Shown here piece by piece: positions 1-64,000 of a stretch of 64,000 nucleotides of DNA. The notes under the pieces were generated by a model that ran no database searches, was not told where the DNA came from, and saw only the letters and a program-made list of their open reading frames with translations. The DNA comes from Rhytidiadelphus loreus. Lineage: Eukaryota; Streptophyta; Bryopsida; Hypnales; Hylocomiaceae. Location of the stretch: positions 71,133,093 through 71,197,092 of the forward strand of contig OX344763.1 of the NCBI GenBank assembly GCA_947034895.1, written 5' to 3'. The position numbers were made by a program, and so were the translations under genes. The first letter of the stretch is position 1; the number at the start of each line of letters is the position of its first letter.

Positions 1-129
1 TCGTGGTCCCTTGACCAACTTTGATTTGCTACTTATTGGACTTTGTTAGATTTTAAGAAGGAAAAAACTAATAATTAAATAGGATTTGCTTGAAATCGAT
101 TAAAGATGTTTATTTAAGATTTTGATTTT

Positions 130-1080
130 ATAACCATTCCCCTCTTATTTTTGGGTACCTCTTGGTGACGAGAAGAACCCCCTGGAGATTGAAAAAAATG
201 AAAATGGAAAAACAAAAAACAAAAAACAAATTTTTTTTTTTTTTTTTTTTTTTGGTATCCGCAGTTAGGGGTACCTCTCGACGCCGAGAGGTAACCCAAC
301 AACAAGAGGGGAGTGGTTATAATCTCAATGGAACAACCTCAATCGATTTCAAACAAATTGTAATTAATAGTAATTAATAACCATTTTTTTTCCTTAAAAC
401 CTAGCAAAGTTCAATAACTAGCACATCAACTTGAAGATAAGTACTTGATCCTCCTCTCGGCGCCGAGAGGTATTAAGCAACAAGAGGGGAGTGATTAACC
501 AAATGACTATCTAATCAAAGATGGAAGAGTTGGATCTCTAGAAGGTCCTACAAGAGAACAATGGTCAACTAATCAACAATTTGGTATAACTAAGCTCACT
601 CTTTACAAAATAATCCCTATCAACCAAATATTGTCTTCTAAAATCATAGTAAGTCCAATTACCAACACATCAAGGCAGAAGTATAGGTACCCTCCGTCGG
701 CTTCGAGAGGATCCATGCTACTACAAGATAGTGATCAACAAAAATGAAATTTGGTACAGCCAAGCTTTTTCCAAATATATTGAATTCCAATTAACAATCT
801 TTCTTTTCTAAAATCTAAACAAGTTCATTGACTTGTATATCCACAAAGAAGTGTTGGTACCTTTTCATTGACCATGAGAAGATCTATGATGCTACAAGAC
901 AATGATCAACCAAAATAAAATTTACTATGACAAAGATCATTAGATATAAAAATAATTCCTATTAACAATTTAAAAAAAAATCTAAACAAGTCCAACAATG
1001 GCACATCAAGAGAATATTATTTATACCCTCCTATCAGCCCTGTAAAGACCCACATTGCTATAGAACAATGATCAATCAAT
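130..1080. repeat. Degenerate satellite with GC-rich palindromes
   Basis: About five or six diverged units, 165-240 bp apart, each carry a GGTACC-type start, a palindrome of the form CCTCTCGGCGCCGAGAGG (best copies at 274-291 and 453-470), a tail like 'caacaagaggggagtg' and a later 'cacatcaa' segment. The units decay rightward: at 690, 855 and 1,025 the palindrome is only half recognisable. A poly-T run lies at 230-253. No coding potential; the short ORFs on both strands follow the repeat. If the minus-strand gene at 1,579-2,903 continues leftwards, this array would lie in its intron. Confidence 0.7.
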
Positions 1081-1578
1081 ATTCTATACAAATTTATTTC
1101 CATCTCCATTCATCTTTCATATCAATTAAGTTCATCATTTTTATAATGTATACTTCTAATATTTTAGACAACATTGGAAATTATAATTTTCATCTAAATT
1201 CTACATAACCACGGTAATAGGTCCATGGTAATAGATCTATAGTAATAGGTGCAAAATTTTACTAGAAATAGTAAAATTTGACTAAATTTGACTAAATTTT
1301 CTACATGGAATCTATTTTTAGAAATGTTATTAAGTTTTTTAGTACTTCTACAAATTTTTGAACTCAACGCTCACAAATCCTTGCTCACACGTTTACAGAA
1401 TAGCACCGCTGCTATACAATGTTTGAACCAAGTTGGTCTTTACATGGGAGTCCTCAGTCGATTTGTATTTGCAAAATTTCAATTAGAATTTTCTTTTCGA
1501 TCATCTCATAGCAAAAAAGTGTTAAGTCGATACAAATCTACTAAAACATATAAGTGATTAATTTGTATGAAAATCAAC

Positions 1579-2903
1579 TTACTTGTTTATGTCATGCATG
1601 ACCTGCATAACCAGCTCGACTTTACCTTTGGTGTTGAGAACTATACAATCCACTGCTATGTGCCATACCTCCTCTGTTTGATGTAGTCTAAGGATATGAC
1701 TCATCCATGCTCGTAGACGATGGTTTCCGTCACATACAAAGAGCTTAGCATTCTTTAGAAACTGCAGTTCCGCATGTGAATTGACTTGCTCTATAAACTT
1801 GTCATTTGCTTTTTTCCAAAGCGGTCCCCAAGTGCTCATCTCTTCATTTGTGAAATACATGCTCTCACCTGCCTCGTTCGTTGTGGAAACGTAGAGGGCG
1901 GCAGCTCCAGGTCGGTACCCATGATAGAACTCCTGCTCCAATTTTTTTATGTCGCAAGACAATGTCGGTCGGACCATTGGCATCGCCACTAGCCTACACA
2001 AAGGGATAGAAAAAACGGAATAGTTTCTCAGGTTGCATCTGCAAAGACGCAAGTGTTGCCACGGAGTCCACCTTTTGAATGAGGCGGAGCTCATCTTCAA
2101 GAAGTTGTTTCTCTTCATCCTCACCAGCATCATCATCCATTGCATCTCCTTCGTCTTGAACCCCAATTTTTGGCTGAGTGGTGTCATCTGTCCCTGGGGT
2201 CTCTAATATACGCTCCTCTTGAGTTTGATTGATAGGAGAGGATTCCATCTGCAACATCATTTTTAAAAAGACTCAAAATTTTGAAATGAATGCAATCAGA
2301 GAATTGTGTACAAAGTTTGAGATATAATAAAAACATGAAAACCATGCTTTACTGTAAAAGGCATAAAGTTCAATGACAAGATGATTCAATGATCTAAGTA
2401 TAAATAACCATCACTCAATAGGTCTGTAATGAACTTGTGGTGATCTACCAGCTCTCAATAGATATCAATTCCAATCCAAAGGAATCGACATCAACATCTT
2501 CATCCTCATCTGAACTGAGGTGGATGATCACCACCTCATGCTTGCCTACGAGGACGTTGGTCGCACAATTACAAAAGGTATTAATATTGTCACCAACTGA
2601 AGTACATGACTCGCTCGATGAGCTATACTCTGTCTCAGAGGTCTCATCTGAGAAAACGGGTGCCTTCCGTTTTCGGGACTGAGGGGCTGAAATATGACTA
2701 GCTACGGGTTCTTCTTCAAATTGGTCAACCGCGCGATCGGCAGCATCCATGATGTCATTGAAGCTTACCATATCAAGGTCATCATCTTCGTCACCCGATT
2801 TGTCACTGGAAATCTCAATGTCAGCATTTGCCTTTGTTAGTGGAAGCTTCACTTGAGATGGTCCCGCCACATCACCAATAGGGACCATGCCATCTTGAAC
2901 CAT
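1579..2903 (-). pseudogene. Partial ParB/Srx-fold-like gene, second copy
   Basis: This is a diverged relative of the gene at 23.7-30.0 kb. Reading right to left, an acidic exon (2,903-about 2,445) is followed by an exon starting after an acceptor near 2,249 and ending at the donor AACAA|GTAAGT near 1,579. The donor falls at the same codon (HDIN-K) in both copies. The second exon has the shared core: IPLCRLVAMPMVRP near its start, then LFVCDGNHRLRAW, which resembles the DG-x-HR motif of ParB/sulfiredoxin-type folds. The frame shifts by one base at a run of six T around 2,007-2,012, so this copy is probably dead unless the run is a sequencing error. Exons for the helical and methyltransferase-like parts are not visible; they are lost or lie left of position 1 beyond a satellite-filled intron. 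Confidence 0.6.
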
Positions 2904-2949
2904 GATTGGTGAAGCATGAGCAATATTTCCAGTACTGGACTATATCTGG

Positions 2950-3480
2950 AAGTAGAAAACAAACTAAATTAGTACTTGAAGCTCAAAATTTTTTTTATTT
3001 GCATGCGCATGGAAGATTGTCAAGACGTTCAATAACAAGGACCATTTACATGGGAGCCTAATCTATAATGTGTTAGAAGATCTAGAATTCTAATAATATT
3101 GAAAAAAAATCAAAGGAGTTTATCTTTCTTCTAAATATTAAAACCGCCCCTATTTTAGGTTGAAAAATGGACATGGAGATATTTTTAAATGGACTATACA
3201 CATAAAATGCATGAAGGAAAATTTAGTTTTCTACAATAATAAGAAAAAATTGGATAAGGAAAAAAATGGATAAGGAAAAAAAATGGATAAGGAAAAAAAT
3301 GGAAAAGAATAAAAAATTAATAATTATTAAATACTCAATCATAAAATCTTAAATGATATGATTAAAATGTAAAAGATTTCATCACGCACTCTGTGATGAA
3401 TTTACACACCAAAGGGAAAATTTCACACTCTAGGATTAATTCACGCAGTCCAAAATTTATTATCACATTCAAGTCACATT
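2950..3480. other. AT-rich spacer with a short tandem repeat
   Basis: No gene is visible. At 3,240-3,310 a unit of about 17 bp (aaaaaatggataagg) repeats four times with small differences. The rest is AT-rich, low-complexity DNA. Confidence 0.6.
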
Positions 3481-4950
3481 AGTGGGTCCCTTTTTTTGTG
3501 GGTCCAGTAGGTGCCTCCCATGCAATAGTTGGATCCAACTAGGCCTTGAGCGGCATCAGCTAGCCCTGTGGATATAGGTACTCGTGAACTTGATTTCCTG
3601 TAAATAGCTCAGTCACACACCAATCTCACGTAGCTCAATTACGCACCTCAATCCGCACCAAGCATCACGCACCTTAGCTCACGCACCTCAGTCAAAAGAC
3701 CTCAGTCACGTAGCTTAGACACGCAACTCAGTCACGCACTATAGCTCACGCACCTTAGTCACATTCTGAGGTACCAATTCTCGTGGGTCCAGCAAGTGAC
3801 TCCCAACCATTAGTCGGACCCGACTAGGCCGAGGGTGGTGCCAGCTAGACCTGTGGAAATCGGTTTTGTGAACGTGATTGCCTGTAAACAGCTCAGTCAC
3901 AAACCTCAGTCACGCACCTTAGCTCACGCACCTCAGTCACAAGACCTCAGTCACGCACCTCAATCATGCACCTCAGTCAAGCAGCTTAGCTCACGCACCT
4001 CAGTCACGCAGCTCAGCTCACGCACCTCAGTCACGCACCTTAGCTCACGCAGCTCAGATCACGCACCTTTGTCACAAGACCTCAGTCACGTTCTCGAGTA
4101 CCATTTATCGTGGGTCCAGCAGGTGACTCCCACCCATTAGTCGGATCCGACTAGGCCGAAGGTGGCGCCAACTAGACTTGTGTAAATCGGTACCCGTGAA
4201 CGTGACTGCCTGTAAAAAGCTTAGGCACGCACCTCACTCACGCAGCTCAGTCACGCACCTCTGTTACAAGACCTTAGTCATGCAACTCAATCACACCTCA
4301 GTCATGCACCTTAGTCCCGTTCTCAGGTACCAATTCCCGTGGGTCCAGCAGGTGACTCCCAAGCATTAGTCGGATCCGACTAGGCCTTGGGTGGCGCCAG
4401 CTAGACCTGTGGAAATCGGTACCCGTGAACGTGACTTCCAGTATTTTTTGAATAGGACGCATGCACTTTCAATATTAAAGCATTGGTTGTTAAATTAAGG
4501 CATTGGATTTAGGAAATGAACGGCGAGATCAATGAATGAGGCAAGATTTGCTTTATTTACAAGCTGAACAGATGAAGTTATCCTATGATGTAAGGGATTC
4601 TCAGACCCAAGGGAAGTTCAACCGCCTTAGAAAAAGCCGCCATGACTTTAGTGCAACCAAAGACGATCTGGTTATTGTGCCCCAGAAGGCCATTCAAGCG
4701 CCCAACGATGAGATCAAGCACCTGAAGATTCTCCCGTTGTTTGTCTAGATCATTCAGGAATTCACCTCTGCAATCTTAGTTGATGCACTAATGTACCCAA
4801 AGATCTGAATTAGTCACCCTAGTCACGTTAACAGGTACCTATTTTTCTGGGTCCAGTTGGTGCCGCCCAAGCATTAGTCGGATCCAACTAGGCCATGGAC
4901 AACGCCAGCTAGACCTACCAAAATCGGTACCCGTGAACGTGACAATGAGT
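3480..4950. repeat. Satellite with GTCGGATCCGAC palindrome and CTCAGTCACGCAC minisatellite
   Basis: Five copies of a block of about 120 bp start with 'gtgggtccag' near 3,498, 3,783, 4,110, 4,339 and 4,849. Each holds a BamHI-like palindrome (AGTCGGATCCGACT in the best copies) and ends in 'ggtacccgtgaacgtgac'. Between blocks lie runs of a 10-13 bp unit resembling CTCAGTCACGCAC, so block spacing varies from about 230 to 510 bp. ORFs here only trace the repeat. The 'ttagtcggatccg' core recurs near 39,690, inside the intron of the second MULE copy. Confidence 0.75.
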
Positions 4951-6060
4951 TTGAAACCAGTCGAAGATCCAAGTGCATTGCGAAATCAATCCAACGCGAG
5001 CCTCTTTCAACTGCAATCAGTTAAACTGCGAGAGCAACGAGATCTCACTTCAAGATCCATGAGAGCACGAATCAACAGCAAGGCCAATGGGAGCCGAGAC
5101 CATATCAGGTCCACAAATGTCTCAACAAACTTTTGTCATCTCACCCCAGTCCAAAGCATCGGAGACTGAATCTCGGGGCCTCGGAGATGGCAGTCCAAGG
5201 ACTTAGCTTTCCAGGGAATCAACTTCCAGATTGTGGTGCGGCAACACAAGCATCACAAAGATTTAGAAAACTAAGAAATCAACCGCCTAAACCTCAATGT
5301 TCTTACCTGGTTTGCTTGCCGGGGAGATTTGGCTGACCCTCTTGGTTGTTGTGCAGTTGTATCCTCACAGGAGCGACTTCGGAGGTTCATCTTCGTACTC
5401 TCCTACAGGCAGCAAAGATCAAAGAAATGGAAGTGAGATTTTACGCTTACCTTCATCAGAAATTTGAGGTACATGCACAACTGCACTGCGACATGGGGGT
5501 GGCTACGACGTGGGGGTGGATAGGAATCGGGTGGAGCAGGTTCGAACGTCACCCGCAGGAACATGTGGAACAGGAGGAATGTTTCTATTCTCCGTTGCTT
5601 CAGTCGGTCCAAAATTAGAAGTTACGTTAGATTCCCAAACTGTGCATAGAAGTTTCCACTTGAGAGCATTGCTTGATCAATTTCCTGATGAAGTGACTCC
5701 ATCAAAATTTATCCTGACTCTAAACCGCACTCACGGCTGGTTCTTTCAGTTTAGGATTATCTATCACGCACATTGAACCTCTTAGATCTTTTAGTATTGA
5801 ATTACATAAAGGCTTTTTCAAATCTCACGAATCTCTCAGAAACAAAAGATATATATTGTAAAATTTTAAAACGTCAAAACCATAAAGGTAGGTGATACCA
5901 CTATAAGCATCAGAACTTAAATAGAATTTTTTTTTATGTTCCAACACTTATCCGTAAACCCTAATCCTACCTTTGATCACGATTTGAAATCCACAGTCTG
6001 GTTACATCTCAACTGCAAATGCAAAACAAAAATTTGAAATGTGAAGTATCTCCCTAATCT
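4950..6060. other. Spacer, no supported gene
   Basis: Moderately GC-balanced sequence with several short overlapping ORFs on both strands. None has recognisable domains or supported splice structure. A minus-strand proline-rich stretch around 5,450-5,620 ends at a donor-like gtaagc and could be an exon belonging with the candidate at 6.1-6.3 kb, but I cannot confirm a joined frame. Confidence 0.35.
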
Positions 6061-6102
6061 GTCCGAGACTCAAGAAAAAGAATGGAAGATGGAAGGACTC
6101 AC

Positions 6103-6299
6103 AGTTGGAACGGCCTCGTGAAGTGTTGCGTTGTAAGCATCATTAGTACCTTGGGAATCCTCTTGAAGTGTTCCTAGACTTAAAACTTCATCATTGTCAT
6201 GACCGGCATTCTCTCCTCCTCCAAAACGAAGAATTCTCCGCAGATCACCGAGCGCTACATTTGTTGTTTTAGACACTACCTTCTTCGCTCTAGTCATTT
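6103..6299 (-). CDS. Possible first coding exon, unknown protein
   Basis: An open minus-strand stretch begins with a methionine followed by a basic segment (MTRAKKVVSK) and becomes acidic (NDEVLSLGTLQEDSQ). It runs into a donor-like GTGAGT after codons for VPT. A TCCGACGGCC-type array sits about 500 bp upstream, as it does upstream of the better supported genes here, which is the main reason to list it. No domain is recognised and the following exon is not established. It could be chance. Confidence 0.2.
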
Positions 6300-6694
6300 T
6301 TAATCTCGCAAGGCCCTTACGAGACGAGAAATATATCAGCCTACACTTTCTACGCTTTTTTTTTATAGCTGGAGAAACTACTGAAAAGCTATCATTTCTA
6401 GAAAGTATGGGGTGCAACGAACTACACTGAAACTCTCAGAAATCAGAATCAACCGGTCTCCGAACAGAAATGACTAGCAACATAGTGAACATCAGAAAGA
6501 CTGATTATAGGAAATAGTCCTCTATTTATGCTTGAAAAGCTTGGGCTGTGGCGGCTTTCACTAACGTTAATAACTATGCTAACACATGCCTTCACTCCAG
6601 TAATATAAATGAGCCGGTTGCCAAGATTTCAAACTTGCCGTCAATGACAAAGTACCTCCAACTGCCCTTCATCCCTTGCATTGATAAGTAGCAG

Positions 6695-7090
6695 GGTTAC
6701 CAGGACGTCCGGACGTCCAGAGTCCGCGTCCAGACCCCCCCGGACGTCCAGTTTTTCTGTTTTTTACCTAGGGTAAATAAAAAGTTACCTTGCTCGGGGC
6801 TTCCGACGGCCTGGCCGATCGGACGGCCTGATCGGACGGCCAGGTTCGATCCGACGGCCTAATCAAACGGTCCGATCGGGTATGCTCTTCCGACGGTCTG
6901 ATCGGATGGCCACATCCGATCCGACGGCCTTATCGGACGGTCTGATCGAATATCCTCTTCCGACGGTCTGATCGGATGGCCACATCCGATCCGACGGCCT
7001 TATCGGACGGTCTGATCGGATATCCTCTTCCGACGGTCTGATTGGATGGCCACATCCGATCCGACGACCTGATCCGACGGCCTGGTTTAA
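6695..7090. repeat. TCCGACGGCC array with 70-bp tandem units
   Basis: A short stretch of 'cggacgtccgg' palindromic repeats (6,700-6,745) is followed by a dense array of ten-base motifs (TCCGACGGCC, TCGGACGGTC and variants joined by 'tgatc'). From about 6,884 a 70-bp higher-order unit repeats roughly three times, beginning 'ctcttccgacggtctgatc'. Its base composition contrasts sharply with the AT-rich surroundings. Related arrays lie at 10.4, 13.3, 15.8 and 33.65 kb. Confidence 0.85.
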
Positions 7091-8660
7091 TCCAGCCCTT
7101 TTCCTTGACAAAAGTATAATGTATGAGTGAAAAAAATTTAGAAAAAAAAAATTTTAATTCTGAAAAATCTTTGTGTTGCCCGGTCTCCCAAGTTTTGAGT
7201 TACATGGGCATAACTTTTGTAGAGGGGTACCGATTGAGAAAAAAATTATATTTTCACAAAGGTTTTCCATTTTTCTATCTTAAAAAAAAATTTAAGAAAA
7301 TCAGGAGACAAATTCAGCCCATAGGTACCAACCTGAAATCCATTTGTCAACGGAAGGGACACTTTGTCCTTTAGGGGTTCAAATGAGCTATGAAAAGAAA
7401 TAGAACCCATTGTTGAACTTCGGTATACAATAAGTTTTGCTTAAGGTCCCTATTGACGGTCATGGAAATTATTCTAACAAAAAGAAAAAAAAAAGGGACA
7501 AGGTCTAAATACTAAATAGCGTTGAAATGCACGATGGTACTATTTTGTTAGGGTTTTATAGAAATGTCATTTTTTTAATTAACAAGGATTTAGGCCCAAA
7601 AATTAACCCATTCTTGTACTTTAGGGAGTACTGAAAGAATCCCCATTTGAACTCATGAAAGTAATTTGACTTCGAAAAAAATTAAAATTCTTAAAAATTC
7701 TGTATCGTTCCCAACTGTAGAATTCAACACATTTTTATTCTAACCATTTCTTTCTTAAGCCCTAAAGGACCGAGCCATTTTCTGGGTCCAAAATCACTGA
7801 AAACTGCCATTCCAGCTGCGATCATTCACGATGTTGTGAAAATGTTTTCTTTGAAAATGTAACCGTAAGATCTTGAAGTGAACTTGTATGAGAGGGTGTG
7901 GTAAACCTTTTGGGAGTTTTCACCGTATGGATAAAGAGATATTTGCATTCAAAGTCTTTTTTTTTTTTTTTTTCATTATGCCCCAGAATTTCAGATGCCT
8001 TTGACTGCCTCATGCTCAATTTTTTTGCACTACACACCATAAAATTAAAAAAAATTCTTGTAGGTATTGAAGTTGGGCATATGCATACCAATTTTCAAAG
8101 AAATCCAACACACCTAACACCTCCAAAAAAATTTGCAATGCCATTATGCCACAATGTCCCAAATATTGACAATGCACTAAGTCATCTTTGAATCAGTTTT
8201 CCCACCACATACTTTGAGATTTTGAAAATCCGAACGATGGATACAAAGGCATACTTATATTTGACAAGCAAGAAATTTTTGTTTGGGAAAATTTCAAAAT
8301 CTGAGATTCCTATGACCTTCTGAAGTTTGAAGCTGCTTGGACGATGGGGCTTACAAAGCTTAAAATGAAAACAATCTCCACACACCCTTGCTAATTGCCA
8401 CCTCAGCATTCAACAACAACAAGTAGTGCCTTTTTCATTCAAGTCATATGTATCTTTCATAGTTTCATGTGACAAAAAATCATAAGCATTACTTAATCAA
8501 ATACACCAAACTTTCAAAATGTATAATTAATTAATTATCATATTTCACATATATGGTCATACATCGACATTGCATAATTAGGCACTATATAGTGTGCACG
8601 CGTACATCCTCATTCTATATTTACTACATACCTCTATAGTTCTATGCTACTATAAAGTAC
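7091..8660. other. AT-rich spacer, no supported gene
   Basis: Low-complexity AT-rich DNA with homopolymer runs. Short ORFs on both strands are lysine- and phenylalanine-rich and have no domain. The right end is the 3' flank of the kinase-like gene. Confidence 0.5.
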
Positions 8661-8669
8661 GTTGAACTA

Positions 8670-10166
8670 CTAATATGAATGGCGGAAGTGCTCATCCGGC
8701 ACAGGCCAATTGCATCGACCGGAAAAGAAATTGATGATGTGAGACAAACCGCCACGGTAATTCGAACCTTCACTGCAAGGCCGCTCCATGTATGAGTGAA
8801 ACATAAGGGCCAAAACATGGTGACTCAACTTCGTCAGTTCAGCTGATTCCCGATGCAACTTGTAGTATTCTTCAGACATGCAATCCTTGTTGATGCGTTG
8901 AGCGAGTTTACAAACCGCATATTCTTCTGATGCACGTGATAGATTTGGAATGATTGACCCATCTGCATCTCTTTTGTGCACATATGCAATCTTCGGGTCC
9001 ACCCACCACCTCTTTCTCAAAGCCTCCTCCATGTCACTCGCACATGTAAACGTGTACAAAGACTTCATTGGTTCAGAAGCTACAGTAGTCATGCCCCAAT
9101 CGCAGACTCCAATGTACACGCGTGACTCGTTTTCAGGAAAGTGAAACATTACATTGTTTGGAGAGATGTCATTGTGAAGATGTCCAGAAATGTGCACCGC
9201 ATTCATGATGTGCAATAATGCCCATGCGAGTTGCGTGCGCTTCTTCCTAAATCGTCCGAGACGGTAAGCTTCAATCAACTCTACCTCTGTTGGCCTCGAA
9301 TAGTGCAACCGAATGGCAATGTTGTCTGGATAATCATTATCCAAGTGCATCATGTGCCGTAGTGTTCCGCCATTCCACCAATACGAATACCCTTCATTTG
9401 TTGTTCCATGAACTGCAGCAAACCGTATAACTCCAGGATGTGGAATCCGCACTGCCATTGACTCGTTCTGGTTTTCCAATCTCGCAAGATGAGGCTGTGT
9501 GCGGTGTTGATTGGATAGCTTTGCTGCAAACTCCCAAAATGTAGCTATCCCTGGACACCCTTCAATTCGAACCCTACGAATTGTTGCATATCCACCCTTC
9601 ATGGTTTTTTGGTCTTGAGCGATTACTCGTGCTGTGTCGGGAAGCGCTATGAGGTGTTGTCTGCCCCGATCCAGTTCAGCCACTCCATCAGTGCTATTCC
9701 ACCAACCCAAAGATCCTCGTCTGTTACGGCTCTTTGCAAACGGCTTGCATCGTGCAACAAACAAGTCAGCTTTCAGAATGACTTCACGAAAATCCTCATC
9801 ATTTTCCCGATATTGAGAGCCATACCTTACTAGCACCATTGATGCATTCCACAATGCATCGTGGACCCTATTCTCCAAGAATTTTGGAAAGCCTTTCTTC
9901 TCCGTCTCGTGGTGCCATTCCGGAACGCTAAGCGCATTCATCATCAGTTGCCACATGTCCGCCTTGAATTTTTGCGAGCACTCCTCGTTGTACCTAACGT
10001 ATTTGTTGTGTAGTGACATCGTCGTTTCCGACTCATAGAAATTGACGATCAACTTGATCAAAAATCTCTTGCATGCATTAGAGGGAATGTCCCTACTTGC
10101 CTCATTGTGTGAACCTCCTTCATGCTCCATTTGTTTCCTCTTTGCAGCCTTCTTTGTTTGTGGCAT
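8670..10166 (-). CDS. Kinase-like protein with HNDISPNN and CDWG motifs
   Basis: A single-exon frame of about 498 residues from the ATG at 10,166. The frame is open further upstream, but that part reads through a GC-rich array. A basic start (KKAAKRKQ) precedes a helical region. A protein-kinase-like half follows: a glycine-containing segment (MKGGYATIRR, about residue 190), a catalytic-loop-like HNDISPNN (about 331-338, matching HxDxxxxN) and CDWG (about 355-358) where most kinases have DFG. HxDIS..N loops occur in FunK1-type and other atypical kinases, so phosphotransfer is plausible but unproven. No clear lysine/glutamate pair can be assigned by eye. The GC array at 10.4-10.56 kb lies about 250 bp upstream. 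It could be a captured gene in a transposon or a multicopy family member. Confidence 0.6.
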   Translation of the reverse strand: MPQTKKAAKRKQMEHEGGSHNEASRDIPSNACKRFLIKLIVNFYESETTMSLHNKYVRYNEECSQKFKADMWQLMMNALSVPEWHHETEKKGFPKFLENRVHDALWNASMVLVRYGSQYRENDEDFREVILKADLFVARCKPFAKSRNRRGSLGWWNSTDGVAELDRGRQHLIALPDTARVIAQDQKTMKGGYATIRRVRIEGCPGIATFWEFAAKLSNQHRTQPHLARLENQNESMAVRIPHPGVIRFAAVHGTTNEGYSYWWNGGTLRHMMHLDNDYPDNIAIRLHYSRPTEVELIEAYRLGRFRKKRTQLAWALLHIMNAVHISGHLHNDISPNNVMFHFPENESRVYIGVCDWGMTTVASEPMKSLYTFTCASDMEEALRKRWWVDPKIAYVHKRDADGSIIPNLSRASEEYAVCKLAQRINKDCMSEEYYKLHRESAELTKLSHHVLALMFHSYMERPCSEGSNYRGGLSHIINFFSGRCNWPVPDEHFRHSY

Positions 10167-10414
10167 CGTGATGAACTTCTTGTACGAATGAATATTCGCA
10201 AAATGAAATGATAATTTCAAGTTCAAGTGAAACTCGAACCAAAACTGGAAAAAATGGCAATAAGGGGCCCCCAAAATCGCACTCTTGCTTTCCCAAGAAG
10301 AGGAACCAGTGGGGGCATGAACCACCAAGCTCTCTGCGTCACTCTTGCAATATGCAAGGGGGAAAACAAAAGTGAGGATCGGATGGGCCCGTCCGACTCT
10401 CTTATACCTTTCCG

Positions 10415-10560
10415 ACGCCCTTTTCCGACGCACGGTCCGTGTCGGAAATCCGACGCCCACGATGCAACCGACAGATCCGACGGCCCCCGCGAGGCGGACG
10501 GGCTGTCGTGCGACAGATCGGATGGCGCGTCAGTTCGACAGATCGGACGGCTCCGATAAA
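10415..10560. repeat. TCCGACGGCC-like array upstream of the kinase-like gene
   Basis: A GC-rich cluster of 'tccgacg', 'gatccgacggcc' and 'gatcggacggc' motifs within otherwise AT-rich DNA. It is about 250 bp upstream of the ATG at 10,166 on the minus strand. It is irregular rather than a clean tandem array. Confidence 0.65.
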
Positions 10561-10599
10561 TGGTATTTTCACCCCTTAACCCTGTAGGGGGGCCGAGCA

Positions 10600-11870
10600 T
10601 GCCAAATTTGGTCGTTTTAAACAGAATTTTGGAAATTAAAACACTTTCCTAACCTCATTTGACTGTGAGGTGTCAATGAGATGTGAGGGCACGGGAATTT
10701 CGCTTCCAATGAGCCATTGGCCATCAAATTTGGAGCAATAATGACTTATCTATGGCAATTTGAAGTTGGGATTTAGAAAGTTTCAAAATACACTGTGGGA
10801 CATGTTTCTCTATCAAATTTATTTGTATATAACGAAAGGGAGCATGAAAACTTCACCATAATGTTCATTATAATTTTTCCTATTTTCTATAAAAATTTCA
10901 TCGTAAAGTGAGCTCTTTTGTAATTACTACGATTTTTCAAAGATAGAAACTCTAGAAAATCTTATAAATTTCATTTTTTTCCCAAAAAATATTAAAAATT
11001 CAGATCTGATAGAAGACATGAATGGTTATTTGTGAAAAATAATAACTTAAATTAAATGATAAAATTTTGATATGAAAATTTGATTCCAAAAGAATTCAAG
11101 AGTTTGCTTGGGGCTCCTTAGGCCCTAAAGGGTTAATCCTTTACTTCCTAAGAAGCCCATTTTCGGACTCACATTTTTGCAACAATTTCGAAGAGTTTAT
11201 ATGGAGATTTTTATTTATTTTAATAAAAATATTTCTTTTAAACCAATGCATCCAATATTCTTTTTTCTTTTGCTTGAAACAAATGGACAATTTGCATGCA
11301 ATATTCTTCACTCAAGTAATGATATAATGAAATTTTTCATTTAGATTATACTTTCCACGATACGAACATTCAAAGTTTGTAACTTAAAATCATGAATTAG
11401 CATTCCAAGTGGAAGAAAATAATTTCTTTCAAGATAATCCTATGATAGCCCACAAAACAAGAAAATCCATAACTTTCGCATCATTAATCCAATTGGAATG
11501 AATCAAAGCATCCCATTTAGAAAAATCCAATATAATATACAAGAAAAAAAAATTTCATTTTTGATTCAAATTTCTAGTGAATTTTTTGGGTTGCTCGGTC
11601 TCACCCATTTTGAAGTTAATAGGTTATGGTGCAAAAAAATTTGCACACGGACACCAACAAAAACATAATGGTAAAAGCTGGGCCATTGCTATACTTAGCT
11701 TCCAAAACACCATGGCTTGATCCATTGCATAGCAATGGCATTCAATAATACCATGAACATGAGAAATTTATCATTCTAATAATATATTTCAATACATCGC
11801 AATTGTAGCGGTTTTGCATTGTACGTGACGACGGACGACCACTCATTGACACCATTACACTATGCTTGCT
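10600..11870. other. AT-rich spacer, no supported gene
   Basis: No open frame of note and no RNA gene that I can recognise. It contains a small palindrome (ggccctaaagggtt near 11,130) and homopolymer runs. Confidence 0.5.
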
Positions 11871-11972
11871 ACATTCTATATTGCATCATTGTATGGAAAA
11901 CAACTAAATCTAAATTTAGAGCCCATATTGTAAGACAAACAATACAATAGTGTATTAGTGTTTGATTCAGCT

Positions 11973-12977
11973 TCATTCGGAATCTGAATCCGTGTCATCT
12001 CTCTGACTTGGGCCTGTAGGACCACCACCATAAACACCGAGATATGGTTCTCCGCCATAGTAGTCGGGAACATATCCGCTTTGCCCACCTCCTGGTCCAT
12101 AATTTGCGGAGGAATGACCTCCAAAAGTTGGAGGAGGAATTGAATCACCGTGGAGTGATCCTCTTTGAGTTGAACCGCCATAATAAGAGCCTCCAACGTT
12201 TTGAGAGCCATGTTGGGGGTCATGGCCATAGTGTGAACCATAGGACCCATGTGGTGGGTCATATGCACCACGGTCACGTTGGTAGAATCCATCATACCCA
12301 TCTTGTCGACCACGGTCCTCTACGCTTCTACGCATCGCTTCTTGCATTTGTTGTTCGTATTCAATGTCTTCTCAATCTTTTTTACGCTCGTGCTCCTCTC
12401 CCAATGTCACTGGTGTTGGAGCTTCACCCTCATCACCGTCACTCGACCATTCATCTTCTCCATGTGGCACCACAACTGCAGGAAATCCAAATTGCCCTCG
12501 ATTGGACCACTCTGGCTAGCAATCACTTGCAGCAGTCCAGCTAGTATAAATCATTGCATCATTCCGATTCAAACTATCCACATGTTTTCCATAAATGGTA
12601 CGCCAATCCACATCTTTGTGGAGTACAATCTCTACCCAAACCATAGCCATGTTAGAATAGTTCATTATATTAGGTTTGGAGTCACGTAAACCCGCTGAAC
12701 GCGTTACTTCTTCGTAACGGTGAAGAAAGTGTCGGCTCGTACATGTGGACATTTGTCCTTCCCATCGACGAACTTGACCTTCAGCACGTTCTCGTGACCA
12801 CATTTTGGAGAGGTGAGTCATCTTCACGTACTTCTTGCATGTGGTGCAGTCCCAAACTTTCTTTGGCTCTTCTTCCCATCCATCTTCAACTACGCAATTA
12901 GGGTTTTCCCAGTCAACCCAATTCATATCTTGAGATTTCCCTTTCTTACTCTTACTTGATGGTTTAGGGCGAGACAT
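11973..12977 (-). pseudogene. Decayed relative of the split RING gene's N-terminal part
   Basis: One minus-strand frame from the ATG at 12,977 (MSRPKPSSKSKKG) to 11,973, interrupted by a TAG (after TAASDC) and a TGA (after ERKKD). It resembles residues 50-150 of the protein starting at 16,336: both have CK-[KQ]-[YF]-VKM-x-H-x2-K-[ML]-WSR, a region with HF-[LV]-HR, then INYS/MNYS and K-VDW. After the shared part this copy continues into an acidic segment and a long Gly/Tyr/Ser-rich tail (YDPPHGSYG, GGSYYGG), whereas the 16.3-kb gene has a different C-terminal part. No domain name is assigned. Both stops are one C-to-T change from CAG or CGA. A TCCGACGG-type array lies about 300 bp upstream. 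Confidence 0.55.
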
Positions 12978-13284
12978 GATAACCTTGATTACAATGAAGA
13001 TAATTGATGTCCGAATTTTCCCAAAATATTGCACCAAGTGCACCAAGTGCTTCTTACTTCAAAATTCAAATGCAATGGAGTGAAACGGTTTTCTAATTCA
13101 CAATTCCTTGCATACAAGAAATTATTCAAACCACATCACTTAAAACCACCAAGTATCCAAGCACAACCGTTCACACACCAAACTGAAAGGGGCGCGCAGA
13201 GCCACAGATTCACATCGGGCACTGGAAAACCCACTTCGGGAGGGAAACGGTTGTGGAAAAATGAGGCGTCGGAAACGCTATTTA

Positions 13285-13460
13285 TGGCTTCCGACGGCAC
13301 TTTAGGGTCCGTCCGAATCCGACGGCCTGTTTTTCGACGCCCCCATCGTGCGGCCCGAAATTGTCGCATGATGGATTGCACGGTCACCGAGAAAGTGCGG
13401 ACGCACCGACATGCGGACGAACAGCTTGGACGGGGCGTCGGAAGGGCGGAGGGGCCGTCC
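13285..13460. repeat. Short TCCGACGGCC-type GC-rich cluster
   Basis: GC-rich block with 'ttccgacggc', 'tccgacggcc', 'ttcgacgccc' and 'ggggcgtcgg' motifs about 300 bp upstream of the ATG at 12,977. It is a looser version of the arrays at 6.8 and 15.8 kb. Overlapping ORFs in several frames here are composition artefacts. Confidence 0.55.
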
Positions 13461-13579
13461 GGCGAGGAGAATTTTGGAAAACAAGGGAAGTTTTGTCCCT
13501 TTCGAAATTGCAGGCTTTGCCCTGCAGCAGGGGCAATGAAGGGGGCAATTCAGCGTACCCTTTTGGGGCCCCCCCTGTG

Positions 13580-15730
13580 AGCACGTAAAAAATTTTGGAA
13601 CTAAACCGTACGATCTAAAATGTTACTTGTAACACACTAAACCCTTGTATAACATGTAGAAGGAAAATAAGAAGAAGAAAGAAGTATGGAATTTTTGAAT
13701 TCCCAAATTCATGAGGGTTTTGCTATGCCCTTGAAAAATTAGGATCCTATTGCTTCGAAATGCGTAATTTTTTGGATAAATCATGTACATCCTCTAATTC
13801 GCTTTCTTGAAATAATTGTAGAAATTATTGAACTACGGTTATCTTGGAGGGTCATTTAGAGTGTCCATTAGAAACCAAGTGCGAACAAAACTTTGGACCC
13901 CCTATATATTTTTTGAATTTTAAATAAAACAAAATTAAAAAAATATGAATAGATTTTCCTACTTTAAAAGTTTATGTTTTGAATTATTGATATTTTTATT
14001 TGTTGATAATAATTAGTTACAAATTTTTGAAGTAAAAAGATACACTATAGAACTGAAAAATAGCTTTTACACCCCTCTATTATATAAGAAAAAATTGTCT
14101 AAAAAATGAACAAAAAATTCCTAAAAATAACTCATTATTGAAAGCTCATTTTGAATTGAATATTGACTCAATGGTCATCTAAATGTGTCCTCTATAATTA
14201 TTTCAATTGAAAAACATGCCATTTTAGTTCATTTTCAAGTTTCAACCTCTTCTAGAAATCATTTCATATTTTATTTGAGTTGGAAATTTTGGCAATAGAA
14301 AGCTATAGTCATTATTAAACAATGTTCAAAATTTTAGGTTGAAATTATAGTTTATTAGAAACCACTTGTTCACACGTGATTTGTTATAGTAGAACTAAGT
14401 GCACCCCCCAAGACGGTTATGGCCTTATGGGGCACTTACAACTGCATTTTCTGAGTAAAGAAAGAGAGATTCCATAATTGTTGACCATGTAAAAGTAGAA
14501 AAACTACCTTTCCATAATTTATTTGAAGAAATATTTATTTTTTGCTCAAATGTGCCCACTCTCTTTCAGTTCCACAAAAACATGTAGAACTTCTTTTCTA
14601 GTTAATAGTTATCAATCTCACTAGCAATTGCATGCAGAAATGAACTCTACCGATTTATAGATTTATTTTGGCAACACTCAAGAACATGCTCTAATAGGCT
14701 AGAACTTTGAATAAAGAGATTATCCATAATTCTATAATATAATATATTTTTGTGCAATACTGCAAGGTATGAAAGCTTAACATTTCATCATACATATAAT
14801 TAATGAAACCTAAATTAATAGATTAATGAATTCAACTTTAGAAAAATTGGTGAAGGCCTTCAAGTTGGCCCCTCTCTCCCCCTTCTCAATGAAATGAAAA
14901 AATATATCAATATAGGGTATATGGTGAAATTTTTTCCATATTACAATGTCATGAATTCATGAATGAGTAGTACATTTTACAAGTAAATAAAAAACTTTCA
15001 AATGATCATATGTGACGTTCTCCTTCTATTAATTCTCGTACATGAGTGATCATCATATTCAATTGTCAATTTTGTGGGACAACCTTTCACTTCTGCAATT
15101 TTCACGGTGCCATGTAATAATTCATATCCGGAAACATAGAAATGAATAACTAATTAGTCGACAAGGTTCACATGTATAGTACATTTAAATTATCACATGT
15201 AGACTACAAGTTCGATGGATCAATTACACAATGGTCTGTACATTGAAATTACATTTCAATTTTCAACCAACATTTCCACATTGACTTTTTAAATCATATC
15301 TTAAAATCATAGAAGAAGTCATGTACTTTGTGGATCCAAAAAAATAAATGTCTTCAAATTGCAATGTAATAATGTATCCATGTAACCATGTATAGAGGGT
15401 GAGCCAAAATTGCTACTAGTGGATATTGGGATGGTGGGAATACTCGGTGAAATCGTAAAAGTGATGCCACATGCTGCACCAATTTTTTGTTGAGCACGTG
15501 AATATTTTATATGGAAATTTAATAATTTGTAGGGTTTAGGGTTTAGGGTCTAGGGTCTAGGGTTTAGCATTAAAAACAATCTCACAATGTAGGGAAGAAA
15601 ATGAACAATAAGCTTTCACACATTGGATGCTTTCTACATTTCATTGATTATTTTTTATAGTGATTTAACTATTTCAAGGATCCGTTGTTTGAACAGTGTG
15701 TACACAGCTAGAGTATGACAGTTCAGCAGG
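13580..15730. other. AT-rich spacer, no supported gene
   Basis: About 2.1 kb without a credible open frame. It is AT-rich and low in complexity. The only distinct element is a telomere-like run at 15,533-15,575. Confidence 0.55.
15533..15575 (+). repeat. Short interstitial telomere-like run (TTTAGGG)
   Basis: About six consecutive units of TTTAGGG with TCTAGGG variants. This is the plant-type telomere unit but far too short and internal to be a chromosome end. Confidence 0.7.
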
Positions 15731-15734
15731 TCCG

Positions 15735-16130
15735 TGCAGAGGAGACGATGGCCTGATCGGAGACCTGAAGACCTAAAATCCATCCGACGGCTTGATTCGA
15801 CAGCCTGATCCGACGGCCACGGCCTGTTCGGTCCGCCTGATCGGGCACAGGCGACTCCGAAACTTGGTCTTCCAACGGCCCGATCCGACGGCCTGATCCG
15901 ACGGCAGTGTTTGATCCGACGGCCTCATCGGCCGGTGACGTCGGATCCGACGGCCTCTTCCGACGGCCTCTTCCGACGCCCTCATCAGACGGCCTCTTCC
16001 GATGGCCTGTTCGGTCCGACCGACCGACGACCAGGTCCGATCCGAGGGCCCAAAGTCAGACGGATCGCGGTCCGGAACCGAACCGGTATTAGGGTTGGTT
16101 TCGGACGGCTATATGATCGGACGGGCCCTT
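15735..16130. repeat. TCCGACGGCC array upstream of the split RING gene
   Basis: Dense array of ten-base motifs (tccgacggcc, ttccgacggc, tcggtccgac) joined by 'tgatc' or 'tcat', ending about 210 bp before the ATG at 16,336. It is the largest of the five related arrays after the one at 6.8 kb. Its position between transcription-start distance and the ATG suggests a promoter or 5' leader element, or a transposon terminal repeat; the sequence alone does not decide. Confidence 0.8.
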
Positions 16131-16335
16131 CATTTCTTTTCACTTCTTCTCTCCAAGCTTGCCAAGTCAGATGTGCTGTTGTTGCCTCTGGCGCTAGTTG
16201 CTCTTACTTGGTGGAGAGAAGGGGTCCAACATATTTTATTACGGTGTGACTTTGGCAAATTTAAATTACCTACACGTATATTTCAATTGACCGAATTTTT
16301 TACTTTGAATTGCTCTTCAATTCAAAGTACCAAGC

Positions 16336-17709
16336 ATGGCCGCGGAAGGTGATGGAGGGGCTATTGGGACGACTTCAACACAACCTCCACCAAAGAAAAT
16401 TAAAACAAGGGGGGGCGGACATGCGTTGCAGTATGACATTTTAGATGATCCGAACATCAAAGCGGAGCCTGACTGGGAGAAAGTGGAGGCCGAATATTGG
16501 AGCTCTAAAATGTGCAAACAATTTGTCAAAATGTACCACATTGACAAGTTGTGGTCTCGGGATTGCCACACAGCCCACACAAGATATTTCAATTGTAAGC
16601 CGTGGACTTGCAAGGATAGTCATTTTGTACATCGATCAGACAAGGTGTGGAAGGCCCTCTTCGGCAACAAGGCAAGGAGTAAAGGATACATAAATTACAG
16701 CACGGCATCTATGGTGTATGCAGAACTCATATTGGGTCGGAAGGTGGATTGGAGTACGTTTCCAACGACATCGCAATTGCCGCTTCAACTTCCGAAAAAT
16801 CAAAAGGATATTCCCGATTTATACAATCACGGGGCACAAACGGCTGAATCTAAAATAGTGTTAAAAAATACTAGAACGCCTACAATGAAGGTTTCACAGG
16901 GTGTAGGCAACGCAATACAGTTGGACCCCACACAACTAGGAGCGGAGGCCACCAATGCCTCTTCGGGAGGTGTATTTCGGAAGGTCAATTTCAAGGATCC
17001 GGAGACTTGTTTACCCACTTCGGTTCATGTACCAATCATGGGTGAGCAAAGCATTGCTCCAAACAAGCACGACCTCGTGAAAGAAGTTGCCCCTTCTTCC
17101 TCGTCGCGAGAAGACATGAATGAAGACAAAGTTGCAAGAGCAAATGCTACAATTGAACGGCTTATAGACAGCGATGCTCTCGATAGTTTGAAGTACGTTC
17201 CTCCAAACGTGGACTCGCCAACGCCACCTAGTCCAATATTGAGCCCGATCCGTGAAGTTCAACCCTCAGGTCTGTTTGTAGAGCGACTTCAAAACGTGGC
17301 AACGACCTCCAATATTGATGGCGAGGAGATTGTGCGCAAGTATCCGCTCTTGTGCACTTTAACTCCAAGAAGATTGCAATATGTGGGTCAAATCCCAAAT
17401 CCGGAGCATCTTAAAATCATACTTAGGTGCGGAGTTGAGTACCCACTTCAAATGGATGGATCGAGAGAAGGTGAACCCGTGAACGAGGCCGAGTGCTCTA
17501 GGGCAACCGAAAACAAACTTGGGCTTCACGATTTTGTGACATCCGCTCAAGCAATAACATGTTCTGCTGAAGCTGTAGCGGAAATGGCCCCGTTGGCTAT
17601 GGAATTGGCCAGAAATTTATCCACATTATCACATCCACTATTGAAGGGTGGATTGGCTTTTCACAAGTTTGCTAGTGGAGCGCTAACACTTCTTGATGAG
17701 AAGTACAAC
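16336..17709 (+). CDS. 5' half of a RING-H2 protein gene split by a transposon
   Basis: Exactly 458 codons run from the ATG at 16,336 to the insertion point. A short P/K-rich start (PPPKKIKTRGGG) is followed by a tryptophan-bearing segment with CKQFVKMYHIDKLWSRD and INYSTASMVYAEL, the part shared with the pseudogene at 12-13 kb. A low-complexity middle comes next, then a helical region (AVAEMAPLAMELARNL) ending LLDEKYN. The frame then enters the transposon end and stops after 16 foreign codons at 17,757. The continuation resumes in phase at 31,262 (YLKTIVELEQ), where a coiled coil and a RING-H2 finger follow. The whole protein would be a candidate E3 ubiquitin ligase of about 1,040 residues. 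Both halves have no internal stop, so the split is probably recent. The TCCGACGGCC array lies upstream. Confidence 0.7.
17698..17709 (+). repeat. Left copy of the target-site repeat
   Basis: GAGAAGTACAAC, identical to 31,250-31,261; the match extends two bases left (AT). MULE insertions usually duplicate 9-11 bp, so part of the 12-14 bp match may be chance or belong to the element end. Confidence 0.8.
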
Positions 17710-18120
17710 AAAGCTAGTATACGAGCGTCGAGCGTGAGCATGGAGCGTAGAGCGTAGAATTCGGAGCGTGGAGCTTCTATATTAAACAAAAAGGAGGGAA
17801 AAAATTGATGAAATAGGTTGTAGGATTGAAAAAATTAATTTAGAAATTTAATGAAGGTGGATGATAAAATTTGATTCGATATATTATAGGAAAAAGATGA
17901 AAAAAATAATTCAAGAAATAGATGGAGAAAGTAGATGAAAGTAGATGAAAGTAGTGGATGAAAATAGATGAAAGCAGATGAAAGTATATCCCATAAATGG
18001 ATGAAAGTAGATGAGTACAATGGATGAAAGTAGATGACATAAATGAATGAAAATAGATGTGAGAATGGATGAAAGAAGATTACAAAATGGATGATGATGG
18101 ATGGAAAATGGGCATGCACG
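17710..18120 (+). repeat. Left terminal inverted repeat with minisatellite
   Basis: The outer 60 bp is a run of GAGCG-type units (gagcgtcgagcgtgagcatggagcg). Inside it, 17,930-18,110 holds about 15 units like 'gatgaaagtagatg'. The right end at 30,850-31,249 is the mirror image in the same order, though substantially diverged, which makes these extended terminal repeats of about 400 bp. Minus-strand ORFs here (FIHFHP-rich) are translations of the minisatellite. Confidence 0.7.
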
Positions 18121-18572
18121 TGAATTGAAGAAGTAGATGAAACTGGATGGAAACGTGAATGAAAGTGGTTCAGACATATTTTTTGGGGGGTTTAAATAAA
18201 TTGCTAGTGACTTGAAGAAATAGGATAGAAGGGGGGTACTATGCAAGGTCCAGGTATATAAAAATAGCGGTTTAGGAAGACATTGCAATTCTCCATCTAA
18301 TACTTTCATCCGTTTATGACTTACATTCAAAAAAGGCTAAGTAAATGACGGATTTAGAATATTGCCCATGGATTAGGAAATCAACATACAGTAAAGAAAC
18401 TAACTCTACAATTACATGAAGACTTAAACCATGCATGTTATTCAGCAAATCAGAAATGAGGTAGTGGCTCTTGTTGTCTCACTACAATATATAATAACAT
18501 CTACATATATAAATGTTATGACTGACACGGTGGAAAGTATTGAAAACACCTGTGTAACGATTCTGCAATTTA

Positions 18573-21500
18573 CTACACAATTGTACTAGAACCCAGGATT
18601 CCGCAATCGAGCAATCTACGGACTTCATTGAAGCTGAAGCTTGGAGCATGAATAAAGACATCTGCAATTGAGTCTAAGTGGCAAATGACTACAAATAAAT
18701 AATAAAGATGCTTGCAGTTTGCCCACTGCCCTCTTTTTCCTAAAGCCTTGGTTGCCATTTCTTTGAAATAAGGGCACGAGCATTCTGGAAATGAACCTAC
18801 AGTCAAGATGTATTGACATGGATGTGGCTCCCCACCAGAGTTTAGCTTCACAATGCAGCCAAAGCCAGGATGTGGAATCACTGTCACTTGACAGATAGAG
18901 GCCTTCAAAGTGAGCGCTGAAGCATAGTTGTTTGATTGTTTTACTGTAGGTGCGCTAGGATTTCTTCGAATTTTTTTACCTGACCTTGTGTTTGGGTGCT
19001 CTGTGGGAAATGGTGGAACATGGCAGTTTGATACATATGATTGTCCATCATTGATTCCAAAAAGCCGCCGGGGTGAGATTTCAGAACGTTGTGGGAGACG
19101 GAAGCCGGCATTTTGAAGTTGCAGTATCTCTGTAGGTCTTAAGTTTGTCCCAAACTTCACTGGCCAAATGGTAGGCACGTCAGGTCTCAAAAGAACCCAC
19201 TTCTTCCTTGCACCCTTGACGCATCGCTCGATGTCATCGTTGCAGAAAAAAAACTGATGCCTCTCAATTCTATTTTTCTTGTAATTGTCCATGTTGCCGG
19301 TATACGTGGGTGCAGCTGTCCCCTTATTGCATTGCACAATCTTTGCAATACATTTCTTTCTTGTAATGGCCTGCAATGCAAAACATGCCTTTGCCGAATT
19401 CTTACACAAGCGAGCAATGTGCCACTCAGCCTCATCACATACTGTTTCTTCAACATGCATCACTCGAAAGGCCTCCGAAGTACTAGGTGCAGTTCTATGT
19501 CCTAAGGAATCTTCCACCTCTACTTGTTCATTGCTTGAAAGTGGAACGTCCTCAGAAACAGAATCCAAGTGAATCACCGTTGCAGTAGCTCGAGTGGTCT
19601 TCACATTCTTGCGTGGCCTCGAGAAGTTGACTTTGTCAGGACGATGCGAATCGTGTTGTGATCCTGGTGGTAAATTAGGCATGCGACCTTCAGATCCAAA
19701 CACTTCTTCTCCTTCGAGATGAGGATCCCGCGTGCAATATACACCAACACTCGGTACTGTTGCCATGACATCGTTTAATCCTTTTGGATTTCCAGTGCGT
19801 TCAGTATATCGTTGAGCAACACGGAGGAGTAGCTCTTCTTTTCCAGGACCTGTTCCTGGGTTCTCTCCCTTCAGAAATTGATAGTATCGAACCATCTGCA
19901 TGAATGCACGCACATAATCATCCACAGTCGCCACATACAGGTCATTTCCGCGATTCCCGGACTGTTGTAGCCATTTGTTGTGAACTGTCTCAGCCAGGTT
20001 GCAAGATGGCATCTCCGCCAATTCTTCGAGGGAGAGATCCTATAGCATATCAACATTATAAATATAATTGTTAAATAACACACTCCTACAGAAGAATGTG
20101 TACATTACTACAGAAAATCAAGACAACAACTCAAAGACCAACAATACAACAAGAGAATAAGACCACAAGGAATTAACATGACGTTGTTGATTACCAAAGT
20201 ATAGTTAGAAGCAGTCAACCTAATCATATATACAGACTTCGTTACCCTTCAAAATGACACAAATGAAGAAATCTAATAAAATCATCATGAAAGTGAAGAA
20301 ATCCTAACGATCCACTAGTGGAATTTCCCTGTTATAGGGGTGTTGTACTATCCACGTTGTCTCGGCTCCGAGAGGACTCTACGACACAACGACATCGTGC
20401 ACATCAATTATCAAATGAAATCCTTGATTTCCACTATGGAATAGCCGACATGTGGAGGAGTGGTGCTCTTTCCAGGATTGTCACTGGCTGGGGAGTGACT
20501 TTGGACGCAAGAACATTGTGCACATGAACATGTAGAATATACAAAGAACATCCTAACAAACATTAGAACTGAATATCGTCACAAAGAAATTTACCTATTT
20601 TTAACAGACAATCTTGTTCAAAAAGTAAGAAGAACTCACTAGGTGCATAAAGCCGCCCCATTGTCTGTAACGAAAGTGCCAGAACGATAACCACAAATCC
20701 AATCGTTGAACCCCCTCAGATGTTGTTGCACCAGAAGAGTGCCACCAAGCACGAATTGCATGGTAGCGAATCTCTGAATCGGTAGAGGAAGCAGCGTCTT
20801 TATATTGCTTGCATAGTCTGCGGTGTTGATCCTGCATGTCAGTCCGAATATCAGCTTTTGTGTGTTTCTCTAAAGACTGTGTCCAGTGAAATAGGCAAGT
20901 GCGCTCTCTGTTGAGCATGGGTTTTGACAGTTCACCACTTCCGTATATTTGCCTGAGTGCATTCCAGTTGGCCTGTGCACTATCCGCCATGAAACCCTTG
21001 AAATATGGTAATGCAATATTGTGCCTCGACATCACCACGTTTAAATTTGTCCAAAAATGGCATTGAGCAACTGTATCCTCAGATTGCATGTCGCACACTG
21101 CAATGGTCATCACACGGCAGTAGATTGGATCATAAACGTGGCATGCTAATGTTGTCCACTGCTTAACACGCTTCACATGATCAAACATCATCCAAGAGTC
21201 TTGCAAGTCACCACCTGGCTGCATTCTTATGACTAAGTCTACGCCACTACCAGGACCAACTTTAGACATTTTGAATACGTAAACCTTGTCTGTTTCAGAG
21301 CCCTGTCCCGGGAATTTGTTCTCCTGTATGTAAGCCCAATTGTTGCATCCCCTGAGCTTTGTAATGCTATCCATGCATCCAAAGCGTCGAAAATGCTTGA
21401 AGGTCGTCACCTCGTTTCTAATGCTTGGTGAACTCATAAACTTGCATTTCTCTAGGATTGGCATGAGCTCGACTAAACCAAACTGTGCAGGTGGCGCTCC

Positions 21501-22906
21501 TTCAGGTCTGAGGAGCATCTCTCCTACTAATTCCTTACTAGCTTCTAGAACAATAGCGGAATTTGTTGCTGCAGGATTCCGTTCTACCTGGTCTGAAATC
21601 AATGATTTAGTCCTCTCCTTGAAATCACGGTAGTCCCCATCTTTCACTGGATGTGAGTGAAATCCAAAGTGAGCACAAGCACGACGCACGTTGCAGTTCC
21701 CGACGACATAGTATATTCTTGCTTGGCAACTTGCAACACATGTTGGAATGGCTGAACAACTCTTGCAAGTGATGGTCGACCCAGAAGGAGGACTACATGA
21801 GGCCTCGAAGGAAGTAGGTGAAGACCCATCCCATTCAGTTTCATTCACGATTGACATCCGGTGCTTGCGATGCAGGTAGTCGCAAGATGAGTTGTCACAT
21901 CGAAGGTGGCCCACGCATGAAGCTAATCGGAAGGTAAGTCCATCATCATTTTTTATATTTGTGGTGTGAGTATTGGCCCAGACATGACCGTCATGGCGTC
22001 TCTCCATTCCACCTAAGAGCTTTGCTTGAGAATTCGAATTAGAGGGTCCTAGGGGCGGTAACTCAAATATAACATCACCGTTAAATACTGGTGGAACAAA
22101 GTTAACCTGTTGAATAGGAATAGAGTTATAATCCACCTTCTTAAAAGGATTCCGAGATCCTTTACTATGACAGAGCTTGCGAAGATAAGGAATGATCGAT
22201 AACCCTACACAATTAGATTCCGTAATTGAATCTAGAATGGGCACGGAGGGAGTGCAAGTAGCTTGAGATAGAGGAGATATGGTATGCTTCAAGAGCTTCC
22301 TAGGAGGTGAGGCATCGTCGGAATCGTCACTTTCTATAACTATGACATTTACACTAAGCTCAATCTTCACACGAGTAGGCAAGCCAGTGTGGAGAGATCT
22401 AGTACTAGTACACATAGGAATACTCTCGCTGCTCCCCGCCACAAGTGGCAGTTCAGACAACCCGTACGCTATGTATTTCCCTGATCGCAAATGCCACTGA
22501 CGAAGAGAACCATCCGTAATATGGTCCTGGCCAATAGTATGAATTGTATCTCTAGTAGAAGAGTCAAAAACTTCTTCATCAATATGAATACTGTTCTCCG
22601 ATAATGAGAAACGAACACTCAATCGAAATGCACTAACCACAGCAAATCCTTGGTCTCCTACAGGAAAGACTATAGGCACTCTCTCCCCATCCACCCTCAC
22701 CACTGCAACTAAACTGGACAACATGGTCGCTGCACCTGCAACAATTGACAAGAATGCCACTTCATAGAAGCTTCATATAAGACTATAATCAAGATACGCT
22801 GAGATGTTGTGGTATGCACGGAATGAATTGGAGAATTATGAAAAAAAAAAATTATATTGAGATGTCTGTCCCTACCATTGGAAATGGAAACAGAATTGGC
22901 GGCCAT
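18573..22906 (-). CDS. MULE transposase with GCM/WRKY-like finger, DDE core and SWIM finger
   Basis: Three exons join in phase: 22,906-22,876 (ATG, donor GTAGGG), 22,735-20,640 (donor GTGAGT) and 20,039-18,573, giving 1,197 residues with no stop. In order: a variable N-terminus; a Cys/His region (GHLRCDNSSCDYLHR, CKSCSAIPTC, then HFGFHSHPV) like the WRKY-GCM1/FLYWCH fingers of Mutator-like transposases; a DDE core with MMFDHV, FMADSAQANW, the CLFHW C2H signature and probably LAETVHNKW as the acidic third site; and a C-terminal SWIM finger (CSCPYF...CKH). The second intron position is identical in the broken copy at 39.5-39.9 kb. It probably cuts and moves this element and its relatives. It looks intact, so it may be active. 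It is divergent from the ParB-like gene, with 755 bp between. Confidence 0.85.
20040..20639 (-). other. Transposase intron with an isolated palindrome
   Basis: This 600-bp intron has GTGAGT and CTATAG borders. Near its middle (20,356-20,377) it contains TCTCGGCTCCGAGAGG, a single copy of the same palindrome class that fills intron 1 of the divergent ParB-like gene and the array at 0.1-1.1 kb. No coding potential. Confidence 0.6.
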
Positions 22907-23661
22907 TAAAGATCATGAATGGGAAATATTTAATGAAGAACCAATACTACATTAATTTCTGCACGATTTGTAATAATGTATCTGCCTGCATAAATGTAGA
23001 TAGTTGTTGAAGTAGGCGGTTCCCAAAAGACGGTTCTTCATTAAAATATGCTGTAGTGAGTCATGTAAATTAATGATGATGCATCTCACATTGGAGGTGA
23101 AGTATACATAGTTAGCCGCAGTTGGATCCTGGAGTTGAATTCAAATGTTTGTTTTGACAAATACCCTCCTTATCCAATCATAGTGAAGAGAGGATATAAC
23201 ATTATGACACGTGTCAAAGACCATCCAATGAAACATTCTAATTCATTATGAAACATGAAACAGATGCATGAATATGATTTTCTCACGCCAAAGGAGATCC
23301 ATATCAGATAAATCAAAGATATATTTTCCAGCCTTCAGTCTGACAACCTCCAATGAATGTGAGTCCATGGCAATTCTCCATTGAACGCTTGCCAACATGT
23401 ATCAAACCTATCAATCCCGATTATCTAAAATGAATTCAGTAATTTAATGGTTCACAAAAAATGATTGATAGAATTCAATGAAATTTCTAGAAGATTAGGG
23501 TTGCGACTTAGGCTTAGAAATTCAAGGAAGCCTTGAACTAGGAAGTCGCCTAGTCATTCTCTCTCCTCCAACGCCGCCTGTTGCGCATTGTGTTCTACTC
23601 ACCTGGAGAACGCGGAACAAGACACCACCGGACGTTTCTGCTCACGACTGTTGGAGGGCCG
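22907..23661. promoter_or_regulatory. Shared divergent promoter region of the transposon
   Basis: The 755 bp between the transposase ATG (22,906, minus) and the ParB-like ATG (23,662, plus) must hold both promoters. I see no clear TATA box and no palindrome. Plus-strand leader sequence near 23,560 is CT-rich (ctctcctccaacgccgcc). The assignment rests on position only. Confidence 0.4.
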
Positions 23662-26600
23662 ATGGCTCCAGAATTACGATCGCGAGCGCGCCTGGAGGTT
23701 GGTGATGTCTCGCAGGGAATGGAGGCCTCAGAGGCAGAGCAGGCGCTCGAGGTAAGACACTCACTTTCTAATTTGGGGGTGCCGATGTGCATGTGCCGAG
23801 CAACGGTTAGACAAAAAGTCCCCGTCTTGTGGGACTATCCAGTTTCGATTTTTTCGGGGTCGGGTGGCGCGCAAGCACGCCACGCGGGGAGAGATAAGGG
23901 AGTTAGTGCCGCTGAGAGGGAACTAAGAGGGATCAGACCGTAGTCACTCGTCGTGAGAGTGTTGTCCGTGAACGTGAAGTGCAAGTTCGGCAGGCTGCAC
24001 CAGCTCTCCAGATGAATCCCTATGCATAGCCGGCCCATGGCGCCTCCCCTCTTGGCCCCGAGAGGCCCATCTCGGAGGGGGGGGCTTCCTTGTAAAAATG
24101 CTGAGATGTTTTCGTGATCGCGGTGGTTTTTGCTGTTTCAAAATTTTCGATGGTCGGGTGGCGCGCAAGCACGCCACCGCGGGGAGAGATCAGGGAGTCA
24201 GTGGCGGTGAGTGTCAACGGGGAGGGGTCAGACCGCAGTCACTTGCGTGGCAGAGCCATCCCGCATGTGTTTTTGTCACGCTGCACCTGCGCCACGGGTT
24301 CGTCCCCATGCATAGCTGGCCCGCGGCGCCTCCCCTCTCGGCCCCGAGAGGCCCATCTCGGAGGGGGGGGCTTGCTTGTAAAAATGCTGAGATGTTTTCG
24401 TGATCGCGGTGGTTTTTGCTGTTTCAAATTTTGTGATGGTCGGGTGGCGCGCAAGCACGCCACCGTGGGGAGAGATCAGGGAGTCAGTGGCGGTGAGTGT
24501 CAACGGGGAGGGGTCAGACCGCAGTCACCCGTCGTGGCAGAGCTGTCCCGCTTGTGTCTTCGTCAGGCTGCACCAGCTCCAAGGGTTCGTCCCCATGCAT
24601 AGCCGGCCCATGGCGCCTCCCCTCTCGGCCCCGAGAGGCCCATCTCGAAGGGGGGGGCTTCCTTGTAAAAATGCTGAGATGTTTTCGTGATCGCGGTGGT
24701 TTTTGCTGTTTCAAAATTTTCGATGGTCGGGTGGCGCGCAAGCACGCCACCGCGGGGAGAGATCAGGGAGTCAATGGCGGTGAGTGTCAACGGGGAGGGG
24801 TCAGACCGCAGTCACCCGTCGTGGCAGAGCTGTCCCGCTTGTGTCTTCGTCAGGCTGCACCAGCTCCAAGGGTTCGTCCCCATGCATAGCTGGCCCGCGG
24901 CGCCTCCCCTCTCGGCCCCGAGAGGCCCATCTCGGAGGGGGGGGCTTGCTTGTAAAAATGCTGAGACGTTTTCATGATCGCAGTGGTTTTTGCTGTTTCA
25001 AATTTTGTGATGGTCGGGTGGCGCGCAAGCACGCCACCGCGGGGAGAGATCAGGGAGTCAATGGCGGTGAGTGTCAACGGAGAGGGGCTGAAACAGTTGG
25101 CCATGACGACACACCTTAGTCCCGCGAGTGGCAGTAGCATGATCGGGGATGTATCTGTTGCTGAGGTGGTTTTCCCCAGTATGGCTTCAGCGAGTCCACC
25201 CGCCTCTCGGGGCCGAGACGACCATCTCGGAGGGGGGATTACCTGCCTGAATTGATTGGCTTAGGTTATAGTGTCATGCAATTATAACTCTTTGCATGAA
25301 AATGTGGTAAATGAATGTATGCGTATAGTTCATAGGATTGGCTTATTAATATACAAATGGTAATGTATCCAGGTACAAGGAGGTCATAACATGGGAGATG
25401 TGGAAGTCCCTCGTCTGGAGCTCATCCATCGTGAGGATGTTCCTGGAGACATTGCCCCAGGCTTGCTTGTAAATCTTCTTCCACAGCCTCTAGATGATCT
25501 AATACGGGATATAGACCTAGGGATAGACGACATGTGGAGGGAGGATCGAATGCCCCCTCCCCGATCATGTTGCACTTCGTTAGGATCCAATGATGTAGAG
25601 ATCATACAATATTGCACTTGTGACATTGAACTTGAGGAGGTCACATCTGGGTATGAATCTGATGGAGATGTCATGGTCCTTTGCTATGGAGAGTACAGAA
25701 CCCTCTTTGAGACTTGTGATTGCGGAATATGATTTACGTGATCGTAAATTTATCATTTTGAATGCCGTGTCGTTTTCCTCAATTTTGGTCTTGAATATTG
25801 TTGATCATGTAGGGGACTATGGCAGAATCTCCTCTGGGTGGTCAATGTGCTACTGATCCCGCGGAGATGGAAGATGAGGACGTAGACGACATTCCGGGAT
25901 TGAAGCCACATTACTTGGAGGATGATATAAGGAGATCCCAGATGATGGACACAGTGTCTCTGATTTCTAGTATGAGGCTAACATTCTCCGATCAGTCTCG
26001 CCTGAAGATTCCTCTCTGTAGAATGGTCCCAATGCCGATGGTTCGCCCGACCTTGGAGTGTGACTTGACAATATTGGAGAATCAATTCAGTGGCGGATAT
26101 GATGAGGGTGCCCGTGTCTTCTACGTCTCGACATCGAATGAACAAGGACAGTCTGTAGTGTTTTCAGATGCTGAAAAACATGGTTGGAGTCCTTTGTGGA
26201 ATTCCGTCAACGACCAGTTCAATCACCACTTGAAGACAATTCCAGCATTGAAGCATCTTGTGGATTACAAGTTCTTCGTCTGCGATGAAAATCATAGACG
26301 AATTTCTTGGATGAGACACATTGAGAGGCTACACAGTACTGATCAGGAATGGCATGTCAGTGTGGACTCCATCATCCTTGATACAAAGAATCGAATTGGA
26401 GTCGCTATGCAGGCTATGCACGACATCAACAAGTAAGTTGAAAATTGCTAATGCATATTGTCATTTCATTATAGAACTTATCGATGAATACTCAATATCT
26501 TTTGGTATCAATGTCCAATGACTTTTCCATGTTTGTTTCACATAGGCAGACTGAGAACTCGCACATCAAGACGAACTTGGTACATACTCTGTATCGAGTC

Positions 26601-29600
26601 CAGAAGTATGGTCTCATGGGGCTGGAGAAGTTCCATGAGTTGCTAAGTCCGGAGGAGGCAAGCACATGTAGCGCCCACCCAAGCAAGACGTGGTACAGTA
26701 TGCCACTTCAGATTTTCACATCCTTTATTTTCAAGGTATGTTGCATAAATCCTAGAACTGATTTCTGTATAATATTCTGTTGACCTTGTCTTCTGCATTA
26801 TCAAACCTAAATCTCACATCTCCTTTCCTTTCATAGGAATCGTGAGTAACAGCAAGACATTGCATCGGCCGTGGATGTCGCCGTCCGCAAGTATCACGAG
26901 GACACACAAGCGACTGAGGTGACGAAAGAAGGTGTTGCCGCAGCAATGAGATTATCAATCAAGGAGTCAACAGAAAAATCATATAAGAAGCTATCCAAGA
27001 TTGTGGCAGTTGCCAATCCTACGCTTGGTCCACAGTGGTTAGCGGAGGTAAATTATGCTCTTTATTTACATGCAATCATTTCTAGGTTTAGGGGCCAATA
27101 TTATTTCGAGCTCTTACCTAATGATGGGATCGCAGATTGAGCGACACTGGAGTATGTACTCAACCCCGGAGTTGACTCTAGAGAAGTTGCAAATGATTGC
27201 AACTTCAAATGTTAGTGCATCATTCAAGGCTAGGTGGCTCAAGTGGATGAATGGCTCATCCCAATCTAGAGAGGCACGGCGATTTCCGACATGTCCTGTG
27301 AACGAGGAAAGGCTATTGCAATTCCTTGTGAAGGCATGTTGGTATGTGGGGGTAGGTTTTTCATCTCTACATTTTTATTGAAGTCTGTGTCTACTGTGAT
27401 CACGTTTGTTTACGGGATTATTTGATCTCCATTTATTTGTTGTCTTTGATTGGTTGTGTTTCTTGTTATACATGTTCAGATTGAGGAGACAGCTACTGAG
27501 ATGTTCGACGAAATTGTACGAGCTGATAATATTTCAATAGACTACACTGTTTCTGGCAAGCCTCAAACATTGTTGGAGTACATGGAAGGTTGGAGAATGA
27601 AGCTCTGGGACCACGCTTACACGGGCATGTTCAAGGGCGCTGATGCATATAAGAAGTCGGAGACGTTCAAGGAGCGCACGGCAGGATTGCTAGCAGTGAA
27701 GCGGGTCCTGTACAGGTACTACCCTCATAATGTATTTGATTTACCTTCATCCCACTCTGGATTATGGAAGTATATGAGTGTCTCAACCCTGACAGTTGTC
27801 TTCTCTGTCCAGGTACTTCACATTCGAATTATATGGGAAGTTGGCCATATCGAAGGATGATTTACCACCGTTTCTTACGACGTGGGTGGACCGGTTTAAT
27901 TCCGACTGCATGTTCACCGCAACGCAGCAGGTGAAGTGGAGTAGCGCACATTTAATTGCATGCCCGTGGTATCTAGAGTGCAACTTCGGCACTTTTCCAC
28001 TTGAAGAGGAGGCTCTCTTCGAATCATTGAAGAATTCAGTGGGTGTCAACCCAGACTTGAATGAGTTTGTTGGACTTGACGAGGAGGCCAAATCCAAGGC
28101 CATCAAGAGACGGGAGATATCGGACAAGAGGAAGATTGAGAAATTGGACGAGGCGAAGAAAAAATTTGAGGAGATCTAGAAGAAGAGACTTGCTGCTCAG
28201 GCAGAGAAGGAGCAAGAGAAGATGGAGAAGGAGCAAGAAAAGGCGAAGAAAGGGGGGAAAAAAAGGAAGCCGGAGACGCCAGTGCATGAACCAGCTCAGA
28301 GTGCGTCAGACGTTCCAGAGGGTTCATGTGGGTTCTCTCTTATTCAAGAACGCCTTGTGCATGGCTTGACACCGTCCACCAAGAATCTTGCTCCTGTTGC
28401 TGACATTGACGAGTGCATCCTGAACATGTCATTGTCCACATTGGCAAACGACGACAAGGCCTTCGATGACGTCCTAGCCTTTCTTGACATGGTAAATTTC
28501 TACACCTTGTGCCTACAGTATGGACTTCCACATTGGTTGTAAGGCATTTTGTTGTTGTGTGAAGAAATGTGCAAAATATTCATTTTGACATGAATTTCAT
28601 CTACCTTATATCCCCGTGATTGTAATTTTGGTCTACTTTTCAGCATGCCGGAGACAAGGATAGGTACTTCGACGGTAAACAGTGCATGCAGCAAGCGGTT
28701 GACCTAATCATCGTGGATCTTCCGGAAGGCCTCCATGTCCCAACGGTATCGGCTCCACCTGCACCAATTCCACAATGGAATGAGTTCCAGAAGGATTTCT
28801 TGTTGCCCATCTTCGACTTTGCGAAGGAGTACCTTCACGACAATGGCGCCCTCATGGTGATTTACCCATATTCCTCTCCTCGTCATCGAAGCCACCTCCT
28901 CGGATGTTGCCGCACATACGGCTTCCAGGTTTTAGTCACTTGGTTGGGGATGAACCATTTGCATGTCACGTCAGCGACCGACCCAACAACCACGGTACTG
29001 AAATCTCTGCTATCATTTTCCCTTACAAATGATTACATTATAGGTTCATGAGATGCTGACTTCCTTGTCCTTGCAAACTATGAAGTTCTCGATTTCACTC
29101 GTGGTTAAGCTAAGCGGCCCGAAGACCGTGAAAGAATTTCCGTTCCACGAAGTTCCAATTCACAAGGAGTTGGGTGTGAATGTGGGTCGTGACGACATTC
29201 TTCAGAATTTCCTCCCACTTGTGGCCGTGACAATGAATGGAGACATCCCTTGGAGAGGGCCCCGTGAGCGCTCAAGGGAGTTTATGCAGATGGTAGTAGA
29301 AGCGCTCACTGAACAGGGAGATGTGGTTGTTGACTGCACGACAGTTGTAGGTAATTATTCTTGTTTTTTAATTAAATTCTTGTACATTGTATGCTTCTTA
29401 TGTAACAGATTTTTAACGTATGTACTATGTGAATTGTCTGCATGTTTTCAGGTTCTAGTATTCAGGCTTGCCGTGCAACACGACGTCATATCTTGGCATT
29501 TGAGGAAGCCAAGGATATCTTCGATGCGGTAATTGCTCCGCAGATGCGCAAGTCTGTAGTCACTTGCGCCGAACCACGTACGACTGATCCTGAGTCGTTA

Positions 29601-29993
29601 GAGATGGAGGAAGAGGATGTTGAGCTAGAGCATGTCATCATGACAAATCGATTCAGTAAGTAAGTTTGACATTGAGCTTCTGCAATTGGACTTAGACCAG
29701 AGGGCATGAACTATTTATCTAACTATGTTGTGAATGATATTTGCAGGCCGCTTGAGAAAGTGAAGGAGTCAAGGAATGTTCCCTTCTTTGCGAGGGCAGG
29801 GTATTTTCCAAGCCCACCTAAATCATTCCATCTACCCGTTTATGCTGAGGTCCGAGCTCAAGAGTATGTTGCATTAGATCCACAACCAAGTAATCGGGCT
29901 AGGTTGATAGATCCGCATGTTCTACAATTTCTTGATGACTGTGCTCTTGATTCAGATTCAGAGTATTCTAATAGTGAGGGGAGCATGACTTGA
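23662..29993 (+). CDS. ParB/Srx-like domain joined to degenerate DNA-methyltransferase-like domain
   Basis: Exons read by eye: 23,662-23,751; 25,373-about 25,700; 25,813-26,432; 26,546-about 26,755; 26,853-27,047; 27,136-27,351; 27,480-27,715; 27,813-28,491; 28,644-28,994; 29,044-29,350; 29,452-29,659; 29,747-29,993. All borders from exon 5 on are GT-AG and in phase; the end of exon 2 and the exon 4/5 junction are unsure. Exon 3 holds IPLCRMVPMPMVRP and FFVCDENHRRISW, like the DG-x-HR part of ParB/sulfiredoxin folds. Exons 4-8 are helical, with a lysine-rich coil. Exon 9 has VDLIIVDLPEG, in place of motif IV (DPPY); exons 10-11 have GDVVVDCTTVVGSS, in place of motif I (FxGxG), in the order of beta-class N4/N6 methylases. 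An in-frame TAG at 28,177 separates the halves. Binding to DNA is plausible; methylation is doubtful. Confidence 0.55.
23752..25372 (+). repeat. Intron 1 of the ParB-like gene with 287-bp tandem repeats
   Basis: The intron has GTAAGA and TCCAG borders and joins exons in phase 0. From about 23,944 to 25,110 it holds roughly four units of 286-287 bp (equivalent points at 24,114, 24,400, 24,687 and 24,974). Each unit has the palindrome CCTCTCGGCCCCGAGAGG (for example 24,334-24,351), a second stem (GTGGCG...CGCCAC) and a donor-like GGTGAGTG. A degenerate palindrome follows at 25,203. The units differ by only a few bases, so the array is recent or homogenised. Long ORFs on both strands are artefacts of the 287/286 period. 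Confidence 0.85.
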
Positions 29994-30850
29994 GCTCTAT
30001 CTCCTTCATGTATCGGCTTTATAGTCTGTTATATTTCCAGGGCCTTAGTATCCCAAATTTTCTGTGTCTATTTATACTTTTTGATTGTTTCATTGTCTTT
30101 GAATTTTTGACATTCTAATCATTCTGTTGGTAGTGTCATATGATTCTATACCTATGAACATGTCATTTCTCCATTCTCTCCATGAATACTGGTTCATGTG
30201 AATTTCTATATAACTATGAGGGACCTACATTGAAGTGATTGAACTCTATGCCCTAAGGATCTATCTCGGTCTTATCTACTAAACATTTTTTATTTACAAT
30301 ATGTACTACAATGATTTACGTACCATTGATTCCAAATCCATATACCATGATTTCCGGAAGAGTGGCCACCCTACAAACCTACCCTAAACCGATAAAGAAT
30401 CTTTTATCTCCCCCCTACCAATTATATATCTTTATGGTGCATATTCAAATAGCACCCTAAACCTTCTATAACAGTTTCATTATTCTTGTTCTCCAACAAT
30501 GTGGATTCCTGCATTGATGTTACTTGTGCCACGTGTTGCAATGTTGTAGCTTTTTTAAAGGATAAGGTTATCTTCAAAGCTCTTCTACCTCCGCAATGTC
30601 ACATGGCTGTAGTTTGTCGATAGAATTTGTGTACCCCGCTATTCTGCCTATATATCTATACGACGCCACATACCCATGGAATGTATTTTGAAGTCATCTT
30701 TAACCAATATGTCACAGTTTTGTTGAATCTTGTCAAATTGACAACGTTGATAGTGTACACATCTTCTTCTCTAAGATTTGGTTTTTGTGATTGTGTAGGA
30801 GAAGCAGTGTTTCAGCAATGCTGCCGATGGACGGGTCTTGCTAAAGCATA
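29994..30850 (+). other. 3' flank of the ParB-like gene inside the transposon
   Basis: AT-rich sequence with no supported gene between the last stop codon and the right terminal repeat. It should hold the polyadenylation region. Confidence 0.5.
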
Positions 30851-31249
30851 GGTCTTTGTTACCCATTTTATTCATCCATTACATCCATCCATTTTCTACA
30901 TCCATTTCCTGCATCCGATATCATCCATTATTTTCATCCACTTTCATCATCTACATTCATCCACTTTTTTCATCCACTTTCATCCGTTTATTTCAACTTC
31001 GTGTATCCATTTTCTTCAGCACTTTCATCTGTTGATCTTCAACCAATATCCAAAAAAATTGCCTAAAATCTCATCCATTTTACTAATCCTCTCTTGTATT
31101 CTTTTTTTAACTTTCATAGATTTTTTCCTAAACTTCCATTTAAATTATCATCCTTTTTTCAATTTATTTGATCAATAATTCCAAAATTGTCCCTTCCCGC
31201 TCACCAATCCCCGCTCCCCGCTCGCCGCTCATGTACCAGCATTCCTCAT
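30850..31249 (-). repeat. Right terminal inverted repeat with minisatellite
   Basis: Inverted counterpart of 17,710-18,120: CATCCA/TTCATCCACTT-type minisatellite (30,870-31,080), an AT-rich part, then CGCTC-type units (cccgctcaccaatccccgctccccgctcgccgctc) ending near 31,240. The match to the left end is imperfect but the order of parts is the same. Confidence 0.7.
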
Positions 31250-31261
31250 GAGAAGTACAAC
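31250..31261 (+). repeat. Right copy of the target-site repeat
   Basis: GAGAAGTACAAC, identical to 17,698-17,709, immediately before the resumed RING-gene frame (TAC TTG AAG). Confidence 0.8.
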
Positions 31262-33010
31262 TACTTGAAGACAATCGTGGAGCTGGAGCAGAAAAATGAC
31301 GAGTGGAGTAAAAAGTATGGAAGGGTCGTTGAAAATTGTGAGTCATTGGGAAGGCAATTGGTGGCGTCAAGGAAGAAGTATAGCGAGAAATATTTGAAGG
31401 AACGAAATGAAGAAAAGGGCCTCTCTACAGTGGAGATCCAACTACCGAGGTCGCAAGAAACTCAAGAAAGCGATCAACTCTCTCTTCCATTTGAGAAGGC
31501 CAAAGCAGTGGAGGAGCTTGAGACCAGAAAGGTGGATGAGGTTCCAACTTGGAGCGAGTTGAATCGAAGATTGAATGAGGTAAACCAAGAAAATGCCCTT
31601 CTTCAATCGAGGTTGGACCGGATGAAACGAGTGGAGAACATGGATGAATGTCTACCGGCGAGCGGATCGGAGTCTCGGTGGTTGACATGGATACAACAAC
31701 TTCAAGACAAACCGTCTTTAGCATCTCGGGCAATGATCGGGGTTCGCACCCTTGCAATGAAGTCGGATGAAGATTGCAATGTCGTTGAGGCTGCTTTGAA
31801 GAAATTCAAGAGTGCGGTCGAGCAACATTCTTGGGGGTCTATGCCAATGACATGTTGGGGAGACATGGATGCCATGTACGAGTGGTTGAACCACGCCAAG
31901 AAGGAATCGCTAGCCCACAATCGCAACAGCAATTGGACTTTTGAAGTAGAGGAAGGATGGACTCCTTACACAACGCTTTCAGCACACATCAAGAAGAACG
32001 AGAAGATAGTTGTGCATGGTTCTAATCCAGGCAATGAAATGTTGAAGGGTCATTGTAGCATTTGCCAAGGTCCTTTTGGGCCTGAAGGAGCCTTCACCAT
32101 GGGCCATTGTCGCCACGTTTTTCATATCAAATGCGTTGTGCAAGCATCTCTGTTTCGATTCGCTTGTGCCGAGTGCCGTTCTCCTTTGAATCCGAGGTTC
32201 TACGAGATGTTTGGCATCTTGGAAGGTATGCCCCCCGGCCACGAATACAATAGATGGACTCTTCCACTTGACCAAGGGTCATACAAATTTCAGAATTATT
32301 CGCATTGGGGGAAACCCCTCATATGGGATCCAAAGGAACAGAAGCATGAATTGTATGATGCATCCATGCAACCGGTGGATTCCTTCATGTGGATGACCCA
32401 AAATATGGAAGTGGAGTTGCAGGCTCATGCCATTGATGATGGCGAAGCTCGTGAATTGTTTTGTCGCAGTATGGGAGGGCATTGGAGCATGCAACACCAT
32501 AAATTTAAGCTGGAAGAAGCTGCATCAATTCGTGTTCAGGTGGAAATGGATGGAGAATCAAACAAAGGGGATTCGTTCGTGGAGGTGGCCGGGGCATTTG
32601 ATAGGAGGGTGGCCGACATCATAGGTCAATGGAAGGCGTTCCTATTGGAAGGAGTCACCGAAGGGTTTAGGGTAAACAACCCTAGTGATGACCATATGGT
32701 GAATGTGTTGGTAAATCGAGTGGATGCTGCTCTAAGAGCCTTAAAGGCGATGGATGTGGATTTGACTCCGAAGCGCAAACAGAAGCGGAAGATTGAAGAT
32801 GACGATGACTATTCACCGGAAACAATACGACAATTTGTCGTTGTTGACAGGGCAACCAAATCAAATCGGTTCTTAAGCTCAACAAGCCCTGGGGGAATTT
32901 CTCATCGCGGAAGTCCAAGGATTGCCGCTCAAGTGGCGCAACGCAATACAAAGGGGTCCTTTGGTCTGTCTGGTGGTTCGGGAGATGGCAACAATGATAG
33001 AATTAAATAG
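31262..33010 (+). CDS. 3' half of the split RING-H2 protein gene
   Basis: The frame continues the 5' half in phase for 582 codons and a stop. It begins with a coiled coil (YLKTIVELEQKNDEWSKKYG, then SELNRRLNEVNQENALLQSRLD). A canonical RING-H2 finger follows: C-x2-C (CSIC), then C-x-H (HCRH), H-x2-H-x2-C (HVFHIKC) and C-x2-C (CAEC), so all eight zinc ligands are present. The remainder is uncharacterised, with a basic patch (PKRKQKRKI) near the end that could be a nuclear signal. RING-H2 proteins are usually E3 ubiquitin ligases; substrate unknown. The open frame also extends upstream into the transposon end (from 31,187), but that part is not native. Without its own promoter this half is probably not expressed unless transcription starts in the transposon. 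Confidence 0.7.
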   Translation, partial: YLKTIVELEQKNDEWSKKYGRVVENCESLGRQLVASRKKYSEKYLKERNEEKGLSTVEIQLPRSQETQESDQLSLPFEKAKAVEELETRKVDEVPTWSELNRRLNEVNQENALLQSRLDRMKRVENMDECLPASGSESRWLTWIQQLQDKPSLASRAMIGVRTLAMKSDEDCNVVEAALKKFKSAVEQHSWGSMPMTCWGDMDAMYEWLNHAKKESLAHNRNSNWTFEVEEGWTPYTTLSAHIKKNEKIVVHGSNPGNEMLKGHCSICQGPFGPEGAFTMGHCRHVFHIKCVVQASLFRFACAECRSPLNPRFYEMFGILEGMPPGHEYNRWTLPLDQGSYKFQNYSHWGKPLIWDPKEQKHELYDASMQPVDSFMWMTQNMEVELQAHAIDDGEARELFCRSMGGHWSMQHHKFKLEEAASIRVQVEMDGESNKGDSFVEVAGAFDRRVADIIGQWKAFLLEGVTEGFRVNNPSDDHMVNVLVNRVDAALRALKAMDVDLTPKRKQKRKIEDDDDYSPETIRQFVVVDRATKSNRFLSSTSPGGISHRGSPRIAAQVAQRNTKGSFGLSGGSGDGNNDRIK

Positions 33011-33630
33011 AAATGGACCAATAGGTCTATTGCAATAGAAGAAATAGAACTCTATACTCGATAGACTTTTGTTTTAATGTCACGAGGTGAAAATAGTAGT
33101 AAATAATTGTAATCACGGCATGTCTTGTTTTGCCTTTAATATCTACGTATGTATGTCTTTTTTATATATACATATATATAAATATATATAAATATATAAC
33201 TATATTTATTTATTTGTATTCCAATGTTCATGATATGTATGGATCTTTTAATGCATGCTAGTTTGTTGAATCGGTTGGTCAAATGTCGCTTTTTCTTCTT
33301 TCGCTATGATATAATGATTTGTTCATAGAATATGTAGTACTTTTTCCATTGTAACATTATTTCATTGCAAAAATATGAACTCCAAATTTTTTTGGCACAA
33401 AAGGCTCTAATCAATTCCTACAAACTTGTTAGTATTGCTTTGCACAGCTAGTATTGTGCACCACTCGCATGCTTGAAGGTATTAATCAGAGCCGGGATTT
33501 GAACCCACGACCTCCCCGATTGGAAGAAGGCAAGTCCAAATGTTTGGATAAGCCTTGGACACTTGTGCTGAAAGTGTGAAACAGTTCTATTTGAAACTGA
33601 ACTACGAGAAGTCTCGAATCCGGATAAAAA
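33011..33630. other. AT-rich spacer with a TA microsatellite
   Basis: 3' flank of the RING gene. A (TA)n-type stretch with 'tatataaa' interruptions lies at 33,165-33,212. A tRNA-like segment is listed separately. Confidence 0.5.
33478..33570 (-). ncRNA. tRNA-like fragment or SINE head with B-box
   Basis: On the minus strand, 'gtcgtgggttcaaatcccggc' contains a good pol III B-box (GGTTCAAATCC) within a T-arm-like stem (GGGTTCAAATCCC). An A-box-like 'agtgtccaagg' lies about 50 bases upstream. I cannot fold a full cloverleaf: no acceptor stem partner is seen. A tRNA-derived SINE remnant or broken tRNA gene is likelier than a working tRNA. Confidence 0.3.
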
Positions 33631-33639
33631 GATTGGACG

Positions 33640-33712
33640 TGCTGATCCGACGGCCTGGCCCGATCCGACGGAATGTTCGGACGGGATGGTCAAATCAGAC
33701 GGGCCATTTTGG
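33640..33712 (+). repeat. Small TCCGACGGCC cluster upstream of the hAT remnant
   Basis: 'gatccgacggcctggcccgatccgacgg' followed by 'ttcggacggg' and 'cagacgggcc'. It lies about 330 bp upstream of the ATG at 34,039 and is the fifth member of this array class. Confidence 0.65.
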
Positions 33713-34038
33713 GGAGAATGAGTCCGTTGGTACTGTTTTTAAAATTCATCTTTCTGAATAACGGTCAGTGCCACCTGTATTCAGCTGCAAAGTATAAGTA
33801 GAAGAAACAAGGCATATGAAGGCACTCCAAATCCACTGAACACTACGATTTCCAAGGGCTAGGAGCTGCAATTTATTTTGTGTCCCTTGCTTGGTAATGC
33901 ATCGTTTGGTGGAAGAGGGGCCTTGAATTTCAAGGCTTTGTGCACGACCCTAAACCCAATTTTAAACATTGGTTCACTTGTGTTTACATTTTCCAAAACT
34001 TGCGAATTTGAAGAAGTTCAAGTTTGGAACTTGTGACC

Positions 34039-35555
34039 ATGAGCAAGGATCTTGCCTCTTGGTATGTCGTCCTTTCGGCGAGTAAAATACAATGCAAGGC
34101 TTGCAACAACGTGTTTTCAAAGAAAACGAGCCGTATGTTGAGTCACTTAGGATATGAATCGATTCCCGGTTCTCGTGATAGGGGAGTGAGTTTGTGTCCC
34201 AAATTGTCAGCGGAAACTCGAAGTCTATTTCTTCGATGCAATGGGGCATTTCCACAAAGACCTGTTCGTGGAAATGTGGATGTCAACAACTTGCCTATGG
34301 TTGAAAGCGATATGTCAAATGGGAGGGGCATGCCACGTTCTACGCAAGAAGATTCTTGTACAACACCGGAAGAAGTCGTTGGAGGGGGTTCCAAAGTAAC
34401 TCCAAGTATGCAAACATGTAGCGGACGTGACATTTGCAGGGCCTCAAGCAGTAGGCCTCCAACACAAAGTAGGCTTTTGAATGGCTTTCAAGAAACCATA
34501 AAACAGAATTTGAATGCAGTGTGGGCCAATTTCTTCTATGCGGCAAATATACCCTTTTCAGTGGCCCGAAACGTAGCTTTCAGAGAAGCGGTGAAAAAAA
34601 CCTCCGAGTATGGTAAGGCCTACACTCCGCCATCATATCATGATCTACGGCATAAATTGCTTGATCAAGCCAAGGCAAATGTCGTGGGGAAGGTGCATAG
34701 AAGGACCGAAGACAGCGTCAGGAAGTTTGGAGCAACATTGTCCATTGATGGATGGAGCTCAGTTACAAACCGTCCACTGATTAATGCCATGCTTGTATCT
34801 TCAGCGGGTGAGCAATTCCTTAGATCGGTGGATACTAGTGGGGTGGAAAAGACAGCACAATATTTGGCCACAATTTAAGAAAAATTCATAGAGCAGGTGG
34901 GTCCTACGAATGTGGTGCAAGTGAGCGCAGACAATGCTCTAGTGAATCCGGCAGTATGGAATTTGGTATCTACTAAATATCCACACATTTTTTTTCAAGG
35001 ATGCGTGGTGCATGCCTTGAATTTGTTGCTCAAAGATTGGGGAAAGGAGAAATGGATTGAAGAGTCGGTAAAGAGAGCCCAAACCGTAGTGAATTTCTTC
35101 AAGAAAAGACACATGCCACTTGCTATATTTCGGAAGTATGAGACAAAGTACAGTTTGTTGAAGCCGGTGGAAACAAGGTTTGCCTCTGTGTTTATCATGA
35201 TTGATTGTTTGTTGGAAGTCAAAAGAGCATTGCAACAAAGTGTGGTGGATCCACAATGGGTGGCATATGTGAATATACTCAACGACAATGGCAAAGCCAA
35301 ATCTCGCACGAAGTCTCGTGATGTGAAGAGGTTCATTCTAGAGGAGCATTATTGGGACCGATGGACAAATTTGCGAGAATTGGTGGCCCCTATTGTATAT
35401 GGTCTACGTGATTTGGATGCAAAGATGCCATGCATGGGTAAGGTGTTGCATATTATGAGGAATTTAGAGAAACATGTCCTTAGCCTAGAAGGGCCTCCTT
35501 TTTGTTTGGCAACAAACCTCGCCGAACCATTGGAGCGATCCTTTTTCAAACGCCG
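34039..35555 (+). pseudogene. hAT transposase remnant (BED-like finger, DUF659-type core)
   Basis: From the ATG at 34,039: a BED-like finger (CKACNNVF...SHLGY) and a core with LSIDGWSSVTNRPLINAM, ending at a TAA (34,876). The same frame continues with VSADNALVNPAVW and FFQGCVVHALNLLLKDWGK, the usual order of DUF659/hAT proteins, where D residues in these blocks are catalytic. The hAT dimerisation end is missing. Near 35,555, after EPLERSFFKR, the open frame passes without a stop into the zinc-finger part of the second MULE copy. The protein is therefore truncated and chimeric. A GC array lies upstream. Confidence 0.75.
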
Positions 35556-36060
35556 TGGCCATCTTGTTTGTTTCAACGTGGATTGTGATTATTTAAAGAG
35601 AGCTTCTAAGAAGAATGAAACAGAGTGGACTGGATACACCGTGTTTCCATTTGCATTGGGAGACAGTCCTCCCAAAGATTGTACTTTAGTGTGTAAGGTT
35701 TGCAAGGTTACACCTACTTGTCTAAACACATGTAATGCTAGAATCTATTATTGCTATACAAATGATCCAAAGAAGACAAGGGCTGCATATCAGGGAACCA
35801 TTCTGTCGCAACGTGATTTTTGTTTTTTTCTTAAGTTATCTAAAAATTTGGATCAGAAGTTCTTGGCAGGAACTCCTATTCGGTTTATAGATAAGTAAGA
35901 ATTGGAAATTAGGACAGGAATGAAGTAAGGTAGCTAACCGGATAATAAGTCTGAACCGGAATAGTTCGGGACCGGAATAATTCTGACCGGATTAGATTAG
36001 GTCAACCGGATTAGGGTAACCGGATTATTTAATGATGACCTAATTTGGCGGCGCTGGCAG

Positions 36061-36067
36061 TATATAA
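36061..36067 (+). promoter_or_regulatory. TATA box in the loop of an inverted repeat
   Basis: TATATAA is bracketed by GGCGCTGGCAG on the left and AGCGCC...CTGCCAG on the right, so the box sits between inverted arms (about 36,046-36,085). It is about 320 bp upstream of the gag-like frame. Confidence 0.5.
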
Positions 36068-36379
36068 GGGAGCGCCCTGCCAGTTAGTTTCCCTTTTTCA
36101 AACCCTGTGTGTAGGAGCCCTCTCGTTGCTGGAGCTGCTGTTGTGGTGTCCAATTGGGTTTCTTGTCATATCTATGAGGAAGAGTGAAATTATTGATTGT
36201 TGTTTTTGTGCGCTGCGGGGTTGGAAATCCGCAGTTGCAAATTTGTCGCTTTCCGGTTATGCGCTGTGAGGGAAAGTGAGATACGGGACGTGCGGCTAAG
36301 AGTGGAAAGGAAGGTAGAATTGGTAAGAGTTTTTGAGCGGAGTGCATCCATGCCGTAGTTACGTAGGCCCAGACAGAGC

Positions 36380-37978
36380 ATAGCCACGGCGGAGATCAAA
36401 TTGAAGAAGGTGATTCCGGTCATCCCCTCACGGGAACCGGAAAAGGCCGCTCTCATGGAGGATCTCGCCACTTTGGGCTTTGCGGGTCTGATAGATAAAC
36501 CCTGGGGGTTTAAGGAGGAGAAGGTAGTTCGGGAGATATTGGAGAAAGTCTCGAACGCTTTCGACAACACCGTCAAAGGCAACCCAGGCTGTTGGACGGA
36601 AGACAAGTGGAGGGAAGTATACGGTTTCCGGTCAGGGGGTTTGGGTACCGCCAGCCGGAAGGACGAGTACATTAAGGGGAAGTTTGCGGAACCAGCCAAC
36701 CCGAAGGACGGATTCGCGGTGGAAGATTGCGTGGATGAGCGGAACCGGAACTTACTCAAGTTCCTGATTCCGATCTTCCATCCGGAGCGGCCGACGAGGG
36801 TAACAGTGACCCTCGGAAACACGATCTTCGGTGCGCTTTCCGGTCAACGAAAGGCGGATTGGGCCCGAGTACTAAGCGACCTGGTGAACAGCTTGGTACC
36901 CCGGATAGGGAAGAGTAGGCCAACACCTCTCTCTCCCTATCTCCTTCATTTATATCACCATGATCAGGTCTTGACGGAGACGGAGGAGAAGACCTGGAGA
37001 GCTCAGGAGTCCATCCTGAAGTACGGGGAGTCGGAGACCGACGAAGAACCAGAAGACGAAGGGACGGAAACTGAAGAAGAAGGCACGGAGGACGAGGATG
37101 AGCAGTTGAAGCGGGTGAAGAGGCAGAAGACGACGCCTCCACACGGAAGAGGTACACCGACCCGGGAGACAGTAGAACCGAAACGGAAACCGGAAAAGAG
37201 ACCGGTAACTGGAGAAGGTAGCTCGACCGACCTCTTCAACACTCTGGTGTTAGCCATCGCTGACATCCGTGTAGACTAGGAGTGTAAGCGGATTACACTC
37301 GAGAAGATCGGGAAGCTGGTAGGAGTATCACCAGATCGCCAGCTGCCCAAGGTAATAGCGGACCTCATCAGTAATCCGGACGAGGACCGGAAGCTGAGGG
37401 AGGACAATCGTCGACTACAGAATGAAGTCGACATGCTGAAGGAGGAGATTGCCACCTTCAAGGAAGACATGACCGCCACGAGGGAGATGGCGGATGCGAC
37501 CCAGAAGACAGCAAAGCTTATGACCGAAACATTCGGGGAGTCTGGAATGGTACTAGCAAAGGCGAAGCTGTTTGATGAAGGGTGGCTAGCGGACAAGAAG
37601 CCATCCAGTTCCCGGATGGTCCGGATTTTGTCAGACTTCTCCGAGAAGTTGGAGACGATTCTGATAGGAGCTCGGGAAGCTGCGGACCAGATGAGCCGGA
37701 GCAGCGTGAGGTTGACCGGAACAATACTCTCGAGGAGTCTCCGCTTGTCGGATCTCTCCTTGCCAAAGTTACTTCCAGAAGGTGTGGACGTCACTCCTCA
37801 ATCGAAGAAGGAGCGGCCGGCGGCGAGAACTGGATTGCCAGAACTTATTGAGGTGGACTCATCACCAGAGAAGCCGGATCCTACTACTGGTGAGCGAGCC
37901 CGGAATTTGCAGGACATCTTCAATGAACTGCCACCAGAGCCTGACAGTGATGCACCAAGGGCAAGTATGGGAGTTTAG
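36380..37978 (+). pseudogene. Gag-like ORF with lost start and one stop
   Basis: One frame of about 530 codons, broken by a single TAG at 37,277. The likely start reads ATA at 36,380 (then ATAEIKLKKVIPV), one base from ATG; the next ATG is inside the conserved part (MEDLATLGFAG). The first half is globular with GCWTEDKWREVYGF and FHPERPTRVTVTLGNTIFGAL, followed by a very acidic stretch, a basic patch (KRVKRQKTTPP) and a coiled coil. No CCHC knuckle or protease motif is present. I group it with plant gag-like or transposon capsid-like proteins by general look only; the family is not identified. Confidence 0.45.
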
Positions 37979-40900
37979 TAGGAGTTCCCCTTGCTGGTAA
38001 ATATTTAGATGTGTAGTCGGATTGTTAGTAGTAACTGGACCGGATTAGTTCCCGGTCTGTTAGTTAGGAACCGGATTCGTTCCCGGTTTTAGTTAGGGTT
38101 TTGTAACTGGATCAGATCCGGTTTTGACGGCGAATCTTATCCCGAAAGTTTTGCGCGGATTTTCTGTGCGGACTTTCTGGGATGCTTTTGCGCTTTTGGA
38201 ACTTTTCAGTGTATATAAAAACATTCTCTGAGATGGAGAATGGGAGTCATTCCATTGTTTAAACTTCTTTTCTGTTCTATTTGCTTCTTGTTTGTATGGT
38301 CTCCCAAAGATTGGCAGGACAGATTTGTGAGGAGTTAGGAGCCCATTTGGAGTTTGACTTCGGGTTTCTCCCTTTGGTGTTTGTGTTCCGGTTTCTTAGT
38401 GCATATGGGCAGGTAGTAAGAGTTGGGAGTCTATTCCAGTGCCTCAGTTTTATTGAGATTCGGTATTCCGGTTGAGAAAGCCGTTGCTAGGCTAGGCGAA
38501 TAGGGAAGGGATCCTTAGGCGCGCTAGAACTCTTGGGTAGGGAATCCGGTTGAGTGTCCGAACTCCTATGAGGTCTCATTGCTGTAGTGGCGAACGGAAG
38601 AATCTTAGTAGAATTGGAACGGACGGATAGACTTGTAGCCGCCTTGCTTCGTACTACCGGAACGCCGCACCATTGTCGTTGTAATATGAGTGGATCGTAC
38701 GGGGGGTCTTTGTGTGACTTGTAGTCTGGATCTGTTTCCAGATTACTGTGAAAGATCAAACTGGATCCGGATTAAAATAGGAGAGTAGAGTAGAAGAAGT
38801 GGGTCTTTAGCCACTATAAGTCACGGAAGGAACGGCGGGCCTGCCACTCTCAAAATCAAGCGACGACCCCTCTGATGGTAAAACAGAGGCAAAATTAAAC
38901 CGGATTGGTTACTGGATCGAGTGGGAGTAGACCAGAAGTGAGAGGTCTAAGAGTTGTACTCAAGACCGGAAGTGTAAAGGTCTTGGTTTGTTGCAGAGTG
39001 ACGGACTGGATTACTTCCTGGTCCGGATTACATCCGGGACCGGAAGATTGTAGGAAGTCTGGTAGTTATTTCTGTGGGTTTTGTTGTTTCTGGTTGCAGG
39101 AGTAGGACTGGAAAGGTGTTGTTGGAGACTGACTTAGCTTAGAATCGTAAATAGGGTGAATACTTCACAAAATCTCGTGGGTTTGATCTTTAAAGTCACT
39201 TTTGTGATACTTTAGAGTGGTTTTTGGTAGTATAACATGGGAATTGCTTATCTTGTGCTGCGACACATTCCAACATCAACACAATACAATATGCAAACAA
39301 TACAAAGATTCAAAGACCATGGAAGAAGCCAAAACACGTTATCATGCGATCCGGTCATGGTGGTTATCATCAAGAGCTGCAAGTGAAGAGGCACTTCACC
39401 ACTTAGACCACTGGCTAGCATTTTGGCATTTTCGTTATAGGCAATGGGGCAGCTTCATGCAAATGGTAAGTTTCTCTGAAATTTGAATATCTATATGTGT
39501 TGTATTATTTGATAAATGTGTTGTTTAAAAAAAATTGTATACTTCTATGTATGTATTTGTTGGTTCATGTGGGTGGTTTGTGATAAGTAATAATCAACTA
39601 ATTTATTCAATTATTCAAAATATTGAGGAAATGAAAGTGAGGGGTACCGAAAAGAGGGGGTCTAGCTGATACCACCAAGACCTTAGTCGGATCCGCCTAA
39701 TGTTTTAGTGGTCTCTAACAGGACTCCTCTTTTTGGTAACTGGACTCTTCTTTTGTAAATTTTACCTGCATCTCTGTATTCATTTTTTTAAATATTGTTT
39801 GGCATGACAAATGGACTTTGATATAGTAATCTATATTTTTGTTTGCTTGGATTTGTAGGATTTGAGTTTGGAAGAGATGGCCGACATGCCTTCATGCAAT
39901 TTGTCGGAAACAGTTCATAACAAGTGGCTTCAAATGTCCGGAAATCGAGGCAATAATTTGTTTGATGTCACTTGTGACGATAGTATTCGAGCATGGATGC
40001 AAATGACAAACTATCGTGCATATTTGAGAGGCCATACATGCGGATCTGGTCCATCAAAGGGGGAATTGAAGTTGAGAGCTGCAAGACAAAGTGGAGATCC
40101 AAAGAAAATAGTGGAAGCACTGAACACACTACTTGGAGCAAAAGATATTGGAACTCGAGTACTCCATTTGGAAGGGGAGGAAGTTTTTGGAAGCACAAAG
40201 AGGAAGTTGGACATACCCATTGGTGATACAGGAGATTCACATCGACCAGATAAAGTTAATTTCTCTCAACCGCGTGTTCGAACAAGGTCAAATGCAGCTA
40301 TAGTGGAGTTGTCGGAGGGGAAGAGGAAAGAGGCCATAGGAAATACTTTTCAGCATGTTACAATTGCATTTGAAAGTGACTGTGACACATCAAAGTGGCA
40401 TATTGCAAGAATCAACCACAAATCTGGTGCAAAATGTCAAGCTCAACAGAAGGGGTCAAACATCAAGTGCATGGCAAAAATAGCAAAGGGACGTCTAGGA
40501 ACCCCAGCTCCTACCTACCGCAGCAGAAAGGAAGATTATGGGAGTAAGCGATAGGTGGTGGCGGACTTTTGGTTTTGTTGGGATGACATTGAACGATGTG
40601 TGAAGGGTTCAAAACGCAAATGGGTCATTGATTGGCCAGAGGTGCTGGAGGTTTGGCCTGTGTTGATTGGGACTAATTTGAGTAGAGATGAGACTTTGTT
40701 AGTACTATAGCATGCAGGCTTCCCCCTCCAAGAACGACCTGCATTATCACCACGTTGACTTTTCAATATATCAAAAGTATTCATGAGCATGATCTATGAT
40801 CAGCCATCACCATCCAATTCGACTTAGTATCCAACAGTTTGGAACAACAAAACCATACGCCGAATTGGAAATGCACCTACTACAGAACACAGGAACAAGT

Positions 40901-41250
40901 GGGAGAGCGCGGGAAATGTAAGAGGGCAAATTGTAGGACTGACCTTGCTTCCATTTCCAGGCCTTGGTGCAATAGTGTCACTTGAGATAGGGACAGACCC
41001 CAACCAAAATGTGTATCAAATTACTGTGGGTATGTTTCCCACGTGCACGTGCCCAGACTTTACAAATATGGTTGTTTCTACAATTAGAGGTCGACAAAAG
41101 TACGTGAATTGCAAGCACTTGTACTATTTATTTAGATACTTTTGCAAGATGGACATCAATGACGATGTTTTCATTCATGCACCGAGTTATAGCTTCAATG
41201 AGTTGAAGTTACTTCTAGTTCGAGTAGGGATCATCACAGTTTTGGAATAG

Positions 41251-41860
41251 GCATACTTTGTACTTCATTTGGAATGTTTTCATTTACTTATTACGATCAA
41301 AACAATTTTGTGGCTATAGAAAGGACTTTGCTTAAGTGTTCACGAAGTCAACTTATATATGTCATGATTCTTATGTTTTACAAATAGAATGTATGAATGG
41401 TTGAGAGATATAAGTCGCGCCCTTACCTTGAAGTGCATACCCTAAAATCTATATCCTGAACCCATTTTGGTCTTTCTCTTTACCATATGATTTTCCCTTT
41501 ATTTATTTTCCTTTTCTATTTATTTTCACATTTTTTTCGTTTTCATTTTCATTTTTTTTCAATGTTCATTATTTTTTTTTACCTTCTATATTCATTTATA
41601 TTCTTTTTTCCATTTTTTTCCCTCAATTTTTGTTCTTTTTCTTTTCTTTTCTTGAAAATAAGTTTCTTATATTTTGTGGTGGCTGAAAGAAGTTCCACAT
41701 GAAGTAAACCTTGACAGATTGTGGACAAAAATCCTTAGAATCCACGGTAATAGGGATAGCGGTCATAGATCCTTAAATTTGCTTGAAATAGGAAATTTTT
41801 CTTCAAATTTTGATTTTTTTTTAAACAATATGTGTTTTCAGTATAAAAGTCTTAAAAATT
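41251..41860 (+). other. 3' flank of the second MULE copy
   Basis: T-rich, low-complexity stretch (41,480-41,660) and no gene. It corresponds in position to the inner part of the MULE terminal region, though the GGATGAAAG minisatellite is not recognisable. Confidence 0.5.
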
Positions 41861-41869
41861 CCTCCTCCA

Positions 41870-41914
41870 ACACTCACAGCTCACAAGCTCACCGCTCCAC
41901 GCTCACATGCTAGC
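41870..41914 (-). repeat. Right terminus of the second MULE copy
   Basis: A run of CTCAC/CGCTC units ends in CGCTCACATGCTAGC (41,900-41,914). Its reverse complement GCTAGCATGTGAGCG matches the two ends of the 13.5-kb element (GCTAGTATACGAGCG, GCTGGTACATGAGCG). The left terminus of this copy is not found; the copy was truncated where it joins the hAT remnant. Confidence 0.65.
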
Positions 41915-41923
41915 GTCATTGTC

Positions 41924-42835
41924 GATTAGGGAGTGCAAAAGCACTTCCTAACAAAAAAAAAAGGATAATTGTGTGTGCCGGACCCATTCAACTCCAAACT
42001 CTTTTGGAGAAATGGTTTTAGGGAACACTAATTGGGCCTCGGTTATCAAGGGTGCATTCGATTAGGGAGTGCAAAAGCACTTCCTAACCAAAAAAAAAAG
42101 GATAATTGTGTGTGCCGAACCCATTCAACTCCAAAGTCTTTTGGAGGAATGGTTTTAGGGAACACTAATGGCCTCGGTTATCAAGGGTGCATCCGGTTAG
42201 GGAGTGCAAAGGCACTCCCTAACCCAAAAAAAATGTATAATTATGTGTGCCAGATCCATTCAACTCCAAACTCTTTTGGAGAAATGGTTTTAGGGAACAC
42301 TATTTGGGCCTCGGTTATCAAGGGTGCATCCGATTAGGGAGTGCAAAAGCACTTCCTAACCAAAAAAAAAAGGATAATTGTGTGTGCCGAACCCATTCAA
42401 CTCCAAACTCTTTTGGAGAAATGGTTTTAGGGAACACTAATGGCCTCGGTTATCAAGGGTGCATCCGGTTAGGGAGTGCGAAAGCACTCCCTAACCCCCA
42501 AAAAATGTATAATTATGTGTGCCGGATCCATTCAACTCCAAACTCTTTTGGAGAAATGGTTTTAGGGATCACTATTTGGGCCTCGGTTATTAGGGGTGCA
42601 TCCGGTTAGGGAGTGCAAAAGCACTCCCTAACCCCCCCAAAAGGTATAATTGTGTGTGCCGAACCCATTCAACTCCAAACTCTTTTAGGGAACTGGTTTT
42701 AGGGAACACTAATTGGGCCTCGGTTATTAGGGGTGCATCCGGTTAGGAAGTGCGAAACAGTGGACCTAACCCTCCAAAAGGGTAATTGCGTGTGACAGAA
42801 CCATTCAACTTCAAACTCTTTTGGGGAAATGGTAA
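41924..42835 (+). repeat. 136-bp tandem repeat, about 6.7 copies, with two hairpins per unit
   Basis: Units start 'gattagggag' or 'ggttagggag' at 41,924, 42,060, 42,195, 42,332, 42,467, 42,604 and 42,741. Each begins with a stem GTTAGGGAGTGC / GCACTCCCTAAC around an A-rich loop. The middle has a second stem CTCCAAA / TTTGGAG. Two unit subtypes alternate (aaaaaaaaaaggataattgtg and aaaaaatgtataattatg). The array begins ten bases after the MULE terminus. The repetitive ORFs are not genes. Confidence 0.85.
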
Positions 42836-43570
42836 AGCGCTAAATGTGCTAGATCGCAGGCCTTCAGTAAAAGGCTATTGGGCTAGATCCATATGATCTA
42901 GCACTTTAATAAAATGAGAAATAGTGGAAGGCTTGCCGTGTAACATACATAGGGGCTAGCACTTAACATAAACGAAAAATAGTGAAAGGGATTCCGTGTT
43001 AGATTTCCATGGCCTAGCACTTTAAAAAACTGTGAGAAAAATGGTGAAGTGCGAAATGTGCTAGATCCATAGGATGTTGCACGTAAAAACAATTCAAAAT
43101 AGTGAAACATTAGAAATCAGCTACATCCATGTTCTCTAGCACTTTTAAAAAAAAATGAGTGAAATGGTAAATGTGCTACAGCCAATCCATCTAGCGCTTA
43201 GAAAGATGAAAAAGATTGAAAGGCTTTCCGAGTTACATCCACATGGTCTACCACTTAAATAAAATGAAAAATAGTGAATGGCATGAATTGTTAGATCTAT
43301 TGGGTCTAGTAGTTAGAAAACTGAGAAAAAGTGAAAGGCTTTCCGTGTTAGATCCATATGATGTAGCAGTAGAAATAATGAAAAATAGTTAAACATTAAA
43401 TGGGCTACATCCATGTGGTGTAGCATGCGAAAAAAATTTATAATAGTGAAAGGCCTTCTGTGTTAGATGAATATGATCAAAGCCCAATATGATCTAACAC
43501 TTAACAAAAAGGAAAATTAGTGAACGCCTTTGTGTGCTACATCCATATGGTCTAGCACGGAAAAAAATTT
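42835..43570 (+). repeat. Degenerate 60-70 bp palindromic repeat
   Basis: About eleven diverged units of the form 'gtgctagatccatatggtctagcactt' plus 'aaaatgaaaaatagtgaaaggctttccg'. The first part is an inverted repeat (GTGCTAGATC...GRTCTAGCAC). It directly follows the 136-bp array but is a different sequence. Confidence 0.75.
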
Positions 43571-44400
43571 ATACAGGGGCTTTGGGTGCCTTTTTCCCCT
43601 CTACGCGTAGTGTTTCACATTACCTTCAGTGCTTCTGTAGCCTTTTCCCAGAGTTCTGTGTCTGGCCCTAGAGTGTAGGGTGGCATATCAAAATTGGATA
43701 AGCTATTGCGGGGGATGGCGACGAGTGGCCGTGGCGGCAATTGAGTTCAGATTTCCTGTAGTTACGGGTTACATTCTTGAAGTTCGCCCACTTCAATTTA
43801 CGGTACTCTGAAGTCCCGCTACAATCGCTAAACGTGCAGGAGGTCCAGTGCAAGGCGAGCGACGTCGGAGCTTCAAACTGTGCAATCGCTAAAGGTGCAG
43901 GAGGTCCGCTGCAAGGCAAGTGACGTTGGAGCTTTAGAGTAGGTATAGCACTTTAGTCGAACAGAGCTTACGAGCGCAAGGTCTCAGCTCACGAACTGCT
44001 TTATTTAAGGTGTGCCTCCCAGCGTATGGTGTTTAGAGCATACACGCGCAATTTCAATGTTGGTGTTGCCTTGTCGTGGCATTTTAGGATTTAGGGGGTT
44101 TGTGAGCGCTTACGGCAGCTACAGACGTGGGATGAGTGTGCAGAAAAACACGAAGGCAGGCCACAACGGAATCAGGGACGCATGAGTACAATGCCAAACA
44201 TTCGAGAGGGACGATGGAGGGAGGAGGAAGAGGAAGAAGACTTCCAGTACGAAATGGGGGACGAAGCCGCATCAGAGGATACCGACGAGGAATTCTAGGT
44301 GAGATTCAGGGTTTCATTATATCAATCTTCATTTCTTTGGTTTGCAAGGATTGTGCAGCTTTCTTCATTGTCTACGCAAACTTCAGTGGTAACAGAAGTT
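43571..44400. other. Spacer before the ULP-type element
   Basis: GC-moderate sequence. A duplicated segment 'aatcgctaaaggtgcaggaggtcc' with 'gcaaggc' appears near 43,825 and 43,885 (about 60 bp apart). No supported gene; probably the 5' region of the following element. Confidence 0.4.
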
Positions 44401-44407
44401 CGCATTC

Positions 44408-47400
44408 ATGCAAGAGTCCATTGTACCAAGGAAGAAAACTCGTGCGCCCAGCTTGGACCCGATAGAGGACGGCTTTGAGGAGGACGGGTTTTTCAGAGTC
44501 GTCAAAATCAACAAACAAAAGTGGAGGGTGAACTACGGCAGCGAGGAGGTTTACCGGGATCTCATTCGAGAGTGGTCAACAGAGGCAGTTACCAATATCT
44601 CTAGGGAAAACAACCCGAAGCGTAAATACTTCAAGTGCGTGCATTGTGGGGATAAAACCTTCAAGGGTAAGGTACGTCTAAACAAACACCGCTGGGAATC
44701 CCAGTATCCTGCTATGAAGGACCATCGTGGGAAGTCGCAGCAACTTCTTTCCTATCCAAACCAGGGCACCGGACAAGGCAAGTCTTCGGAGATGATCCAG
44801 AAAGGGAAGGAGGATGTAGTTCTGGACCGAGCTGTCAGAAGGACTACAGCGACGCTGCGAACGAAGGCGGATAGTGGGAAGACGAAGGTGGACCGCAAGA
44901 GTCGGGGAGGGGAGGACAATAGCACAGACAGAGGGCAAGGTCCGCAAATAAGGGCCAGGAGTCGGGGAGGGGAAGACACTACCACGAGCACAGGGCAATT
45001 TGTGCCAACAAGGGCTAGGAGTGCGCGGACAGCGGTGGACGAGGTGAAATCGGGGGGGCGCACACCAACGCCGAATAGTGAAATCGAGCAGGAACAGAGC
45101 AACGATGCTGAAGTAAACCAAGCTCCAGCCGCGGTGCAGACCCTCAGTGACAGTGCGGGAATAAGGGCCTACACTCAGAGGCGCGTAGGCGGACCATTCA
45201 TAGTCGAGGCGCTCGCAAGGAGAGGAGACCCGGATCAAGAACGGAAGACTTGAATTCTCCAAACAAGGGCTACAACGAAGAAAGTGCCTAACGGTTGTTT
45301 GGTTTGTACTCAATCAAGCTCAGATCAAGACGAAGCCACCCCCCATATGAAAAAAGGAAGACACAGTATTTAGTGGGCGGAGGAGAAAACATTGACCCCT
45401 CATGGCTGCCAGACCCAATGGATGTCTGGCAGACGCTCGGCGATGCCGCAGACACCGTGTACGGAGGTGCGGATACAACGGCTTTTAGAAGTCCGGTTAG
45501 AGAGGACGACTTCAACGATTCCAACCCGTATGAGTTCAATACGACACCGAAGAAGTCAGCACCTGCGGTGAAGGGCTTATTTGCTGCAGGTATAGGCGGC
45601 GAAACACAGCAAACGGCAACGGATGGACCAATAAAGGCCGGGGCAGGCACCCCAAGTGCAAAAGTTGACCGAGAGACATTTCAAACACCAGACAACGCCC
45701 CAATTGCAACGCGACAGGACGAGGCGAAGGATGGAGATGTTTGTGAAGTGGCCTTCGCCGCAATGGAAACCCGACAAATTTTTGGAGATGCAGCTCGTAT
45801 AAGAATAGTAGGAACCAAAATGGGAGAATTAGCAGGAACAGTCGTGCAAACACATCAGAACTCACTACTTGCAGCGCTCAAGGACGTGCCTGTCATCGAA
45901 AAGCTAGAAGAGGACTTGGCCACAGTTCAAATACAACAGATGTGTGTGGTGGTAGCGCGTACGGTAGGCAATGGAACAGGCGAGAGAGAAGTTTCAGATT
46001 CCGTGCAAGGAACGCAGCATTCAGTGGGAGAATCACCGCGCACAAGTGGGACAATCACAATTATAGGGAGACGCGTAAAGGCCATTCCTAGATTGCAGGA
46101 GAACACTAAAGTAACGAATGCACCACAACAAACGAGCACAAGAACGGACCCAATGGTTCTAGGAAGCGAAGAAGGGGAAGACGAAGACAAAACAGAGTTG
46201 CAAGAACAACAAGCTGGAACCCCAATGCAGCCACAAAGTCCCGTTCAGGCGAGAACACTGGAAACTCAAAATCGCGCCGGTGAACAGTGCCCTAGCTTGC
46301 GAGTGGACGAACAAGAAGTGCCAAAGCTGTGCCCGCAACGACAGAGTCAAAATAAAGCCATTCAGCAACAATAGACACTACCGTACAGTCCGAAGTGCAA
46401 AATAGACTCCAAACTTAGGCGATACTGGATGTGTAGTTTAGGGTTACTGGTTTTCACTGTTGCGGGTGCGGACAGTGAGATTCGGGGTGCTGGACGTGTT
46501 GAACGACTCCGACTGGATGAGGAGGACGTGTAGGCAAAGGCCACATTAGAGGTGGATCTGGGGGCCGCGAAGTACCCGAAGGCTACTAAACCGCCATCTG
46601 TTCCAGCTCCCGCATTCTTTCATCTGTTGCAGGCAAGGCCAGAACTTTTGGGTTGGGACTGCGAAGCGCAAACGGCAGAGGAGTTCAAGTGTTCCTTTGC
46701 AAAAGCATGGGACTCCAAGACTTTTCAGAATTAGACGAAAGCCGCGTCCACGTGGTAGGCTTGTGAGGCCAAGGTCAGTGTGCCTTACAGCATTTGCGTC
46801 AGAGTTGCGTTTAAGTGGGAGGTCGCTCAATGTTTGTGAAAAACGTTTGGTGTTTACTACATTGTTTCTTTGGTGACGAAAGCATAATATAGGGTTCACT
46901 TAACGTTGGCGTTGTGCGCAAGCAGAGGACTGCCCTGCTATGAGCAAGCACATAGATCGTGCCTTGGTGGGAATTTGCCATAGCGTCAAGTACGGAAAGA
47001 CTCTGCAAGAAATTGAACTATTCGCAGCATATTTGGAGTATCTCCGAAACTGTAGGAATCATGAAGATCAGGAGAAGAAGTTGCAAGCACAGAAGGACCG
47101 ACTGGTCGAGGACGCCGTGCATAAGTTCAAGCGCGATACTACGTTTCTGCGCGAATCCTACACTTGGAATTGGTGCCCAATCTGGTAGGTCGTGTCGCAG
47201 GCTAATGTCTTCCGTAAGCTTCCACCCATGCCTTGGCGTCACGACGGTGAGTCTATCATAGAAGAATAGCCTTCACGCTGATCAGGTGTGCCAATGTTGT
47301 AGTGTTTCTTGTGCGGGTTTCATTTTTTGGTCCTTAATTGGGTGCTACGTGGTTGCAAACGAAGAGGCCAACGAGGTCAATCGAATACTCCTAGCAAGTC

Positions 47401-49667
47401 GAGTGACGCGGAGGGAGCCGACACACATCGTGCGGGTTTTGCGGTTGGCATTAAACAATAGCTTCGGCCACTTTCGACCCCTCACCTGCCCGTTTCATGG
47501 TATCACAAGGTCGTCGGTACGGGCCTTGTTTTGGAGAAACGATGATGTCCTCCGGGCCTTGTGGACGTATGTGCTTGAGGCGTAGTTTCGTTTCTGCGGA
47601 CTGTCGGAGTGGGACCCCAAAGCGGCGCATAATGAGGTGATGCTGGACGCCCAACTACTGTTGGATGGCCCAAGAGATAGCATGGTGGAGGACATAATAG
47701 AATGGGTGGAGAACGTCCGCCTGCATGCAATGCAGGATCTCACTCTGCAACATCCCGCTGTGTTCCAGACTTCATGGAGGACTACAGAGCTGGCAGAGTG
47801 GGGTGAGCAGGCGAACGTGTGGAGTTGGTGCCTACAGAAGCGAGAAGACGTAGACCTTGGGTGGGTTTGCGTTCCAGAAAATGCCAAAAAGTTTGGATGA
47901 GGGCTGATGATTAGGCACCAAATTGTGGGCCTCGTACGTGATCTGGACGCCGTTCTGTAGGAAGACGATCAAGACACATGGACATTGCAGGTGGGGAACG
48001 TGGAACACTGTGATGGTGCAAAGTCGGATGCAACAAATGTTGGTGAGGCATCGAAGGCCAACTTGACTACGGTTGTGGTGGGCACTGGTGCGGATGAGCA
48101 GAGCCTAGTCGACATCGGTGAGAAATGAGTGGAGAGTGCTAAAGACGGAACTGTGGTAGACATTTCATAGCGGGATGACGAAGACATCACGATTTCACAG
48201 CTCCGTCAAAGTGTCGTAGTGGACGACATCCAAACGCAAGACCTAGACATCAGCTTGCTTCCCGAGAGTGTGTCGACGACACTACCAATAGCAGTGATTC
48301 AGAAAAACGCCACGGAAGACGGGGGCGATGATCAATCGATTGAGGACAGTGGGTCACCGGGTAGGGAAGCTTCGCATACGCGTGCGCAGAACTGGAATCC
48401 CCCCCAAGGTGACGAAGAAATTCATCAATCTAATGTGCTCGTCAACGTTATCACGCTCATGCGTTCCCACTAGCGCAGACGCTCATTTGGTAGTCCTTGA
48501 GGAAGTCACCGACGAACATCTCCAGTATAGCCCGGAGGACTCTTGCGACACGCTCTCACCGTTTCAAGAAATGCAGGTGGGTGCGGTCAGAAGCGACGTT
48601 CTTAGTGTTCCGAGTGTAGACGAACTGTCGCTGGTCAACGTTGTACCCGAGTATGCGACCAGCGACAGTCCCTTCACTCACGTCGGCAGTGTGACGTTCC
48701 CGCCACTGATGATGACCGATGTACAAGTGAAAAACTAGATGAAGCTTTCTATTCCGAAGGCCTACGATAAGCTAAAAATGGATGATCTGATTGCGGAAGT
48801 TCCCAGGTAAATTATGGAACACTACACAACCACTTTGTTTGGATCCCCTTCATGGTCTCGTGAATGTAGATGTTTGTTCGAGAAGTTTTGCTGACTTTCT
48901 CAATCACTGTTTCAAGAAGGGCACAGGGTTTGCAGGCACTGAGAGCATCACGTTTTACAGTAACAAATGGGATGGCGTCCCAATACCAATGGTTGAGCTG
49001 CAGGACTTGAGGCGCACCTCATGGTACATCGGGCAGAACTTGTTGGAGCTCTTTAGCTGGCGGCTCTAGTACAGCCTGTCCGACATAGCTCGCAAGAAGG
49101 TATACGTCGGGTCTTCTTTGATGCAGGGCCCTTTCCAAAAAGCATGGAATGTAGGAACCGAGGAAGTTGTGCTGAAATGGGGCCGCGAATTTTTAGTACC
49201 CAAAAAGGTGTACACTGAGTGCGGGGAGGACATGGAGGTGCTTGTCTCCTACGTCAACGCAAAACATTGGTCCCTTTTTATTCTCACACGGTCGGGCATC
49301 ATTCACCTAGACAGTATAGGTTCACATGAAGAGAAGGAGGACCGCGAGTTTATCAACCGTGTGGGAGATGGTGCATGAGCCACGCATTAAGGTCCCGGAG
49401 GAGTGGCAGTGAATGTCGTGCTTCCGCCAGCCTACGAACTACGAGTGCGGCTTTTGTGTTTTGCGCCACATGGAGACGTACCTCCGTGTTTTCCACGGGG
49501 ATGAAGCCATAGTCAACGATACAATGACATGGTGTAAGTTCAGGGTCCAGGCACTGAAAATAGACACCGGGACAATGATGCAGAAGGTTGTTTTGTGGAC
49601 AGTGTTGCAGGAGTTGGAGAAGGGACCAGTTTTGGTTGAGTGTGCGACGCCGTTCATTGCTTCGTGA
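44408..49667 (+). pseudogene. Decayed C2H2 / ULP1-protease transposon gene, copy A
   Basis: A string of plus-strand frames broken by many stops and some frameshifts. It starts at the ATG at 44,408 with a C2H2-like finger (YFKCVHCGDKTF...NKHRW). Low-complexity acidic and glutamine-rich segments follow, then blocks shared with copy B: a W-TAG-ACEAK exon end with GT donor (46,756), a helical block (ICHSVKYGKTL, 46,973) ending WCPIW, and the block from 47,345 to 47,960. The end is a C48 (ULP1-type) cysteine protease: NAKHWSLFIL (His, near 49,260), IHLDSIG (Asp, near 49,310), then, after a frameshift, FRQPTNYECGFCVLRH (Gln and Cys, 49,420-49,460). ULP proteases occur in some plant MULEs and CACTA-like elements, but no transposase is visible here. 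Confidence 0.65.
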
Positions 49668-49679
49668 GAAAAGTGCGAG

Positions 49680-51340
49680 CGAGTCTCCGGCTACATCCGC
49701 ATGTTAATTCTCCGGTTTAGGGCCATGTGTATTTTTGCTTTATGTATATGTCTTTGTACGACATTCCACCGAAATAAAGGAACTCTCCATTTGTACAGAT
49801 ATCAAATTCTTGGGTACACAAAGACGAAAGGCCTCAGTGTCCTTAGGCTGTCCGGCGTTGGTCGTGTTTTGTTGTACGACATGCATAATAGTGTTTCACC
49901 TTCACTCAACACACTGTTTCAAAGACCCGGCACTTCCATTCTTTCATTTATTTACTTTCGGCTTTAGGGCGAAGGCAATTCAAGGAGGGGTTTACGCCTC
50001 CTTCACAATGTGGAATGTGACATTTCCTTAGCTGCCGTTATTATGAACCTTCGTTGAGGCTATCATGTCGTATTCATGACATCATCATTAGCCATACCAT
50101 AGTAGGACTTCATCCATGTAACATTCAGGGTACATTCTTGAAAATACAGAACACATGTAGTCATGTTAGAAGTGATGGCCACATAGCTCACAAACGTGAC
50201 AAATTGTACTCTATGCGAACGAAAGAAGCTGGATACGTTTTTTAATTGTGCAGTTGTCTCCATGTACAAACGATGTAGAGGTTCGTGGCGAAATCATGGG
50301 CATTTGACGTGCCGGCACAAGAGAAAAACATTCCACCGCTTCGCACAGTGTTTTTGGCAATCCAACGGGCCGAAATTGGAATTAACGCCAATTACAGCGT
50401 GACATGCAACCTTTGCATACATGTGCACTCTTGCTTTGAGACTGTGTCTCCCGCCTTCTGGTAATGGCTTTGTTGTGTGTGTGGTTGCCGCAGTTCCGGT
50501 TTAGGGTTTTGGGCGCACTCGAGTGAACTTCAGACTGTCCTTGTCGAAAGACCACGTAATCATTTGACTTGCAACATTTTAGTGAGTGGAGGATTTATTG
50601 GAGCGGCCTGCTATGCGGTAGGACGGTTAACAAAGTTGGCTTCCATTTGCTGCGGATCGTCCAACGTACTTGCGTTTCATTCTGGCAAGTCCATCTCCTC
50701 CTCCTTTTCTGGCAATTTCCTTACTTTTGTGACCTTGGGGGGAGGCCCCGTCAATGTTTATGGTCCTCAGCCGAGCGAGCGCGTACATTCTCCGAGCGAC
50801 TGCTCGGCATTCGAAAGGAGACGCTATGTTTTTTTCATTTTTTAAGAACTGTAGTTTGAATTGAATGCGTTCGGTGTAGGACGCTGTGAACTTAAAATTC
50901 CGCGTGCAAACTTACCTTACTTAACCAAGATACAACAAAAATGAGCGGCGGGGAAAGGTGAGCCATAGTGAAAGGCGCTTCGTGTAATTGGCTTGTCGCG
51001 GGTTAGGGTTCAGCATTGTGATGTTCCGGGAATTGTCTTCTCTAAACTCCGTCGTATGGAATCTGTTTAGGTATATCACGCTAAAGCGGGAACTAACGAA
51101 GACACATACATGTCCTTTGCAAGGTATAGTTCGAGTTCCTTGACCTGTACTACTATTATTTTCCAGTGTTTCGTTGGAGGGAGCAAATAAGTTGGAGAAA
51201 TTGGTTTCGAACTGCGGAAGTGGATTTCAAGATTCACTACTACTGACATGCATTGTTTGTATTGCATGTGGTTCAGGCAGACCCTAAATCCGGGGTGGAC
51301 GTACCAATTGAAGATTGCCATTTATCATTCTAGAAGTATG
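49680..51340. other. Spacer between ULP-type copies
   Basis: No supported gene. Short ORFs lack domains. It probably contains the 3' end of copy A and the 5' region of copy B; I could not identify terminal repeats. Confidence 0.4.
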
Positions 51341-51345
51341 TAAAA

Positions 51346-54165
51346 TTGGACGGGATCAGCATTGAGGTCAACTACGGCATAGAGAAAGTATTTAAAAGAC
51401 TCTTGGAGGAGTGTGTTACACAGGCATACACGAACAAGCGAATCCCCGGAAATCCAACCATGTATTACTTGAAGTGTGTGCACTGTCTGGATATGTCATT
51501 CTCCAACAAGAGGCGACTAAATCATCATCGTTGGACTTCATCGTGTCCAGCAGTGAAGGATTCCATAGGCAATCCCTTGCAACTTCTCCCTTATCCAGAC
51601 GAGGGCATTGCAGCGGGCAGAATTTTTGAGTCTGTGTTTCGAGGAAACGCTGTTCATATCACTTCAAAGGTTGTTTGCGACGTTAGCACTCAGTGTTTCA
51701 CAAGTCCATCGTCTGTGAATGTAGGAGACGTGACGGAGAAGTCTTGAGGGGTGGCGCAGAGTCCTAATGAGTCACGGCGTGGATTGAAGGGGTCCGTACA
51801 GAATGAAGAGGATGTCCACACGCCCGGAGAAGCGCATACCAATGTTTCCCCGTCGAGCACCCCTGTTGTACTTTTACCCGCTTCTCTAGGCATTACCAAA
51901 AGGACTCCTTGAACGTGTACAGTCCGGCGCCTTGGCCATCTTTTCCCAAAACCAGTTCTACCATTTGTTCCCCCCGAAACACTGGAAAGTTTTGGGAAGA
52001 CATCGAAGACTGCGAAGGCAGTTTCAGGTTCAAGGGTGGTTTGGGCATTGCTTGCCGTGACGCGTCAGGACCACTAGGACCCCATTTGGGTGGGCGATCG
52101 GGAGGAGAACAGAAATGTTCCGCAGCAAGACCGGGGGAAACGTAAACTTAGGGTGACTCGCCACGGCGCGGAAAGTCCAGAGACTGATCTCGGAGGCAGG
52201 CGCGGAAAGCTGGCGAAGAACGGTTCACCAGTGAACCCCCGCTCCTTTGTGTTGCTCTCGGAAGAATCTGATGAGTAGAACACTGGCGAGGACTTCGCAA
52301 ATACGGATCAATCCCGGCAAAACGCTTCTAAATTCGTGGATAAAACTTTTAAAATGGGCGTCGATGAGTTGCCTCTGCCATGCCCAAAAGGGGTTGCTGG
52401 TTCGCATACAATTCAGGGCACGAAAGGGATTTGCAAGTCTCCATCTCGTGGCGCAACGAATGTGTCGTCCGTTGTTCTAGTGTCTACTGAATTGCCAGTT
52501 GGGAAGGGACTCGAAATAGTGCCGTGGACAGGTAACTATGAGGGGAATTGGGCACTCCAACGGTATTGGATGTGCGGTTTAGGTTCCCCTAAAACGAAAC
52601 AATACCACCCTAGCTTAGCAACGTCTACTTTGGGGCGCCAAGAACGCCTAGAGGGTGACGAGCGCGAAGCCACCATGACACCGCGGGTGAAAGCGGACGA
52701 ACTGGCCGTCTCGCAAGAGATATTATCTCCACCAAGACGGCGTGAAGCGCCCGACTTATACCATCTCGCCATTGTGAGGCCGAATTTGCTTTCATGGCCT
52801 TGGCAGACGCAGTCGGCTCTTGAATTCCTGTGTGACTTCGAGCTCGTTTGGTCCGTTGGGCATTTTCATGTAGCAATGCGGGTTTGCAGCATGTGGTAGG
52901 CATGCGAGGCAAAGGTATGTAGACAGACCCTTCTTGGTACCCGAAACACTGTTTCTCTAGTTCGCATCAGTTTCCAATACTATATATGTGCTATTGATGT
53001 AGAAGCGGACACTCTCATGTAGCATGGCCTCCGTGATTTTTCAAGAGGAGGACTACAAGCCGGAAACGTTTAGGGGGCTTGCCCGTTGCATGAATTCACT
53101 GTGTCACAGCGTCAAATACAAACAGAAGCTGCCTGATATTGCCGCAATGGCTTCGTACCTACAGTAGAGGCATGAAGTGTGGCTGTACAAGGAGAAGAAG
53201 AGCGCTTCAACCTCTCAGCTACGCGCGAAGCAGGAGCGAGTCGTACTGGATGCTATTGCAGACTTCCGCGAGCGTACGAAATTCCGCCATGCAAAAATTC
53301 TGTGGGACTGGTGTCCCATCTAGTTTGTGGTCACAGAGAACGCGAGTATGATGCAGAGGCTGCCCCCGCTTCCTTGGTGTCATGATGGTGACCTCTACAC
53401 CTCCATGCCAATTCTTCATTCATTGCATAATTATTTCAGGGTTTAGGGTTTAGGGTAGTCGTCCACCTTAAAATACTGTCTATCTACCACACTACTGCAT
53501 GATCTTCTTCAGTACCCCTAAGATTCTTCACAATGATGTAGGCGAGGAGGCATCCACTATCCAACGCGTGTTGCTCAAAACCCGAGTTCGGAGAGTGAAA
53601 CCACCTCCATTTGTCCAGGTTCTGCGTATCACTACGAACAATGTGTATGGCAGGTGGAAGCAACTTAGCTGCCCTCTTTTGGGGCTCAATAGGGAGGCCA
53701 TTCGGACTTTGTGTTGCAGTCAACGTGAAATCCAGCTCGCACTGTCGCTGTTCACATTTGAAGCACCGTTCCGCTTTGCAGGCCTTTGCAATTTTGAAGA
53801 TGATATCATGCACACCTCCGTCATGATGGACACGCAGCTTGTATGCAAGGGCAAAGAGGATCGAGTGCTTGACAAGGTCATGGCTTGGGTCCAAAACGTA
53901 CGCCTTCGTGCCTTACAGGACATGGTGCACGACAGTCCGCACAACTTTAGGAATGCATGGATGACCACCCAATATGAACACTAGGGGGACCATGGCAAAA
54001 TTTGAAGCAAGTGCCTTTGGATCCGGGAGGACCTCGACATAGGCTGGGTGGCGTCTAAGTCCTTACCGAAGTGGTCCGGACAAGTGCAGGAGCTCCGTAA
54101 CGCTCTCAAGGACATTGTCCTTGACATGGAGAAGGCGTTGGATGAAGATGAGGCATTGAGAGCAC
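51346..54165 (+). pseudogene. Decayed C2H2 transposon gene, copy B, lacking the protease
   Basis: Parallel to copy A in order: C2H2-like finger (YLKCVHCLDMSF...NHHRW, 51,460-51,550), RYWMCGLG (52,563), W-TAG-ACEAK with GT donor (52,896), LCHSVKYKQKL (53,098) ending WCPI-TAG, and the block 53,499-54,165 (FVQVLRITTNNVYG, WVQNVRLRALQDM). Several stops are TAG, one at exactly the same codon as in copy A. The ULP1 part is missing because at about 54,165 the sequence passes into the opposite-strand DUF7869-like gene. It is divergent from copy A throughout, so this is an old duplication or a separate insertion. Confidence 0.6.
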
Positions 54166-56437
54166 TTCTCACACCTTCCCAATGTTTCCGCACCGGCTCA
54201 TTCTTCCTCCTAAACTCGCCAGATAAGTCTTGATTTCCCATTGCCCCCCACAATGCAATGTACCCATCTAAACCCTTGCAAATCTCATCAAAGCAACGCA
54301 TTTGTTGCGGTGGCAAAGGTAGAGGACTACCCCTCGGTACTTTAGGGTGCCCATCTATTGTCTCCTTCCACAAGCGAATCCCCCCACCCTCTTTCGGCAA
54401 CCAATCAACATCGGTACAAAGGATCTTGTACTGCATCAATGGCCACCCATTGGAATCCTTATAAAATTTAAATTGTTGCGCTTGAGAATGACCCTGTAGA
54501 GAATCATCGCCTGTATGCAAGTACCCGTCCACAAATCGCTTAAAATCAGGAACCTCCTCAATGAGATGAGGAATTACGGGTTGTGTTTCACAATCCATGA
54601 AAGACTTCATCAACCTTGGAAGTGTGGGGTAGTCATTCGTCTTCAATTTAGTGCTCCAACGACCAAATAGAGCATCAATGTCCTCATGAGTGTGTCCAAC
54701 AATGAGGAAATTAATGTATATCTCTCGAAAAATAACTCTATAGACAAGAAGAGAACAGAATGCAAAAACCCACCAATTCTTGTTGTCGCCAGAAGCATTG
54801 TCAAGCTAAAGAGTCAATGTTGGAGGAAGAGGTTGAGCTTCCACCAATACTTCAGGGGGGGACCCGAGAGAGTCCGTACAAATCTCTGAACCTATTAACA
54901 AAGCCTCTGTCAGTTCAGAACGCTCTCCTCCTACAAACAATTGACGAGATGAATGCTTCGGTTGGGACTCTAGATCTCGCAATAATTTTGCAATGGACCC
55001 AATGGTATGGTTGGAGTCTGTTGGGAATATGTCCAAGCCATAGTGTGCATATCGCACATCTCCATGACCATGAGCAATCATGCCTGTAACAGCGACAGGC
55101 ATCTTCATGAAAGAATCATTTCCCTTACTCTTGTGCGAGTAATGAGGGGAAGCAGTCTTTGAGTGATCCATCTTGTCATGGATTATAGTCAAAACCTTGT
55201 TAGGATACATCTCAGACATTGAACGGTTTCCATAGTACAAGTCCCTATGCGCCTTTTGCCCCGATAGGTGCACTCTCAATTTGTTAGACCACACGTCTTG
55301 CGCTCGTGAACGTGGAGTGCAAGCACTCTTAAGTTGCCTATATCTATCGCAGGTTCCACAACGAGAAAAACTATCTCCTCTAGCCTTTGGAGCATACTCT
55401 GGAAAAGATTGACGACGTATGTTGCTCAATCCACTAGCCGAAATATTTTGCAAATGAAGTGAGGAATTGACATTGTTAATCTGTGGCAACTTGTCCTTCC
55501 AACGAAATGCAGACGGTAGGACCATGGAGGGAACTTTCTCTCCAGACTCAAGGGTCCTCGATTTGTGAGGCATCGTGTCCGCTTCATTCTCCACTAACAA
55601 TCGAAGAGTTGCTGTTGCTTGCAAAGTGTGTGTCCGAGGTTTTTTCATTCCAAGGTTGCCATGATGCTCCGGTTTCTGGTCATCTTTTGCCATCTTCTTG
55701 TATCTATAAAAGGTAGCCTTCGATACTCCATGGATGGCGCACCAAGCAACCGAACAAATTTCATGGTTTGCCAAGGTAATCATGTTCCTTCCATTGGAAT
55801 CAGTGTGGGTTTGCTTGTGCACGTCAAGCAGACGTGACTTGCGCCAGAACACTCCACCATCAATATGAAGTAGAGACCGAACAGCTTGAATCTGACCACG
55901 TGGAAATGGTTGCAAGCAATTCTTCTGGCAACATTTCATACTAGAAACATCAGCAATTGCTTGCTCTGTGAGGAGGGCTTCTTTCTTCGGGAGATTGGTA
56001 GGCTCAGTCCTCTCACGTGAGCTTTCATAGGAACGAACTCCAGTCCGAACACGCCGCCTCGAACCGTTTGAAGAGACTGCAGTATTGAAGAGATGCGTTT
56101 GTTCGTGGTCATATAAGCTGGCACCATTAAGGTAGACCCTGGAAATGTGCCAGGAGTGCATGGACCACATCCACTCCGACGGAACATCTGCCTCACACAA
56201 AGACTCTGCAATTTGAATTGCAACCCGGTCATCACCGAGTGGTTGCCCATCCATGTCAATGACGAGATCTGCATCAACACTATGACAAATTCCTTTTGCC
56301 ACCTCTATCCCCTCTTCATTTCTGAGTGTGACGCATTTGGTATACCAAGAAGGTCGAGGAAATCCCTCGCAGGCTGCGACACCCGGAGGCAAAGTTGGCA
56401 CTGGAACTGTAAACTCGTTGGCATCTGAAGTATCCAT
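54165..56437 (-). pseudogene. DUF7869-like transposon gene, 3' end missing
   Basis: Exon 1 is 56,437-54,935 (501 codons, ATG then DTSDANEF). An intron (GTAGGA...TTTAG) leads to exon 2 from 54,805, in phase. In order: a zinc-ribbon-like CCQKNC with HGVSKATFYRYKK; a CGTCDRYRQL finger; IIHDKMDHSKTASPHY; IFPTDSNHTIGSI; LDNASGDNKNWWVFAFC; and FLIVGHTHEDIDALFGRW. These blocks match what I know as DUF7869 proteins, a multicopy, probably transposon-encoded family with acidic residues arranged like a DDE nuclease. The frame stays open to 53,981, but from about 54,165 the plus strand is copy B of the ULP-type element, so the C-terminus is lost. No stop lies inside the conserved part. Confidence 0.65.
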
Positions 56438-56915
56438 TCTGCGCGTGAAAGAACACCGATTAATTAATACTGTTGTGAGTATCCTCGAGGCGAGGATAAA
56501 AAACAAGTACGACACATTGACAAAATCAGGGGCAAAGTGACTTCCAGTGGAGGGTAAAATTGTAAACCATTTTGAGATCATGTATACTAATCCATCCACC
56601 TAGACTAATGAAGTTAAAATGCGACGAATTAGCACAACAGAACCAAAAAACAGAATCTAATCTATCATCTTTGCATTCCTTAGAACAATCAGAATTATAT
56701 TACTTCATCTACCAAACACTCTAAACTACGAGTATGAAAAGCAAAAGGTATCTTCGATTCGAAGATAGCAGACGTCAAAGATTGAGAGATTTTATGCATT
56801 CCCCCTCATTAGACTGTCAGAATGATTATGTATGTAAACTCTGTATATCATCTCGAATGTCAGTGAATGTCTTCCTTTGTCTATGGTTATTATTTACATT
56901 CTATGCATTTGGGCA

Positions 56916-57471
56916 ATTATCCTCGGCTCAAGGATAACCTCCATACAAGTGTGTGATTATTCTCTAGTCTACGATAACCTCCATGCATGCCTGTGATTAT
57001 CCTCGAGCCGTGGATAATCTCCAACATGTCCGTGACTATCCTCGAACCGAGGATAACCTCCATCCTATCCGTGATTATCCTCGGACCGAGGATAACTTCC
57101 ATGCATGTGTGTGATTATCCTCGGACCGAGGATATACTCCATGCATGTTTCGGATTATCCTCGAACCGAAGATAACCTCCATGCATGTTTCGGATTATCC
57201 TCGAACCGAAGATAACCTCCATGCATGTTTCGGATTATCCTCGAACCGAAGATAACCTCCATGCATGTTTCGGATTATCCTCGAACCGAAGATAACCTCC
57301 ATGCATGTTTCGGATTATCCTCGAACCGAAGATAACCTCCATGCATGTTTCGGATTATCCTCGAACCGAAGATAACCTCCATGCATGTTTCGGATTATCC
57401 TCGAACCGAAGATAACCTCCATGCATGTTTCGGATTATCCTCGAACCGAAGATAACCTCCATGCACGTATG
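56916..57471 (+). repeat. 40-bp tandem repeat with ATTATCCTCG...CGAAGATAAC stem, about 14 copies
   Basis: The unit is 'tccatgcatgtttcggatta' plus 'tcctcgaaccgaagataacc' (40 bp). From about 57,140 to 57,471 the units are almost identical; to the left (56,916-57,140) they diverge progressively and include versions with perfect stems (ATTATCCTCGGACCGAGGATAA). No unique spacers exist, so it is a satellite and not a CRISPR array. Confidence 0.95.
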
Positions 57472-58300
57472 TATTAGAGAAATTTATAGTTCCGATATTT
57501 ACGGCGTGAAAATCGGTTGTTCTTTCTCGAACATAACATACGAAGAACAACACTTGAGACGTGACACCGGAATTCTGAATACGCGATGAATCGGAGGACT
57601 AAATAATACTGCATGTACCTTTGCTTAAAACTGAGGAGCAAGAACAGGAATCTAGCATTCAGTGAAGAGGAAAGAAGGGAAGTAGAGGAACTTACGACAA
57701 CCCGTGCGAAACTAAGCCACCTACTCACATAAACATGTAAATGAATGCAAAAACATAAGTTCAAAGGCCTTGCGGTAGCAATGTCAGCAAGAGGCCGCGG
57801 AAGAGGGAAATCTGGAAAATACGAGAGAGGAAATGAGGTGCTCGAGGAAGAGAGACGATGCATACACTAGCGGGAGAAAATGAGCGGGAAATTCAACGGC
57901 TTTTGAGTTCTTCATGATTTTCTGGACGTAGGGGAGAAGTACTTGCTCGGATTAGGGGGCCGTTGACATTCGATTCGCCCACATAATGACAACGATGTGG
58001 AATATGAAGGAGCTTTTCATTAATAGAATTGGAATATGACGTAGCCGATCTTTTTATGATTTAAATAGGGGAATTTATATTTTGTGGAATCCATGGCAGT
58101 CAGCTTTTTCCGGAGAATGTGGAAATATTCTTTGAAAGCATAGCGGAATTTAGAGTTTGGCAAATTTGGCAATTCATACACCACCCGCCAATCAGCCGTC
58201 TTTTTAAAATAGTTTATTCTTAAGTCTGATTTAGATGAATGTATAGGGGAGGTATCCACACCAATTTGGCACATGGTGGGTCCAATGTGCATTGGCTATA
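57472..58300. other. Spacer, no supported gene
   Basis: Short minus-strand ORFs (57,474-57,863 and 58,020-58,292) have no recognised domain and no splice support. Confidence 0.4.
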
Positions 58301-58364
58301 ATCAAAATTGTACCTATTGTAAGCTTTCAATAGGGAATGAAGTTAGGGCTTTAGGGTATAAGGA

Positions 58365-58525
58365 TTAAGGTTTTTAGGGTTTAGGGTTATGGTTTAGGGT
58401 ATATGGTTCAGGGTTTAGGATATAGGCTTCTAGGTTTAGGTTATAGGGTTTAGGGTGTAGGGATCAGGGTTTTTAGGGTTTAGGGTATGTGGTTCAGGGT
58501 TTAGGGTGTAGGGTGTAAGGTTTTA
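58365..58525 (+). repeat. Degenerate interstitial telomere-like repeat
   Basis: About 20 units of TTTAGGG with insertions (ggtttagggttatggtttagggtatatgg). It is internal and degenerate; AT-rich DNA follows on both sides. Similar shorter runs occur at 15.5, 53.4 and 61.5-62.5 kb. Confidence 0.75.
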
Positions 58526-58529
58526 ACAA

Positions 58530-61400
58530 AGTCTTGAAGAAATGTAAATTATATGTTCATGAATTCAATATTTTTATCATTAAGATTTTGCGGATTATAT
58601 TGACAATTCATATTTGCTTTTGAAATTCCATATCCAGAAGTTTAAGGATGTTTCTTATTTAGATTTATAGGTTTTGGGTTTAGGGTTTTTACCTTAAAGC
58701 ACACGATTAAATATAATAGTTTCTATTTTGAATATTATTAGTTCTAATTAAAAAATGATGTCCAAAGTTGTTGACTTTTAAATGACCGTACAATCTCGAA
58801 TTTAATGTCATAAAAAATATACACAACTTTGAGTTCCATTATTCAGAACAAAGAATAATGTACAATTGTGAATTTTTTAAGATTTAATTCTATAAAATGT
58901 AGTTCTTGTAATAGTTTCTTTTCCAGAATGTTTTAACACATTCTAAGGAATTTGCATTTATAGAGGAGCACATTGGAAACGAAAGAAGAAACGAAGCCAT
59001 TGATGTTGTACTTCATAGAATTGAAATTTTAATGAGAACAACTAGAGCAGAAACAGAAAATATTGTACGAGTTAAATTATGATAAAAAAATTTGAAAGAA
59101 TAATGATTCTTCAACATAGTATATTATTCTGTTCAATTGTTTTTTTAAGGGTTTAGAATGATTAAGGGGTAAAACCAAAAGTTTGCACAACAATGTAAAG
59201 AAGTACTATAAAAATCTTTTAAAAAATCTTTTAAAAATTAAAAAGAAATAAAAAGAAAATGTTTCAATATTTCAAAAAGAAAGTAGGATACTTGAACTAT
59301 ACAAAGTAGGACCCCTATTTTTACAAGCTTGGTAACTGTATGAAGAGTAAAAAATTTCAAAGACCTTTGTTCTAAGAAGTCATCCTATTTACTTTCATCA
59401 CATTCGAATTTCGAAGCTATGATTTGAAGAATAATTGGCTTCAAATGGGCCTACTTTGTTAGGACATTGAAATGAATGATGGATTTTGTATTCATTTGCT
59501 AACAATCATTATTATTAACTCCATCATGGTTTAGAGACTTGAACCACTTCAATGTCTCATAAAATTATAATCATTAATATGAGAGTTTCACCTCCTAGAA
59601 ATGAATGTATTACAACGTATTGCATACTATGACTTCGAAATTGTATGAAAATACTATATTCTATAAGTTTGAGAAATTCTTTACATCTTGTGTAATTTAA
59701 ACACATAATTATTCAAAAAATGTAAGTTATGTATCAATGAAAGGCCTATTTTTTAACTACTATGAACAATTTTTAGTGTTGTACTTTTAGAATTGTGTCA
59801 TGAAAACTTTTCAATAAACAAAATATTATATCAAAATCATTCTTAATCTTTTTAAAATGGAATTAATTAATAAAACAAGCCAAGAGTACTTTGTACTTTA
59901 AAAACTAAACTCAATGCACAACAATCATGGAATTTTAATGAAGACAACCGAGTGAAAAAAACGTAGAAGTTTCATTTTTTTTGCCATTCCACCCTGAAAC
60001 CTATTCCATGAATTGAGAAATAATAGTTCTTCAAACTACAAAACATGAATACTTCATTTATATTTTTTGTTGTAAAGAACCAAACAACTGGCACCAAATT
60101 AATTCACAGAAGAATCATAATTTAAAGTTCAAAAAATTTTCAACTTCTACATTTTATTTATTGTCCCAATTAGTGGTTATTCCATACCTTTTTAAATGTT
60201 AAATCTTTAAAATATGGTGTTTAGACCTTTAAGGGAGAGAAGTATCTAAAAAGTAAAAGTTCTTTATAATTAAAAAAAAACAAATTGTAAAATTAAAGAG
60301 TTTATTATTTATTATTCTTTTATTAATGACAATACTTTGTATTACATATAGAATTTTAGTGTATGGAATGCCCAAAATGTAATGTAAGCTTTGAATAGAG
60401 TATGGAATTTGAAAATTGTGTTTCGGTGCATAAATTCTAAAGATGCTTGATTCATTTGAAATTTAAAGTAAATTCCAAAAAGCTCAAAAAACACGTTGGT
60501 CATTTAGGGTGTTGAAACCCTAAACAATTTAGAAATATCATTGATTGAATTCTATTCAAATTTGATTAAATTAGCACATATGAAAAATCCCAATGGATAT
60601 GGAGTATTTCCCACATTCTTGTGGTATGAAGAGAAAGTCTACATTCAATCAAAAAATTTGAAACAAATGAATTATGGTGGTGGAAGATATCATACACACT
60701 TTGACAATTGTTTGATTTATGTGTTCAATAACTCTTAGTCCCATTAGAGGGACTCTTCAAATTCCTTAACTCCTCAATGACACCAAGGCCATTTCCTTGT
60801 CAATGAGTGACAAACAATCTTGCCGTATAGGACACAAATGCAACTATTCATGCTTTAGAATTTGTGTGGAAAGGAAAGATCATGTACAATAGTTTGTTGT
60901 GCAATGAGTACTTTTTCATTTTTTTAAGCCAACAATACATCTAGTGACACAACAAACGATATCCATGATGATTGACCTAGAATTCAAGGATTAATTTTTT
61001 TTTTAACTACCAACATTTAGAGAGCTCAAATGTCATGAAATATAATCTGTGGTTGTATAGTCAATTCTTTGAAATTGAATGCCACCTCTTTGAATAACTG
61101 TGACCTACAAAAACTTAGTGAAATGAAGTTCTCTTACATTCTTTAAAGCATAATGACTATAAGGCCATTTTCTAGTCAATTAATGACAAAGAATCTTTAT
61201 ATGTAGAACAAAAATGCAACTATTCATTGTCCAAAAAGTATGTAGAAAGGGAAGATTATCTATAATAGTTTGTCTTCCTATGTGTATTTTTTAGGGTTTA
61301 TTTAAACCAACAATTCTCACAGGGACAAAATAGATGATTTCTGCAGTGACCAATCAATCGTTTAAGGTTTAAGGTCTTAAGGACACCTATGTGTAGAAGG
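58530..61400. other. Long AT-rich spacer, no supported gene
   Basis: Nearly 2.9 kb of AT-rich sequence rich in homopolymers. One 65-codon plus-strand ORF (60,541-60,738) has no domain or supporting signal. No structured RNA recognised. Confidence 0.5.
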
Positions 61401-61539
61401 CCCCAAGCTCAAAACTAGGGTTTCGCGATGTACATTTGGCAAAATAAGTTTGGGACAGGCAATAGGCTCGGCATGGTAGGTTTAGGGTTTAGAATTGTGG
61501 GTTGAGGAAATAGGGTTTAGGGAGCCAGCAGGCTCAAGA

Positions 61540-61815
61540 ATGTACGTTTTGGAGGTTAAAGACTTGGGAACGCAGGTTTGAGAGTTCGAAGACTCATGAA
61601 CGTAGGTTTAGGAACGTACATTTATGAGGTTGAAGACTAGGAAACATAGGTTTGGGAGTTTGCAGACTAATGAATGTAGGTTCGGGAGTTCGTAGACTCT
61701 TGAACGTAGGTTCGGGAGGTTGCCGGTTCGGGAACGTAGGTTCGGTCGTAGGTTTGGTCGCAGGTTCGGGCGGTCGAAGGCTCGGGCTCGGTCGCAGGCT
61801 CGGTCGGTCATCTCT
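61540..61815 (+). repeat. Minisatellite of gaacgtaggttcggga-type units
   Basis: Units near 16-30 bp, built from 'gaacgtaggttcggg' and 'agttcgtagactc', become shorter and more GC-rich rightward (ggttcggtcgcaggctcggtcgg). ORFs on both strands are translations of this repeat. Confidence 0.7.
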
Positions 61816-61974
61816 CCGGCACGAGGGTTTACCATCATTCTGCAGCGCGAGGGTTCAGGGTTCAGGGTTGCAGCGCAATCTCTCCAGCGCGGGTTTCCAG
61901 GGTTTAGGGTACTCTTCTTCCGTGTGTTGCTTGCAGTGTTGGGAGCTTCAGTGGCGGAACTGATGCAACTTGAG

Positions 61975-62175
61975 GTGCGGGACGGGAGGTGAAGCGCGGG
62001 AGGCGCGGGAGGTGCAGCGCGGGAGGCGCAAGGAGGCGCAGCGCGTGAGGGGCAGTGGCAGGAGGCGCGTGAGGTGCAGCGCGGGAGGCACGGGAGGCGC
62101 AGCGCAGGAGGCGCGTGAGGTGCAGCGCGTGCAAGAGGAGGCGCGGGAGGCGCGGGAGCTGAAGCAAGAGGAGGT
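61975..62175 (+). repeat. G-rich repeat of GCGCGGGAGGCGCAGC-type units
   Basis: About 200 bp of gcgcgggaggc / gcgcgtgaggtgcag units, very purine- and CpG-rich, in an otherwise AT-rich neighbourhood. Repetitive ORFs (EAREVQRG and its reverse) are artefacts. Confidence 0.75.
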
Positions 62176-62839
62176 GAAGGAGTGACATTGGCTGCTGTTT
62201 CAGGCAGGGTTTAGGGGAATCTGAGCACTTGATTTTTGGTAAGAAGAGTTATGTACTTTGATGTGTTTATTCAATTTGAAATTGTTGTACTTTGTTTTCA
62301 ACCTTTGTGACTATTTCTGTTTTCTAGTGTTGTGGTTCTAGAATTCAGGGCAAGGTTCTTGAATTTTGGTTGTAGTTACTCATTCATTCATTGTGCATGT
62401 TCAGTGTGAAATTTCAGTTGTTATGTATTCATGAATTCTTCACCTTCTTGCAATGTGAATGCAAGTGCTACCAGCCTCGGTTTTAGAGTTTGGGTTTGAA
62501 TTTTTTGATCATTTGTTTCATTTGTTTGTGGATTAGGGTTTAGGGTGTGTGCAGTATTCATTGAACATTAGAGTGTGTAGAAATTCTATTACATTTTAGA
62601 ATCTACTGCAGGAAGTGTGCAAACAATATAATTTGCAGGTGACCAAGTCTTCAGTTGTAGTATTCTGTTGTTTCCACCCTTGCTTTTGCATTCATTGCGT
62701 GATTTCAATTTTGTTTATTGCATGTATTAATTGAATGTTCACTAAATTCTATGTCTGTATTCTACGCGTGCCTAGATGATTAGTATTACATTTAGGGTTT
62801 TCGTCAAAATTATCATCAGTTATTACTGAGTTACCAACA

Positions 62840-63620
62840 GAAATTATCCTCGGTCCGAAGATAATGATCATCGAGTCTAAGATAAACTGTAGTCTATAAA
62901 AGCTAAGAACCCACAGGTGTAATGAAAAACACAGCAAGACTAACAATTATACTCGGCTAAAAAGTAAAAGCACAAAAAAACACCCATCATTTCAAAAAAA
63001 GAAACAATTATCCTCGGCCCGAGGATAACTAACTAACAAGCATGCCAAAAAGAAAAGAAAATAAAAATAAAAAATTATCCTCGGGCCGAGGATAATTTTC
63101 AAACAAACAAACAAACACAAAAATATATTAATTAGAAAACAATCATCCTCGGCTCGAGGATAATTGTCCAAAAAAATATAATAAAATTAAAACAATTATC
63201 CTCGGCCCGAGGATAATTTTTAAAAACAAAAAAATAATTTAAATAAAAAACAATTATCCTCGGCTCGAGGATAATTGTCAACCAAAAAAATAATACAAAA
63301 TAATTTTAATTAAAATAAAAAACTATAAGCAACGAAAATAATATAATGAAATTAGAATACGAATATAATATAATGAAATTAGAATAAGCAACAGTTATAC
63401 CCCTCTAGAGTATAAAAGCAACAATGTAATTAAAATAGAATAAGAGAACGTACAGTATTATCTTCGACCCGAAGATACTGAACCGTAGCATTGACATACA
63501 AATAAATTCCAAATGTTGATAATTGTTTTATACGATTTGAAGCCCAGGACGGTATTATTTAGTCAGATTACATTAGTCACAACATTTTTCGTTTGTTATC
63601 TTCGAGGCGAAGATAAAAAT
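62840..63620. repeat. Dispersed 20-26 bp palindromes TTATCCTCGG..CCGAGGATAA
   Basis: About eight separate palindromes (near 62,843, 63,007, 63,077, 63,145, 63,193, 63,253, 63,462 and 63,596) lie in unrelated AT-rich DNA. Related ones are at 56,478 and 56,750 and in the 40-bp array. Arms vary together: ATCCTCG pairs with CGAGGAT and ATCTTCG pairs with CGAAGAT. The centre is one to three free bases. Confidence 0.85.
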
Positions 63621-63671
63621 CAAATTACAACTCTGATTTTCACGATTTGCTATGTACAGATTTATACCAAC

Positions 63672-64000
63672 ATGTCTACGGACTCTGAGTACAATTACTC
63701 AGCTACACTACCGTTTCTGGAGCCATTTAGCAAGTGGGTGGATGAGGAGCCCTTCATAACGGAGATGCCAGAGCTCTACGGCAAGCTCTGGCAATTCAAA
63801 GCCGTTGTCGACTCTTGGACATTCGGTGTCAACCAGTCGAAGGATTACATCTACCTACGTCACCGAGTAAAAGACAGTGGGATTTACGTGAATTGGAACC
63901 TCAGTGAGAAGGTCACTCTCGTAGAGAATCACCAAGACAAGTACCTTGTCATCACACTACAAGGGTACGACAACGCGGGGAGGGAAACAAAGCATACGCA
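63672..64000 (+). CDS. 5' part of an unknown protein, cut by the window edge
   Basis: An ATG at 63,672 opens a frame of at least 109 codons with no stop to the end of the window (MSTDSEYNYSATLPFLEPF to the final bases). Composition is protein-like: mixed aromatic and charged residues, with blocks such as KDYIYLRHRVKDSG and KYLVITLQGYDNAGRE that look like beta strands. A possible splice acceptor (ctatgtacag) lies just upstream, so this could be an internal exon. The last palindrome of the dispersed family is about 60 bp upstream. No domain is recognised. It is the only coding stretch here without visible transposon features. Confidence 0.55.
   Translation, partial: MSTDSEYNYSATLPFLEPFSKWVDEEPFITEMPELYGKLWQFKAVVDSWTFGVNQSKDYIYLRHRVKDSGIYVNWNLSEKVTLVENHQDKYLVITLQGYDNAGRETKHT

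Follow-up and report, generated by a model that had tools for sequence, protein, structure and literature searches.

What might a DNA transposon do with a gene that couples a ParB/sulfiredoxin-like domain to a methyltransferase-like domain? Fusions of a ParB-CTPase fold to an N6_N4 methyltransferase (PF01555) occur in phages and bacteria, as described in PMC12704722. The gene considered here, the cargo gene, lies in a window of 64,000 nucleotides from Rhytidiadelphus loreus (contig OX344763.1; the window is the whole stretch analysed), inside an element, element 1, whose borders are given below.

17710..31247, no strand assigned: element 1, a DNA transposon of 13,538 bp, judged complete from its inverted ends, target-site duplication and joined-flank ORF
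17696..17709, plus strand: left target-site duplication ATGAGAAGTACAAC, 14 bp, exact
31248..31261, plus strand: right target-site duplication ATGAGAAGTACAAC, 14 bp, exact
17710..17744, plus strand: left terminal inverted repeat, starting AAAGCTAGTATACGAGCG, placed by local alignment score against the right end
31208..31243, minus strand: right terminal inverted repeat, starting AATGCTGGTACATGAGCG on the minus strand
16339..17709, plus strand: left half of an interrupted ORF, in the reading frame of the joined flanks
31262..33010, plus strand: right half of this ORF, RING-like, from the same reading frame and a PF17123 match

Scanning both strands of the whole window, ATGAGAAGTACAAC has only these two exact occurrences. 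The terminal repeats reach a local score of 17, a value found in 0 of 2000 random pairs (maximum 16). When about 200 bases from either end were aligned with gaps, the right edge being set 11 bases short, the score of 74 stayed below the best shuffle, at 80; the similarity above chance is confined to the first 45 bases. When the flanks are joined as an empty site they form a single 1039-aa ORF, the right half of which matches PF17123 at 25.9 bits, slightly below the cut-off of 27. The inverted ends, the duplication and the empty-site reading frame, together with a ParB exon present in many copies, support an earlier note, made from the sequence alone, in taking the cargo gene for the second gene of a DNA transposon. 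No matches came from Rfam at its gathering thresholds or from a search for tRNAs.

The other gene of element 1 encodes the transposase.

20640..22724, minus strand: transposase exon 1, aa 1-695, from the open frame and relatives
18573..20039, minus strand: transposase exon 2, coding for aa 696-1183 up to the stop, with a SWIM-like CxCx19CxH motif

Its reading frame is uninterrupted and divergent from the cargo gene, and the site of its intron (20040-20639) is shared with a second copy in the window and with the relative L001. Residues 250-800 have 59 relatives at E<=1e-3. MULEs carry a SWIM-like CxCxnCxH motif past the transposase core and make target duplications of 8-11 bp. The MULE identity proposed earlier is not confirmed: the motif is present (CSC-x19-CKH, with equal spacing in the relative P0003), the duplication of 14 bp is longer than in MULEs, and none of the 16 transposase sequences scanned (that of the window and 15 of the 59 relatives) matched a Pfam family at E<=0.1. 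A PDB sequence search with the transposase profile returned only matches taken for chance. No transposase relatives were found among viral contigs; among prokaryote genome contigs there was one, L001, whose 4.1-kb contig bears the label of a cyanobacterial MAG and is probably contamination, given its spliced gene. This contig contains no cargo match and no palindrome in the transposase intron.

The cargo gene (23662-29993, plus strand) could be confirmed as a spliced gene divergent from the transposase.

23662..23751, plus strand: upstream exon 1, probably leader, from an ORF and a GTAAGA donor
about 25374..25716 (donor provisional), plus strand: upstream exon 2, acidic
25819..26432, plus strand: exon 3, first coding exon, with the ParB/Srx domain (model residues about 58-203)
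26546..26735, plus strand: exon 4, boundary in agreement with the moss protein described below and the relative P0084
26853..27047, plus strand: exon 5, chosen by the same two sequences
27136..27351, plus strand: exon 6
27480..27715, plus strand: exon 7
27813..28491, plus strand: exon 8, Lys/Glu-rich linker, with an in-frame TAG at 28177-28179
28644..28994, plus strand: exon 9, position of methyltransferase motif IV (DLPE)
29086..29350, plus strand: exon 10, position of motif I (DCTTVV; the G straddles the junction to exon 11)
29452..29659, plus strand: exon 11, end of the methyltransferase region (SSIQAC...FEEAKDIF)
29747..29993, plus strand: exon 12, C-terminus and stop

The ten coding exons (25819-29993) are separated by nine GT..AG introns of 87-152 bp, with a GC content of 0.483 in exons and 0.341 in introns; with the two upstream exons this agrees with the earlier count of about 11 introns. 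Translation probably begins at the ATG at 25819; the ORFs of P0084 and P0105 begin near this position, which is weak evidence for the start. The TAG in exon 8, absent from the earlier note, could possibly be concealed by an intron with a GTGGGT donor in 28031-28050 and an acceptor CTAG ending at 28179. Such an intron would delete coding-like sequence and its acceptor looks poor; the gene model keeps exon 8 whole. A reading of TAA/TAG as Gln was rejected, since the standard code leaves the 1183-aa transposase, like other long ORFs, without internal stops.

The window cargo protein is similar to a protein of Ceratodon purpureus over about 1000 aa (28% identity, E 2e-105, pairwise 4e-115), a similarity of sequence that is beyond chance. 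The query of the database search and Pfam scan was an earlier cargo exon model with X at two places. The moss protein, full-length and colinear with the cargo, is the only annotated relative (a cluster of 2 sequences on 1 contig), and may be a host gene. The ParB exon alone has 623 relatives, and nearly all of the 120 listed come from metagenome sources; no relatives of the moss protein or of the ParB-exon alignment were found on viral contigs, nor ParB-exon relatives on prokaryote genome contigs. The contigs of P0059, related to the transposase, and of P0144, related to the cargo, are both 185,737 long, which is suggestive only. In a literature search of partial coverage, no published account of a gene of this kind was recognised.

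The N-terminal domain of the cargo protein is predicted to adopt the ParB/sulfiredoxin fold. The earlier proposal for exon 3 is supported by a confident structure model and its structural matches; the fold is common to ParB, Noc, sulfiredoxin and SerK, and the closest solved folds are the canonical ParB/Noc/KorB CTP clamps. The alignment of the exon comprises 88 members (two window copies and 86 of the 120 listed among the 623 relatives). The reported C-D-x-N-H-R motif reads C-D-E-N-H-R in the window, D.NHR in 85 of the 88 and DGNHR in 83. The nucleotide (P) motif of Box II, GxxR, appears as GNHR, with the G and the R each present in 86/88; the window copy, ENHR, has the sole E in place of the glycine. 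Given this E and the TAG at 28177-28179, the window copy may fail to make protein. At the level of Pfam, the 88 members match 24 families at E<=0.5, none of which is PF02195, and unrelated families match about as weakly as ParB-like ones (HTH_metalloreg in 11/88, best E 0.016; KMP11 in 3/88). The window exon itself matches no ParB-like model, and a PDB sequence search with the ParB-exon profile gave only matches taken for chance. The Pfam scan showed neither an HTH nor a C-terminal dimerisation domain, and no ParA partner gene was seen in element 1, though distant versions of these may be present.

Homology of the cargo C-terminus to N6/N4 methyltransferases was shown by sequence profiles, in line with the methyltransferase-like part in beta-class order with altered motifs claimed before. 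The moss protein scores 30.4 bits against PF01555 (cut-off 26.7) and the window protein 10.7. A two-row profile matches an N6/N4 methyltransferase at 98.4%, a value favoured by the choice of the five phage methylases from the moss protein's own matches; the alignment spans motifs IV and I, with DLPE and CTTVVG at their positions, in the order IV then I. Both motifs depart from the canonical form: the catalytic (D/N/S)PP(Y/F/W) reads DLPE in the window and DTPF in the moss protein, and the SAM-binding FxGxG reads CTTVVG and SASTG, the last glycine alone being retained. In a model of the whole moss protein the ParB part is good and the methyltransferase part is without structure (pLDDT about 30), because only one full-length relative was in the input.

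Second copies of both genes are present in the window.

1414..2243, minus strand: ParB exon of cargo copy 2, decayed, 51% aa identity over 145 codons
35557..41217, plus strand: transposase copy 2, broken, in pieces 35557-35796, 39271-39465 and 39859-41217

Read by eye, cargo copy 2 has a frameshift, and a break in exon 4. The differences between the two ParB-exon copies at the three codon positions (0.386/0.269/0.621) would fit coding constraint. The membership of the two second copies in one element is putative; the putative right end of a second element scores 20 against the left end of element 1 and only 14 against its right end.

The candidate sites on which a ParB-like protein might act are 16-bp palindromes.

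23858..25087, plus strand: tandem array in cargo intron 1, 4.3 x 287-bp, with GGTGGCGn8CGCCACC and CTCTCGGnnCCGAGAG palindromes
24049..25219, no strand assigned: five CTCTCGGnnCCGAGAG palindromes at 24049, 24335, 24622, 24909 and 25204, with <=1 mismatch
20359..20374, no strand assigned: palindrome GTCTCGGCTCCGAGAG in the transposase intron
3526..4890, no strand assigned: array lying upstream of the second cargo copy and carrying TAGTCGGATCCGACTA palindromes at 3526, 3811, 4138, 4367 and 4875, with <=2 mismatches
39684..39699, no strand assigned: TAGTCGGATCCGCCTA in an intron of transposase copy 2, inside a unit similar to the array units

In element 1 one palindrome is common to the cargo and transposase introns, and the palindromes of this element are intronic and internal, away from the terminal repeats. 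TCGG/CCGA half-sites separated by 1 base number 7, all of them outside the element. The array palindromes of element 1 all derive from one tandem unit. Both palindrome motifs recur through duplicated units, and such units can multiply without selection. Cargo copy 2 breaks off before the sites at 275 and 454 are reached, and these may belong to other DNA.

We tentatively favour, at somewhat less than even odds, a self-recognition role for this fusion of predicted ParB/Srx and altered N6/N4-methyltransferase-like domains: an anti-silencing factor that would load on the element's own palindromes and spread. The protein would clamp onto the palindromes in an NTP-dependent manner and spread along element 1, and the methyltransferase remnant would read DNA or DNA methylation instead of methylating. 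On the model of VANC in Arabidopsis VANDAL elements, the element would be kept open and its transposase thereby made. A stricter version, a parS-ParB-like system made by the transposon, with an NTP-dependent clamp sliding from palindromes with a TCGGnnCCGA core and a dead methyltransferase as methylation reader against silencing, appears doubtful to us. The joint diversification of palindrome and clamp between families is part of that reading and equally doubtful. If true, it would account for a long element being covered from few short motifs.

A working amino-methyltransferase, guided by the ParB-like domain and placing 6mA or 4mC on the element, either to label it as self or to keep host factors away, is an unlikely alternative to the self-recognition role. 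The relationship of the domain to N6/N4 methyltransferases, the D-T-P-F and second motif I glycine of the moss relative, the retrotransposons with Dam-like (DIRS) or C5 methyltransferases (PMC5890265) and the frequent phage ParB-N6_N4 fusions (PMC12704722) speak for it. The window protein, however, lacks the aromatic residue in DLPE and the first motif I glycine in CTTVVG, the moss protein deviates in both motifs too, and the change of SPPY to APPA abolished the activity of the bdelloid N4CMT according to PMC8885841.

Equally improbable to us is an accessory of transposition, in which the ParB fold would nick or tether DNA and the methyltransferase remnant bind to the ends or to newly made copies, and so assist in excision, in the pairing of ends or in replication. 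This would suit the divergent pairing with the transposase gene, the nonspecific DNA nicking by the Bacillus cereus ParB-methylase Bce_0392 and the ATPase and DNase activity of the ParB-like domain of Osa (both in PMC5512222), but the palindromes of element 1 lie in introns and not at the terminal repeats. That the element gains nothing, the cargo being a host gene caught by chance, as in Pack-MULEs, or an ex-transposon gene serving the host, we consider very unlikely. The sole annotated relative being one Ceratodon protein, and none of the 59 transposase relatives being Ceratodon-named (most lack any name), would agree with it; the number of ParB-exon relatives, the full-length, colinear moss relative, the codon-position differences consistent with coding constraint and, as suggestive only, the equal contig sizes of P0059 and P0144 argue against it.

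Fusions of a ParB fold to a DNA methylase have been described from phages and bacteria; here such a fusion is predicted for a gene with many introns in a DNA transposon of a eukaryote. The multicopy ParB exon in a settled transposon gene suggests that this type of module has reached another arena of genomic conflict. The palindromes are concrete candidate DNA sites, nucleotide-dependent loading and sliding pose a concrete biochemical question, and the moss relative makes the family accessible to study in moss. The self-recognition role would bear on a question of plant epigenetics, namely how transposon anti-silencing proteins cover whole elements from short motifs.

TET/JBP-KDZ transposons occur in fungi, and the VANDAL elements of Arabidopsis are Mutator-like. 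Like the cargo gene, VANC of VANDAL is an accessory gene of a DNA transposon, with motifs comparable to the candidate motifs here, arrayed in tandem in the gene's own intron and present elsewhere in the element's noncoding DNA (PMC5735166). The two are likened by gene setting, not by sequence or fold; the candidate motifs are palindromic here, and anti-silencing was measured for VANC whereas it is inferred for the cargo. To the ParB/Noc/KorB clamps the likeness lies in the nearest folds of the model, the Box II GxxR of the relatives and the 16-bp palindromic candidate sites; unlike these clamps, the cargo family would have MH[DN]IN at the position of Box III. Its Box II DGNHR resembles the DGQHR of GmrS-like members given in PMC4619093.

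The phage and bacterial fusions, Bce_0392 among them, share with the cargo the same two kinds of domain per protein and a mobile-element setting (PMC12704722, PMC5512222); the main text of PMC12704722 contains no words beginning with 'transpos' or 'plant'. Unlike these, the cargo is a spliced gene in a eukaryotic DNA transposon with changed catalytic motifs, its domains lying about 500 residues apart (aa 205-710, partly conserved sequence and linker). The DIRS retrotransposons, with Dam-like domains, and those of dinoflagellates and Klebsormidium, with DNMTs, are likewise selfish elements with a DNA-methyltransferase domain (PMC5890265), whereas here a transposon with terminal inverted repeats carries a ParB domain and an altered amino-methyltransferase. 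Finally, the bdelloid N4CMT likewise places a bacterial-type N6_N4_MTase domain in a spliced eukaryotic gene; unlike the cargo gene, it belongs to the host, and its product has SPPY and a chromodomain and an activity that was measured (PMC8885841).

Element 1 bears two genes, the transposase on its minus strand and the cargo gene on its plus strand, so that the divergent arrangement proposed in the earlier note holds, as does the description of the cargo as the second gene of a DNA transposon. The element and the other features of the window are:

17710-31247: element 1, a complete DNA transposon (basis: target duplication, inverted ends, rejoined frame)
16339-17709 and 31262-33010: ORF split by element 1; right half RING-like, just below the Pfam cut-off
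23858-25087: tandem array of 4.3 x 287-bp units in the first cargo intron
34012-35500: ORF with DUF659 and, under the cut-off, a BED zinc finger, running in line into a fragment of a second transposase copy at 35557
53981-56599 (-): two adjoining DUF7869 ORFs (E 3.7e-33 and 6.8e-5, the latter below cut-off), probably one broken mobile-element gene
8670-10529 (-): kinase-like ORF of 619 aa, matching Pkinase at E 1.4e-4, short of the curated cut-off
15530-15567 and 58343-58523: arrays of TTTAGGG resembling plant-type telomeres

DUF659 is a hAT-like family. The sequence ATGAGAAGTACAAC flanks element 1 at 17696 and 31248, its sole two exact copies in the window, and when the flanks are rejoined at this duplication the reading frame is open again over 1039 aa. 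By eye, a shorter sequence related to the N-terminal part of the interrupted ORF seems to lie at 12516-13058 (-), so this ORF could be a member of a repeated family too. The first 45 bases of both ends form an inverted repeat with a score of 17, against a maximum of 16 for random pairs (n=2000); near 41.9 kb there is a second, broken element, whose right end gives scores of 20 and 14 against the left and right ends of element 1, respectively.

The transposase is uninterrupted (1183 aa; two minus-strand exons, 22724-20640 and 20039-18573), and its residues 250-800 retrieved 59 relatives. A spliced relative with an intron at the matching place lies on a contig labelled as a cyanobacterial MAG (L001:17-3521, CADCWO010000080.1), which is likely eukaryotic contamination. 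The coding part of the cargo gene comprises ten exons (25819-29993), with two more exons upstream; every intron of the coding part is GT..AG and 87-152 bp long, and the exon 4/5 junction was set by the moss protein P0001 and the relative P0084. One in-frame stop is left (TAG, 28177-28179), in a Lys/Glu-rich stretch whose conservation is absent in moss; it may be intronic or the sign of a dead copy.

A whole-protein search, using an earlier exon model with X at two places, yielded one relative, the moss protein of Ceratodon purpureus (1147 aa), which covers 85% of the query at 29% identity (E 2e-105); its colinearity with the window protein runs from the acidic N-terminus to the methyltransferase region inclusive. 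With the ParB exon as a three-row alignment, 623 relatives were retrieved, nearly all metagenomic among the 120 listed, so that the exon is multicopy, a statement that covers the exon, as these ORFs do not speak for the whole gene. P0061, the top relative among the matches listed, shares 95% identity with the moss protein. The contigs that carry P0059, related to the transposase, and P0144, related to the cargo, are both 185,737 bases long, a hint, no more, of linkage. The window also holds broken second copies of both genes; that of the cargo is 51% identical across 145 codons, with differences by codon position of 0.386, 0.269 and 0.621. Acidic hydrophobic stretches, which we take to resemble SUMO-interaction motifs, occur in the ORF upstream of this cargo copy (2445-2939) and at the transposase N-terminus (22300-22350).

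The palindrome CTCTCGGnnCCGAGAG (at most one mismatch) has eight sites in the window, at 275, 454, 20359 and 24049-25204; the site at 20359 lies in the transposase intron and those at 24049-25204 in the cargo intron array and its edge. TAGTCGGATCCGACTA (at most two mismatches) has six sites: those at 3526-4875 lie upstream of the second cargo copy, and the one at 39684 lies in the intron of the second transposase copy, as part of a unit alignable with the array units. All 14 sites fall within three segments with cargo or transposase copies (25,102 of 64,000 bases), segments that were delimited after the sites were seen. Among GC-matched random arms 1 of 634 recurs at two or more separate places and none at three, the number of places at which CTCTCGGnnCCGAGAG recurs. 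Both palindromes share TCGGnnCCGA, with 10 exact sites against 0.44 expected (five in element 1, four in the left 5 kb, one at 15941); with a 1-base spacer the half-sites occur seven times in the window and never in element 1. Other recurring perfect palindromes lie in satellite-looking DNA near 42, 57 and 63 kb; recurrence alone is therefore not special, but sharing by both genes of one element is. Against such sharing counts the short transposase intron of L001, in which the palindrome was sought and is not present. The 287-bp array also holds a second palindrome, GGTGGCGCGCAAGCACGCCACC, in five copies (one of them mismatched) at 23863-25038, which has no site elsewhere in the window at up to three mismatches. 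The satellite-like repeats at 56481-57117 and 63010-63256 carry recurring ATCCTCG palindromes and have no apparent relation to element 1.

The methyltransferase-like region with altered motifs, anticipated earlier, is supported by profile matches. Pfam N6_N4_Mtase gives 30.4 bits for the moss protein and 10.7 for the window protein (cut-off 26.7); PHROG and PADLOC methyltransferase models match the moss protein, and NCBIfam models do so only far under their cut-offs. In the PDB, a two-row profile of both proteins picks out DpnA (E 1.7e-4) and CcrM (E 0.0054), with the matches around motif I; it also matches five annotated phage methylases at 98.4% (E 7e-15, 207 columns), a set not independent of the moss protein because it was chosen among the best 20 of its own 264 matches. 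The window sequence alone reaches 94.7% (E 6e-8, 64 columns around motif I) and the moss sequence alone 97.9% (77 columns), against 0.1-0.4% for the shuffled window sequence (n=15); the controls gave 0.2% (two-row profile with the transposase alignment) and 0.3% (phage methylases with the ParB exon).

In the alignment, motif IV reads DLPE in the window and DTPF in moss, and motif I DCTTVVG and DLSASTG; an acidic residue past the next strand is retained (FEE and IEE, respectively). Since the aromatic residue and the first glycine are lost, the window form is unlikely to methylate DNA. Active methylation as the role of the cargo protein is considered improbable, to about the same degree as an accessory or nicking function in transposition. 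Passive capture or domestication of the gene appears more doubtful still. We tentatively favor anti-silencing through self-recognition, by analogy with the VANDAL elements.

The literature searched yielded no description of a eukaryotic transposon with a ParB-methylase gene. In phages ParB-N6_N4 fusions are frequent (PMC12704722), and elements carrying other methyltransferases exist (PMC5890265). As described in PMC5735166, VANC proteins bind short motifs arrayed in the VANC and VANB introns and upstream of VANA, and strip methylation across whole VANDAL elements. A cargo protein acting as a ParB-type clamp would load on palindromes and then spread, and such spreading would offer a known physical route to a VANC-like whole-element effect; it is this precedent, together with the clamp as a known physical means, that leads us to prefer anti-silencing by self-recognition.
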